From positions 1 through 46,543 of the forward strand of contig CAMFLK010000005.1 of the NCBI GenBank assembly GCA_945957135.1: a stretch of DNA of 46,543 bases, given 5' to 3'. Positions 1-46,543 of this stretch are shown here, one piece after another. Under the pieces are notes generated by a model. The model ran no database searches and had not been told where the DNA came from. It was given only the letters and a program-made list of their open reading frames with translations. The number at the start of each line of letters is the position of its first letter. Positions within the stretch are counted from its first letter, which is position 1. The position numbers were made by a program, and so were the translations under genes. The stretch comes from an uncultured Rhodospirillales bacterium. GTDB taxonomy: Bacteria > Pseudomonadota > Alphaproteobacteria > Acetobacterales > Acetobacteraceae.

Positions 1-25
1 GCTCGGAGATGTGTATAAGAGACAG
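1..25 (+). other. Residual Nextera sequencing adapter (not genomic)
   Basis: The first 25 bases match the 3' part of the Illumina Nextera read-2 transposase adapter, and bases 7-25 are the 19-bp Tn5 mosaic end. This is library-preparation sequence left at the contig edge. Genomic sequence should be taken to start at base 26. The ORF-track entries that begin at 9 and 11 start inside the adapter and are artefacts. Confidence 0.96.
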
Positions 26-1841
26 CCGCGGGGTCGAGTCCTTCCTGTTGGGCGAGGTCGCGCAGGCGCCAGATGGCGGAGATGCGGTCGCCATCCGCGC
101 CGACGGGGTCGCCGAGCGCCATCAGCACCTGGCCCATGCGGCGGAACGGCACGCCGGCCCGGCCGGCCTCGCCGAGCACCAGCCCGTCGGCGGTGGCGGG
201 CGGGCGCGCGCCGAGCGCGGCGCAGCGGGCGCGGCCTTCCGGCTCCCATTCCAGGTAGTCCACCCGGCGGGGACGGACGAGGCCCCAGATGGCGGCCAAA
301 GCGAGGGCGACGGTGAGGGCGATGGCGGCGCGCAGCGCGTTGGGCACGTCGCGCGACATCACCACCTCCCACCACGAGTTGCGGTCGAGCCAGCGCAGGC
401 CCGGTTCGAACATGGCCAGCGCCATCACGCAGCCCACCAGGGCGAGCAGCGGCAGCGCCGTCTCCACCTCCAGCTTGCCGGAGAGCAGCTTGGCGTCGCG
501 GTAGAAGGCGCGGTGGAAGGGCGCGATCATGCAGGCGGTCAGCACGCACACCGCGGGGATCCAGAATTGCTGGGCGCGCGCCACGGTGAAGAAGGCGGCC
601 AGCAGCAGCAGCACCAGCGTCGCGCTCCAGGCCAGCCGCACCCGCTGGGACATGGCGATGGCCATCACCAGCAGCGCCGCGCCGATCAGGCTAGGCACGA
701 ACTCGCTGGCCTGGGAGCCGAGCCCGGCGAAATCCGGGTCCATCCAGGCGAAATCGGCGTTGGATTGCAGCACGCCGAGCGTGAGCAGCATCACCCCGCA
801 CAGCACCACCGCGCCGGCGGTGGCGGCGATGATGAAGTCGGGCTCGCTCCACCGTCCGATGGCCTGCACGCTGGGCCGCTGGCCCATGGCGCCGAGCAGG
901 CCGCGCCCGCGCAGCAGGATCTCGTTGCCGGCGAACAGGGTGCCGGCCAGGAACAGCGGGATGATGTAGTAGTAGAGCCGGAACACCACGATGGCGCCGA
1001 CGATCTGCGGCGCCTCCACATAGGGTTCCAGCCCCAGCAGCATCGCCGTGTCGAACACCCCGATGCCGCCGGGCAGGTTGGCGGCGAGGCCGGCGGTGTA
1101 GGAGGCGACGTACACGCCGAGGAAGCGCACGTAGTTCAGCCCGGGGGCGGCGGGCAGCAGGGCGTAGAAGATCGCCGCGGTCACCGCGACATCGACCGTG
1201 GCCAGCAGCACCTGCAGGATGGCCATGCGCCAGCTCGGCAGTTCCACCTCGTGCCCGCGCACCCGGATGCGGCCGAACAGGGTGGAGAGGGTGATGTAGG
1301 TCGCCACGATCAGCCACAGCAGGCTGGCGATGGCGTACATGCCCCAGGTCGGGATGACCTTGCCGAAGAACGGCACCGATTCCGGCTCCAGGAACAGGAT
1401 GATGCCGCCCAGCACCATGCCGCCGAGCCCGAAGGTGAGGCTGCAGAACGCCACCACCTTGCCGATCTGCAGCGGCGTCAGCCCCCAATGGGCGTAGAGC
1501 CGGTAGCGCACCGCCGCCCCGGAGACCGCGGCGAAGCCCAGGTTGTGGGCCAGCGAATAGGCGCAGAACGAGGCGAAGGCGACCTTGCCGTAGCTCACCT
1601 TGCGCCCGGCATAGATGGTGCCGAGCCGGTCGTAGAAGGTGAGGATGCCGTAGGAGAGCAGGTTCCAGACGAAGCTGATCACCAGCGCCGAGACCGGAAT
1701 GGCCGCCAGGGCGGCGGAGATGTCGGCGAGCTTGAGGCTGCGGAACTCGCGCTGCACCACGTAGATCGCGCCGACCAGCAGGGCCACGCCGAGCAGCGCG
1801 GGCAAATGGCGGGCGAGGCGCTTGGCGCGGGCCATCGGCAT
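26..1841 (-). CDS. mprF: MprF-like lysylphosphatidylglycerol synthase/flippase, 3' end cut off by the contig edge
   Basis: This ORF is missing from the track because it has no stop inside the window. It is read from ATG at 1841 (or ATG 1835) and stays open to the adapter, giving about 605 residues against roughly 850 for full MprF. The first 500 or so residues are a series of hydrophobic membrane segments (flippase part, UPF0104/YbhN-like). The visible end, with the motif MALGDPVG, looks like the start of the cytosolic DUF2156 aminoacyltransferase domain. MprF transfers lysine from Lys-tRNA to phosphatidylglycerol and flips the product outward, which lowers surface negative charge. The start lies 1 nt after the lysyl-tRNA synthetase stop codon, so the two are probably translationally coupled. 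Amino-acid specificity cannot be read from this fragment. Confidence 0.88.
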
Positions 1842-1842
1842 G

Positions 1843-3420
1843 TCAGGCCGGCTCGCGCGCCAGGGCCGCGTCGATCAGCGCCACCGTCTCGGCCACGCCG
1901 TAGAGGGCGATGAACTGGCCGAAGCGCGGCCCCTCCTCCTGGCCCAGCAACACCTGGTACAGGCAGCCGAACCAGGCGCGCAGCTCGGCGAACGGGTGGC
2001 GCTTGCCCACCTCGTAGAGCAGGTTCTGGATATCCTCGGCCGGGCTGTCGGCGGGCAGGGCGCGCAGGCCGGCGGCGAGGTCGGAAAGCGCCGCGCGCTC
2101 GGTGGCGTCGGGCGCGCGGAAGCGCTTCGCCGGGCGGACGAAATCGGCGTAGTAGGCCAGCGCGTATTCCACCAGCCGGGCGAGGAAGGGCATGTCCTCG
2201 GGGCTCGCGCCGGGGATGTAGCGGCGGATGAAGCCCCAGAGGATGTCCGGCGTGTCCGCGTTCACCACGCTGGCGAGGTTGAGCAGCATGGCGAAGGAGA
2301 GCGGCGACGCCGCCTGCTGCGGCACGCTGCCGGCATGGGCGTGCCAGGCGGGGTTGGTGGCGCGCTCGCCCTCCGCCTGGGCGTGGGCCTTGGCGGCGTT
2401 GGCGAGGTATTCGTCCACCGCGCGGGGGATCACGTCGAAATGCAGCCGCTTGGCCCGCTGCGGGGCGTTGAACATGAACTGGGCCAGGCTCTCGGGCGGG
2501 GCGTAGCGCAGCCATTCCTCGACGGAGATGCCGTTGCCCTTGCTCTTGCTGATCTTCTGGGCGCGCTCGTCGAGGAACAGCTCGTAGGTGAAGCCGGTGG
2601 GCGGCTCCGCGCCGAGGATGCGGCAGATGCGGCCGGAGAGGCGGACGGAGTCGATCAGGTCCTTGCCGGACATTTCGTAATCGACGCCGAGGGCATACCA
2701 GCGCATCGCCCAGTCGGCCTTCCACTGGCACTTCACCGCCCCGCCGGTGACCGGCGTCTCGAAGCGCTCGCCGCTGGCCGGGTCGGTCCAGACGATGGTG
2801 CCGGCGGCCGGGCGCAGCTCGTCGATCGCCACCTGCATCACCACGCCGGTGCGGGGATGGACGGGCAGGAAGGGCGAGTAGGTGGCCGCGCGCTCCGGCC
2901 CCAGCGTGGGGCGGATGACCGCGACGATCTCGTCATGGGTTTCCAGGATGCGGCGCAGCGCCGCGTCGAACCGGCCGGAGGCGTAGTAGGCGGAGGAGGA
3001 GGCGAACTCGTAGTCGAAGCCGAAGGAATCGAGGAAGGCGCGCAGCCGGGCGTTGTTGTGGGCGCCGAAGCTGTCATGGGTGCCGAACGGGTCGGGGATG
3101 CGGGTGAGCGGCTTGCCGAGATGGCCGGCCAGCATCTCGCGGTTGGGCACGTTGTCCGGCACCTTGCGCAGCCCGTCCATGTCGTCGCTGAAGGCGAGCA
3201 GGCGGCTGGGCAGGCCGGTGAGCCGGGTGAAGGCGTTGCGCACCCAGGAGGTGCGGGCCACCTCGCCGAACGTGCCGATATGCGGCAGGCCGGAGGGGCC
3301 GTAGCCGGTCTCGAACAGCGCGGCGCCCTTTCCCGCCTTGGCGAGGCGCTCGGCAACCTTCTGCGCCTCCTGGAACGGCCAGGCATTGGGAAGGACGGGG
3401 GGGGATTCTGTGTCGGACAT
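1843..3420 (-). CDS. lysK: Lysyl-tRNA synthetase, class I
   Basis: The protein has 525 residues, normal for class I LysRS, the form used by archaea and many alphaproteobacteria. The HIGH signature appears as [10 protein letters not shown] near residue 45 and the KMSKS loop as KISKSKGN near residue 290, so the catalytic Rossmann fold is intact. It charges tRNA-Lys with lysine in the cytosol. The ATG at 3420 is followed by a soluble N-terminus, and its upstream region is shared with the divergent dinG gene. The stop is separated by 1 nt from the mprF start. Since MprF consumes Lys-tRNA, this arrangement suggests co-expression of substrate supply and use. Confidence 0.96.
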
Positions 3421-3450
3421 GGCCGGCGCAAGCTAGGTACGGGGGGTGCC

Positions 3451-3484
3451 TTGGTCAATGCGCACGGCACCTTATACTGTGTCC
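3451..3484 (+). promoter_or_regulatory. Sigma70-like promoter for a leaderless dinG transcript
   Basis: TTGGTC (3451-3456) and TATACT (3473-3478) are separated by 16 bp. Transcription would be expected to start 6-8 nt after the -10 box, which is where the ATG at 3485 lies. No Shine-Dalgarno sequence precedes that ATG. Together these favour a leaderless mRNA and support 3485 over the upstream GTG at 3446. Confidence 0.55.
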
Positions 3485-6292
3485 ATGTCCTCGCCCGCGC
3501 GGCCGCGCCTGCTGCTTCCGACCGCTCCGTCCGTCGCCGCCGGGGTGGGGCGCGCGGCCATCCTGACCGAGGACGGCGAGATGCTCGACCTGCCGGCCGC
3601 CGAGGCGGCGCGGGCGCTGGTCGGCATGGCGCCGCCGCTGCTGGTGCATGCCCCGGCCACGCTGCGCCGGCTCGGCCTCGGCGCGATGCCGGCACTCGAT
3701 CTGCTGGAGCTGTTCGCCTTCGTGCTGCCCGCCCGCGCCGCCGCCCCCACCCCGCGGGGGCTGGCGCTCGCGCTGGACATGGCGGTGCCGGGAGGGGGGA
3801 ACGAGGCGGCCGCCGTGCTGCTGCCGGACATCGCCCAGGCGCTGCTCGCCCGGCTCGCCGGAGGGGTCAATCTCGCGATGAACCGTGACGCCGCCGGGCT
3901 CGCCGCGCGCATGGGCCAGGCCGGCTGGGGCTGGACGCCCTATGTGCTCGCGGCACTCGGCAAGCCGGATGCCGCGCCGTCGAATGACGGGCTGCGGGTG
4001 TGGAAGCGCCTGCCGGAATGGGAGGATGCCGCCCCCCCGCCGCCGCCCGCCGCCTGGCCGGTGCCGCCGGAGGAGGCGCGAACCCGCCTCGCCGCCATGC
4101 TCGGCCCCCATGCCGAACAGCGGCCGGGCCAGTCCGATTTCGCCGCGGCCGTGTCCGCCGCCTTCGCGCCCGGCGAGCGGCGGGGCGACCCGCATCTGGT
4201 GCTGGCCGAGGCCGGCACCGGCACCGGCAAGACGCTGGGCTACGTCGCGCCCGCCAGCCTGTGGGCGGAGCGCAACAAGGGCGCGGTGTGGATCAGCACC
4301 TTCACCCGCCACCTGCAACGCCAGGTGGAGAGCGAGCTGCACCGGCTGGTGCCGGACCCGGTGGAGCGCCGGCGCCGCGTGGTGGTGCGCAAGGGGCGCG
4401 AGAACTATCTGTGCCTGCTCAACCTGCAGGATGCGATGGGCGCGCTGCTCGGCGGCGGTGCCCCGGCCACGGCCATCCCGCTCGGCCTGGTCGCGCGCTG
4501 GGCGCTGGCCACGTCGGACGGCGACATCCAGGGCGGCGACCTGCCCGGCTGGTTCGCCGAGCTGTTCGGCGGTGCCTTGATAAGCGCGCTGGCCGACCGG
4601 CGCGGCGAGTGCATCCACGCGGCCTGCGAGCACTACCGCCGCTGCTTCGTGGAGCACACCATCCGCCGGGCGCGCGGGGCGGAGCTGGTGGTGGCCAACC
4701 ATGCGCTGGTGATGGCCCAGGCGGTATGGGGCGGACTCGACGACAACGCCGTGCCCACCCGCTACGTGTTCGACGAGGGGCATCACGTGTTCGACGCGGC
4801 GGACGGCGCCTTCGCCGCCACGCTCTCGGGCATGGAGACGGCCGAGCTGCGCCGCTGGCTGCTGGGGGCGGAGGGTGGCCGCTCCCGCGCGCGGGGGCTG
4901 CGCCGGCGGCTGGAGGATCTGGTCGCCGGGCGGCCGGAGCTGGAAACCCCGCTCGACGCCGCCTTGCAGGCCGCCCGCGCCCTGCCCGCCGGCGGCTGGC
5001 AGGCGCGGCTGGCCGAGCCGGCGCCGGTGCTGGAAGCCGCCGACCCCGGCCCGGCCAACCCCACCGAAGCCTTCCTGCACGCCGCCTTCCGCCAGGTGCT
5101 GGCCCGCACGGTGGAGACCGATCCGGGCTTCGCCGGCAGCGCGGAATGCGACCTCTACCCCGTCGCCGAGGACCTCGTGCCGCCCGCCGCCGCCCTCGCC
5201 CGCGCCCTGCAACGCCTGGCCGAGCCGCTCGCCACCCTGCGCGAGCGCCTCACCGCCCGGCTGGAGGACGAGGCCGAGGAGCTCGACGAGGCCAGCCGCA
5301 ACCGCATCGAGGCGCTGCTGCGCTCGCTGCGCCGCCGGGCGCTCGACCCGCTCAGCGCCTGGCAGGCGATGCTCGCCGCCATCGCCGCGCCGATGCCGGA
5401 ACCGGGCGAGCGGCCGGACCACGTGCATTTCCTGCGGCTCGACCGGCGCGACGGGCTGGCGCGCGACGTGGGGCTGCACCGCCACTGGCTGGACCCCACC
5501 GTGCCCTTCTCCGCCACCCTCGCCCGCCCCGCCCACGGGCTGCTGGTCACCTCCGCCACGTTACGGGATCGCCTTGGCGACGAAGGCGACGCCGAGGCGG
5601 AGTGGCACGAGGCGGAGGCACGGGTGGGCGCGGCGCACCTGCCCTCCCCGGCCATCCGCGTCGCCGTCTCCTCGCCCTTCGACTATGCGGCGCAGACCCG
5701 CGCCTTCATCGCGACGGATGTGAACACGCGCGACATCGCCGCGCTCTCGGGTGCGTATCGCGCCCTGTTCCTGGCCGCCGGCGGCGGCGGGCTCGGCCTG
5801 TTCACCGCCATCAGCCGCCTGCGTGCGGTGCACAAACGCATCGCCCCGGAGCTGGAGGCGGCCGGCCTGCCGCTGTTCGCCCAGCATGTCGATGCGATGG
5901 ACAACGCCACCCTGGTCGATGTCTTCCGCACCGAGGAGGAAAGCTGCCTGCTCGGCACGGATGCGATGCGCGACGGGGTGGACGTGCCCGGCCGTGCCCT
6001 GCGGCTGGTGGTGTTCGAGCGGGTGCCCTGGCCGCGCCCGGACATATTGCACCGCGAACGGCGCATCCATCTGTCGGGCGGCGACACGCTCGGCTTCGAC
6101 GACCGGGTGGCCCGGCTGCGCCTGCGCCAGGCCTTCGGCCGGCTGATCCGCGCCGCCGGCGATCGCGGCGTGTTCGTGCTGCTCGATCGCCAGACCCCGA
6201 GCCGCCTGCTCGGCGCCTTCCCGCCGGGGGTGGAACCGCGCCGCCGGGGTCTTTCCGACATCGTATCCGAAATACGCCTCTTTCTGGGCTGA
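3485..6292 (+). CDS. dinG: DinG-family ATP-dependent DNA helicase with Fe-S cysteines
   Basis: This 935-residue superfamily 2 helicase of the XPD/DinG type unwinds DNA 5' to 3' and acts on R-loops and repair intermediates. Walker A is EAGTGTGKT at residues 242-250 and the DEAH-like box is DEGH near residue 430. Four cysteines match the DinG Fe-S pattern: one in NYLCLLN, then three spaced C-x4-C-x5-C in the CIHAACEHYRRC stretch. A C-terminal motif VI-like segment (LRLRQAFGRLIRAAGDRG) is present. About 230 residues precede the helicase core and I do not recognise them. The ORF track starts at GTG 3446; ATG 3485 is preferred because it sits at the predicted transcription start. Confidence 0.9.
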   Translation: MSSPARPRLLLPTAPSVAAGVGRAAILTEDGEMLDLPAAEAARALVGMAPPLLVHAPATLRRLGLGAMPALDLLELFAFVLPARAAAPTPRGLALALDMAVPGGGNEAAAVLLPDIAQALLARLAGGVNLAMNRDAAGLAARMGQAGWGWTPYVLAALGKPDAAPSNDGLRVWKRLPEWEDAAPPPPPAAWPVPPEEARTRLAAMLGPHAEQRPGQSDFAAAVSAAFAPGERRGDPHLVLAEAGTGTGKTLGYVAPASLWAERNKGAVWISTFTRHLQRQVESELHRLVPDPVERRRRVVVRKGRENYLCLLNLQDAMGALLGGGAPATAIPLGLVARWALATSDGDIQGGDLPGWFAELFGGALISALADRRGECIHAACEHYRRCFVEHTIRRARGAELVVANHALVMAQAVWGGLDDNAVPTRYVFDEGHHVFDAADGAFAATLSGMETAELRRWLLGAEGGRSRARGLRRRLEDLVAGRPELETPLDAALQAARALPAGGWQARLAEPAPVLEAADPGPANPTEAFLHAAFRQVLARTVETDPGFAGSAECDLYPVAEDLVPPAAALARALQRLAEPLATLRERLTARLEDEAEELDEASRNRIEALLRSLRRRALDPLSAWQAMLAAIAAPMPEPGERPDHVHFLRLDRRDGLARDVGLHRHWLDPTVPFSATLARPAHGLLVTSATLRDRLGDEGDAEAEWHEAEARVGAAHLPSPAIRVAVSSPFDYAAQTRAFIATDVNTRDIAALSGAYRALFLAAGGGGLGLFTAISRLRAVHKRIAPELEAAGLPLFAQHVDAMDNATLVDVFRTEEESCLLGTDAMRDGVDVPGRALRLVVFERVPWPRPDILHRERRIHLSGGDTLGFDDRVARLRLRQAFGRLIRAAGDRGVFVLLDRQTPSRLLGAFPPGVEPRRRGLSDIVSEIRLFLG

Positions 6293-6314
6293 TTTGTTCG
6301 GTCTATACAACGAC
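6281..6314 (+). promoter_or_regulatory. Possible promoter just ahead of the MFS gene
   Basis: TATACA (6304-6309) is a fair -10 box, with a weak TTTCTG (6281-6286) 17 bp upstream. The in-frame GTG at 6315 follows the -10 box by only 5 nt, so the MFS mRNA may be leaderless, like that of dinG. Confidence 0.35.
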
Positions 6315-7526
6315 GTGCCCATTCGTCCGACCTCGCTCGCCTTCAGCCTGATGCTCGGTGCCTTCGCGGCGCTGCCGCCGCTGTCGATCGACATGGGGCT
6401 GCCCGCCTCGCCCCTGCTGCAAAGCACGCTGGGCGCGAGTTCGGCCCAGGCGGCGCTCACCTTCAGCCTGTTCGTGGCCGGGTTCGGCCTGTCGCAGCTG
6501 CTGATGGGCCCGCTGTCGGACCGGTTCGGGCGGCGGCCGATCATGCTGGCCGGCCTCGCGCTCTACACGCTGGGCGGCCTGGGCTGCGCCACGGCGCCGG
6601 GCATCGAGACGCTGCTCGCCTGCCGCTTCGTCCAGGGCGTGGGCGCGGCCGGGGCGGCGACCCTGGCCTTCGCCATCGTGCGCGACGTGTTCAGCGGCGC
6701 GGACGCCCGGGTGAAGATCGCCGGCATCACCTCGGTGATGTCCATCGCGCCGATCATCGCGCCGACGCTGGGCGGCTGGATGCTGCTGCTCGGCGGCTGG
6801 CGGACCATCTACCTGCTGCTGGCGTTCACCGGCGGCGTGCTGCTGGTCGCCGCCGGGCTGGGGCTCGAGGAAACGCGGCCGCCCAGCCGGGCGCGCTTCA
6901 ACCTGCTGCAACGCTACGCCACCGTGCTGCGCCAGAAGCGGGTGGTGGGCTACGCCTTCGTCAACGCGCTGAGCTTCGGCAGCCTGTTCGCCTTCATCAT
7001 CGCCTCGCCGCTGGTGCTGATGCACGACATGGGGGTGACGGTGACCTGCTTCGGCATGCTGTTCGCCATGACCGCCTTCGGCATCCTGATGGGCACCTGG
7101 GTGAACGCCCGGCTTGCCCGCCGCCACGTCGCCGCCGCCCTGCCGCTGGCGGCGGGGCTGGTGATCGAGCTGCTCGCGGTGGTGGCCGCCTCCGTCTTCC
7201 TGCTGTTCGGGGTGACCGGGGTGGAGACGCTGATGCCGTTCATGGCGATGGTGGGATTCTGCCGGGGCCTGATCAACCCCACCGCCGCGCATCTCGCGCT
7301 GGAATGCCTGCCGGGCCATTCGGGGATGATCTCCGCCGTGCTCGGCGCGTTGCAGATGCTGACCGCCTCGCTGGCCGGGGCCGCGGTGGCCGCCCTCTAC
7401 ACCACGCACGGGCCGTTCGGCATGACGCTGTGCATGGCCGGCTTCGCGCTCGCCGCCTTCCTGGCCTGGGCCGCGACGGAGCGCGCGGCGCCGCAGCCGG
7501 TGGACTCGCAGGAGCCCGCTTCCTAA
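6315..7526 (+). CDS. MFS drug efflux transporter, Bcr/CflA type
   Basis: The protein has about 403 residues with 12 predicted membrane helices and the MFS motif A between helices 2 and 3 (GPLSDRFGRRPIML). Length, the start of helix 1 (LPPLSIDMGLPA) and the overall pattern match the Bcr/CflA drug-proton antiporters, which export toxic compounds across the inner membrane; the substrate cannot be predicted. The ORF track begins at TTG 6294, but GTG 6315 is a better start because a -10-like TATACA sits just upstream. It lies 22 bp after dinG on the same strand, so partial co-transcription with dinG is possible. Confidence 0.85.
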   Translation: MPIRPTSLAFSLMLGAFAALPPLSIDMGLPASPLLQSTLGASSAQAALTFSLFVAGFGLSQLLMGPLSDRFGRRPIMLAGLALYTLGGLGCATAPGIETLLACRFVQGVGAAGAATLAFAIVRDVFSGADARVKIAGITSVMSIAPIIAPTLGGWMLLLGGWRTIYLLLAFTGGVLLVAAGLGLEETRPPSRARFNLLQRYATVLRQKRVVGYAFVNALSFGSLFAFIIASPLVLMHDMGVTVTCFGMLFAMTAFGILMGTWVNARLARRHVAAALPLAAGLVIELLAVVAASVFLLFGVTGVETLMPFMAMVGFCRGLINPTAAHLALECLPGHSGMISAVLGALQMLTASLAGAAVAALYTTHGPFGMTLCMAGFALAAFLAWAATERAAPQPVDSQEPAS

Positions 7527-7575
7527 GCTCCCCTCCCTTTTCCTGAGACTCCCTCTCCAAGGATGCGAGGCGCCG

Positions 7576-9144
7576 ATGAAGCTGGTCCGATGGCTGCTGG
7601 CCGTTCCCCTCGTGCTGGCCTGTGCCGGCGCGCGGGCCGAGACGGTGCTGAAGGTGGTGCCCAGCGCCGACCTCGCCGAGCTCGACCCCACCCGGGCCGC
7701 CAACCAGATCGGCCGCATCTATTCGCAGATGGTGTTCGACTCGCTGTTCGCGCTCGACCACACGCTGTCGCCCAAGCCGATGATGGTGGAGAGCGAGGAG
7801 GTCAGCCCCGACCGGCTGACCTACACCTTCACCCTGCGCCCCGGCCTGAAATTCACCGATGGCAGCCCGGTGACCACGCGCGACGTGATCGCCTCGCTGC
7901 AGCGCTTCATGGCCGGCGGATCGGTGGGCGGGCAGCTCAAGGCGCGGCTCGGCGCGCTGGAGGCGGTGAACGACCGCACCTTCCGGATGACGCTGACCAA
8001 GCCGTTCGGCCTGGTGGAATTCGTGCTCGGCGGCGCCGGCGCGCCGATGGCCGGCATCATGCGCGAGCAGGACGCCAACCGCCCGGCGACCACGCCCCTG
8101 ACCAACCCGATCGGCTCCGGCCCGTTCATCTACAACGCCGCCCGGCGGGTCAGCGGCCAGCGCGTCGTGTTCGACCGCAACCCCGACTACCCCGCGCGGG
8201 CGGAGCCGCCGGACGGCGCGGCCGGCGGGCGGGTGGTGAAGGTCGATCGCGTGGAGTGGACCATCCTGCCCGACCCCACCACCGCGGCGAACGCGCTGGT
8301 GCGCGGCGAGGTGGATTTCTGGGACACCGCGAGCCCCGACCTCGTGCCCTTCCTCAAGCAGAACGGCATCGTCGCGCGGCGCACCACCTCCCTGCCCTCC
8401 ACCGTGTGGATCCGCCCGAATTTCGAACTGCCGCCCTTCGACAACGTGAAGGCACGGCAGGCGCTGGCCCTGCTGTTCGACCAGAAGGACTTCATGGAGG
8501 CCGTGGCCGGCCCCACCGGCTGGTCCACCTGCTTCAGCTTCAGCATCTGCGGCTCGGTGCTCGGCACGGAGGTGGGGTCGGAGCCGTTCCGCAAGCCCGA
8601 CCTGGCGCGGGCGAAGCAGCTGCTGGCCGAGTCGGGCTACAAGGGTGAGCCGATCGTGGTGGTCGGCACGCCGCAGCTGCCGGTGATCAACATCGTCTCG
8701 CAGATCATGGCGCAGCGGCTGCGCGATATCGGCGCCAATGTCGATCTGCAGATGGGCGACTGGGCCGACGTGTTCAAACGGGTGAACACGCCCCGGCAGC
8801 CGACCGACCGCACCGGCTGGAACCTGGTGGGCACCTATTCGCTGGGCGGCACCTGGTTCAACCCGCTGACCAATGTGGCGCTCGATTCCACCTGCGGCGC
8901 CGGCGCCACCAGCTCGATGGGCCGGCCCTGCGACCTCGAGGGCGAGGCGCTGCGCCAGGCGGTGCTGGCGGCACCGGACGCCGAGGCGCGCAAGGCGGCG
9001 TTCGAGACCTTCCAGAAACACGCCTGGCAGTTCATTCCCTACGTGCCCGGTGGCCAGTTCGACATCAACAACGCCTATCGCGCGAACATCTCCGGCGTGC
9101 TGGACGGCTACGTGATTTCGTACTGGAACATCAGCAAGAACTGA
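7576..9144 (+). CDS. Periplasmic peptide/oligosaccharide-binding protein (ABC family 5)
   Basis: This 522-residue solute-binding protein of the DppA/OppA/NikA family has a clear Sec signal peptide of about 22 residues ending in ARA. The mature part carries typical features such as FTLRPGLKFTDGSPVT and INNAYRANISG near the end. Such proteins capture dipeptides, oligopeptides or similar ligands in the periplasm and deliver them to an ABC permease. No permease or ATPase gene is adjacent, so it is an orphan that must work with components elsewhere or act as a sensor. ATG 7576 has a GAGG ribosome site 7 nt upstream. The ligand is unknown. Confidence 0.9.
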   Translation: MKLVRWLLAVPLVLACAGARAETVLKVVPSADLAELDPTRAANQIGRIYSQMVFDSLFALDHTLSPKPMMVESEEVSPDRLTYTFTLRPGLKFTDGSPVTTRDVIASLQRFMAGGSVGGQLKARLGALEAVNDRTFRMTLTKPFGLVEFVLGGAGAPMAGIMREQDANRPATTPLTNPIGSGPFIYNAARRVSGQRVVFDRNPDYPARAEPPDGAAGGRVVKVDRVEWTILPDPTTAANALVRGEVDFWDTASPDLVPFLKQNGIVARRTTSLPSTVWIRPNFELPPFDNVKARQALALLFDQKDFMEAVAGPTGWSTCFSFSICGSVLGTEVGSEPFRKPDLARAKQLLAESGYKGEPIVVVGTPQLPVINIVSQIMAQRLRDIGANVDLQMGDWADVFKRVNTPRQPTDRTGWNLVGTYSLGGTWFNPLTNVALDSTCGAGATSSMGRPCDLEGEALRQAVLAAPDAEARKAAFETFQKHAWQFIPYVPGGQFDINNAYRANISGVLDGYVISYWNISKN

Positions 9145-9166
9145 GAGAGGGCTCCCTTCTCGCCCT

Positions 9167-9187
9167 GGTTTCACCCGGTGCGAAACC
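9167..9187 (+). terminator. Hairpin after the binding-protein gene
   Basis: GGTTTC and GAAACC form an imperfect stem around a CAC-CCG-GTG core, 22 bases after the stop codon. No U-tract follows, so it may terminate weakly or protect the mRNA 3' end. Confidence 0.35.
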
Positions 9188-9203
9188 GGCCTATGCAGCC
9201 GCG

Positions 9204-10415
9204 ATGATGTTTCCCTTCGACGCGCTCGCCGCCGCCATCGCACTGATCGTCCTGGTCGTGGTGCTGCTCTGGGGCGCGCGGCTGCACCGGCTGCGCATCC
9301 TCGCCGAGCAGGCGCTGGCCGCCCAGCGCGGCGAGACGGAGATGCTGCGCGCGGCCATCGCCGACACCGAGCGCGGCCTGGGCGCAGGGCTGGACGCCGC
9401 CCTGTCGCGCACCCGCCAGGAAACCGCCGCGGCGATCGGCGAGATGCGCGCCAGCCTGGACACCAAGCTGCGTGAGCTGCGCGAGAACAACGACCTGATG
9501 ATCGACCAGCTGCGCCGCAGCGTGAACGAGCAGCTGCACGGCGCCATCGAGCAGCAATTCGCCGCCAGCTTCGCCCGCGTCGGCGACCAGATGACCGCGC
9601 TGCAACGCGCCATGGGCGACGTGCAGGCCGTCACCGGCCAGATCGGCGACCTGCGCCGCCTGTTCTCCAACGTGAAGAGCCGGGGCATCTGGGGCGAGAC
9701 GCAGCTGCGCGCATTGCTGGACGACGCGCTGCCGGCCGGCGCCTATGTCGAGAACTGGCGGCCGCGCGCGGACTCCGCGGAGGTGGTGGAGTTCGCGCTG
9801 GCCATGCCGGTGCGCGGCGAGCATCGGCCGTACCTGCCGATCGACGCGAAATTCCCGGTGGAGGACTACGAACGCCTGCTGCTCGCCGCCGAGGCGGGCG
9901 ACGCGGAGGCCGAGAAATCGGCGCGCGCCGCGCTGGATCGCGCGGTGCGCGCCCAGGCCAGGCGCATCGCCGAGAAATACATCGCGCCCCCGGCCACCGC
10001 CGATTTCGCGGTGATGTACCTGCCCACCGACGGGCTCTACACCGAGGTGGCCCGCATCCCCGGCCTGCTCGACGATCTCGGCCGCGGCCAGCAACGCATC
10101 CTGGTGCTCGGCCCCAGCCTGTTCCCGGCGCTGCTGCACACCATCCATCTCGGCCATGTCACCCTCACGCTGGAGGTGAAGGCGGAGCAGGTGCGCGGCC
10201 TGCTCGGCGCCACGCGGCACGAGATGCAGAAGATGCTCGATGCGCTCGGCGCGCTGGACAAGCAGGTGGGCACGGTGGCCAATTCCGTGCGCAAGGCGAT
10301 GACCCGCGCCCGCGCCGTGGATCGCAAGCTGCGCGACGTGACCACGCTGGACGCCGAAGCCGCCGCCGGGCTGCTCGGCGCGCCGGAAGACGACGAGGAA
10401 ACCCCGGAACCATGA
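9204..10415 (+). CDS. rmuC: RmuC-family DNA recombination protein
   Basis: The protein has 403 residues. An N-terminal membrane helix (residues 7-24) is followed by a charged helical region likely to form a coiled coil (about 30-150). Then comes the conserved RmuC nuclease-like domain, with SRGIWGETQLRALL and PIDAKFPVEDYERLL. RmuC proteins suppress rearrangements at inverted repeats; the fold is PD-(D/E)XK-like, but the biochemical activity is not well defined. The start is ATG 9204, with a second ATG immediately after. It overlaps gmhA by 4 nt (ATGA), so the two genes are translationally coupled although their functions are unrelated. Confidence 0.93.
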   Translation: MMFPFDALAAAIALIVLVVVLLWGARLHRLRILAEQALAAQRGETEMLRAAIADTERGLGAGLDAALSRTRQETAAAIGEMRASLDTKLRELRENNDLMIDQLRRSVNEQLHGAIEQQFAASFARVGDQMTALQRAMGDVQAVTGQIGDLRRLFSNVKSRGIWGETQLRALLDDALPAGAYVENWRPRADSAEVVEFALAMPVRGEHRPYLPIDAKFPVEDYERLLLAAEAGDAEAEKSARAALDRAVRAQARRIAEKYIAPPATADFAVMYLPTDGLYTEVARIPGLLDDLGRGQQRILVLGPSLFPALLHTIHLGHVTLTLEVKAEQVRGLLGATRHEMQKMLDALGALDKQVGTVANSVRKAMTRARAVDRKLRDVTTLDAEAAAGLLGAPEDDEETPEP

Positions 10416-11014
10416 CCGACGCCGCCGGCTACACGCAGAATTACCTTGCCGCCACCAACGCGGCGATCGCGGCCTTCACCGCCGATCCTGAGTTTCAGCA
10501 GGTGATGATCGATATGGCCGAGACCATCACCGCCGCCATGCGCGCCGGGCGCAAGCTGATGGTGGCCGGCAATGGCGGCAGCGCCGCGGATGCCCAGCAC
10601 ATCGCCGGCGAGTTCGTCTCCCGGCTGATGTTCGACCATCCGCCGCTGCCCGCCATCGCGCTCACCACCGACACCTCCGCGCTGACCGCGACGGCCAACG
10701 ATTACGGCTACGAGCACATCTTCTCCCGCCAGGTGCTGGCGCTCGGACAGGAGGGCGACGTGCTGCTGGCCATCTCCACCTCCGGCAACTCGCCCAACGT
10801 GCTCGCCGCCCTGCAAGGCGCGCGCGCCCAGGGCATCACCACGCTGGGCTTCACCGGCGAGGGGGGCGGCGAGATGGCGCATCTGTGCGACCAGGTGCTG
10901 CGCGCGCCCTCGAGCTGGACGCCGGTGATCCAGCAGATCCATCTGGTGGCGATCCACATCGTCTGCGCGCTGGTGGAGCGGGCGATGTTCCCGGAGCTGG
11001 CGCCCAAAGCGTGA
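10412..11014 (+). CDS. gmhA: Phosphoheptose isomerase (SIS domain)
   Basis: The 200-residue sugar isomerase converts sedoheptulose 7-phosphate to D-glycero-D-manno-heptose 7-phosphate, the first step toward the heptose of the LPS inner core. The SIS signature GNGGSAADAQHIAGEF carries the catalytic glutamate, and ISTSGNSPNVL binds the phosphate. The C-terminal helix QQIHLVAIHIVCALVE carries the histidine used as general base in GmhA. Length fits the family (about 190-200). The start overlaps the rmuC stop. A nested hairpin follows at once and probably terminates the operon. Confidence 0.94.
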   Translation: MTDAAGYTQNYLAATNAAIAAFTADPEFQQVMIDMAETITAAMRAGRKLMVAGNGGSAADAQHIAGEFVSRLMFDHPPLPAIALTTDTSALTATANDYGYEHIFSRQVLALGQEGDVLLAISTSGNSPNVLAALQGARAQGITTLGFTGEGGGEMAHLCDQVLRAPSSWTPVIQQIHLVAIHIVCALVERAMFPELAPKA

Positions 11015-11052
11015 TGACGTTTGGCGGAATCGCCAAAAAGTCTGAATCACGC
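11009..11052. terminator. Nested inverted repeat between convergent genes
   Basis: The inner stem TTTGGCG/CGCCAAA (11020-11026 with 11031-11037, loop GAAT) lies inside outer arms GCGTGAT/ATCACGC (11009-11015 with 11046-11052). It sits between the gmhA stop and the stop of the convergent hydrolase gene, where a two-way terminator would be expected. Confidence 0.6.
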
Positions 11053-11059
11053 GCCCGCT

Positions 11060-12103
11060 CTAACGCGCCCTGACCAGCAGCGTGCCGTCCGGGCCGGCTT
11101 CCATCGCCAGCTCGCCCCGCGCCACCATGCGGTTCACATGGGCCAGCGTCTCGCCGAAGGCGAAGCCGGTCTGATGCGCGTCGAGCGGGCGGGGAAACAG
11201 CACCGGCACGAGCTCCGCGACGCTGTGCGGCCCGCGCGCGCAGGCGGCGGCGATGTCGTCGCAGCGCGCGTCGTGGTGGCGCTGCAGCTCCTCGATGCGG
11301 GTGGGCAGGCCGTGGAAGGGCAGGTTGTGCGCGGCGAGCACCAGCGCGTCCGGCGGCACGGCGGCGCGAAGCTCCGCGAGGGAGCGGAGATAGTCGCCCA
11401 GCGGGTCGGCCAGCGGCTCCCACGGCCAGACGCCGATATTGGGGGAAATCTTGGCGAGCACCTGGTCGGCGGCGAAGAACAGCCCGTCCTCGCGGCTGAG
11501 CAGCATCACCTGCTCGGGCGCGTGGCCGGCGCCGGTCAGAATCGCGAAGCGCCGGCCGCCGATATCGATCGTCTCGCCGGCGCGCAGGCGGATGTAGCTG
11601 GGCGGCAGATCGACGGTCATGCGCAGATAGGCATGGCCGCGGCCGAGCAGCGCCTCCACCGCCGCGTCGCGCAGCCCGTGGCGGGTGAAGAAGTCGCGAT
11701 GCGGCGCCGCGCCGGCGGCCGGGTCGTGGCGCAGGGTCTGGGCCATCAGGTAGTCCGTCTGGCTCATGAACAGCGGAAGGCCGTGGCGCGCCGCGAACCA
11801 GCCGGCCAGGCCGACATGGTCGGGGTGGCAATGCGTCACGATCAGCCGGGTCGGCCGCCGCCCGCCCAAGCGGCGGTCCAGCACCTCGGCCCACACCGCG
11901 CGGGTGCGGTCGTCGGCCAGGCCGGTGTCGATGATCGCCCAGCCACCGTCGTCCTCGATCAGGTAGATGTTCACGTGATCGAGCTGGAAAGGCAGCGCGA
12001 GGCGCAGCCACAGCACGCCCGGCGCGATTTCCACCATCCCGCCCGGCTCGGGCGGTACGGCATGGGGGAAGCGCAGCGGCGCGGCGGCGGACAGGACGGA
12101 CAT
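11060..12103 (-). CDS. Metallo-beta-lactamase-fold hydrolase
   Basis: The track shows a 686-residue ORF, but only its last 347 residues look real. They begin MSVLSAAAPLRF at ATG 12103; the upstream part is antisense to the FAH gene. The zinc-binding motif THCHPDHVGLAGW is present, with a further ligand in GAGHAPEQVM and a C-terminal LPFHGLPTRI segment. The fold resembles glyoxalase II and LACTB2-like hydrolases, which use one or two metal ions to cleave thioesters, lactones or related bonds. The substrate is unknown. It is divergent from the sugar-acid operon across 150 bp. Confidence 0.88.
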   Translation of the reverse strand: MSVLSAAAPLRFPHAVPPEPGGMVEIAPGVLWLRLALPFQLDHVNIYLIEDDGGWAIIDTGLADDRTRAVWAEVLDRRLGGRRPTRLIVTHCHPDHVGLAGWFAARHGLPLFMSQTDYLMAQTLRHDPAAGAAPHRDFFTRHGLRDAAVEALLGRGHAYLRMTVDLPPSYIRLRAGETIDIGGRRFAILTGAGHAPEQVMLLSREDGLFFAADQVLAKISPNIGVWPWEPLADPLGDYLRSLAELRAAVPPDALVLAAHNLPFHGLPTRIEELQRHHDARCDDIAAACARGPHSVAELVPVLFPRPLDAHQTGFAFGETLAHVNRMVARGELAMEAGPDGTLLVRAR

Positions 12104-12253
12104 GGCCGGCGAGGCTAGAAGCCGCCCGCCACCCGCACAACCAATCCGCGAGCGGGGCTGGTGCCCGTTGCGGGAAACCGGCCCCCTGCCCGCCCCCCCT
12201 TTCGCGCTGGACCGCGCCGCCGCACACTGGCGGCAGGATCGGGGGAAACGCTC

Positions 12254-13161
12254 ATGAAACTCGCCACCTTCAACGGCGGCCGGCTCGGCCTCGTGACCGG
12301 CGCCGACAGCATCGTCGATATCTCGTCGGTCGCGCCGAGCATGCCCGCGCTGATCGCCGGCTTCGCCGGGCATCGCGCGGCGCTGGAGCAGGCGGCGAAG
12401 GGGCCGGCGCTGGCGCTGTCCTCGGTGAAGCTCGGCCCGCCCATCCCCGCCCCGCGGAACATCGTGTGCATGGCGGTGAACTACATGGAGGACGGCACGC
12501 TGACCGAGCCGCCCCCCATCAACGCCTTCCACAAATCGGCCAGCGCGATCATCGGCCCCGGCGACACGATGATGTTGCCCGACCTCGCCGCCACCATCTT
12601 CGAGGGCGAGGCGGAGATGGCCGTGGTGATCGGCAAGCGCGCCACCCGGGTGTCCGCCGCCGAGGCGATGGGCCATGTGTTCGGCTACATGAACTTCATC
12701 GACGGCTCGGCGCGCGGCATGGTGCCGGCCAGCCAGTCCTTCTTCCAGATGAAGTCGCGCGACACCTTCGCGCCGACCGGCCCGTGGATCATCACCGCCG
12801 ACGAGATCGCCGATCCGCAGAAGCTGCAGATCAAGCTGTGGGTGAACGGCGCGCTGAAGCAGGATTTCAACACCTCCGACATGGCGCACAAGATCGCCCG
12901 CTGCATCGAATGGGCGAGTTCCATCCACACGCTGGAGCCGGGCGACATCCTGGCCACCGGCACCAACCATCGCGGCCTGTCCAGCTTCCAGGACGGCGAC
13001 AAGGTGGAGCTGGAAACCCAGGGGCTCGGCCGGCTGGTCTTCCACGTGCGCGACGACCTCAAGCGGAGCTGGGGGCGCGAGACGCGGCTCGAGTGGCAGA
13101 TGCAGGGCAAGGACGGGCACACGCCGCAGCTCACCGGCAAATACGCGGCGGGAGCGGGAGC

Positions 13162-13165
<4 letters not shown>
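12254..13165 (+). CDS. Fumarylacetoacetate hydrolase (FAH) family protein
   Basis: The real start is ATG 12254 (MKLATFNGG), with a GGGGGAAA ribosome site upstream, giving 303 residues. The FAH-superfamily metal ligands are in IFEGEAEMAVVIG, and the fold continues through FGYMNFIDGSARG and LEPGDILATGTNHRG. Members hydrolyse or hydrate 2-keto acids and diketo sugar acids. It is the first gene of a coupled operon (ATGA overlap with the next), so a keto-acid intermediate of pentose or hexose oxidation is a likely substrate, but that rests on context alone. Confidence 0.87.
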
Positions 13166-14990
<1,825 letters not shown>

Positions 14991-15010
14991 ACCCCTCACG
15001 GAGCCTCGCC

Positions 15011-15319
15011 ATGATCCACGTCCTCGCCATGATCACCACCAAGCCCGGCAAGCGGGAGGAGGTGCTGACCCATTTCCGCGCCAACGTGCCGAACGTGCAC
15101 GCGGAGAAGGGCTGCATCGAATACCGCCCGGCCATCGACGCCGCGGATGCCGGCGCCAATCAGGCGAAGCTGGGGCCGGACAGCTTCGTGGTGATCGAGA
15201 AATGGGAGACGATGGAGGATCTGCGCGCCCATGGTGCCTCCGCCCATATGGCGGCCTACGCGGCGAAGACGCGCGAGATGATCGCGGCGCGGGCGATCCA
15301 TATCCTGTCGGACGCATGA
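15011..15319 (+). CDS. Antibiotic biosynthesis monooxygenase (ABM) domain protein
   Basis: This 102-residue single-domain protein has the ABM ferredoxin-like fold, seen in IHVLAMITTKPGKREEVL at the start and DSFVVIEKWETMEDLRAH later. ABM proteins include YgiN-type quinol monooxygenases and many small proteins of unknown role. It lies 20 bp after the dehydrogenase with a GGAG ribosome site, so it is probably the fourth gene of the sugar operon. Its reaction here cannot be inferred. Confidence 0.85.
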   Translation: MIHVLAMITTKPGKREEVLTHFRANVPNVHAEKGCIEYRPAIDAADAGANQAKLGPDSFVVIEKWETMEDLRAHGASAHMAAYAAKTREMIAARAIHILSDA

Positions 15320-15338
15320 GCGGAGGGGCCAAGGCCCG

Positions 15339-16607
15339 ATGACCCCACCGCCGGACGTGATCGTGATCGGCGCCGGCGTGGCCGGGCTGTGCACGGCGCT
15401 GCATCTCCAGCGGGGCGGGCGGCAGGTGGCGGTGATCGATCCGCTGCCGCCGGCCGGGGGCGCGTCGTTCGGCAATGCCGGCATGATCAGCGCGGACACC
15501 GCGACGCCGATCGCCATGCCCGGTATGCTGCGCCGGGTGCCCGGCTGGCTGTCCGATCCGATGGGGCCGCTGGCCGTGCGCCCCGCCTATTTCCCGCGCG
15601 CCCTGCCCTGGCTGCTGCGCTGGGTGCGGGCCGGGCGGCGGGACCGGGTGATGGCGATCGCCGCGGCGATGCGCGCGCTGCACCGGCCGGCCTTCGCCGG
15701 CTGGCGGGAACTGCTCGGACCTGACCTCTACGCCGACCTCATCCGCCCCGTGGGTCAGATCAGCCTGTGGGACGATGCCGAGGAATCGCCGGGTGCCGCG
15801 CTGGAACGGGAGATCCGCGAACGCCACGGCATCGCCGCCCAGGTGCTGGCGCCGGAAGAACTGCGCCAGATGGTGCCGGGCATCGCGCCCGGCGTGAAAC
15901 GCGCGCTGTTCGTGCCCGGCAACGGCTTCACCGTCAGCCCCGCCCGGCTGGTGCGCACGCTCGGCGCGCTGTTCCAGCAGGAGGGCGGCATGCTGCTGGC
16001 GGAGCGGGCGATGAAGCTGATCCCGCGCGAGGGTGGCGGCTTCACGGTGATGACCAACGCCGCCAACCACCCCGCCCAAGCCGTGGTGGTGGCGGCCGGG
16101 GCGTGGTCGAACACGCTGCTCGCCCCGCTCGGCCTGCGCCTGCCGCTGGAGACCGAGCGCGGCTACCACGCCATGCTGCCGGAGCCGAGCGTTCTGCCGC
16201 GCCACACGCTGAGCTACAAATCGCGCGGCTTCGGCCTCACGCCCATGGAGGGCGGGCTGCGCGTGGCCGGCACGGTGGAATTCGCCGGGCTGGACGCACC
16301 GCCGGACGAGCGCCGCGCCGAGTTGCTCGCCGCCCAGGCGCGGCGCCTGTTCCCCGGCCTGACCCACGGCACGCCCAGCCTGTGGATGGGCTTCCGCCCC
16401 TCCACCCCCGACAGCCTGCCCATCCTCGGCACGGCACCCGGCCGCCCCGGCCTGTTCCTCGCCTTCGGCCATGGCCATTACGGCATGACCGGCGGGCCGG
16501 CCAGCGGGCGGATCGTCGCGCGGATGGTCCTCGGCGAGCGGCCCGACACGCCGGACGGGCCGATCGACGCGGCGCCCTACGCCGCCGCGCGGTTCCGCGG
16601 AATGTGA
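15339..16607 (+). CDS. FAD-dependent D-amino acid dehydrogenase-like oxidoreductase
   Basis: The protein has 422 residues of the DAO/DadA family. The dinucleotide-binding motif is VIVIGAGVAGLCTALHL at the N-terminus, and the C-terminal FAD-contact segment is FGHGHYGMTGGPASG. DadA enzymes oxidise D-amino acids at the inner membrane and pass electrons to quinones; relatives act on glycine, sarcosine or hydroxyproline. A GGAGGGG ribosome site precedes the ATG. It is 19 bp after the ABM gene, so it may be in the same operon or mark a change to amine catabolism. The substrate is uncertain. Confidence 0.88.
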   Translation: MTPPPDVIVIGAGVAGLCTALHLQRGGRQVAVIDPLPPAGGASFGNAGMISADTATPIAMPGMLRRVPGWLSDPMGPLAVRPAYFPRALPWLLRWVRAGRRDRVMAIAAAMRALHRPAFAGWRELLGPDLYADLIRPVGQISLWDDAEESPGAALEREIRERHGIAAQVLAPEELRQMVPGIAPGVKRALFVPGNGFTVSPARLVRTLGALFQQEGGMLLAERAMKLIPREGGGFTVMTNAANHPAQAVVVAAGAWSNTLLAPLGLRLPLETERGYHAMLPEPSVLPRHTLSYKSRGFGLTPMEGGLRVAGTVEFAGLDAPPDERRAELLAAQARRLFPGLTHGTPSLWMGFRPSTPDSLPILGTAPGRPGLFLAFGHGHYGMTGGPASGRIVARMVLGERPDTPDGPIDAAPYAAARFRGM

Positions 16608-16706
16608 TGCGGTCGGTCCGGCACGGGTTCGTGAAAAATCTTTCGCCCGGCCGGGCGGGCTGCCAGCATGCGGGCATTGAACGCGCTTCGCATTGGAAGG
16701 CCCTTC

Positions 16707-17570
16707 ATGACCGGTGCATTGAACAAGGCGGCCATCGCCTGTGCCCTGCTGACCCTCGCGGCCCCGGCCGCTCGTGCCGCCCCCTTCTTGTTCAACACCG
16801 GTACCACCGATGGGCAGGCCGCGTTGGTGACCGGGGGCCAGACCCGGCACAACGACGTCGCGGACGATTTCGTCCTGTCCAGCCAGACCACGCTGACCGG
16901 CGGAACGCTGACGGCGCTGATCAACGGCACCTCGGCGGCGACCGCCACCATCCGGTCGGTCGAGGTGGAGATCTACCGGGTCTATCCTGAGGATTCGAAT
17001 ACCGGCGCCACCCATGTGGTGCCCACGCGGGTGAATTCGCCCTCCGATGTCGCGGCGGCCTCGCTGTCCTCGGCCCTGTCGCAGATCAGCTTCACCACGA
17101 CCACCCTCTCCCCCAATTTCACCGCCGCCAATTCCCTGTTCCTTGGCGGCATCAATGCCAGCCCCAACCAGGCGACCGGCGGCGACGGGCCGTTGAGCGG
17201 CGTCGAGGTATCGCTCTCCTTCACTTTCACAACCCCGCTGACGCTGGATGCGGACCATTATTTCTTCGTGCCGATCGTGACGCTGGACACCGGCAACTAT
17301 TTCTACTGGCTGTCCGCCGCCCGCCCGATCACCGGCGCTGGCACCACCCCCTTCACGCCGGACCTGCAGACATGGGCCCGCAACCAGGACATCGACCCGG
17401 ACTGGCTGCGGGTGGGCACCGACATATTCGTCTCCACGCCGTTCAACATGAGCTTCTCGCTGGCCGGCGAGATCGGAACCACCTCGGCGGTTCCCGAGCC
17501 GGCATCCTGGGCGGCGATGCTCGGCGCCCTTTTCCTGCTCGCCGGGGCGACCCGCTTCCGGCGCGGCTGA
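16707..17570 (+). CDS. PEP-CTERM exported protein
   Basis: The track starts at 16668, but ATG 16707 has a GGAAGG ribosome site 6 nt upstream and opens directly into a signal peptide ending ARAAP, giving 287 residues. The body is rich in Thr, Ser and Asn and looks like an extracellular beta-rich domain without a recognised family. The C-terminus has the complete sorting signal: VPEPASW, a hydrophobic segment, and a final RFRRG. Such proteins are recognised by an exosortase (EpsH/Xrt), which cuts near PEP, and are often linked to exopolysaccharide. No exosortase gene is in the window. Confidence 0.86.
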   Translation: MTGALNKAAIACALLTLAAPAARAAPFLFNTGTTDGQAALVTGGQTRHNDVADDFVLSSQTTLTGGTLTALINGTSAATATIRSVEVEIYRVYPEDSNTGATHVVPTRVNSPSDVAAASLSSALSQISFTTTTLSPNFTAANSLFLGGINASPNQATGGDGPLSGVEVSLSFTFTTPLTLDADHYFFVPIVTLDTGNYFYWLSAARPITGAGTTPFTPDLQTWARNQDIDPDWLRVGTDIFVSTPFNMSFSLAGEIGTTSAVPEPASWAAMLGALFLLAGATRFRRG

Positions 17571-17573
17571 TCC

Positions 17574-19037
17574 CTACCAGCGGAACTGCGTGCCGATCTG
17601 AATGCCCTGCGCCAGCACGTTGTTGTGCGTCACCACACGCGCACCGGCGGAAGACACCGCGCCCGAAAGGAAATCGAACCCGCCCTGCGCGCGGGTGCCG
17701 TAGAGATAGCTGAGGAACACGTTCATCCCCGGCGCGAAAGTATAGGTGCCGCCGGCGGAGATGCCCTGCTCGCGGCGGTTGCCCACCGTTGGGTCGGACA
17801 GCGCGCCCTTCACGCCCGCGCTGGCATAGTCGAAGTAGCTGGCACCGATAATGAACGGCCCGAACGCGTAGGACCCGCCGGCCAGCCAGGCGAAGGAATT
17901 GCGCTGGCCGCTCTGCTTGAGGTTGAAGCTGCCATTGGCCTGGCCGGTGGTGATGTGCCCGCCCAGCGCGAGGCCGCCATAGGTGAAGACCAGCCCGGTG
18001 TCGAACACCGAGAGATTGGTGAACTGGGTGGCGGCGGCCGGGGTGGAATTGTCCAGCACCCGCCCGCCCACCATACCGCCCACCGTCGCCGCGATGCCCA
18101 CCGGTCCCAGCACGCCACGCCAGCGCAGGGCCCCATCGACCATGTTGCGCCGGCGCGCGGCATCACCGGTGGCGGTGGCGCTCGCCGCGTCGCACCCCGT
18201 GCCGTTGCCCTGGTTCAGCGGCCCGTTGACACCCACGGGTGAGGGAGAGGTGTAGTTGTACGGGCAATTGCCCGGCCCGCCATTCATCACGCCGGTGTTC
18301 GGCTCGAACGACAGGCCGAAATCGAAGCCCTGGTACTGCGGCGAGAGATAGACGATTTTTTCCGTCACCCCGAGGATCGCCTGGCCGGGGAACGGCCAGG
18401 TGAGGGTGGTGCCGTTGGTGAAATAGCTCGGCTTGTCGCCGTTCCAGCCGCCATCGTTGAAGTTCTCGAACGTACCGGTCAGCAGCAGGCCGGTGGCCTG
18501 GTCGGTGGCGCCGTAGCGCAGCGTGCCGTACTGGTCGGCACCGACATAGGCGAATTGCCGCCGGTAGAACAGCGCCGCGCGCGAGCGGTTGGAGGCGGAG
18601 ATGCTGCCGTTCACGCCGCCCCCGGGCGGCGCGCCCTGATCCTGCCGGATTTCCAGGAAGGCGCCGTATTTCAGCCCATTGCCGGCAATGCCATCGAAGG
18701 CAGGGAACAGCCTTGCGTAGCTGCCGAAGGCGTAGTTCGCGAGCTTGGTGTTGGGCTGGCCGTTGGCGCCGTTGGGGGTGACGACGGTGGCGTTACGCCC
18801 GCTGTCGCTGCCCACGTTGAAATAGCTGTTGATGCGCGCATCCAGCCGCACCGTGATGGATCCGGGCCCCGGCGTCTGTGCCGGGATGGCGGTGAAGGGG
18901 GGTGGTGGCGGCGATACCGCGCTGGGATTGACGTTGGCGAGCTGCGCATGGGCGCCGCCCGGTGCCGCGGCCAGCGCCGCCGCCAACAACAGGCGCCGGT
19001 ACGGCCGGCGCGATGCGATCACGTTCGAAAGCGTCAT
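17574..19037 (-). CDS. Outer-membrane porin
   Basis: With ATG 19037 as start (MTLSNVIASRR) the protein has 487 residues and a signal peptide ending AHAQ. The mature sequence alternates like a beta barrel, with many Tyr/Phe/Gly residues and Gly/Asn-rich loops, and it ends in GTQFRW; a terminal aromatic residue is the usual outer-membrane assembly signal. It resembles the large alphaproteobacterial porins that let small hydrophilic solutes through. A GGATGG ribosome site supports the start over the track's 19058. Its stop is 3 bp from the stop of the convergent PEP-CTERM gene, so there is no room for separate terminators. Confidence 0.85.
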   Translation of the reverse strand: MTLSNVIASRRPYRRLLLAAALAAAPGGAHAQLANVNPSAVSPPPPPFTAIPAQTPGPGSITVRLDARINSYFNVGSDSGRNATVVTPNGANGQPNTKLANYAFGSYARLFPAFDGIAGNGLKYGAFLEIRQDQGAPPGGGVNGSISASNRSRAALFYRRQFAYVGADQYGTLRYGATDQATGLLLTGTFENFNDGGWNGDKPSYFTNGTTLTWPFPGQAILGVTEKIVYLSPQYQGFDFGLSFEPNTGVMNGGPGNCPYNYTSPSPVGVNGPLNQGNGTGCDAASATATGDAARRRNMVDGALRWRGVLGPVGIAATVGGMVGGRVLDNSTPAAATQFTNLSVFDTGLVFTYGGLALGGHITTGQANGSFNLKQSGQRNSFAWLAGGSYAFGPFIIGASYFDYASAGVKGALSDPTVGNRREQGISAGGTYTFAPGMNVFLSYLYGTRAQGGFDFLSGAVSSAGARVVTHNNVLAQGIQIGTQFRW

Positions 19038-19079
19038 GTTTCCATCCCGCCCGCGCATCGGCGGGCCGCGTGGAAAACT

Positions 19080-19847
19080 CTAAGATCCGTCCCCCCGCGC
19101 CGGATCGGCCCCGCGTCCGTCGCGCGTGCGCTGCGTCCCATTTCGAGTCCGCGCCACGAGGAACGGCACGACGCCACGTTCGGTGGCGCGGAGATGCTCG
19201 TCCATCAGCGCCACCGCGCGCTCCGTGTCCCGGTCGAGCACCGCCTGCATGATGGTGCGGTGCTCCGCCTCCAGGTCGCGCACCAGCGCCTGCGGATCGG
19301 CGCGGTGCAGCAGGCGGATCTTGCGATAGCGCTCGGAATGGTCGGCGAGCGTGGTCCAGAACCGCTTCAGCCAGGCGGAGGGGCAGGCGGCGATCAGCGC
19401 GAAATGGAAGCGGCGATGCTCGCGTTCCCAATGCAGGGCGGCGGCGCGATCGGACTTGCCGTCCGGCAGCCTGGCGCGGGAGAGCATGTGCATGGCGGCG
19501 ACGATCTCCGCCTCCCACGCGGCATCGCCGGCGGCGATCGCCTGGGTGAGGCACAGCCGCTCGATGTCCCGCCGCGTGGCCATCAGGTCGGCGAGGTCGC
19601 CGGCCGAGGCGTCGGCCACCCGGGCACCGCGATGCGTCTCCGCCACCACCAGCCCCTCGCTGGACAGGCGCATCAGCGCCTCGCGGATCGGCGTCAGGCC
19701 GAGCTGGTAGCGGTCGTGCAACTCGGCGGCGCGCAGCCGTTCGGCCGGCATCAGCGCACCGTGCAGGATCTCCTCGCGCAGCCTTCCATAGGCACGCTCG
19801 GTCTGCGATTCGCCGTCGTCTTGCGGAAGGGCGGATTGGCTGCTCAT
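19080..19847 (-). CDS. GntR-family transcriptional regulator, FCD subfamily
   Basis: The 255-residue regulator has an N-terminal winged HTH (TERAYGRLREEIL...LTPIREALMRLSSEGLV, about residues 16-80) and a C-terminal helical FCD domain. That domain carries acidic and histidine residues typical of metal and ligand binding (EREHRRFHFALI, LEAEHRTIMQAV). FCD regulators usually repress a neighbouring catabolic operon and release DNA on binding an acid metabolite. It is divergent from hyuBA with an 86-bp shared promoter region, so those genes are the likely target. Confidence 0.92.
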   Translation of the reverse strand: MSSQSALPQDDGESQTERAYGRLREEILHGALMPAERLRAAELHDRYQLGLTPIREALMRLSSEGLVVAETHRGARVADASAGDLADLMATRRDIERLCLTQAIAAGDAAWEAEIVAAMHMLSRARLPDGKSDRAAALHWEREHRRFHFALIAACPSAWLKRFWTTLADHSERYRKIRLLHRADPQALVRDLEAEHRTIMQAVLDRDTERAVALMDEHLRATERGVVPFLVARTRNGTQRTRDGRGADPARGDGS

Positions 19848-19933
19848 AGCTGACGGCGAAGTTTATAGAATCCGCATCGACCGGCAAAGCCCGCCCTTCC
19901 GTCGCACGCGGACGCCTGCAATCATGCCGGCCC

Positions 19934-21700
19934 ATGATCGACGCCATCACCGCCGAGCTGTTCCGCAACGCCGTCATCGCCATCGGCGACGAGATGGCGC
20001 TCACCATCTACCGCGCCGCCTATTCCGGCGTGCTGAAGAACATCATGGACTACAGCACGGCGGTGTGCGACGCGCGCGGCCGTCTGGTGGCGCAGGGGCT
20101 GAGCCTGCCCGGCCATCTCTGTTCCATCCCCATCGCCCTGCAATCCTGCCTGCGCCATTTCGGCGACGACATCCACGACGGCGACGTGCTGACCATGAAC
20201 GACCCCTATGACGGGGGCATGCACCTGCCGGACATCTTCGTCTTCCGCCCGATCTTCGCGGACGGCGTGGTGGTGGCCTGGGCGGCGACGATCTGCCACC
20301 ACACCGATGTCGGCGGCCGGGTGCCCGGCTCCAACGCCTCCGACAGCACGGAAATCTATGCCGAGGGGCTGCGCATCCCGCCGCTGAAGCTGCACGAGCG
20401 CGGCGTGCCCAACGCCACGCTGCTGCGCATGATCGAGCGCAACGTGCGCCTGCCCGGCCGGGTGATGGGCGACCTGCGCGCCCAGCTCGCCGCCTGCGAG
20501 ATCGCCGCGCGCGGCATGGGCGATCTCGTCTCCCGCCACGGCGTGGACGGCGTGCGCGCGCTGATGGACGAGACGATGGACCACAGCGAGCGCCTCGCCC
20601 GCCACTGCCTGGCCGAACTGCCGGATGGCGAGGCCAGCTTCACCGACTGGATCGACGACGACCAGATCGATGCCGGCGTGCCGATCAAGCTGGTCTGCAC
20701 CGTGCGCAAGCAGGGCAGCCACATGGTGCTGGACTGGACCGGCTCCGCCCCGCAGGTGAAGGGGGCGATCAACAACACGTTCAGCTACACCGCCGCCGCC
20801 AGCTTCACCGCGGCGAAATGCGTGATGTCCATCAACATGCCGAACAACGACGGCGTGTTCCGCTGCATCGAGGTGATCGCCCCGCCCGGCACCATCACCA
20901 ACGGCGTGCTGCCCGCCGCCTGCGCCGCGCGCGGGCTGACCGGGTTCCGGGTGGCGGACTGCGCCTTCGGCGCATTGGCGAAGCTGTATCCGGACCGGGT
21001 GTTCGCCGCCTCCGACGGGGGCAACACCGGCATCACCATCGGCGGCTACGACAGCGAGCGTCGGCCATTCATCTATGTCGATTTCCTCTCGGGTGCCTGG
21101 GGCGCGCGGCCCTGGGCGGACGGGCTGGACGGCAACACCAACATGTTCGCCAACATGGCCAGCTTCAGCGTGGAAGTGATCGAGGCGGAGAACCCGCTGG
21201 AGGTGCTGGACTACGAAATGCTGCCGGACACCGGCGGGCCGGGAAAGTTTCGTGGCGGCGTCTCGCTGCGTCGTACCTGGCGCATGCTGGCCGAGGAGGG
21301 CGTGCTGCAGGTGCGCGCCGACCGGCGCACCCACTTACCCTACGGCTTGCAGGGCGGCGGGCCGGGCACGCCCAGCCGCAATTTGCTCGGCCGCGAGGGC
21401 GAGGAGGAACTGGTGCCGGCCAAGCTGACGATGACGCTACGTGCCGGCGAAATGTTCCGCCACGAACTGCCCGGCGCCGGCGGCTGGGGCAGCCCGCTCG
21501 ATCGCGATCCCATAGCCGTGGCCAAGGATATTCGCGACGGGCTGGTGACGATCGCGGGCGCCGCGCGCGATTATGGCGTGGTCGCCACCGGCGGGACGAT
21601 CGACGAAGGCGCCACGCGGGAATTGCGCGACAGGCTGCGCGCCGAGCGGGGGCCGGCGCCGGACGTCGCGTGGCGGCCGCTGCATGAGGCCACGCCGTGA
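19934..21700 (+). CDS. hyuB: Hydantoinase B / N-methylhydantoinase B family protein
   Basis: This is a 588-residue HyuB/oxoprolinase beta-type subunit, about the family length. Recognisable blocks include FRNAVIAIGDEMALTIYRAAYS at the N-terminus, MNDPYDGGMHLPDIFVFRP, the metal-site region WAATICHHTDVGGRVPGS, and GGGPGTPSRN near the end. With HyuA it forms an ATP-dependent enzyme that opens cyclic imides or lactams such as hydantoins, N-methylhydantoin or 5-oxoproline; acetophenone and acetone carboxylases share the fold. It overlaps hyuA by 4 nt (GTGA), indicating translational coupling. Confidence 0.92.
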   Translation: MIDAITAELFRNAVIAIGDEMALTIYRAAYSGVLKNIMDYSTAVCDARGRLVAQGLSLPGHLCSIPIALQSCLRHFGDDIHDGDVLTMNDPYDGGMHLPDIFVFRPIFADGVVVAWAATICHHTDVGGRVPGSNASDSTEIYAEGLRIPPLKLHERGVPNATLLRMIERNVRLPGRVMGDLRAQLAACEIAARGMGDLVSRHGVDGVRALMDETMDHSERLARHCLAELPDGEASFTDWIDDDQIDAGVPIKLVCTVRKQGSHMVLDWTGSAPQVKGAINNTFSYTAAASFTAAKCVMSINMPNNDGVFRCIEVIAPPGTITNGVLPAACAARGLTGFRVADCAFGALAKLYPDRVFAASDGGNTGITIGGYDSERRPFIYVDFLSGAWGARPWADGLDGNTNMFANMASFSVEVIEAENPLEVLDYEMLPDTGGPGKFRGGVSLRRTWRMLAEEGVLQVRADRRTHLPYGLQGGGPGTPSRNLLGREGEEELVPAKLTMTLRAGEMFRHELPGAGGWGSPLDRDPIAVAKDIRDGLVTIAGAARDYGVVATGGTIDEGATRELRDRLRAERGPAPDVAWRPLHEATP

Positions 21701-23748
21701 GCCTGCGCATCGGCATCGATATCGGCGGCACCTTCACCGATCTCGTGGCCATTGCCGCCGACGGATCGCTGCGCACCCACAAGACCCCGTCCACCCCGGC
21801 CGACTACAGCATCGGCATCGACACCGGGCTGCGCGCCCTGCTGCACGGCGACGAGGTGGCGGCGGTGCTGCACGCCACCACCGTCGGCTCCAACACCATC
21901 CTCCAGGGTGTCGGCGCGCGCACCGCGCTGATCACCACGCGCGGCTTCCGCGACGTTCTGGAAATTCGCGACCTGCGCATGCCGCGCCTGTACGACATGG
22001 GCTGGACCAAGCCGCCGCCTTTGGTGGAGCGCGCGCTGCGGCTGGAGGTCGCGGAAAAGACGCGGCCGGACGGCGGCATCGCCGCGGCGCTCGACCCGGC
22101 CAGCGTCGCCGCCGCCATACGCCGGCTGATCGCCGAACGCGTGGAGAGCGTCGCCATCTGCCTGCTGCACAGCTACGCCAATCCGCGCCACGAGCAGGTG
22201 GTGGCCGCCGCCCTGCGCGCGGCGCTGCCGGGCGTCGCGATTTCCGTCAGCCACGAAATCCTGCCGGAGATCAAGGAATACCCGCGCACCAGTACCACCG
22301 TGGTGAACGCCTATATCCAGCCGGCCTTGCGCGCCTATCTCACGGCGCTGAACGCGCGGCTGAAGGACAACGGCATCTTCGCCGGGCTGCAGCTGATGCA
22401 GTCGAATGGCGGCCTGACCTCCGCCCCTCTCGCCGCCGAATTTCCCGCGCGCATCGTGGAGAGCGGCCCGGCCGCCGGCGTGGTGGGCGGGGCGGTGCTG
22501 GCGCGGCGGCTCGATCTGAAGCGGCTGGTCACGCTGGACATGGGCGGCACCACCGCCAAGGCCGGGCTGGTGGAGAACGGCGAGGTGCTGCGCGCGGAGG
22601 CGATGGAAGTCGGCGCCGGGGTGATGGCCGGGGCACGGTTGCTGGTGGGCGCCGGCTACATGCTGAAGCTGCCGGCCATCGACCTCGCCGAGGTCGGCGC
22701 CGGCGGCGGCTCGATCTGCGCGCTGGACGCGGCCGGCGCGCCGAAGGTGGGGCCGGCCTCGGCCGGCGCCGATCCAGGCCCGGTCTGCTACCAGCGCGGC
22801 GGTACCGCGTCGACCATCACGGACTGCAACCTCGCCCTCGGTTATCTCGACCCCGCGGGCCTGGCCGGCGGCACGCTGGCGCTGGATCGCGACGCGGCCT
22901 GGGCGGCGATCGAGACGCAGCTCGCACGCCCCTTGAATCTCGGCGTCGAGCAGGCGGCGCACGGCATGTTGCAGTTGGCGTCGGCGACGATGATGCGCGC
23001 GATCCGCGCCGTGTCCGTGGAGCGCGGGCGGGACGTGCGCGAGTTCACCATGCTCGCCTTCGGTGGCAACGGCCCGCTCTTCGCGGCGGGCATCGCCGCC
23101 GAACTCGGCATCGCCGAGGTGATCGTGCCGCCGATGCCCGGCCTGTTCTCCGCCTTCGGCCTGCTGCTGGCGGATACCGAGCACCACGCCACGCGCTCGC
23201 TGCGCATGCGGCTCGACGCGCCGGATCGCGGCCTGCTCGACGGCGCCATCGTCTCCCTGCGCGACAGCGCGGAGAACCGGCTGGAGCAGGAGGGCTTCCC
23301 GCCCGACCGACGCGCCTTCGCGCTATCCGCCCTTGCCCGCTATGTCGGCCAGTCCAGCGAATTGTCCGTGAGTCTGCCGGAGGGCTTGGATGTCGCCGCC
23401 GCCCTGCCCGAAGCGTTCGCGGAAGAGCATGCGCGCACTTACGGGTTCCGCGCGCCAACGGGCGAGCCGGTGGAGCTGATCGCGCTCTCCATTATCGGCC
23501 GCGGCCTGCCGGACACCCCACGCCTGCCGGATCGCATCCCGCCGGTCGCGGCACCGGTGCCGGAGGGACGGCACGCCTGGTTCCCCGGCACGGGTTGGAC
23601 CTACACGCCGGTGCTGGACCGCGCGGCGCTGGCGCGCGGACCGTGGGTGGGGCCGGTGATCGTGCAGGAATACGACGCGACCTGCCTGGTGCCGCCGGGC
23701 GCCGGGGTGCGGCTCGACGGGTTCGGAAACATCGTGATCAGCCGCTGA
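21697..23748 (+). CDS. hyuA: Hydantoinase A / N-methylhydantoinase A family protein
   Basis: The 683-residue HyuA subunit starts at GTG 21697 inside the hyuB stop. The ATP-binding actin-like fold shows GIDIGGTFTDLVAI at the N-terminus, LDMGGTTAKAGLVE near residue 285, and the GAGGGSI block near 345. The C-terminal domain ends with the family's usual CLVPPGAGVRLDGFGN. It supplies ATP-driven phosphorylation of the cyclic amide for HyuB. Its stop is 4 bp from the stop of the convergent ABC ATPase gene. The exact ring substrate cannot be told from sequence; the amino acid genes nearby favour a hydantoin or lactam of an amino acid. Confidence 0.93.
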   Translation: MSLRIGIDIGGTFTDLVAIAADGSLRTHKTPSTPADYSIGIDTGLRALLHGDEVAAVLHATTVGSNTILQGVGARTALITTRGFRDVLEIRDLRMPRLYDMGWTKPPPLVERALRLEVAEKTRPDGGIAAALDPASVAAAIRRLIAERVESVAICLLHSYANPRHEQVVAAALRAALPGVAISVSHEILPEIKEYPRTSTTVVNAYIQPALRAYLTALNARLKDNGIFAGLQLMQSNGGLTSAPLAAEFPARIVESGPAAGVVGGAVLARRLDLKRLVTLDMGGTTAKAGLVENGEVLRAEAMEVGAGVMAGARLLVGAGYMLKLPAIDLAEVGAGGGSICALDAAGAPKVGPASAGADPGPVCYQRGGTASTITDCNLALGYLDPAGLAGGTLALDRDAAWAAIETQLARPLNLGVEQAAHGMLQLASATMMRAIRAVSVERGRDVREFTMLAFGGNGPLFAAGIAAELGIAEVIVPPMPGLFSAFGLLLADTEHHATRSLRMRLDAPDRGLLDGAIVSLRDSAENRLEQEGFPPDRRAFALSALARYVGQSSELSVSLPEGLDVAAALPEAFAEEHARTYGFRAPTGEPVELIALSIIGRGLPDTPRLPDRIPPVAAPVPEGRHAWFPGTGWTYTPVLDRAALARGPWVGPVIVQEYDATCLVPPGAGVRLDGFGNIVISR

Positions 23749-23752
23749 TCTT

Positions 23753-24556
23753 CTACTCCTGAAGCACCAGCGACGCGCCGCGATCCACGTAGGTCTGCAG
23801 GAATTGCGCGAGGCGCGGGTGGCGCGGTGCCTGGAACACCTCGGCGGCGCGGCCTTCGAGCAGGATGCGGCCCTGGTCGAGAAACACGATATGCTCGCCC
23901 ACCTGTGCCGCGAAGCCGATTTCGTGGGTCACCACCACCATCGTCATGCCTTCCTGCGCCAGCCCGCGCATGACCGACAGCACCTCGCCGGTCAGTTCGG
24001 GATCGAGCGAGGAGGTTGGTTCGTCGAACAGCACGATCTTCGGCTCCATCGCCAGCGCGCGGGCGATGGCGACGCGCTGCTGCTGGCCACCGGAGAGTTC
24101 GGACGGGTAGTGGCCGGCGCGATGGGCGAGGCCGACATGTTCGAGCTGGGCCAGCGCGCGGGCCTCGGCGGTGGCGCGGTCCATCCGCCGCACCAGGCGC
24201 AGGGCCTCGGCGACGTTGCCGAGTGCGGTCATGTGCGGCCACAGGTTGAACTGCTGGAACACCATGCCGAGATTGCGCCGCACCCGGCCGATCGCCGCGT
24301 CCGGCAGGCGCTTGCGCCCGCCATCGGCGGCGGGCGCGAAACCCATCGGCTCGCCGGCGATGCGGATGATCCCCTCCGTATGCTCCTCGAGAAAGGCGAG
24401 GCAGCGCAGCAGCGTGCTCTTGCCGGAGCCGGAGGGGCCGAGCAGGCAGGTGACCTCGCCATGGCGGATGGTGAGATCGATGCCCGTCAGCACCCGGTTG
24501 TCGCCGAAGCTCTTGCCCACGCCTTCGAGCGTGATGGCCGCCGCGTGTTCGCTCAT
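23753..24556 (-). CDS. Polar amino acid ABC transporter ATP-binding protein
   Basis: The track's 501-residue ORF includes a shadow; the gene starts at ATG 24556 (MSEHAAAITLEGV) and gives 267 residues. Walker A is GPSGSGKST, the signature is LSGGQQQRVAIARAL, Walker B is IVLFDEPTSSLDP, and the H-loop is VVTHEIGFA. It belongs to the GlnQ/HisP/ArtP group that powers uptake of polar amino acids. An insertion around residues 75-95 (GFAPAADGGRKRLP) is longer than in most GlnQ proteins. It overlaps the permease gene by 4 nt and ends the transporter operon. Confidence 0.95.
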   Translation of the reverse strand: MSEHAAAITLEGVGKSFGDNRVLTGIDLTIRHGEVTCLLGPSGSGKSTLLRCLAFLEEHTEGIIRIAGEPMGFAPAADGGRKRLPDAAIGRVRRNLGMVFQQFNLWPHMTALGNVAEALRLVRRMDRATAEARALAQLEHVGLAHRAGHYPSELSGGQQQRVAIARALAMEPKIVLFDEPTSSLDPELTGEVLSVMRGLAQEGMTMVVVTHEIGFAAQVGEHIVFLDQGRILLEGRAAEVFQAPRHPRLAQFLQTYVDRGASLVLQE

Positions 24557-25215
24557 ACCAGCCGGTAGCGGCCCAGCCGCCCCTCGATGAACCGGCCGAT
24601 CAGGCCGGTGATTTCCACGATCGCCCAGTAGCTCACCGCCAGCAGGAAGGTGGCCTCGGCGAAGGCGAAATTGGCCGAGCCGATGGCGGTGATCACCATC
24701 GTCAGCTCCGGCACCGTGATGATCGACAGCACCGCGGTCTCCTTCACCAGCAGGGTGAACATGTTGATCAGGCTGGGCAGCACCAGCAGCGTCATTTCCG
24801 GCAGCAGGATGCGGCGGATGATCTGCGCCTGGGTCAGCCCGACGCAGACCGCCGCCTCCACATGCCCGCGCGGGATCGCCTCGAATCCCCCGCGGAAGAT
24901 TTCGGCGAAATAGGCGGCGCTGTACAGCGTCAGCCCCAGCAGCCCGGCCTGCACCGGCTCCAGATCGAGCCCGGCATAGGGGCCGCCGTAGTAGAGCAGG
25001 AACAGCTGCACCAGGAACGGCGTGCCGCGCATCAGCCCGACATAGGCGTCGAGCACCAGCCGCGCCCATCGCCCGCCCCAGCGCCGCGCGATGGAAACGG
25101 CGAGGCCGAGGGCGAGGCCCATGAAGCTGCCGCCCAGCCACATCAGGATGGTGATCGCCATGCCCGTGGCGACGTCGGGCAGCGAGGCGAGGATGAGAGC
25201 GGGATCGAAATTCAT
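24553..25215 (-). CDS. Amino acid ABC transporter permease (second)
   Basis: The 220-residue HisM/GlnP-type inner-membrane permease starts at ATG 25215. It has about five hydrophobic helices, and the EAA loop that contacts the ATPase reads EAAVCVGLTQAQIIRRILLPEM. The segment YVGLMRGTPFLVQLFLLYYG is typical of the family. It overlaps the other permease gene upstream and the ATPase gene downstream (ATGA), so the membrane complex is translated as a unit and probably forms a heterodimer. Confidence 0.94.
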   Translation of the reverse strand: MNFDPALILASLPDVATGMAITILMWLGGSFMGLALGLAVSIARRWGGRWARLVLDAYVGLMRGTPFLVQLFLLYYGGPYAGLDLEPVQAGLLGLTLYSAAYFAEIFRGGFEAIPRGHVEAAVCVGLTQAQIIRRILLPEMTLLVLPSLINMFTLLVKETAVLSIITVPELTMVITAIGSANFAFAEATFLLAVSYWAIVEITGLIGRFIEGRLGRYRLV

Positions 25216-25853
25216 GCGCGGTGCCGCCCGAGCATGCGCGACAGGCTGGACCCGCCACCCGACAGCACGATGTTCAGCAGCAGGTAGTAGGCGCCGGCGA
25301 TGGTGAAGGCCTCGATCGGCCGGTAGGTGCTGGAGGCGAGGTTCTGCGCGTCGCGCGTGATATCCGCGACACCCACCACCGAGACCAGCGAGGAGGCCTT
25401 CAGCAGCATGATCGCCTCGTTGACCACGGCGGGAAACACCAGCCGCAGCGCGATGGGCAGGCGGATGCGCAGCAGGATCTGCCGCGCGTTCAGCCCCACC
25501 ATGCGCGCCGCCTCCACCAGGCCGGTGCCGACATTGAGGAAGCCGCCACGCAGATTCTCGGCCTGGTAGGCCGCGGTGCTCAGCGTCAGGCCGATGATGG
25601 CGGCGACCACGCCGGGCACGTCGATGCCGATGGCCGGCAGCAAATGGTAGATCAGCAGCAGCATCACCAGCAGCGGCACGCCGCGGAAGAAGCTGACATA
25701 GGCGGCGCCGAGGCCGCGCAGTCCCGCCACGGGCGACAGCCGTGCCGCGCAGACCAGCACGCCCAGCGCGAAGCCGACGGTGATGGCGACCGCGCTGATC
25801 GCCACGGTCATGATGGCGCCCTGGCCGAGGAGGATTATGTGCGTCCAGAGCAT
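25212..25853 (-). CDS. Amino acid ABC transporter permease (first)
   Basis: The 213-residue HisQ/GlnP-type permease has the EAA loop EAARMVGLNARQILLRIRLP and the family segment YVSFFRGVPLLVMLLLIYHL. It is the first membrane gene after the binding-protein gene, separated from it by about 190 bp that contains two hairpins. It overlaps the next permease gene by 4 nt. Two different permeases, one ATPase and one binding protein make a complete polar amino acid importer. Confidence 0.94.
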   Translation of the reverse strand: MLWTHIILLGQGAIMTVAISAVAITVGFALGVLVCAARLSPVAGLRGLGAAYVSFFRGVPLLVMLLLIYHLLPAIGIDVPGVVAAIIGLTLSTAAYQAENLRGGFLNVGTGLVEAARMVGLNARQILLRIRLPIALRLVFPAVVNEAIMLLKASSLVSVVGVADITRDAQNLASSTYRPIEAFTIAGAYYLLLNIVLSGGGSSLSRMLGRHRA

Positions 25854-25951
25854 CGGCGGCCGATGTGTCGAGAGTCCTTCCCAGCTTTCCTGTTCGGCTG
25901 AAAAGGGCCGCTTTCCTGCCCCGGCCTGCCACCCGCGAGGCGTCGCGCGCA

Positions 25952-25995
25952 GATGCCGTCAAGGGTTCTTAAGCGAAGCGCCCCTTGACGGCATC
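25952..25995 (-). terminator. 14-bp hairpin between binding-protein and permease genes
   Basis: GATGCCGTCAAGGG (25952-25965) and CCCTTGACGGCATC (25982-25995) pair perfectly around a 16-nt loop. There is no U-tract, so partial termination or 3'-end protection of the upstream mRNA is more likely than full termination. This would let the binding protein be made in excess. Confidence 0.55.
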
Positions 25996-26029
25996 GAGCA
26001 CGGCGCCACCCTCGAACAGGTCGGGCCGA

Positions 26030-26045
26030 AATCCGCATGCGGATT
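26030..26045. repeat. 16-bp perfect palindrome at the binding-protein stop codon
   Basis: AATCCGCATGCGGATT reads the same on both strands and touches the stop codon of the binding-protein gene. It could be a short RNA hairpin working with the 14-bp hairpin downstream, or a protein-binding site. Confidence 0.5.
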
Positions 26046-26878
26046 CAGACGGCGGGTGTCGGCGCCTTGTCCGGCGTGTCGAAGCTCTGGCCGAACCATT
26101 TCTGTTGCAGCTTGGCCAGCCGCCCATCCGCCTTCACCTTCAGGAACGCGGCGTCGAACGCGTCCATCAGCGCGGCGTATTCCGGGTCCTTGCGGCCGAT
26201 ATAGCCGAAATAGGATTTCTCCCCGAACGGCGGCAGCACCACCGCGAACACGTCCTTCTGCTTGGCCGCGGCATCGGCGATGTTGGGCAGCGAATTCGCC
26301 ACCGCGACGATGCGCCCGGCCGCGAGGTCGGCATAGGCCTGGCTGAAATCGACATACTCGCGCACCGTGGGCGGCGGGCTCAGGGTCGCCCCGTATTTCT
26401 GCAACTGCGCCAGCTGCGCCGTCGCCTTGCCCGACCCCACCGCCTTGCCCGCGATATCCGCAGGCTTGGTGAGGGACTTGTCCGAGGCGCGCTTCATCAG
26501 CGCCACCGTCGCCTCCGCCACCGGCGGCGAGAAGCGGTAGCGCTCCGACCGCGCCTTGGTGATGGTCGCGGGTCCCGCCACCATGTCGAACTTGCCGGCA
26601 TCGAGGCCGGGCAGCACGCTCTCCCAAGGCAGCGCCACCCAGTTGATCTTCACCCCCATTTCCTTGCCGATCTCGGCGAACACGTCGTAGTTCAGGCCGA
26701 CGGCCTTGCCGTTCTCCAGGAAGTCGAACGGCGCGAACTGCGTCTCCGTGCCCACCTTCAGCTCGCCCGACTTCTTCACCCGCGCCAGCGCGTCCTCCGC
26801 CGCCCGCGCCCGCCCTGCCGCCAGCGTGGTGGCCATCGCCGCGGAAACGATCACGCGCCGCCGGGAAAATTCTGTCAT
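26045..26878 (-). CDS. Amino acid ABC transporter substrate-binding protein (family 3)
   Basis: The track starts at 26932, but ATG 26878 (MTEFSRRRVIVS) opens directly into a signal peptide and gives 277 residues. The SRRRVIVSAAMA run resembles a twin-arginine (Tat) signal, ending RARAAE. The mature domain has family 3 hallmarks: LKVGTETQFAPFDFLENGK, DMVAGPATITKARSERYRFSPP and GYIGRKDPEYAALMDAFDAAF. It binds an amino acid or related amine in the periplasm for the adjacent permeases. It is the first gene of the operon and is divergent from the dioxygenase gene. Confidence 0.92.
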   Translation of the reverse strand: MTEFSRRRVIVSAAMATTLAAGRARAAEDALARVKKSGELKVGTETQFAPFDFLENGKAVGLNYDVFAEIGKEMGVKINWVALPWESVLPGLDAGKFDMVAGPATITKARSERYRFSPPVAEATVALMKRASDKSLTKPADIAGKAVGSGKATAQLAQLQKYGATLSPPPTVREYVDFSQAYADLAAGRIVAVANSLPNIADAAAKQKDVFAVVLPPFGEKSYFGYIGRKDPEYAALMDAFDAAFLKVKADGRLAKLQQKWFGQSFDTPDKAPTPAV

Positions 26879-26914
26879 GTCGCCGTCCAACTCTGTTGCT
26901 GAAGTGTGTCCGAA

Positions 26915-26953
26915 GATGCGATCGAAGCGCATCGGCCATGCCGATGTTGCATC
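26915..26953. promoter_or_regulatory. Cluster of overlapping dyads in a divergent promoter region
   Basis: Three dyads lie end to end between the transporter and dioxygenase genes: GATGCG-N7-CGCATC (26915-26933), CATCGGC-CAT-GCCGATG (26930-26946) and GATG-TTG-CATC (26943-26953). All share the GATG/CATC core, which suggests binding sites for one dimeric regulator controlling both directions. Confidence 0.45.
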
Positions 26954-27004
26954 ACTGACCCACGACTGTAAACTTCCGTCCCATCAGCAGGGACAGGAAA
27001 GCCG

Positions 27005-27964
27005 GTGCTACCGATCATCGATCTCACCGCCGCGCGCGCGGGCACGCCGGGCGCGATGGCGCAAACCGCCGCCGCCATCCGCGAGGCCTGCGAAGGCCCC
27101 GGGTTCTTCTACATCACCGGCCACGGTCTGAAGCAGGCGCTGATCGAGGCCACCGTGACGCAGGCCAAGCTGTTCTTCCGCCAGCCGTTGGAAGACAAGC
27201 GCAAGGTGGCGGTGAATGCCCAGCACCGCGGCTTCAACGCGCTGGGCGACGCGCTGATGTACCAGGCGAACAAGCCGGACTACAAGGAATTCTACAGCAT
27301 CGGCCTTGAACTTCCCGAAGACGACCCAGACGTTCTGGCCGGCGAGAAACTGCGCGGCCCGAACAACTGGCCCGCGGACATGCCGGAATTCCGCAGCACG
27401 CTGTCGGACTACTACGAGGCCATCGGCGCCAGCGGCGCCGAGCTGATGCGCTGCGTCGCCGTGTCGCTCGGCCTCGCGGAGGATTTCTTCATCGACAAAT
27501 ACCGCAAGCGGCTGCAACGCACCCAGATCATCTACTACCCGCCGCAGCCCGCGCTGGACGATGCCGAGCAGTTCGGCGTGGCGCCGCACACCGATTTCGG
27601 CTGCATTACTCTGCTGTGGCAGGACGACAATGGCGGGCTGGAAGTGCTGGAACGCTCCAGCCAGAGCTGGATCCCCGCCCCGCCGATCCCCGGCACGCTG
27701 GTGGTCAATGTCGGCGACCTGCTGGGCCGCTGGACCAACGATCGCTACGCCTCCACGCCCCACCGCGTGGTCAACCGCTCGGGTCGCGAGCGCTTCTCCA
27801 TCGCCACCTTCTACGACCCCGATTTCAAGGCGATGGTCGATCCCCGCCAGCTCGGCACGCCGGAAGCGGACTCCCACTACGAGCCCACCACCGCCGGCGA
27901 CCACATCCTCGGCCGCATCGAGCGCAGCTTCGGCTACCGCAAGAAACTTCCAGCAACCGCCTAG
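27005..27964 (+). CDS. 2-oxoglutarate/Fe(II)-type dioxygenase (isopenicillin N synthase-like)
   Basis: The 319-residue non-heme iron oxygenase starts at GTG 27005 with an AGGA ribosome site. An N-terminal DIOX_N-like part (IREACEGPGFFYITGHG) precedes the jelly roll. The iron triad is visible as H195 and D197 in PHTDFG and H253 in TPHRVVN, with R263-x-S265 (RFS) to bind the 2-oxoglutarate carboxylate. Relatives include isopenicillin N synthase, ethylene-forming enzyme and bacterial hydroxylases of amino acids. The substrate is unknown; the divergent amino acid transporter hints at an amino acid derivative. Its stop codon abuts that of the convergent amidase gene with no gap. Confidence 0.88.
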   Translation: MLPIIDLTAARAGTPGAMAQTAAAIREACEGPGFFYITGHGLKQALIEATVTQAKLFFRQPLEDKRKVAVNAQHRGFNALGDALMYQANKPDYKEFYSIGLELPEDDPDVLAGEKLRGPNNWPADMPEFRSTLSDYYEAIGASGAELMRCVAVSLGLAEDFFIDKYRKRLQRTQIIYYPPQPALDDAEQFGVAPHTDFGCITLLWQDDNGGLEVLERSSQSWIPAPPIPGTLVVNVGDLLGRWTNDRYASTPHRVVNRSGRERFSIATFYDPDFKAMVDPRQLGTPEADSHYEPTTAGDHILGRIERSFGYRKKLPATA

Positions 27965-29500
27965 CTAAATCGCCGGCGGCCGCCGCGCCTGGGTGGCCTG
28001 CTCGAAGGCAAAGGCCATGCGCAGCAGGTCGGCCTCGCTCCAGGCCGGGCCGCAGAACGTCGCGCCCATCGGGTAATCCGGCGTGGTGTCGGCGCCGATG
28101 AACCCGGCCGGCACCTGCACGCTGGGATAGCCCGCCTTGGCCGCGATCGCCGCCCCGGCATTGCCGGGGAACAGCACCGCATCGAGCTTGTGGGTGCGGA
28201 AATACGTGTCCAGCCCCAGCGCGCGCGCGGCGCGCAGGTCGCTTCGCCGCGCGGCGCGGTATTCCAGATCTTTCAGCGTGCCGCTGGTGGCCTCGGCGGC
28301 GAGGAACAGGTCCTGGCCGAAGCGCAGGGCGCGCTCCGGGTTCGCCGCGTTGAAGGCGATGATGTCGGCCATGTCGCGCATCGACGTGCCGCGCATCCAG
28401 TCGGCCAGGAAGGCGTTGAGGTCGTGCTTCAACTCATACAGGAACACGGTGGACACCCGCGCCACGCTGTGCCGCGCGGGGCTGAGCGGATTGCGGTTCA
28501 GCACCGCCATTTCCGTGCCGGGGCCGCCGATCCAGCCGGCGGTGGGCATGTTCGCCACCACCGGCACCGCGCCGCAATCGGCCAGCGCGGTGATCACCTG
28601 CGCCATCAGCGCCTTGGCGCGCGGCGGCAGCGGGCCGAAATACACGTCGTTGCCGGGATCGTCGGGGTCGCTGGGAATGCCGATGCGCATGCCGCGCAGC
28701 CCGTCCGCGCGCAAATCGGCGGTGTAGTCGGGGGCGCGGCGCAGCCTGGCGGTGGCGGGGTCGTCGGCATCGGCGGCGGCAAGCACGTTCAGCAGCAGGG
28801 CGGAATCCAGCACCGTGCGGGTCATCGGCCCGGCGGTGTCCTGGCTGGCGGCGATCGGCAGGATGCCCGCGCGGCTGACCAGGCCAACCGTCGGCTTCAC
28901 CGTCACCAGCCCGTTCATGTTGGCCGGCGACAGCAGCGAGCCCGACGTCTCCGTGCCGATCGACGCCGCGCACAGCCCGGCCGCCACCGCCACGGCCGAT
29001 CCGGCGCTCGACCCGCCCGGCATCACCAGGGGAATGCCATTGGCATCGAGTTCCGTGGCGTAGGGGTTGCGCACCTGCCCGCCCAGCGAGGAGTAGCCGG
29101 AGGGCATGCCCACCGCGAGGATGTTGGCGAACTCGGTCAGGTTGGCCTTGCCCAGCACCACCGCCCCGGCGCGGCGCAGCAGCGCGGTCACCGTCGCGTC
29201 GCGCCTGGCCTGCGCCCCCTCCAGCGCCAGCGACCCGGCGGTGAGGTGCTGCTTGTCGCGGGTGGCGATGTTGTCCTTCAGCAGGATCGGCAGGCCTTCC
29301 AGCGGACGGCGCTTGCGCCGCGCATCACTGGCGCGCGCGAGGTCCAGCGCCTCCGGATTCAGCTCGCGCACCGAGAACAGCTTCGCGTCCACCGTGGCGA
29401 TGCGTTCGAGATAGAAGCGGGTCAGCGCCTCCGAGGTGAGGCGGCCGGCGGCCAGATCGTCGCGCAGCTCGGCGAGCGTCGCGTTCGCGGAAACGGTCAT
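27965..29500 (-). CDS. Amidase (amidase signature family)
   Basis: The track's 674-residue ORF is extended through antisense; the gene starts at ATG 29500 (MTVSANATLAEL) and gives 511 residues. The Ser-cisSer-Lys triad is complete: lysine in PILLKDNIAT, the GGSSAGSAVAVAAG glycine/serine motif, and the nucleophile in IGTETSGSL. Such enzymes hydrolyse carboxamides to acids and ammonia. No signal peptide is seen. It overlaps the PLP enzyme gene by 4 nt (ATGA), so the two probably act on linked nitrogen compounds. Confidence 0.93.
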   Translation of the reverse strand: MTVSANATLAELRDDLAAGRLTSEALTRFYLERIATVDAKLFSVRELNPEALDLARASDARRKRRPLEGLPILLKDNIATRDKQHLTAGSLALEGAQARRDATVTALLRRAGAVVLGKANLTEFANILAVGMPSGYSSLGGQVRNPYATELDANGIPLVMPGGSSAGSAVAVAAGLCAASIGTETSGSLLSPANMNGLVTVKPTVGLVSRAGILPIAASQDTAGPMTRTVLDSALLLNVLAAADADDPATARLRRAPDYTADLRADGLRGMRIGIPSDPDDPGNDVYFGPLPPRAKALMAQVITALADCGAVPVVANMPTAGWIGGPGTEMAVLNRNPLSPARHSVARVSTVFLYELKHDLNAFLADWMRGTSMRDMADIIAFNAANPERALRFGQDLFLAAEATSGTLKDLEYRAARRSDLRAARALGLDTYFRTHKLDAVLFPGNAGAAIAAKAGYPSVQVPAGFIGADTTPDYPMGATFCGPAWSEADLLRMAFAFEQATQARRPPAI

Positions 29501-30594
29501 TCCACGAGGCTCCTGTAGAGGACGGGATCGGTGGCGCCCTCCGTGCTGAACAGCAGCACGCGGCTGTCGGGCCCGAGGGCGAGGGTCTCGCACGCGGCGG
29601 GGTCGCCGAGGGCGCGCAGCAGGGCGGCGAGCCCGGCGGTGGCGGATTCGCCGGCGACGATGCCTTCGGCGGCGAGCAGGCGCATCGCCGCCACCGCCGC
29701 CTCGTCGGGAATGGCCATGAAGGCGGCGGCGGCGCGGGACAGCTCCTGCCAGGCGAGCAGGCTTGGCTCGCCGCAGGCCAGGCCCGCCATCAGCGTATCG
29801 AGCTCGCCGCCGATGGCGGTGCGCTCGCCGAGTTCCGCGCTGGCCAGCAGGCAGGCGGCATGGTCCGGCTCCACCACGATCAGCCGCGGCGCCGGACGCA
29901 GATTGAGGCGCAGATGCACGGAAACCGCGGCCGCCAGCCCACCCACGCCGGCCTGCACGAACACATGGCTGGGCGGCGCCCCCTCCCACTGCGCCAGCAC
30001 CTCCGCCACCATCACGCGGTAGCCCTGCATCACATCCGCCGGCACCTGGGTGTAGCCGGGCCAGGACGTGTCGGAGACCACGTGCCAGCCCTCGGCCGCG
30101 GCCGTTTCGCTGGCGATGCGCACGGCGTCGTCATAGGTGCCGGGCACGCGCCGCACCTCGGCGCCATAGGCGGCGATGGCGTCCGCCCGCCCCTGGCTGA
30201 CGGTCTCGTGGACGAAGATCACGCAGCGGCAGCCCTGGCGCTGCGCCCCCCAGGCCACCGCGCGGCCGTGGTTGCCGTCGGTGGCGCAGGTGACGGTGAT
30301 GGTCTCGGGGCCGCTGCCGGGATGGCGCGCCAGCTCGGCCCGCACCAGCTGCGCCACCGCGTAGGCCCCGCCCAGCGCCTTGAAGCTGCCCAGGCCGAAC
30401 CGCGCGGATTCGTCCTTCAGCCGGATCACCGCGAGCCCGTGCGAATCCGCCAGCGTGCGCAGGGGCGTGGGCGCGTAGCCCGGCCAGGCGGTGATCTCCG
30501 CCCAGGCCCGGCGGAACCCGCCCTCCGGCAGCACGACGGTGCCGGGCGTGCCGGCATTGGGGTTGGCGAACAGGGTGAAGGGCAGCGGCGGCAT
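29497..30594 (-). CDS. Diaminopropionate ammonia-lyase-like PLP enzyme
   Basis: The 365-residue fold type II PLP enzyme carries its cofactor lysine in DESARFGLGSFKALGGAYA. The phosphate-binding and structural segments VTCATDGNHGRAVAWGAQ and FVQAGVGGLAAAVS follow. The sequence is closest to 2,3-diaminopropionate ammonia-lyase (YgeX type), which turns diaminopropionate into pyruvate and two ammonia molecules; threonine dehydratase relatives are the alternative. At 365 residues it is slightly shorter than E. coli YgeX (about 400). It is the first gene of a two-gene operon with the amidase. Confidence 0.83.
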   Translation of the reverse strand: MPPLPFTLFANPNAGTPGTVVLPEGGFRRAWAEITAWPGYAPTPLRTLADSHGLAVIRLKDESARFGLGSFKALGGAYAVAQLVRAELARHPGSGPETITVTCATDGNHGRAVAWGAQRQGCRCVIFVHETVSQGRADAIAAYGAEVRRVPGTYDDAVRIASETAAAEGWHVVSDTSWPGYTQVPADVMQGYRVMVAEVLAQWEGAPPSHVFVQAGVGGLAAAVSVHLRLNLRPAPRLIVVEPDHAACLLASAELGERTAIGGELDTLMAGLACGEPSLLAWQELSRAAAAFMAIPDEAAVAAMRLLAAEGIVAGESATAGLAALLRALGDPAACETLALGPDSRVLLFSTEGATDPVLYRSLVE

Positions 30595-30652
30595 GCGCCC
30601 ACTCTATCTCGAAGAAGCATGCTCACAAGCCGGAGAGCGTCGTGCGCACGCC

Positions 30653-30681
30653 TCGTTGAACGGGCGATACGGCGCTATACT
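30653..30681 (+). promoter_or_regulatory. Possible promoter for the alpha-2-macroglobulin gene
   Basis: TATACT (30676-30681) is a good -10 box 30 bp before the start codon. The -35 box is less clear: TTGAAC lies only 14 bp upstream, and the 17-bp position reads TCGTTG. Confidence 0.4.
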
Positions 30682-30711
30682 CGCGGTCGCCGTCACGATT
30701 GGGGAGCCGAC

Positions 30712-33700
30712 ATGGCCGTTCGCATCCTGGCCCTTCTGCTGGGCCTGCTGTGCTGGATGCCCAGCCCGCGCGCCGCCGATCTCGAACTGCCCGGCCTGGC
30801 GCGCGACGCGCACAACTACGTCACCGCCCTCACCAAGCGCTTCCCCGCCGGCGGCACCCCGGCCGCGCGGCGCACCGCCGAGCAGCAGGCCGCCGCCGCC
30901 ACCCAGAAGAAGGACTGGACGGCCGCCGCCAACGCGCTGGAACAGCGCGTCGCGCTCGGCGACCCCACGCCGGCGCAGCTTCTCGACCTCGCCCGCGCCC
31001 AGCTCGCCCGCACGCCCCCCGATCCGCAGAAAGCGCTTTACGCCGCCTGGATGAATTTCGACGCGTCGGATCAGGGCGAGGCCGAGATTCCCGCCTTGCT
31101 GGTGATGGCCGACGCGCTGCGCCAGCTCGATCGCGCCGGCCAGGCGGTGGACGTGCTCGCCGCCGTGGTGGAGCGCGCGCCGGACAACGCCGCCTACAAG
31201 CGCCTGCTGGCCGATGCCCAGCGCGCCGTGGGCGTGCTGGTCCGCCGCGTGCGCACGGAGGCGGAGGCCGATCCGCCGCGCGCCTGCATCGACTTCACCG
31301 TGCCGCCGGCCAAGCGCGACTTCACCCCCGGCGACTGGGTGCGGCTCGACCCGCCGGTGCCCGGTGCCGCCGTCACCCGCGAGGGCGACCAGATCTGCCT
31401 CTCCGGCCTGCCCTCCGGCCAGACCAGCCGCGTGGTGCTGCGCGCCGGCCTGCCCGGCGAGATGGGCCTCGCGCTGGTGAAGGAAACCCGCCTGTCCATC
31501 GCCATGCCCAACCGCGCGCCGCGCATCCTGTTCGACACGCGGATGTTCGTGCTGCCGCGCGGCCAGACGCCCGCCGTCAACCTCACCACCGTCAACCTCT
31601 CCGCCGTCTCGCTCAAGCTGATCCGCATGACCGAGCGCAACATCGCCGCCCTGCTGCGCGAGAACCGGCTCGGTGAGGCGATCGAGACCTGGACCGCCAA
31701 TTCCATCAGCGAGAACGACGGCAGCGTGGTGTGGGAGGGCAAGGCACCGGTCCCGAAATTCGAGCCGAACAAGGCGCTGCGCACCGCCCTGCCCTTCCCG
31801 GACGCGCTGCGCAACGCCGGGCCGGGCCTGTACGTGCTGCTGGTCCAGGCCGGCGACGGCACGCCGGGCGACGCCGCCGCCGTGCAGATGATCCTGCGCA
31901 CCGACCTGGCACCCACCATCTGGCGTGGCTCGGACGGGCTGACCGTGCAGCTGCGCGGCTATGACGACGCCAAGCCCCGCGCCGACGTGCGGCTGGTGCT
32001 GCTCGCCCGCAACAACGACATCCTCGCCGAGGCGCGCACCGACGCGCAGGGCGTCGCCCGCTTCCCCGCGCCGCTGCTGCACGGCGAGGGACCGATGGCG
32101 CCCGCCGCCCTGCAAGCCTTCGCCGGCGAGGATTTCGCGACCCTCGACCTCAATGCCGCCGCCTTCGACCTGTCCGATCGCGGCGTGGAGGGCGCGCCCG
32201 CCCCGGGCCCGCTCGACGCCTTCGTCTGGTTCGACCGCGGCATCTACCGGCCGGGCGAGACCGTGCAGGTGATGGCGCTGCTGCGCGACGCCGCCGGCCT
32301 GCCCGCCGACCTGCCCGCCCAGGTCACCATCCGCCGGCCCAACGGCCAGGTGTTCCAGCGCGCCACCCCGCCGCGCACCGGCGATGCCTCGCTCTACCTG
32401 CCCGTCACCCTCTCCGCCGGCGCCCCCGCCGGCACCTGGGTGGTGGAGCTGCGCGCCGACCCCGCCGCCGCGCCGATCGGCCGCGCCGAATTCCGCGTCG
32501 ATGCCTTCGTGCCCGACCGCATGGCCGTGGAGGTCGGCCCCGCGCCGGCCGTGCTGATCCCCGGCCAGAAGGCCGAACTGCCGGTGGTCGCCAATTTCCT
32601 CTACGGCGCGCCCGGCGCGGAGCTTTCCGGCAAGGCCACGCTGCAGATCGTGCCCGACCCCGCCCCCTTCCCCGCGCTCGCCGGCTTCCGCATCGGCCTC
32701 GCCGGCGAAACCTACGCGCCCGACAGCATCGATATCGACCTGCCGGAGACCGACGCGCAGGGCCGCTCCAGCCTGCCCATCCTCATCCCCCGCGCGCCGG
32801 ACACCACCCAGGCGCTGAAGGCGCTGATCTCGCTCGGCGTGAACGACCCCTCCGGCCACGCCTCCCGCGCCAGCGCCACCATTCCCATGCGCCCCGCCGG
32901 CCCGCTGATCGGCATCAAGCCCGCCTTCGCCGACAACGCGGTGGATGCCGGGGCCGAGGCCGGGTTCGACATCGCCGCCGTCGCGCCCGAGGGCAACCGC
33001 ATCGCGCTCAAGGCCAGGCTGCGGCTGGTGCGCGAGCGGCCGGACTGGCGGATGGTCACGCGCGGCCGCCTCGCCCGCTACGAGACGGTGTGGCGCGACG
33101 AGCCGCTGGAAACCCAGGACATCGCCATTCCCGCCGACGCGCCCTTCCACTTCGCGAAGAAGCTCGATTTCGGCCGCTACCGCATCGAGGTGGCGCAGGA
33201 CGGCGGCATGGCCGTCACCTCCTACCGCTTCCGCTCCGGCTGGGCCGGCAGCGACAGCCCGGACGTGCCGGACCGCGTGGACGTCTCCGCCGACCGCCGC
33301 GCCGTGCCGGCCGGCCAGAGCGTGCGCATCCATATCGCGCCCCCCTTCGCCGGCGAGGCCACGCTGCTGGTGCTGACCGACCGGGTGATCTCGCTGCGCA
33401 CCATCCAGGTCGCGGCCGGGGGCACGGATGTCGATGTGCCCGTGGAGGAAAGCTGGGGGCCCGGCGCCTATGTCGCCGTCCACGCCTTCCGCGCCGGTGG
33501 CGGCAACCGGCCGGGCCGGGCGATCGGCCTCACCTGGGTCGGCGTCGATCCCGCGGCGCGCACCCTCGCCGTGTCGTTCGACGTGCCGGACAAGATCGTG
33601 CCGCGCGCCCGCTTCACCGTGCCGGTGAAGGCGCCGGCGGGAAGCTGGATCACCCTCGCCGCCGTGGACGAAGGCATCCTGCGCCTCACCCGCTTCCCCT

Positions 33701-35805
33701 CGCCCGACCCCGCGCCGCATTTCCTCGGCCGCCGCCGCCTGGGCCTGGATATCCGCGACGATTGGGGCCGCCTCATCGCCCCAGCCGACGGCGAAGCCAC
33801 GCTGTTGCGCCAGGGCGGCGACGAGGGCAGCTTCGTGCTGCCGGACATCCCCCAGCGCACGGTGACGCTGTTCACCCCGCCCACCCAGGTCGGCGCCGGC
33901 GGGGTGGCCAACATCCCGCTCGATATCCCCGACTTCAACGGCCAGATCCGCCTCATGGCCGTGGCCTGGCAGGGCAGCCGCATCGGTGCCGTCAACACCG
34001 ACGTCACCGTGCGCGACCCGATGATCGCCGAGGCGCTGCTGCCCCGCTTCCTCGCACCGGGAGACGAGGCGCGGCTCGCCGTGCTGCTGCACAATATCGA
34101 CCTGCCGGCCGGCGAGGCCGCCGTGCGCATCACCACCGAAGGCCCGCTCGCGCTCGGTGGACCGGACCGGCTGGTCGCCAACCTCGCCACCGGGGAACGC
34201 GCCCTGCCCGCCACCACGCTGCGCGCCACCGGCGCGGGGCGCGGGGTGATCCACCTCGCCATCACCGGGCCGGGCGGCTTCGCGCTGACCCGCGACAGCG
34301 CCATCACCATCCGCCCCGCCCGGGCGCCGCAGACCGTGGCCACCGGCAGCGAGATCGCCCCGGGCGCGGAAGTGCCGCTCGACCCGCTGATTGCCCGATT
34401 CATCCCCGGCACCTGGCGTGCCTCCGCCACCTTCGGCGCCCCCGTCCGCTTCGACGCCGCCGGGCTGGTGCGCGCCCTGGCCGACTACCCGCTCGGCTGC
34501 CTGGAACAGACCACCAGCCGCGGCCTGCCCCTCACCCTGCTGCCCGACGGCCCCGTGGCCGGCGACCAGCGCATGGCCCGGCTGCAAACCACCGTCGCCT
34601 CGGTGCTCGACCGCCAGCGCTACGACGGCGGCTTCGCGCTGTGGACCGCCAATGGCGAGGCCGAACCCTGGCTCTCCCCCTACGCCATGGAGTTCCTGCT
34701 GCGCGCCCGCGCCGCCGGCGCCGCCGTGCCGGACGCGGCGATCCAGGACGGCCTGAAATTCCTCGCCGACGGCGCCGGCAGCGAAGATGACGGCCCCCCC
34801 GCCCTCGCCGCCCAGGCCTACCGGCTCTACGTGCTGGCCTACGCCGGCCAGGGAATGCCCGGCATGGCCCGCGTGCTGGCCCAGCATCTCGACCGCCTGC
34901 CCACCCCGCTCGCCCGCGCCCAGATCGCCGCCGCCCTGGCGCTGGCCCACGACACGCCCCGCGCCGAAGCCGCCTTCGCCGCCGCCCTCGATGCCCCCGC
35001 CCGCAACTGGTGGTACCAGGATTACGGCACCGCGCTGCGCGACCAGGCCGCCATCGCCGTGCTGCTGAAGGAAAGCGGCCTGCTGCCCGACCGGCTCAAC
35101 CGGCTCGTCGCCACCCTGCCCGGCGCCGACCTCAAACCCGACTCCCTCAACACCCAGGAACAGGCCTGGACCGCCAGCGCCGCCGCCGTGCTCGGCCGCG
35201 GCGCGCCGCCCGCCCGCATCGCGCTGGACGGCACCGAACTCGTCTCCGCCCCCGCCCTGACCATCGCCCTCACCGGCCCGGCCCGCGCCCGCAACCTCGC
35301 CGACAAGCCCGTCTGGCAATCCGTCGCCGCCACCGGCGTGCCCACCGACCCGCTGCCCGCCCAGCGCGCGGGCATGCGCGTCACCCGCCAGTTCTTCGCG
35401 CTGGACGGCGGCAAGCTCGACCTCGACCATTTGCGCCAGAACACCGTCTTCATCCTGCTCCTCGAAGGCCGCAGCGAGGATGGCCAGCCCCACCGCGCCC
35501 AGCTTCTCCAGGGCCTGCCCGCCGGCTGGGAAATCGCCGGCCGCTTCGGCAGCGGCGCCGTGCCCGGCATGTCCTGGCTCGGCGAACTGACCGACACCGA
35601 AGCCCAACCCGCCGCCGACGACCGCTTCGCCGCCGTCCTGCCCCTCGGCGGCGACGCCAAGCCCGACTTCCGCCTCGCCGTCCGCCTCCGCGCGGTTACA
35701 CCCGGCTCCTACGAATTGCCCGGCGCCGACCTGTCCGACATGTACCGGCCGGCCGTGTTCGCCCGCCAAGGGGCCAATCGGGTCGTGGTTCTGCCGGCGG
35801 AATAG
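30712..35805 (+). CDS. Bacterial alpha-2-macroglobulin family protein with thioester
   Basis: The gene starts at ATG 30712 with GGGGAG 7 nt upstream, not at the track's 29860, and encodes 1697 residues. A Sec signal peptide of about 23 residues ends SPRAAD; no clear lipobox is seen, unlike E. coli YfhM. The MG2 hallmark WFDRGIYRPGETV is near residue 505 and the A2M domain (LLPRFLAPGDEARLAVLLHN) near 1110. The thioester motif GCLEQ places Cys at 1263 and Gln at 1266, followed by the helical thioester-domain repeats. Such proteins trap foreign proteases in the periplasm and normally pair with penicillin-binding protein PbpC. No pbpC follows here; a mobile element begins instead. Confidence 0.92.
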   Translation: MAVRILALLLGLLCWMPSPRAADLELPGLARDAHNYVTALTKRFPAGGTPAARRTAEQQAAAATQKKDWTAAANALEQRVALGDPTPAQLLDLARAQLARTPPDPQKALYAAWMNFDASDQGEAEIPALLVMADALRQLDRAGQAVDVLAAVVERAPDNAAYKRLLADAQRAVGVLVRRVRTEAEADPPRACIDFTVPPAKRDFTPGDWVRLDPPVPGAAVTREGDQICLSGLPSGQTSRVVLRAGLPGEMGLALVKETRLSIAMPNRAPRILFDTRMFVLPRGQTPAVNLTTVNLSAVSLKLIRMTERNIAALLRENRLGEAIETWTANSISENDGSVVWEGKAPVPKFEPNKALRTALPFPDALRNAGPGLYVLLVQAGDGTPGDAAAVQMILRTDLAPTIWRGSDGLTVQLRGYDDAKPRADVRLVLLARNNDILAEARTDAQGVARFPAPLLHGEGPMAPAALQAFAGEDFATLDLNAAAFDLSDRGVEGAPAPGPLDAFVWFDRGIYRPGETVQVMALLRDAAGLPADLPAQVTIRRPNGQVFQRATPPRTGDASLYLPVTLSAGAPAGTWVVELRADPAAAPIGRAEFRVDAFVPDRMAVEVGPAPAVLIPGQKAELPVVANFLYGAPGAELSGKATLQIVPDPAPFPALAGFRIGLAGETYAPDSIDIDLPETDAQGRSSLPILIPRAPDTTQALKALISLGVNDPSGHASRASATIPMRPAGPLIGIKPAFADNAVDAGAEAGFDIAAVAPEGNRIALKARLRLVRERPDWRMVTRGRLARYETVWRDEPLETQDIAIPADAPFHFAKKLDFGRYRIEVAQDGGMAVTSYRFRSGWAGSDSPDVPDRVDVSADRRAVPAGQSVRIHIAPPFAGEATLLVLTDRVISLRTIQVAAGGTDVDVPVEESWGPGAYVAVHAFRAGGGNRPGRAIGLTWVGVDPAARTLAVSFDVPDKIVPRARFTVPVKAPAGSWITLAAVDEGILRLTRFPSPDPAPHFLGRRRLGLDIRDDWGRLIAPADGEATLLRQGGDEGSFVLPDIPQRTVTLFTPPTQVGAGGVANIPLDIPDFNGQIRLMAVAWQGSRIGAVNTDVTVRDPMIAEALLPRFLAPGDEARLAVLLHNIDLPAGEAAVRITTEGPLALGGPDRLVANLATGERALPATTLRATGAGRGVIHLAITGPGGFALTRDSAITIRPARAPQTVATGSEIAPGAEVPLDPLIARFIPGTWRASATFGAPVRFDAAGLVRALADYPLGCLEQTTSRGLPLTLLPDGPVAGDQRMARLQTTVASVLDRQRYDGGFALWTANGEAEPWLSPYAMEFLLRARAAGAAVPDAAIQDGLKFLADGAGSEDDGPPALAAQAYRLYVLAYAGQGMPGMARVLAQHLDRLPTPLARAQIAAALALAHDTPRAEAAFAAALDAPARNWWYQDYGTALRDQAAIAVLLKESGLLPDRLNRLVATLPGADLKPDSLNTQEQAWTASAAAVLGRGAPPARIALDGTELVSAPALTIALTGPARARNLADKPVWQSVAATGVPTDPLPAQRAGMRVTRQFFALDGGKLDLDHLRQNTVFILLLEGRSEDGQPHRAQLLQGLPAGWEIAGRFGSGAVPGMSWLGELTDTEAQPAADDRFAAVLPLGGDAKPDFRLAVRLRAVTPGSYELPGADLSDMYRPAVFARQGANRVVVLPAE

Positions 35806-37505
35806 CGCGTGGGGGAAGGGAAGGAAGGCGGGGGCTCCGCCCCTTGATCCTCTTTAGCCGAACGGACGAATAAGGCGAGAGGATCGAGGTTGGCGGCGGT
35901 CGCGCCTTCGGGCGTGGGCTGGCCGACGCCCGCGGCATGGAGCAGGGCCATAAGTTCGCCGATGATCTCGATGCCGGGGGGACCGCCGTCGGGGTCAGGC
36001 GGTGAGATGATGACCCGGTCGATCAAGGCGCGGGCGGCTTCCAGGGCTTCGGGGTTGTCGCCCTCGGCCAGAGCGGCGCGGAGGTGGGCGATCTTCCTGG
36101 CATAGATATTGGCAATGCCCGGGTGCAGGGCGGGCGGCAGGACGGCGGGTTCCGCCTGCGCCACCTGGGTCACCTGAGTGGCCAGAGTGGCCTGCTGGGC
36201 TTCGAGGGCGTGGAGTTTGGCGAGGATGCTGGGGCTGGCCCGGCCATCGCTGATGGCATCCACGAGATTGCCGATCCTGCGTTCGACGGCGGCGAGCTCG
36301 CGCTGATGGGCCGCTGCCTGCGCGGAGAGGGTGGCGGCCAGGGTCTGCCATTCGGCGTTGAAGGCGGTGATGAATTCAGCGAGCAGGTCGGGCTGCATGA
36401 GCTGCCGCCCCAGGGCTTCCAGCACATGTGCCTCCACCACGCTGCGGCGGATGGTTCCGCTGTTGCGGCAGGTGCCGTGCTTGGCGGCTTTGCAGCCGAG
36501 ATAGTCCTGGCCGAGGATCGACAGGCCGCGCCCGCAGCAGCCGCAGAATGCCTTGCCAGTCAGGAGATGGGCGGGGCGCCGCTTTTCCCAGAAGGCGCCG
36601 GGCGAGCCCACCGGCGCACGCGTCGGGGCAGCCTCGGCGGCGAGACGGGCCTGCACCCGCTCCCATAGGTCGTCTTCGATGATCTTCAGGTGGGGCACAT
36701 CCGAGGTCACGATGGCGTTCTGCGCGCTGTAGCGGCGCACGGGCTGACCGGTCTCGGGGTCTTTGAGGCTGAACTGGCGATTCCACACCAGGCGTCCGTG
36801 GTAGGTCTCGTTGCGGAGCAGGCCGTCCTTGCGCAGCGGCCTGCCGCGGATGGAGGAGTCGTACCAAATCCCGCCACCCGGCCCAGGGATGCCCTCCTCG
36901 TTCAAGGAACGAGCGATACGGCGTGGGCTCTCACCATTCGCATAGGCATTGAAAATCCGGCGCACGACAATCGCCTTGTCCGGGTCGATGGCGCGCAGGC
37001 CGCGGTCCATCTCGCCGCTGTCCGAGACCCGGCGGACGGTGACATAGCCATAAGGCGGCAGGCCGATGCTGCGCCCCTTGCGGACCCTACCCTCCAGACC
37101 GCGGCGGGTCTTCTCGGCCAGTTCCTTAAGATACAGCGCGCCCATGGTACCTTTGAGGCCGACATGGAGCTGGCCGATCTCACCCTCCGCGAGGGTGACG
37201 ATGCGGACGCCATGGAAGACGCAGTGTTTATGAAACGAGGCAGTTTCTTCGAGGTCCCGGGAGAACCGATCGAGGCTTTCGGCCAGGATGATGTCGAAGC
37301 GGCCCGCACGGAGGCCCTGGAGGAGGGCCTGATAGCCCGGGCGCTGGCTGGTGGCGCCGGAGATGGCGTGATCGGTGAAGGTTTCCGCCACGGTCCAGCC
37401 TTCAGTGGCAGCCCGCGCCTGGCCAACCCGCAGTTGGTCCTCAATGGACGCGTCGCTCTGACGGTCCGAGGAATAGCGGGCATAGAGGGCAACGCGGAAG
37501 GTCAT
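35709..37505 (-). CDS. Large serine recombinase (site-specific integrase)
   Basis: The 598-residue recombinase has the N-terminal catalytic resolvase domain (YARYSSDRQ with nucleophile Ser12, and LDRFSRDLE), the Recombinase domain (GLPPYGYVTVRR), a zinc ribbon starting CGCCGRGL and ending near KHGTC, and a coiled-coil-prone region (about residues 380-450). Large serine recombinases insert and, with a directionality factor, excise elements at att sites. The last 32 residues or so are antisense to the end of the alpha-2-macroglobulin gene (97-bp overlap), so that tail is probably host sequence read by chance after insertion. It is the outermost gene of the element, as expected beside an att site. 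Confidence 0.92.
   Translation of the reverse strand: MTFRVALYARYSSDRQSDASIEDQLRVGQARAATEGWTVAETFTDHAISGATSQRPGYQALLQGLRAGRFDIILAESLDRFSRDLEETASFHKHCVFHGVRIVTLAEGEIGQLHVGLKGTMGALYLKELAEKTRRGLEGRVRKGRSIGLPPYGYVTVRRVSDSGEMDRGLRAIDPDKAIVVRRIFNAYANGESPRRIARSLNEEGIPGPGGGIWYDSSIRGRPLRKDGLLRNETYHGRLVWNRQFSLKDPETGQPVRRYSAQNAIVTSDVPHLKIIEDDLWERVQARLAAEAAPTRAPVGSPGAFWEKRRPAHLLTGKAFCGCCGRGLSILGQDYLGCKAAKHGTCRNSGTIRRSVVEAHVLEALGRQLMQPDLLAEFITAFNAEWQTLAATLSAQAAAHQRELAAVERRIGNLVDAISDGRASPSILAKLHALEAQQATLATQVTQVAQAEPAVLPPALHPGIANIYARKIAHLRAALAEGDNPEALEAARALIDRVIISPPDPDGGPPGIEIIGELMALLHAAGVGQPTPEGATAANLDPLALFVRSAKEDQGAEPPPSFPSPTRYSAGRTTTRLAPWRANTAGRYMSDRSAPGNS
35806..35870. other. Probable left junction (att) of the mobile element
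   Basis: The host gene ends at 35805 and recognisable recombinase sequence resumes at about 35870, so the integration junction should lie here. A short stem GGCGG-GGGCT-CCGCC (35827-35841) followed by CCTTGATCCTCTTT may be the host gene's terminator. I could not find a matching direct repeat elsewhere in the window, so the att core is not defined. Confidence 0.45.
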
Positions 37506-37638
37506 GCGGACACCCGTTCACAGCAGGGATTGGAGGGAGAAGATTTCGTGTTCGCCGCCACCGAGGCAATGACATCGATATGTGCTGCGCGCTGCGGCAC
37601 GGGACGAGGACGGATAATGGGGGTGGAGCGCCCCAAGG

Positions 37639-38739
37639 CTACACTCCGCCCTGCCCGAACAGCCGTGTGGCCAGCAGGCGGGTGCGCTCACGGTCATCGG
37701 CGACGCTCTGGTTGATCCGCCGTGCCGCGAGATCATTCCGTGGCTGAGTGTACGCACGCTCGGCGACGGCGGGCGAGATGCCCAGAACGGCGGCCGAGAG
37801 CCCCGGGTTATCGGGCGCGTCATAGGCAAGAGCGGTGGCCAGTTCGTGCCGAAAGCGGTGCGACCCGAAGGCCTCACCGAAGGCCGTCCGGGACCGGCGG
37901 CGCATCATCGCCATGATGGCGGATGCCTGCATGGACCGTCCTCCAGGAACAACCCACAACGCGTCGTGATGGGCTCCGGCCAGCAGTTCCTGGCGCTCGA
38001 CCGCCAGGTAGCGCCGCAGCCACGGAGCCAGTTCCGGGGGCAGGGGGTATTCCAGCCGACGCCGGGTCTTGATATCGGCCGCGTCGAAGGACAGCCAGCA
38101 GTCGTCATTATCCGGCCCCAGCTTCAACTGCCGGCCGATGCGGATGGCGGCGAGACTGCGCAGGCGGGGCGCCCGAGATGCCAGGATCGCCACGATGAGC
38201 CCATCACGCAGCATCTGGCACCGCCGCTGGGCCGAGGCGTGCGCCTGGGACGCCTCCATCAACTTCACCGCCCACGTGTAAAGCGCCTGTATGCCGATCA
38301 GGCCTCGCGGCTTCGGGCTGGCGGGCAGCAGTTCGTGCAGGCTCCACTCGCCCGGCCGGGTGAGCCAGCCCGTGTCGGCATCGGGCTGCATGATCCGGAT
38401 CGCGCAAACGAGTTCCCAGAAACGTGCCCTGATGGTGTTGTTGGTATTCCCCGTCGCCCGCAGTTCGATCAGGAACAGGTCGGCGGCTTCCCGGTCGAGG
38501 CGGTCGGCCGGCGGGATGTTCGGGTCGAGCCGGTCGTGCTCGGCCAGAACCGCGAGCAGCCGGCCCCAGCCCCGCGCAGCGTTCCGCAGACTGACGGCGG
38601 CGAGCTTGGCTGCATGCGGGCGCCGGAAGCTGTCCGGGTCCCAAGTCGTGGCGCGCATCCACAACTCCCGGTCGATGGTGGGCCAATCCTCGAATTTGGT
38701 CACTATGGGTGTGGCGGCGGCCAACAGCTTGGTACCCAC
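37639..38739 (-). CDS. Tyrosine recombinase (second of a coupled pair)
   Basis: The track starts at TTG 38796. GTG 38739 is better: AGGGGA lies 5 nt upstream and the start is 1 nt after the stop of the larger recombinase, giving 366 residues. The catalytic set is recognisable but not canonical: Arg in SRAPRLRSLAAI, Lys in ADIKTRRRLEYPL, HxxR as HRFRH, and Tyr in ERAYTQ. The usual LGH histidine is replaced (LGIS). The N-terminal half is unlike common phage integrases. The coupled arrangement resembles TnpA/TnpB of Tn554 and paired recombinases of other elements, but gene order and relatedness are not established. Confidence 0.8.
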   Translation of the reverse strand: MGTKLLAAATPIVTKFEDWPTIDRELWMRATTWDPDSFRRPHAAKLAAVSLRNAARGWGRLLAVLAEHDRLDPNIPPADRLDREAADLFLIELRATGNTNNTIRARFWELVCAIRIMQPDADTGWLTRPGEWSLHELLPASPKPRGLIGIQALYTWAVKLMEASQAHASAQRRCQMLRDGLIVAILASRAPRLRSLAAIRIGRQLKLGPDNDDCWLSFDAADIKTRRRLEYPLPPELAPWLRRYLAVERQELLAGAHHDALWVVPGGRSMQASAIMAMMRRRSRTAFGEAFGSHRFRHELATALAYDAPDNPGLSAAVLGISPAVAERAYTQPRNDLAARRINQSVADDRERTRLLATRLFGQGGV

Positions 38740-38740
38740 G

Positions 38741-40633
38741 TCAATCCCCTGATGCCAGCTGACGCGAGGCCGGCTTGGACTTGCGGCGGCTACCAAAGGC
38801 GGTGCTGGCGGCAGGCTTCGTGCGGGCGCGATCCGTGAGGACGGAGCGGTTCACCTGGAGTGCCGCCGCGTTGGCCTCCAGCCCGGCATAGAACCTGATT
38901 GTGGTCTCGATCTTACGGTGCCCCAGGAGGCGCGAGACGGTGGCGTAGTGTCCGGGAAAGGCCCTGAGGTAGCGCACGACCGAGAAATGCCGGGCCAAGT
39001 GCAAATTGAAGAGAGCGCCGATCCGGCTTTCCACCAGCTTGGCCAGGGCGGTGCCGAACTCTGACTCGTCCCGGGCGTTCTGCCCCAAGCCGGGGAACAG
39101 GTGGGGGTTTCCCTCCTCCGCCAGCGACGGCCGCCAGATTTTCAGCCACGTCGCCAGCAGCTTGGCGGTGCTGTCGGCCAACTGCCACTCGAAGAACTCG
39201 CCATTCTTGGCATCGGCTCCGGCCACGCGCAGGGCAGTGATCCGCCCGCGCGGGTCGCGGACGAGGTCCAAGATGAGGTTGAGCTGGACCAAATTATGGC
39301 GCCGCAGCGGGCAGAAGGTCAGGATCTCGATCGCCACGGCGAACATGACCAGCCGCGCGGCTTTGGCCGGTGGTGGAGCGGTCGTGCCCGGCTGGGCCTT
39401 GGCTTTCGCCTGCTCCCAGAGTTTCTCCGCCTCGGCCATGAGGTGGCCAGGAAGGTGGAGCAGTCTGGCGTAAACCTCCGGCACGAGCAGAGCCTGGAGC
39501 CGCGCTTGGTTGACGTCGGTCATAGTCATCTGGCTGCGCGGGGCGATCATGCTGTGCACCTGCGCGATGTGGGCGACATGCGCGTCCGGGAGACGGCAGT
39601 GAAACTTCGCAACCTGGCGCAGTGTTTCGATGATCCCCAGCAGCTGAGACGGCCGGGTGGCAAGGTCCTCCCTGGCCTGCCGCTGTCGCCGGCGACGGTA
39701 GTGAAAATTCACGATCTTCTCGAAATTGGGGATCGGATCGACCAAATCGCGCAGCGAGGTGATCTCGCCGATCGGGATGCCTGACAGCACCAGCCCCGCA
39801 GCAGCGGCGCGTATCTGGTCGCGCCGGGTCTGCACAGTTCTGGGACGAGCCGCCTTGGGGCGGCTGCGCGGGCCGGTGCCGGACGTGGTGAAAACCTGGC
39901 CGGTGAAAAGCTTTTCCAGCGGATCGGCGGCGAGGCCGTCCAGAAACCTCCACGCGTCCTCCTGGAAAGAGGCGGGATACTCGTCCAACGGCAGGGTGAA
40001 CTGCTCCCGCATGTCCCGCCGTGCCAGCCGGACCTGCGGCCACCCCGGGACATGGTCCTTGGCCCAGTTCCAGCCCGAGGCGGTGGCCCGAACCATGCCG
40101 CCGATGTCGCGCTTGAGGATCCGGCCCGTGGCCCAGGCCTCGAAGTCATCGAGTGTCGCCGCGGTGACGGCCGAGGGGGCAATACTGTAGAGGCCACAGT
40201 ACCGAACGAAGGCCCCCACCCCCAGCCGCCTCTCCCTCGTAGGCAGCCGGGCAAGCAGAATCTCCCAGTTGGGAGAGAGCCGCGCCACCTTGGGGGCATG
40301 GAGGCCGAGGCGCATGAGTACGGCGCGGCACGCACTGACCAAGTTGTTGAAGCCGGCCGGGGAGTGGATGCCGAAACAGGCCGGCGCCCTTCTCCAGAGC
40401 GTGTGGTTCAACGCCTCACAGGTGAACCTGGGCTGACCCGCATCCTGTCTGCCAACCGCAGCCTGAATGGCCGCCGCCTTACGGACAGCACTAGCCAGCG
40501 CGGAACGGCGATCAGTGCGAAGGTCCGTCCAGCCCTCGATGGCCACCAACACCTCGGACGCGGTCGGTCCTTCCGAAGAGACCTGGGGTTCGCACGAAGC
40601 GGCGGAGAAAATGGCGTGATCGACGTCGTTCAT
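38741..40633 (-). CDS. Large tyrosine recombinase (first of a coupled pair)
   Basis: The 630-residue protein has a C-terminal tyrosine-recombinase catalytic domain: Arg in FCPLRRHNLVQLNL, Lys in AKNGEFFEW, HxxRH as HLARHF, and LGHRKIETTIRFYAG with His and the nucleophile Tyr. The first 400 or so residues are an extended DNA-binding region rich in Arg and Trp with no family I recognise. ATG 40633 has GGAG upstream. It is followed after 1 nt by the smaller recombinase. A 630-residue size equals TnpB of Tn554; a GmtY-like recombinase is another possibility. Neither can be decided by eye. Confidence 0.83.
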   Translation of the reverse strand: MNDVDHAIFSAASCEPQVSSEGPTASEVLVAIEGWTDLRTDRRSALASAVRKAAAIQAAVGRQDAGQPRFTCEALNHTLWRRAPACFGIHSPAGFNNLVSACRAVLMRLGLHAPKVARLSPNWEILLARLPTRERRLGVGAFVRYCGLYSIAPSAVTAATLDDFEAWATGRILKRDIGGMVRATASGWNWAKDHVPGWPQVRLARRDMREQFTLPLDEYPASFQEDAWRFLDGLAADPLEKLFTGQVFTTSGTGPRSRPKAARPRTVQTRRDQIRAAAAGLVLSGIPIGEITSLRDLVDPIPNFEKIVNFHYRRRRQRQAREDLATRPSQLLGIIETLRQVAKFHCRLPDAHVAHIAQVHSMIAPRSQMTMTDVNQARLQALLVPEVYARLLHLPGHLMAEAEKLWEQAKAKAQPGTTAPPPAKAARLVMFAVAIEILTFCPLRRHNLVQLNLILDLVRDPRGRITALRVAGADAKNGEFFEWQLADSTAKLLATWLKIWRPSLAEEGNPHLFPGLGQNARDESEFGTALAKLVESRIGALFNLHLARHFSVVRYLRAFPGHYATVSRLLGHRKIETTIRFYAGLEANAAALQVNRSVLTDRARTKPAASTAFGSRRKSKPASRQLASGD

Positions 40634-40776
40634 TGTATTATCTCCGGTTCGTATGGCGAAAAGCGGCGGAAAGCGGCGATTGGTGAGAGCATAGCACAGT
40701 CGACCTACCAGATTGACTTGGACACCTTCTCACATGACGTACGAATCCATCTGAATTGACTGATATTTCTGCGCCA
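40634..40776. promoter_or_regulatory. Repeat-bearing gap upstream of the recombinase pair
   Basis: The 143-bp gap holds two adjacent direct repeats, GAAAAGCGGCG and GAAAGCGGCG (40658-40678), 11 bp apart, about one helical turn, and two copies of ATTGACT farther right. These could be binding sites for the excisionase-like protein or recombinases, or the recombinase promoter. No gene is seen. Confidence 0.35.
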
Positions 40777-41010
40777 TCACAGATCACCCATCAGCCTCAG
40801 TATTTCCTCCCGTCTGACATAAACACCCCGGCCGATACGGACGGTGTGGAGACGGCCGCTGGCACGCCATTCGCGGATGGTCCGAGGAGAGCGGTGGAAC
40901 AGCTGCGTGACATCCCCCAGGGTCAGCAGCGGCGGCAGACCGCCGACCGCGTCGGCGCCAGCCTCCACAGGCAGCGTGTCGGCATGCGCATGGTCTTCAG
41001 CGTCAGGCAT
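40777..41010 (-). CDS. Excisionase-like helix-turn-helix protein
   Basis: Only the last 77 residues of the track's 243-residue ORF look real, starting at ATG 41010 (MPDAEDHAHAD). The C-terminal two-thirds is a MerR-like/HTH_17 domain: LLTLGDVTQLFHRSPRTIRE, then WRASGRLHTVRIGRGVYVRREEILRL. This type serves as excisionase or recombination directionality factor and as a small regulator in mobile elements. The gene lies just upstream of the tyrosine recombinases on the same strand. Its start is overlapped by the end of a small ORF (ATGCCTGA), implying coupled translation. Confidence 0.75.
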   Translation of the reverse strand: MPDAEDHAHADTLPVEAGADAVGGLPPLLTLGDVTQLFHRSPRTIREWRASGRLHTVRIGRGVYVRREEILRLMGDL

Positions 41011-41290
41011 CGGGTGTGGCTCCGAGAGAAGGATGCATGGGTGGGTCGGCAGCAGGGGCGGCTGCTGCCCGGGTGCTCCAGGCCTGCCGCGCCGCCTGCC
41101 GTGCCAGCGCCCGAACCAACTCAAAGAGGGAAGAGGAAGCTGCGGCCCGCGCATCCCCCTGCCCCTCAGAGCAAGCGTGCTCGCCAGCCACCGGAGCGGT
41201 AGCGACAGGCGGGTCGTTGGAATGGGCACGGGGCAGGCACATGCGGGCGAGAAAGAAGCGGCTTGGTGTCCGCAACCAGCCTGCCAACAA
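41003..41290 (-). CDS. Possible small protein coupled to the excisionase-like gene
   Basis: This 95-residue ORF starts with TTG at 41290, about 15 bases after a predicted leftward transcription start, and ends in an 8-nt overlap with the next gene's ATG. The best-looking part is the C-terminal amphipathic stretch SSLFELVRALARQAARQAW; the rest is Ala/Pro-rich without a recognised domain. The coupling and position favour a real gene; the composition and weak start argue against. No function is proposed. Confidence 0.4.
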   Translation of the reverse strand: MLAGWLRTPSRFFLARMCLPRAHSNDPPVATAPVAGEHACSEGQGDARAAASSSLFELVRALARQAARQAWSTRAAAAPAADPPMHPSLGATPDA

Positions 41291-41323
41291 AGTAAATGCC
41301 TGAAATTGGAATAATAATGCCTA

Positions 41324-41347
41324 TTCATCACAGTGAACTGTGATGAA
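41324..41347. promoter_or_regulatory. 24-bp operator-like inverted repeat
   Basis: TTCATCACAGT-GA-ACTGTGATGAA has perfect 11-bp arms around a 2-bp centre. On the minus strand it overlaps a TTCACT -35-like box, with TATTAT 15 bp downstream, which would read toward the small ORF, the excisionase-like gene and the recombinases. It lies between that operon and the element's CI-like repressor, the expected place for a repressor operator. Confidence 0.65.
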
Positions 41348-41403
41348 GGGCGCAACTCGCACATTGAGAACCGTGGCGCCCGCGACCGGTACCAATTCGA
41401 ACA

Positions 41404-41434
41404 GAAAAATCCCCCCGGCCGAAACCGGGGGGAT
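41404..41434 (-). terminator. Rho-independent terminator of the repressor gene
   Basis: On the minus strand, ATCCCCCCGG and CCGGGGGGAT form a perfect 10-bp stem with a 6-nt loop, followed by TTTTT. It begins a few bases after the repressor stop codon and is the strongest intrinsic terminator in the window. Confidence 0.92.
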
Positions 41435-41440
41435 CGTTCA

Positions 41441-42253
41441 TTAGAAATTCGGCGGGGGCCGGGCCTGCCAAGCCGCGACAACGACGCCCAAGATAGCAAT
41501 CCGGCCATCGCCTGCGGAGGCGGTGGCGGTCGTCTGCCACGGCGCCGGCAGGGGCTGCTGGTGGTGCGGTGACGTGGAGAGCGGCCACAACCATGTCTCG
41601 CCCTCGTCGGTTGAGACTTCGCGTACGGTCACCTCGGTCCGGCCGGTATCATTGGTCCGGGCGATGACCACGATGCTGTCATCCGGCACGGAGGCATCTT
41701 TTTGCCGTGGCACAACGGTACAGACGAGGATGGACCCGGCGGGGAATACCAATTCCGCGCAGGGCGCCTTGACTCGGACACCGATCAGAGACAGCGCCGA
41801 TGGCGCCACATCGTCAGGCATCAGGATTCCGTCAGAGCTATCGGCCTTCTCGGCCGAATCCCGCCAAACGCCAGCTTGGGCGATGGCGGAGATTTGCACC
41901 CAGCGATAGCCAGCTGGAGGCTCGGCCGCAGCCGGAGATGTAGCCGCCTCGGAACAGTGCCCGAGAAGACCGTCTCGCGGCGCGTTGGGAAACGCCTCGA
42001 CGATGCGCTCGAGGACGGAAAGCGAGAGCGAGCGTGAATTCCCGCGCAGGAAGTTGTAGATGGTATTGGGCCGCGCTATGCCGATGGCCCGGGAGAGGCT
42101 GGCGGGACTGAGCCCGTTCCGCTTCATGAACCGGCGCAGGGCCTCCCGGCGAAGTTCCGCCCGCTCATCCTCGGCGATCCTGCCTTGGCGGGAAGGCAGA
42201 CGTGTTGAACTCGACGTGCCCCGGTCGGGGGCTCGTCTTTGGTCTTGGGTCAT
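41441..42253 (-). CDS. CI-like phage repressor (XRE HTH plus degenerate S24 domain)
   Basis: With ATG 42253 (MTQDQRRAP, AGGA upstream) the protein has 270 residues. An N-terminal XRE-type HTH (GLSPASLSRAIGIARPNTIY, about residues 48-85) is followed by a linker and a C-terminal LexA/CI-like peptidase fold. In that fold the usual G-D-S-M serine motif reads KAPCAELVFPAGS, with Cys at the serine position, and the lysine position reads TVREV. Both catalytic residues therefore look replaced, so RecA-triggered self-cleavage may not work. The fold could still dimerise. It probably keeps the recombination operon silent through the 24-bp operator nearby. Confidence 0.8.
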   Translation of the reverse strand: MTQDQRRAPDRGTSSSTRLPSRQGRIAEDERAELRREALRRFMKRNGLSPASLSRAIGIARPNTIYNFLRGNSRSLSLSVLERIVEAFPNAPRDGLLGHCSEAATSPAAAEPPAGYRWVQISAIAQAGVWRDSAEKADSSDGILMPDDVAPSALSLIGVRVKAPCAELVFPAGSILVCTVVPRQKDASVPDDSIVVIARTNDTGRTEVTVREVSTDEGETWLWPLSTSPHHQQPLPAPWQTTATASAGDGRIAILGVVVAAWQARPPPNF

Positions 42254-42480
42254 GGAGATTGTCCTGAGAAGCCCGTCCCTCTCTTCAAGCCGCTTGCGTC
42301 GCGGCGGCAGGCTCGTCGAGCACACCACAGCTCTCGCGAATGATTGCGGTTGCCGTGGTCGCTGAAGGGAGGGGAGCGGGCAAAAGAACCTGCTTCAAAT
42401 AAATGGTAACGGATAAGAAAAAATCAACAATATTTAAAAATATACTTGAATATCAATCAAACAATGACCGCAAATCGGGA
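42254..42480 (-). promoter_or_regulatory. AT-rich promoter region upstream of the repressor
   Basis: A very AT-rich block (about 42395-42470) stands out in this GC-rich contig. On the minus strand TTGATT-N17-TTAAAT is a plausible promoter for the repressor, and short dyads such as ATATTT-TT-AAATAT and TTGA-ATA-TCAA are present. No gene is seen. Confidence 0.5.
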
Positions 42481-42780
42481 TGAATTATTGCGCGGTAATA
42501 ACGGTATTTGTGAAGTTCATCGACCATGGAGAATACGGCGCCCTGTCATGGCGTCAGCGACCTGCAAGGAATGGGTACTCGCGCTGACCCCGGCCCCTCA
42601 CCACAGCACACTCGCCGGTTGGCTTTCAGTGTCCGGATCTGCTCCAGTTCGTCAAATGCCGTCGGGCCAAATATGGTTAGTAACGGTTAGTCGGCAGGAA
42701 GGAGCGATGAAAGAAGCTGCGTTGGGTGTACGTACCTGGAGGCTGAAGGTGGTTGGTGGGTTGGCTGGGGGGCTTGGAAG
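42481..42780. other. Gene-free stretch with a tandem GGTTAGT repeat
   Basis: No convincing gene or RNA is visible. The only notable element is the direct repeat GGTTAGTAACGGTTAGTC at 42675-42692. The 231-residue plus-strand ORF that crosses it lacks protein-like composition. Confidence 0.4.
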
Positions 42781-43140
42781 CTGCGATTGTAGTTCTTCTC
42801 TGTACAACCCTTCACCGCACCGTTGGAGGGGTTTCGGAGCTAGGCACAGCTGGCCAATCCCCGCCAGATCGGCTGGGTGGCTGCTGTCCTCTACGATCAG
42901 TCACCGCTCCGCCGGAGCCGGCCCCGTCGCTTTGGCCCCAATACCCGAAGAGCCGGGTATCGGAATCGCTCGCCACTTATCGAAGGCTGCTCCCGCCTCC
43001 GGCGACCTTGGGCTCCGAGCTTCCGCAGCGCCCTCAGGGTTTATGTCGCTATCCCACGGTACCCCAGCCAGGCCGCCGCGCCGCTGTCTTTTCCCGACCA
43101 CGGTGACCCGGCGCACCCTGGCTCAGCCGGGGCACGCATA
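42781..43140 (-). ncRNA. Candidate structured RNA, class unknown
   Basis: About 360 bp have no convincing ORF but many well-placed stems on the minus strand. A long helix pairs GTGCCCC (43135-43129) with GGGGTAC and AGCCAGG (43123-43117) with CCTGGCT (43072-43066), enclosing GCGCC/GGCGC. Next is CGATACCCG-GCTCTT-CGGGTATTG, a 9-bp hairpin (42962-42939). Then come GCTCC-GGC-GGAGC, CTGGC/GCCAG and TTGTA/TACAA. A TATAAA box lies about 5-10 nt upstream (43151-43146). Size and multi-stem layout recall HEARO/OMEGA-type RNAs, but no IscB gene follows, and the match is an impression only. Confidence 0.4.
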
Positions 43141-43261
43141 GGTCCTTTATAAAAATGCCCCTGAGTCACGAGTCGGCGTTCGTGCATATCTGCCAACTCA
43201 TGGCGGCATGGATGGTCATGCCTGATACGAGAGACCGGCTGCCCCCTACCGCAGCGATAGC
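43141..43261. other. Spacer between the candidate RNA and the XRE gene
   Basis: On the minus strand this holds a GGCATG/CATGCC hairpin just after the XRE stop codon and the TATAAA box that may drive the candidate RNA. No gene is seen. Confidence 0.35.
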
Positions 43262-43480
43262 TCACTCTTCTTCGTCAGGCTGGAGCAAGGCCAAGTAAGT
43301 GACGCCCAGAGCTGTGGCCAACTCGTGAACCGTGACCAGGGTCGGGTTCCGCCGTCCCCGCTCCAGGCCGCTCAAATATTGCTGGCTAAAACCGGATAGG
43401 TCGGCGACCTGCTCCTGGGTCAAGCCCTGCGCTCGTCTCACCTTCGCAAAGTTGCGCCCCACCAGGCGCCGCATGTCCAT
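43262..43480 (-). CDS. Small XRE-family DNA-binding regulator
   Basis: The 72-residue protein is almost entirely one Cro/C1-type HTH domain: VGRNFAKVRRAQGLTQEQVA, then LSGFSQQYLSGLERGRRNPT, then an acidic tail (PDEEE). It should bind DNA as a dimer. It is divergent from ycjX across 74 bp of AT-rich sequence, so it probably controls ycjXF and itself. It has no ligand-binding domain, so signal sensing would need a partner. Its base composition matches ycjXF rather than the GC-rich host genes. Confidence 0.9.
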   Translation of the reverse strand: MDMRRLVGRNFAKVRRAQGLTQEQVADLSGFSQQYLSGLERGRRNPTLVTVHELATALGVTYLALLQPDEEE

Positions 43481-43554
43481 GCGTCTGGTTGTCTTGGATT
43501 ACGCACTTTAAGTTTATCAACTATATGATGTAATGACGGTTCAGGAGGTGCCAT
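43481..43554. promoter_or_regulatory. Divergent promoter region, XRE regulator and ycjX
   Basis: The 74-bp AT-rich gap has TATGAT (43524-43529) as a -10 candidate for ycjX, and TTGATA on the minus strand for the regulator. AGGAGG (43543-43548), 6 nt before the GTG, is a strong ribosome site that fixes the ycjX start. Confidence 0.5.
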
Positions 43555-45072
43555 GTGACCAAGCCAAGTCGATACCGACGGTCGTTTCTTGAGGGGATGC
43601 AGGACACTGCTTCCCAGATACGGGCCGGGGTGAAGCGCGCCGTCGGTGCGGAAGATCACATCCGGCTAGCGGTGACCGGGCTGAGCCGTGCGGGCAAAAC
43701 CGTGTTCATCACTTCCATGGTGCAGAACCTGCTCGCGCTTGGGCAGGGAATGAACACACTGCCGAAACTCGAACGGCGTCTCACCGAAAACGGGCAGTGC
43801 CGCCTGACGTCCGTGCAGGTGCTGCCGGCCGGCGCCGGCTTTCTCCCCCGGTTCGAGCAAGAGGCCAACTTTTTTGCCTTAGCTGCGGACACTCCCGCCT
43901 GGCCATCCCGGACTGATGATGTCGCCACACTGTCCCTGATGCTGGAGATCGTGCCGCGTTCCATCGTTGGGCGGAGGCTGGGCTCGCATCGCGTGCGGCT
44001 GGACATCCTCGATTACCCTGGCGAATGGCTCCTCGATCTCCCGATGGTTGAGCAAAGCTTTGCGGAGTGGTCTGCGGCCACGCTGGCCCTCCTGCGTACG
44101 CCTCCGCGCGACGCATGCGCCGCCCCGTTCATGCAGTTCATGACCGCGCTCAGGCCGACCGATCTTGCCGACGAGAATGTCGCGCGGAAGGGGCACGCAC
44201 TCTACCGAGACGCCCTGCATGCCTGCCGTGAACGGCACGGCCTGCGCTACCTTCAGCCCGGTCGATTTCTATGTCTGGGGCCTCGCAGCGAGGCGCCGTT
44301 TCTTTGGTTTTTCCCGTTGGAAGGTGCGGAAGATACCGATCGGCCCGACACTCTCGGCGCGCTGCTGCGCGATCGCTTCGAGGCCTATTGCGACGATATG
44401 CGTGTTAATTTCTTCGATTCCCTTTTTACCGAGTTCAACCGCCAGGTGATGCTGGTTGACGTGCTCGGCGCTCTGTGTGCGGGCCGCGAAGCTTTCGAGG
44501 ACACCGCCCGCGCGATCTTGGAAATCGCAGCCTCCTTGCGCTACGGAGAAAACACGTTCACCGGCCGAATGGGCGACTTGGCCGCTCAGGCGCTGCACGC
44601 CGGAAAGCAGATGCTTCTCCTGGGTGCTTCGGGAGATGAGCCCGCCAAGACAGGACCGCGCATCGAACGTGTGGCGGTGGTGGCCACGAAGGCCGACCAT
44701 GTTCCGGAAATCAAACGGGACAACCTGCGAAATCTCCTGCGCCACCTCGCCCAGCCGGTCGCCAGTTCAGCCGTGGGGGCAGGCGTCTCGTATCACGTCG
44801 CTTCCAGTCTTCGGGCGGCATCCGATGGGACTGCGAAGATCGGCGATCACCACGTGCCGGTTGTCCAGGGCATCAAGCTCGGCGAGAGCGTTGTGCGATC
44901 ATGCTATGTCGGCGAGGTTCCCTCGGGCGCGCCACCCGAAAGCTTCTGGGGCCAACCGTATTTCGAAATGCCGGTTTTCACGCCGCCAAGAATAGATGCG
45001 ACCGGCCGCTCCGGCATCCCACATCTCCATATGGATGACATCCTCGATGAACTGATCGGCGGTCTTCTGTGA
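43555..45072 (+). CDS. ycjX: YcjX-family P-loop NTPase (DUF463)
   Basis: The 505-residue protein starts at GTG 43555 after AGGAGG. Walker A is TGLSRAGKTVFITS near residue 45, and the switch-II-like LDYPGEWLLDLP near residue 145 suits a GTPase-like enzyme. The family is widespread in proteobacteria and in E. coli belongs to the phage-shock regulon with ycjF; its molecular job is still poorly defined. It overlaps ycjF by 4 nt (GTGA). The region has lower GC and different codon use from the first 35 kb, suggesting acquisition or a different history. Confidence 0.92.
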   Translation: MTKPSRYRRSFLEGMQDTASQIRAGVKRAVGAEDHIRLAVTGLSRAGKTVFITSMVQNLLALGQGMNTLPKLERRLTENGQCRLTSVQVLPAGAGFLPRFEQEANFFALAADTPAWPSRTDDVATLSLMLEIVPRSIVGRRLGSHRVRLDILDYPGEWLLDLPMVEQSFAEWSAATLALLRTPPRDACAAPFMQFMTALRPTDLADENVARKGHALYRDALHACRERHGLRYLQPGRFLCLGPRSEAPFLWFFPLEGAEDTDRPDTLGALLRDRFEAYCDDMRVNFFDSLFTEFNRQVMLVDVLGALCAGREAFEDTARAILEIAASLRYGENTFTGRMGDLAAQALHAGKQMLLLGASGDEPAKTGPRIERVAVVATKADHVPEIKRDNLRNLLRHLAQPVASSAVGAGVSYHVASSLRAASDGTAKIGDHHVPVVQGIKLGESVVRSCYVGEVPSGAPPESFWGQPYFEMPVFTPPRIDATGRSGIPHLHMDDILDELIGGLL

Positions 45073-46052
45073 GCGAGATTTCGCGCGGGTTCGTCGGTCC
45101 TGATGGACCGGAAGATGGCGGCGCTCCTCAGCAGCCTGCCGCCATTCCGAAGCCGGCCGAGGAAGCCGCGACGCTCCCCGTGTCCCGCACGCTCCTGGAG
45201 GCGGACCCGGATGCCGCCACATCCGTTGAAACGAGCTGGGCGCCGGAGCGGATTGCCGGAAGATCGGAAGGGGGCCGGACAGGGCTGTGGCTAGCCGTTG
45301 GAATGATGGCTCTGCTCTTCGGGTGGGTCACGCTATCCGTCACGTGGTTGGTCATCAGCCTGTGGCATCAATCCGGGTTGCTTGGCGGGCTCGCCCTTAT
45401 TCTGTTCCTTGCCGCGCTCGGCATGCTGACCTGGGGCGCGTATGGGGAGGTTCGGGCTTACCTTCGATTGCGGCAGGTTGATGAACTTCGGAGCCTGGTC
45501 GAGTCAAACGGTACAGGCGTCGCGCATGCGAAGAACGTGGCGCGGAGCTGGCTGAATGAGGTTCGGCTGGATTCTGCTCTGAGGGCGGATGCAGCCGTCG
45601 CACTGGCCTGTGCAGCAACTGCCGATGACGTCAGAGCTGTTCTCAGGAATCGCGTTCTCCCCCAATTGAAAGCGCAGGCCAAGACTATCGGCAGAAGGGC
45701 AGCGGCGGATGGAGCGGTGGCCGTGGCGCTCTGCCCTCACCCGGCATTGGATGGCATCATCGCGGCAGTCCGGGCGATCCTGATGATTCGGCAGGTAGCT
45801 GGGCTGTTTGGGCTGCGGCCCGGAATTGGCGTGACTCTTCTCCTTTTCAGACGGGTCGCCGGGATCGCTGCCAGCGTCGGCGGGGTCGATTTGCTTTCCC
45901 AGAGCCTCGCCGATGCCGTGCTTACAACGGAAATGCCGGTTCTGAAGCATGTCGTCCACGCCATTCCTGGCTCTGGCGTCGCTGCAATCAGGTTATACCG
46001 ACTGGCGGGCGTGACGGCCGAAGCGTGCTCGCCCGTGGCCAAACTTTCATAA
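45069..46052 (+). CDS. ycjF: YcjF-family inner-membrane protein (DUF697/TIGR01620)
   Basis: The 327-residue membrane protein starts at GTG 45069 inside the ycjX stop. A Pro/Ala/Glu-rich N-terminal 70 residues is followed by two membrane helices (about residues 75-100 and 105-128). A cytosolic domain then has a third hydrophobic stretch near 250 (LFGLRPGIGVTLLLFRRV), matching the DUF697 part. YcjF always travels with YcjX and probably anchors it to the membrane. The role in this organism is unknown. Confidence 0.9.
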   Translation: MSEISRGFVGPDGPEDGGAPQQPAAIPKPAEEAATLPVSRTLLEADPDAATSVETSWAPERIAGRSEGGRTGLWLAVGMMALLFGWVTLSVTWLVISLWHQSGLLGGLALILFLAALGMLTWGAYGEVRAYLRLRQVDELRSLVESNGTGVAHAKNVARSWLNEVRLDSALRADAAVALACAATADDVRAVLRNRVLPQLKAQAKTIGRRAAADGAVAVALCPHPALDGIIAAVRAILMIRQVAGLFGLRPGIGVTLLLFRRVAGIAASVGGVDLLSQSLADAVLTTEMPVLKHVVHAIPGSGVAAIRLYRLAGVTAEACSPVAKLS

Positions 46053-46200
46053 GGACGAGGTGGGGCGGGTGACGGCCATCCATCGCACGCGGTCATATGT
46101 AGGACACACTTTAGTTTCCGGAGGACCGCGAGACATCCAAGGCTTCACCTACAAAGCGAATGTGGTCAGTGGGCTGCTGCCGGTTCTGTGGACACCCATC
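46053..46200. other. Gap containing the IS3 element end
   Basis: No gene is seen. The stretch TGTGGTCAGTGGGCTGCTGC, starting near 46159, could be the terminal inverted repeat of the IS whose transposase follows, but the other end is outside the window, so the boundary is a guess. Confidence 0.35.
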
Positions 46201-46543
46201 TTAAGCTGACGCGGCCTTCCGTTCGAACTCCATAGGACTGAGATAGCCGATGGTCGAGTGGCGTCGTTGCGGGTTGTAGAACCGCTCGATGTAGTCGAAC
46301 ACGTCGGCCCGTGCCTGATCGCGGGTCCGATAGACCTTGCGGGCCGTGCGTTCGGTTTTCAGCGAGGAGAAGAAGCTCTCCATTGCGGCATTGTCCCAGA
46401 CGTTGCCGGATCGGCTCATGCTGCACGTCACGCCGTGATCGGCCATGAGCTTTTGGAATGGCTCGCTGCTGTATTGGCTGCCGCGGTCCGAGTGATGCAG
46501 CAGCGCATCCGGCTTGCCACGGCGCCAGATCGCCATCACCAGT
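46201..46543 (-). mobile_element. IS3-family transposase (OrfB), C-terminal part
   Basis: This is a DDE transposase of the IS3 family read from the contig edge; 114 residues remain. The second catalytic Asp is in LHHSDRGSQYSS and the catalytic Glu in DNAAMESFFSSLK, followed by the typical end FYNPQRRHSTIGYLSPMEFE. The N-terminal part and the frameshifted OrfA lie beyond 46543. Insertion sequences present in several copies often break assemblies, which would explain the contig end. Confidence 0.93.

What the first reader, a model, noticed from the sequence alone, without database searches (positions are those of the whole stretch)
42700..43160. Unassigned, highly structured RNA-like region
About 360 bp have no credible protein but at least six compatible stems on the minus strand, a possible -10 box, and a place inside a mobile element. 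Layout and size recall HEARO/OMEGA guide RNAs, and if so this would be an ORF-less form without IscB. It could also be a new structured RNA class.
Basis: inference. Interest (0 to 1): 0.7.

Follow-up and report, generated by a model that had tools for sequence, protein, structure and literature searches.

The report
Mobile-element RNA with twin 8-nt repeats
The stretch encodes a roughly 300-330-letter folded RNA, carried by integrating mobile elements and phages, that belongs to a wide and almost unrecognised RNA family whose members nearly all hold two matching short stretches of changeable sequence; what it does is unknown, but that signature gives a clear handle for finding out.

Summary
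Window 42812-43140, minus strand, encodes a structured RNA. Single-sequence folding is not unusual (z -0.3), but homologues prove the structure: 35 pairs in five helices, including a pseudoknot, 95.4% paired, 18 pairs with two-sided changes, 0/500 shuffles. No reading frame is shared. It is not HEARO/OMEGA: no RF02033 match and no IscB found. It is a divergent relative of Rfam RF02932 (Betaproteobacteria-1 RNA), whose 120-nt model covers only the 5' part. A model built without Burkholderia copies finds them, phage copies and integrative-element copies. The window copy lies in an element with excisionase, S24 repressor, two tyrosine integrases and a serine recombinase; other copies sit in complete 8.6-9.3 kb elements in tRNA-Arg genes. 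New and striking: nearly every copy has a sharply bounded 8-nt direct repeat, one after GGCUCC, one after CUCACC; its sequence differs between copies but matches within each (0/50,000 permutations), with no complement in the RNA. Best reading: a trans-acting mobile-element RNA offering two identical pairing segments to one partner; that step is inference. Reverse-transcriptase template, bridge RNA and IscB guide readings are disfavoured because partner genes are missing.

The parts
43146..43151 (-). TATAAA, candidate -10 element
   Evidence: sequence; not a scored promoter; Burkholderia copies have a conserved GTATAC(A)TA at the matching place
43113..43136 (-). P0, 5' hairpin between candidate start and core
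   Evidence: read by eye; analogous hairpins directly upstream of P1 in several homologues; not counted statistically
42968..43108 (-). RNA core, model R1 match 117 bits, E 1e-24
   Evidence: window is one of the 12 training sequences
43073..43106 (-). P1 stem (43106-43095 with 43086-43073), conserved UGGUCGG / ACRGCRGC inside
   Evidence: 6 of 12 pairs change on both sides, 96.5% paired
43036..43065 (-). P2, pseudoknot helix (43065-43062 with 43039-43036), crosses P3; conserved GUGGG after its 5' strand
   Evidence: 93.8% paired, 2 pairs with change on both sides; P2 was not in the covariance model
43002..43049 (-). P3 stem (43049-43045 with 43006-43002)
   Evidence: 5 of 6 pairs change on both sides
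43010..43033 (-). P4 stem (GGGC/GCCC) inside P3
42981..43001 (-). P5 stem
   Evidence: 3 of 7 pairs change on both sides
42968..42978 (-). conserved AAGNNGCGAGC segment after P5, not paired in the structure used
   Evidence: AAG..G invariant in the columns
42914..42919 (-). GGCUCC motif before first repeat copy
42901..42911 (-). repeat copy X1, CGGAGCGGTGA
42843..42889 (-). P8, 3' hairpin
   Evidence: 7 of 11 pairs have change on both sides across 14 sequences
42825..42830 (-). CCCUCC, counterpart of the conserved CUCACC before second repeat copy
42812..42822 (-). repeat copy X2, CGGTGCGGTGA (10 of 11 as X1)
43262..43480 (-). HTH_3 (Cro/C1-type) regulator gene upstream of the RNA
   Evidence: E 3.6e-16
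41441..42328 (-). HTH + S24-like repressor gene downstream of the RNA
40777..41508 (-). ORF with HTH_17 (excisionase-like) C-terminal domain
   Evidence: E 4e-9
38741..40633 (-). tyrosine integrase 1
   Evidence: (below curated cut-off); homologues beside the RNA in other elements
37639..38796 (-). tyrosine integrase 2
   Evidence: E 4.8e-8
35709..37505 (-). large serine recombinase; its 3' end overlaps the end of the alpha-2-macroglobulin gene 29860-35805, inferred element edge
43555..46052 (+). YcjX-like (DUF463) and DUF697 genes, likely cargo

Best explanation
The region is the gene of a non-coding RNA of about 330 nt, transcribed from the minus strand and carried by an integrative element. 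It folds into a pseudoknotted core (P1, P2/P3, P4, P5) and a 3' hairpin (P8), and holds two copies of one short segment (X1 after GGCUCC, X2 after CUCACC). It belongs with RF02932 and phage copies to one RNA superfamily. Shown: structure, kinship, element setting, twin repeat. Inferred: X1 and X2 are held exposed by the scaffold and both pair with the same partner sequence in trans (an RNA or DNA of host or competitor), so the segment can drift freely as long as both copies follow it; this pairing serves the element's own control or upkeep, since the RNA tends to sit near integrase, excisionase and repressor genes. Confidence about 0.95 that it is a conserved structured RNA of this superfamily, about 0.3 for the pairing mechanism.
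For: Covariation. One superfamily: model R1, trained on alphaproteobacterial-type sequences and phage L073, finds unseen Burkholderia copies (E about 1e-9) and phage copies L047, L049, L052, L064 (E 1e-8 to 1e-11), and does not report the nine tested chance pattern hits. Direct repeat: mean longest run 5.92 against 2.76 sd 0.24 for permuted partners, 0/50,000; identity 0.56-0.88 at positions 2-9 and at background at positions 1 and 10 (mostly automatic anchors gave 0/20,000). No cis complement over 705 aligned offsets (only a weak self-overlap, z 4.2). Mismatches between copies are mostly G in X1 and A in X2 (42 of 72, many at the fixed first position), as a U in a shared partner would allow. 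Setting: three-recombinase operon beside the RNA in L059, L062, L034, in rearranged order in L061, partly in L063 and L081, and int1 also in L111, L127; integrase upstream in L083, L084 and an integrase-like C-terminal fragment in L136; complete elements with att repeats in tRNA-Arg.
Against: No expression data; 3' end unknown, so X2 might lie outside the transcript. No partner sequence found: no exact complement on the phage or element contigs searched in most cases. L003 shows no clear repeat, and L004, L083, L127 and L140 only weak ones. X has a weak consensus (RRGYAU) in many members, which could point to a protein site instead. The integrase operon is common without the RNA: of 40 further int1 regions (some short) only 2 had it.
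Confidence: 0.5

Rival explanations
1. Nucleic-acid guide for a DNA-acting enzyme in the manner of bridge RNA: internal X1 matches DNA X2 next to the gene, and recombinases of the element use it.
For: An internal copy of the RNA's own flank is what IS110 bridge RNAs show in principle (own knowledge); RNA lies beside recombinase genes.
Against: IS110-type transposases absent from 11 of 15 RNA-bearing genomes, own genome included; X2 is inside elements and phage genomes, not at a mapped element end (att repeats of L083, L084 are elsewhere).
Confidence: 0.1
2. Template RNA for a reverse transcriptase that makes tandem repeats, X1-loop-X2 being an A-B-A' pattern as in DRT10 or telomerase.
For: DRT10 needs a variable repeat pair around the template (PMC12632851); X1 and X2 vary freely but match.
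Against: No RVT_1 domain in 11 of 15 RNA-bearing genomes, own genome included, with a working control; no RT gene seen next to the RNA outside the group II intron of L015.
Confidence: 0.04
3. RNA-only assembly or scaffold (as ROOL, GOLLD), with X copies as contacts between monomers.
For: Large ornate RNA in phages and elements; ROOL/GOLLD/OLE form homo-oligomers (PMC12286853, abstract seen); some X are partly self-complementary.
Against: No consistent complement of X in the RNA; no Rfam match to those families.
Confidence: 0.15
4. Immunity or copy-control system of integrative elements, as P4 CI or P1 C4, with X1 and X2 as twin targets of one small antisense RNA.
For: Sits between repressor, excisionase and integrase genes; in P4, two leader sites pair with one CI segment (own knowledge).
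Against: The required complement of X is not in the RNA and not found on most contigs searched.
Confidence: 0.1
5. Two copies of a protein-binding site (element regulator or recombinase) that co-diverge with their protein.
For: Weak consensus RRGYAU; sharp 8-nt limits.
Against: Wide variation between related copies; the G-to-A bias between copies fits base pairing better.
Confidence: 0.15
6. HEARO/OMEGA RNA without IscB.
For: Size and mobile setting only.
Against: No RF02033 match at E 10; no IscB domain found (control silent).
Confidence: 0.02

Closest known systems
Rfam RF02932 Betaproteobacteria-1 RNA
   Same: Full-length weak match of the window (25.6 bits, E 0.017, below the gathering score 49.4); Burkholderiales locus L030, which scores 107.5 bits with RF02932, is found by R1; same GGUCGG..ACGGCAGC..GGUACUGUGGG, GGCUCC, CACC and twin repeat (AGGGGCAU there).
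   Different: RF02932 covers 120 nt of the 5' part; the window type has an extra helix region before GGCUCC and a longer 3' hairpin, and lives in integrative elements and phages.
HEARO / IscB omega RNA (RF02033)
   Same: Size class, mobile-element setting.
   Different: No sequence or structure match; no IscB found; the repeat is internal and 3', not a 5' guide.
IS110 bridge RNA
   Same: Internal segment equal to a stretch beside the RNA.
   Different: No IS110 transposase in the own genome; different fold.
DRT10 / telomerase template RNA
   Same: Variable direct repeats flanking an intervening segment (PMC12632851).
   Different: Intervening segment is about 60-85 nt and folded; no reverse transcriptase in the own genome.
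ROOL and GOLLD RNAs
   Same: Ornate RNA of unknown role in phages and mobile DNA.
   Different: About half the size or less; no Rfam match.

Membership tests
RF02932 Betaproteobacteria-1 | Covariance model score above gathering threshold 49.4 bits | tested here: not met
   25.6 bits, E 0.017, full model length
RF02932 superfamily (wider sense) | Common descent of core sequence and structure | tested here: met
   R1 finds Burkholderiales loci L016, L024, L030 at E 4e-9 to 1e-8 without having been trained on them
RF02932 superfamily (wider sense) | GGCUCC-X1 ... CACC-X2 direct repeat | tested here: met
   Window CGGAGCGGTGA / CGGTGCGGTGA; Burkholderiales AGGGGCAT twice
HEARO RF02033 | Match to RF02033 | tested here: not met
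   No match at E up to 10 in 42300-43560
HEARO RF02033 | Neighbouring or in-genome IscB/IsrB | tested here: inconclusive
   None found in 15 genomes, but the control search rang nowhere
IS110 bridge RNA | Cognate DEDD transposase | tested here: not met
   None in own genome and in 10 further RNA-bearing genomes; controls rang
DRT-type template RNA | Cognate reverse transcriptase | tested here: not met
   None in own genome and in 10 further RNA-bearing genomes; controls rang
Group II intron, GOLLD, ROOL and all other Rfam families | Match at gathering score | tested here: not met
   No match in the whole window
P4 CI / C4 antisense RNA | Complement of the repeated target segment in the element | tested here: inconclusive
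   Absent in the RNA and absent as exact match on most contigs searched; the whole window element is not held, since the window ends inside it

The most novel reading that the evidence does not exclude
A programmable RNA of mobile elements: a pseudoknotted scaffold with two copies of one freely exchangeable 8-nt pairing segment that directs an element-borne recombinase or nuclease, or silences a rival, by base pairing.
Probability: 0.12. Interest if true: 0.9.

Novelty: new variant of a known kind. Interest (0 to 1): 0.68.

Why it matters
It joins a small, truncated, uncharacterised Rfam family to phage and integrative-element RNAs and extends its anatomy. The twin repeat, which varies between copies but matches within each, is a rare kind of covariation (identity, not complementarity) that predicts a shared partner and makes the function directly testable by swapping both copies. 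Complete 8.6-9.3 kb elements carrying it give small, workable systems.

Tried and rejected
Folding energy as evidence (not significant). Protein-coding reading (no shared frame). Rfam families at gathering score. mir-1207, STnc130, UCA1: weak, eukaryotic or AT-rich chance matches. tRNA/tmRNA. Pattern hits L023, L027, L031, L041, L044, L046, L070, L072, L074 judged chance because R1 does not find them. Repeat as target-site duplication: rejected, since the same place bears it in all branches with different sequence. Repeat as tyrosine-recombinase overlap: no inverted half-sites and no deletion forms seen by eye. X against nearby tRNAs: one 7-nt match in an L052 tRNA-Leu only, likely chance. Literature: no paper held names RF02932 or Betaproteobacteria-1; the paper describing 224 candidate RNAs is not held.

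Full report
Observation. The window stretch 42700-43160 matches no Rfam family at gathering score. DNA homologues settle it: stretches 68-74% identical in other genomes of the same family and 70.6% in an unannotated gap of a Bradyrhizobium barranii plasmid.

Structure. On 12 homologues a structure of P1, P2, P3, P4, P5 gives 95.4% standard pairs, 18 pairs with changes on both sides, 53 such cells, none of 500 shuffles as high, and slid controls at 37-50%. P2 crosses P3, a pseudoknot. P2 also reads well by eye in distant copies (UGCUGGU/ACCAGCA in L054, UGAGGU/ACCUCA in L064, CCGGU/ACCGG in Burkholderiales). The 3' hairpin P8 has two-sided changes at 7 of 11 pairs. Constant or nearly constant G-U pairs on this strand (P1, P5) would be A-C mismatches on the other, which places the RNA on the minus strand. 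No frame stays open across 15 homologues.

Family. A permissive Rfam search gives RF02932, Betaproteobacteria-1 RNA, over its full 120 positions at E 0.017, below its cut-off. A pattern from the shared core found 31 stretches in genomes and 10 in viral contigs, a looser one 22 viral stretches; some of these are chance. Covariance model R1, made from alphaproteobacterial-type copies and one phage copy, finds Burkholderiales copies at E about 1e-9 and phage copies at 1e-8 to 1e-11, and none of the nine tested chance pattern hits. L030, one of those Burkholderiales copies, scores 107.5 bits with RF02932. So the window RNA, RF02932 and the phage RNAs share descent, and the Rfam model covers only the 5' part of a longer RNA. 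It is rare: 5 of 385 genomes of the class and 5 of 398 of the phylum, own genome included in both, under stricter filters.

Twin repeat. After GGCUCC and again after CUCACC stands the same short sequence, about 70-95 nt apart. Examples: CCGATTGC in L052, AGTGGTGCAG in L049, ACGAGCAT in L034, AAGAGTAT in L136, AGGGGCAT in Burkholderiales, CGGAGCGGTGA/CGGTGCGGTGA in the window. Over 25 copies the mean longest run is 5.92 against 2.76 (sd 0.24) when partners are swapped, 0 of 50,000 permutations. Identity is high at positions 2-9 and drops to background on both sides. The repeat was first seen by eye, and some anchors (L073, L081-L083) were set by hand; a run with 20 copies, in which two anchors were wrong, still gave 0 of 20,000. 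L003 lacks a clear repeat. No complement lies in or near the RNA: 705 aligned offsets tested, nothing beyond a weak self-overlap, and on most contigs searched there is no exact complement.

Setting. Downstream of the RNA in the window, same strand, come an S24-like repressor, an ORF with an excisionase-type HTH, two tyrosine integrases and a large serine recombinase whose end overlaps the end of a host alpha-2-macroglobulin gene. The recombinase set recurs near the RNA in L059, L062, L034 and, rearranged, L061, and partly in L063 and L081, and integrase 1 in L111 and L127. The operon itself is commoner than the RNA: integrase 1 relatives in 59 of 395 genomes, and only 2 of 40 further regions, some short at contig ends, held the RNA. 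Two other copies lie in complete elements: L083, 50-bp att repeat, about 8.6 kb; L084, 21-bp att repeat, about 9.3 kb, with integrase, excisionase-like gene, RNA and a type I restriction system, both in tRNA-Arg genes. Others lie in prophage or phage DNA upstream of terminase genes (L082, L064, L073) or elsewhere in viral contigs. Burkholderiales copies lie in varied chromosomal places behind a conserved upstream region.

Mechanism. Shown: a conserved, strand-specific structured RNA with a twin repeat, often on mobile DNA. Inferred: transcription from near the TATAAA at 43151-43146 (no scored promoter), exposure of both repeats, and pairing of both with one partner in trans. Identity rather than complementarity between two free-running segments is what a shared partner would enforce. 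Rivals that would enforce the same pattern were tested by asking for the partner gene: reverse transcriptase is missing from 11 of 15 RNA-bearing genomes (DRT10 precedent PMC12632851), IS110 transposase from 11 of 15, IscB from all 15 though its control was silent.

Verdict. It is a new branch, with new anatomy, of a family known only by a short Rfam entry. Function remains to be found.

Noticed in passing
L083:6084-14697 and L084:1919-11175: Two complete integrative elements with att repeats in tRNA-Arg genes, each carrying the RNA; L084 carries HsdM, HsdS and an HsdR-like protein.
   Followed up: partly
window:35709-40633: Operon of two tyrosine integrases and a large serine recombinase; integrase 1 relatives occur in 59 of 395 genomes of the order, mostly without the RNA.
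   Followed up: partly
window:43555-46052: YcjX-like (DUF463) and DUF697 gene pair as apparent cargo of the element; YcjX relatives occur on about a hundred plasmid records.
   Followed up: partly
window:35709-35805: 3' ends of the serine recombinase and the host alpha-2-macroglobulin gene overlap, as if insertion had fused new sequence onto the recombinase end.
   Followed up: no
L018, L019, L024, L037, L043: Burkholderiales copies of the RNA gene cut off at their 3' part by other DNA, L018 and L037 at the same base (GGCGAAGTTA); might be an insertion hot spot.
   Followed up: no
L015:5670-9300: Bradyrhizobium plasmid copy lies just behind a GIY-YIG nuclease gene and before IS91 and a group II intron; its 3' part is not recognisable.
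   Followed up: no
L030 and relatives, upstream of the RNA: Burkholderiales copies share a conserved upstream region with GTATACATA, a likely promoter.
   Followed up: no
window:46201-46539: Transposase fragment that looks like the IS3 kind at the window end.
   Followed up: no
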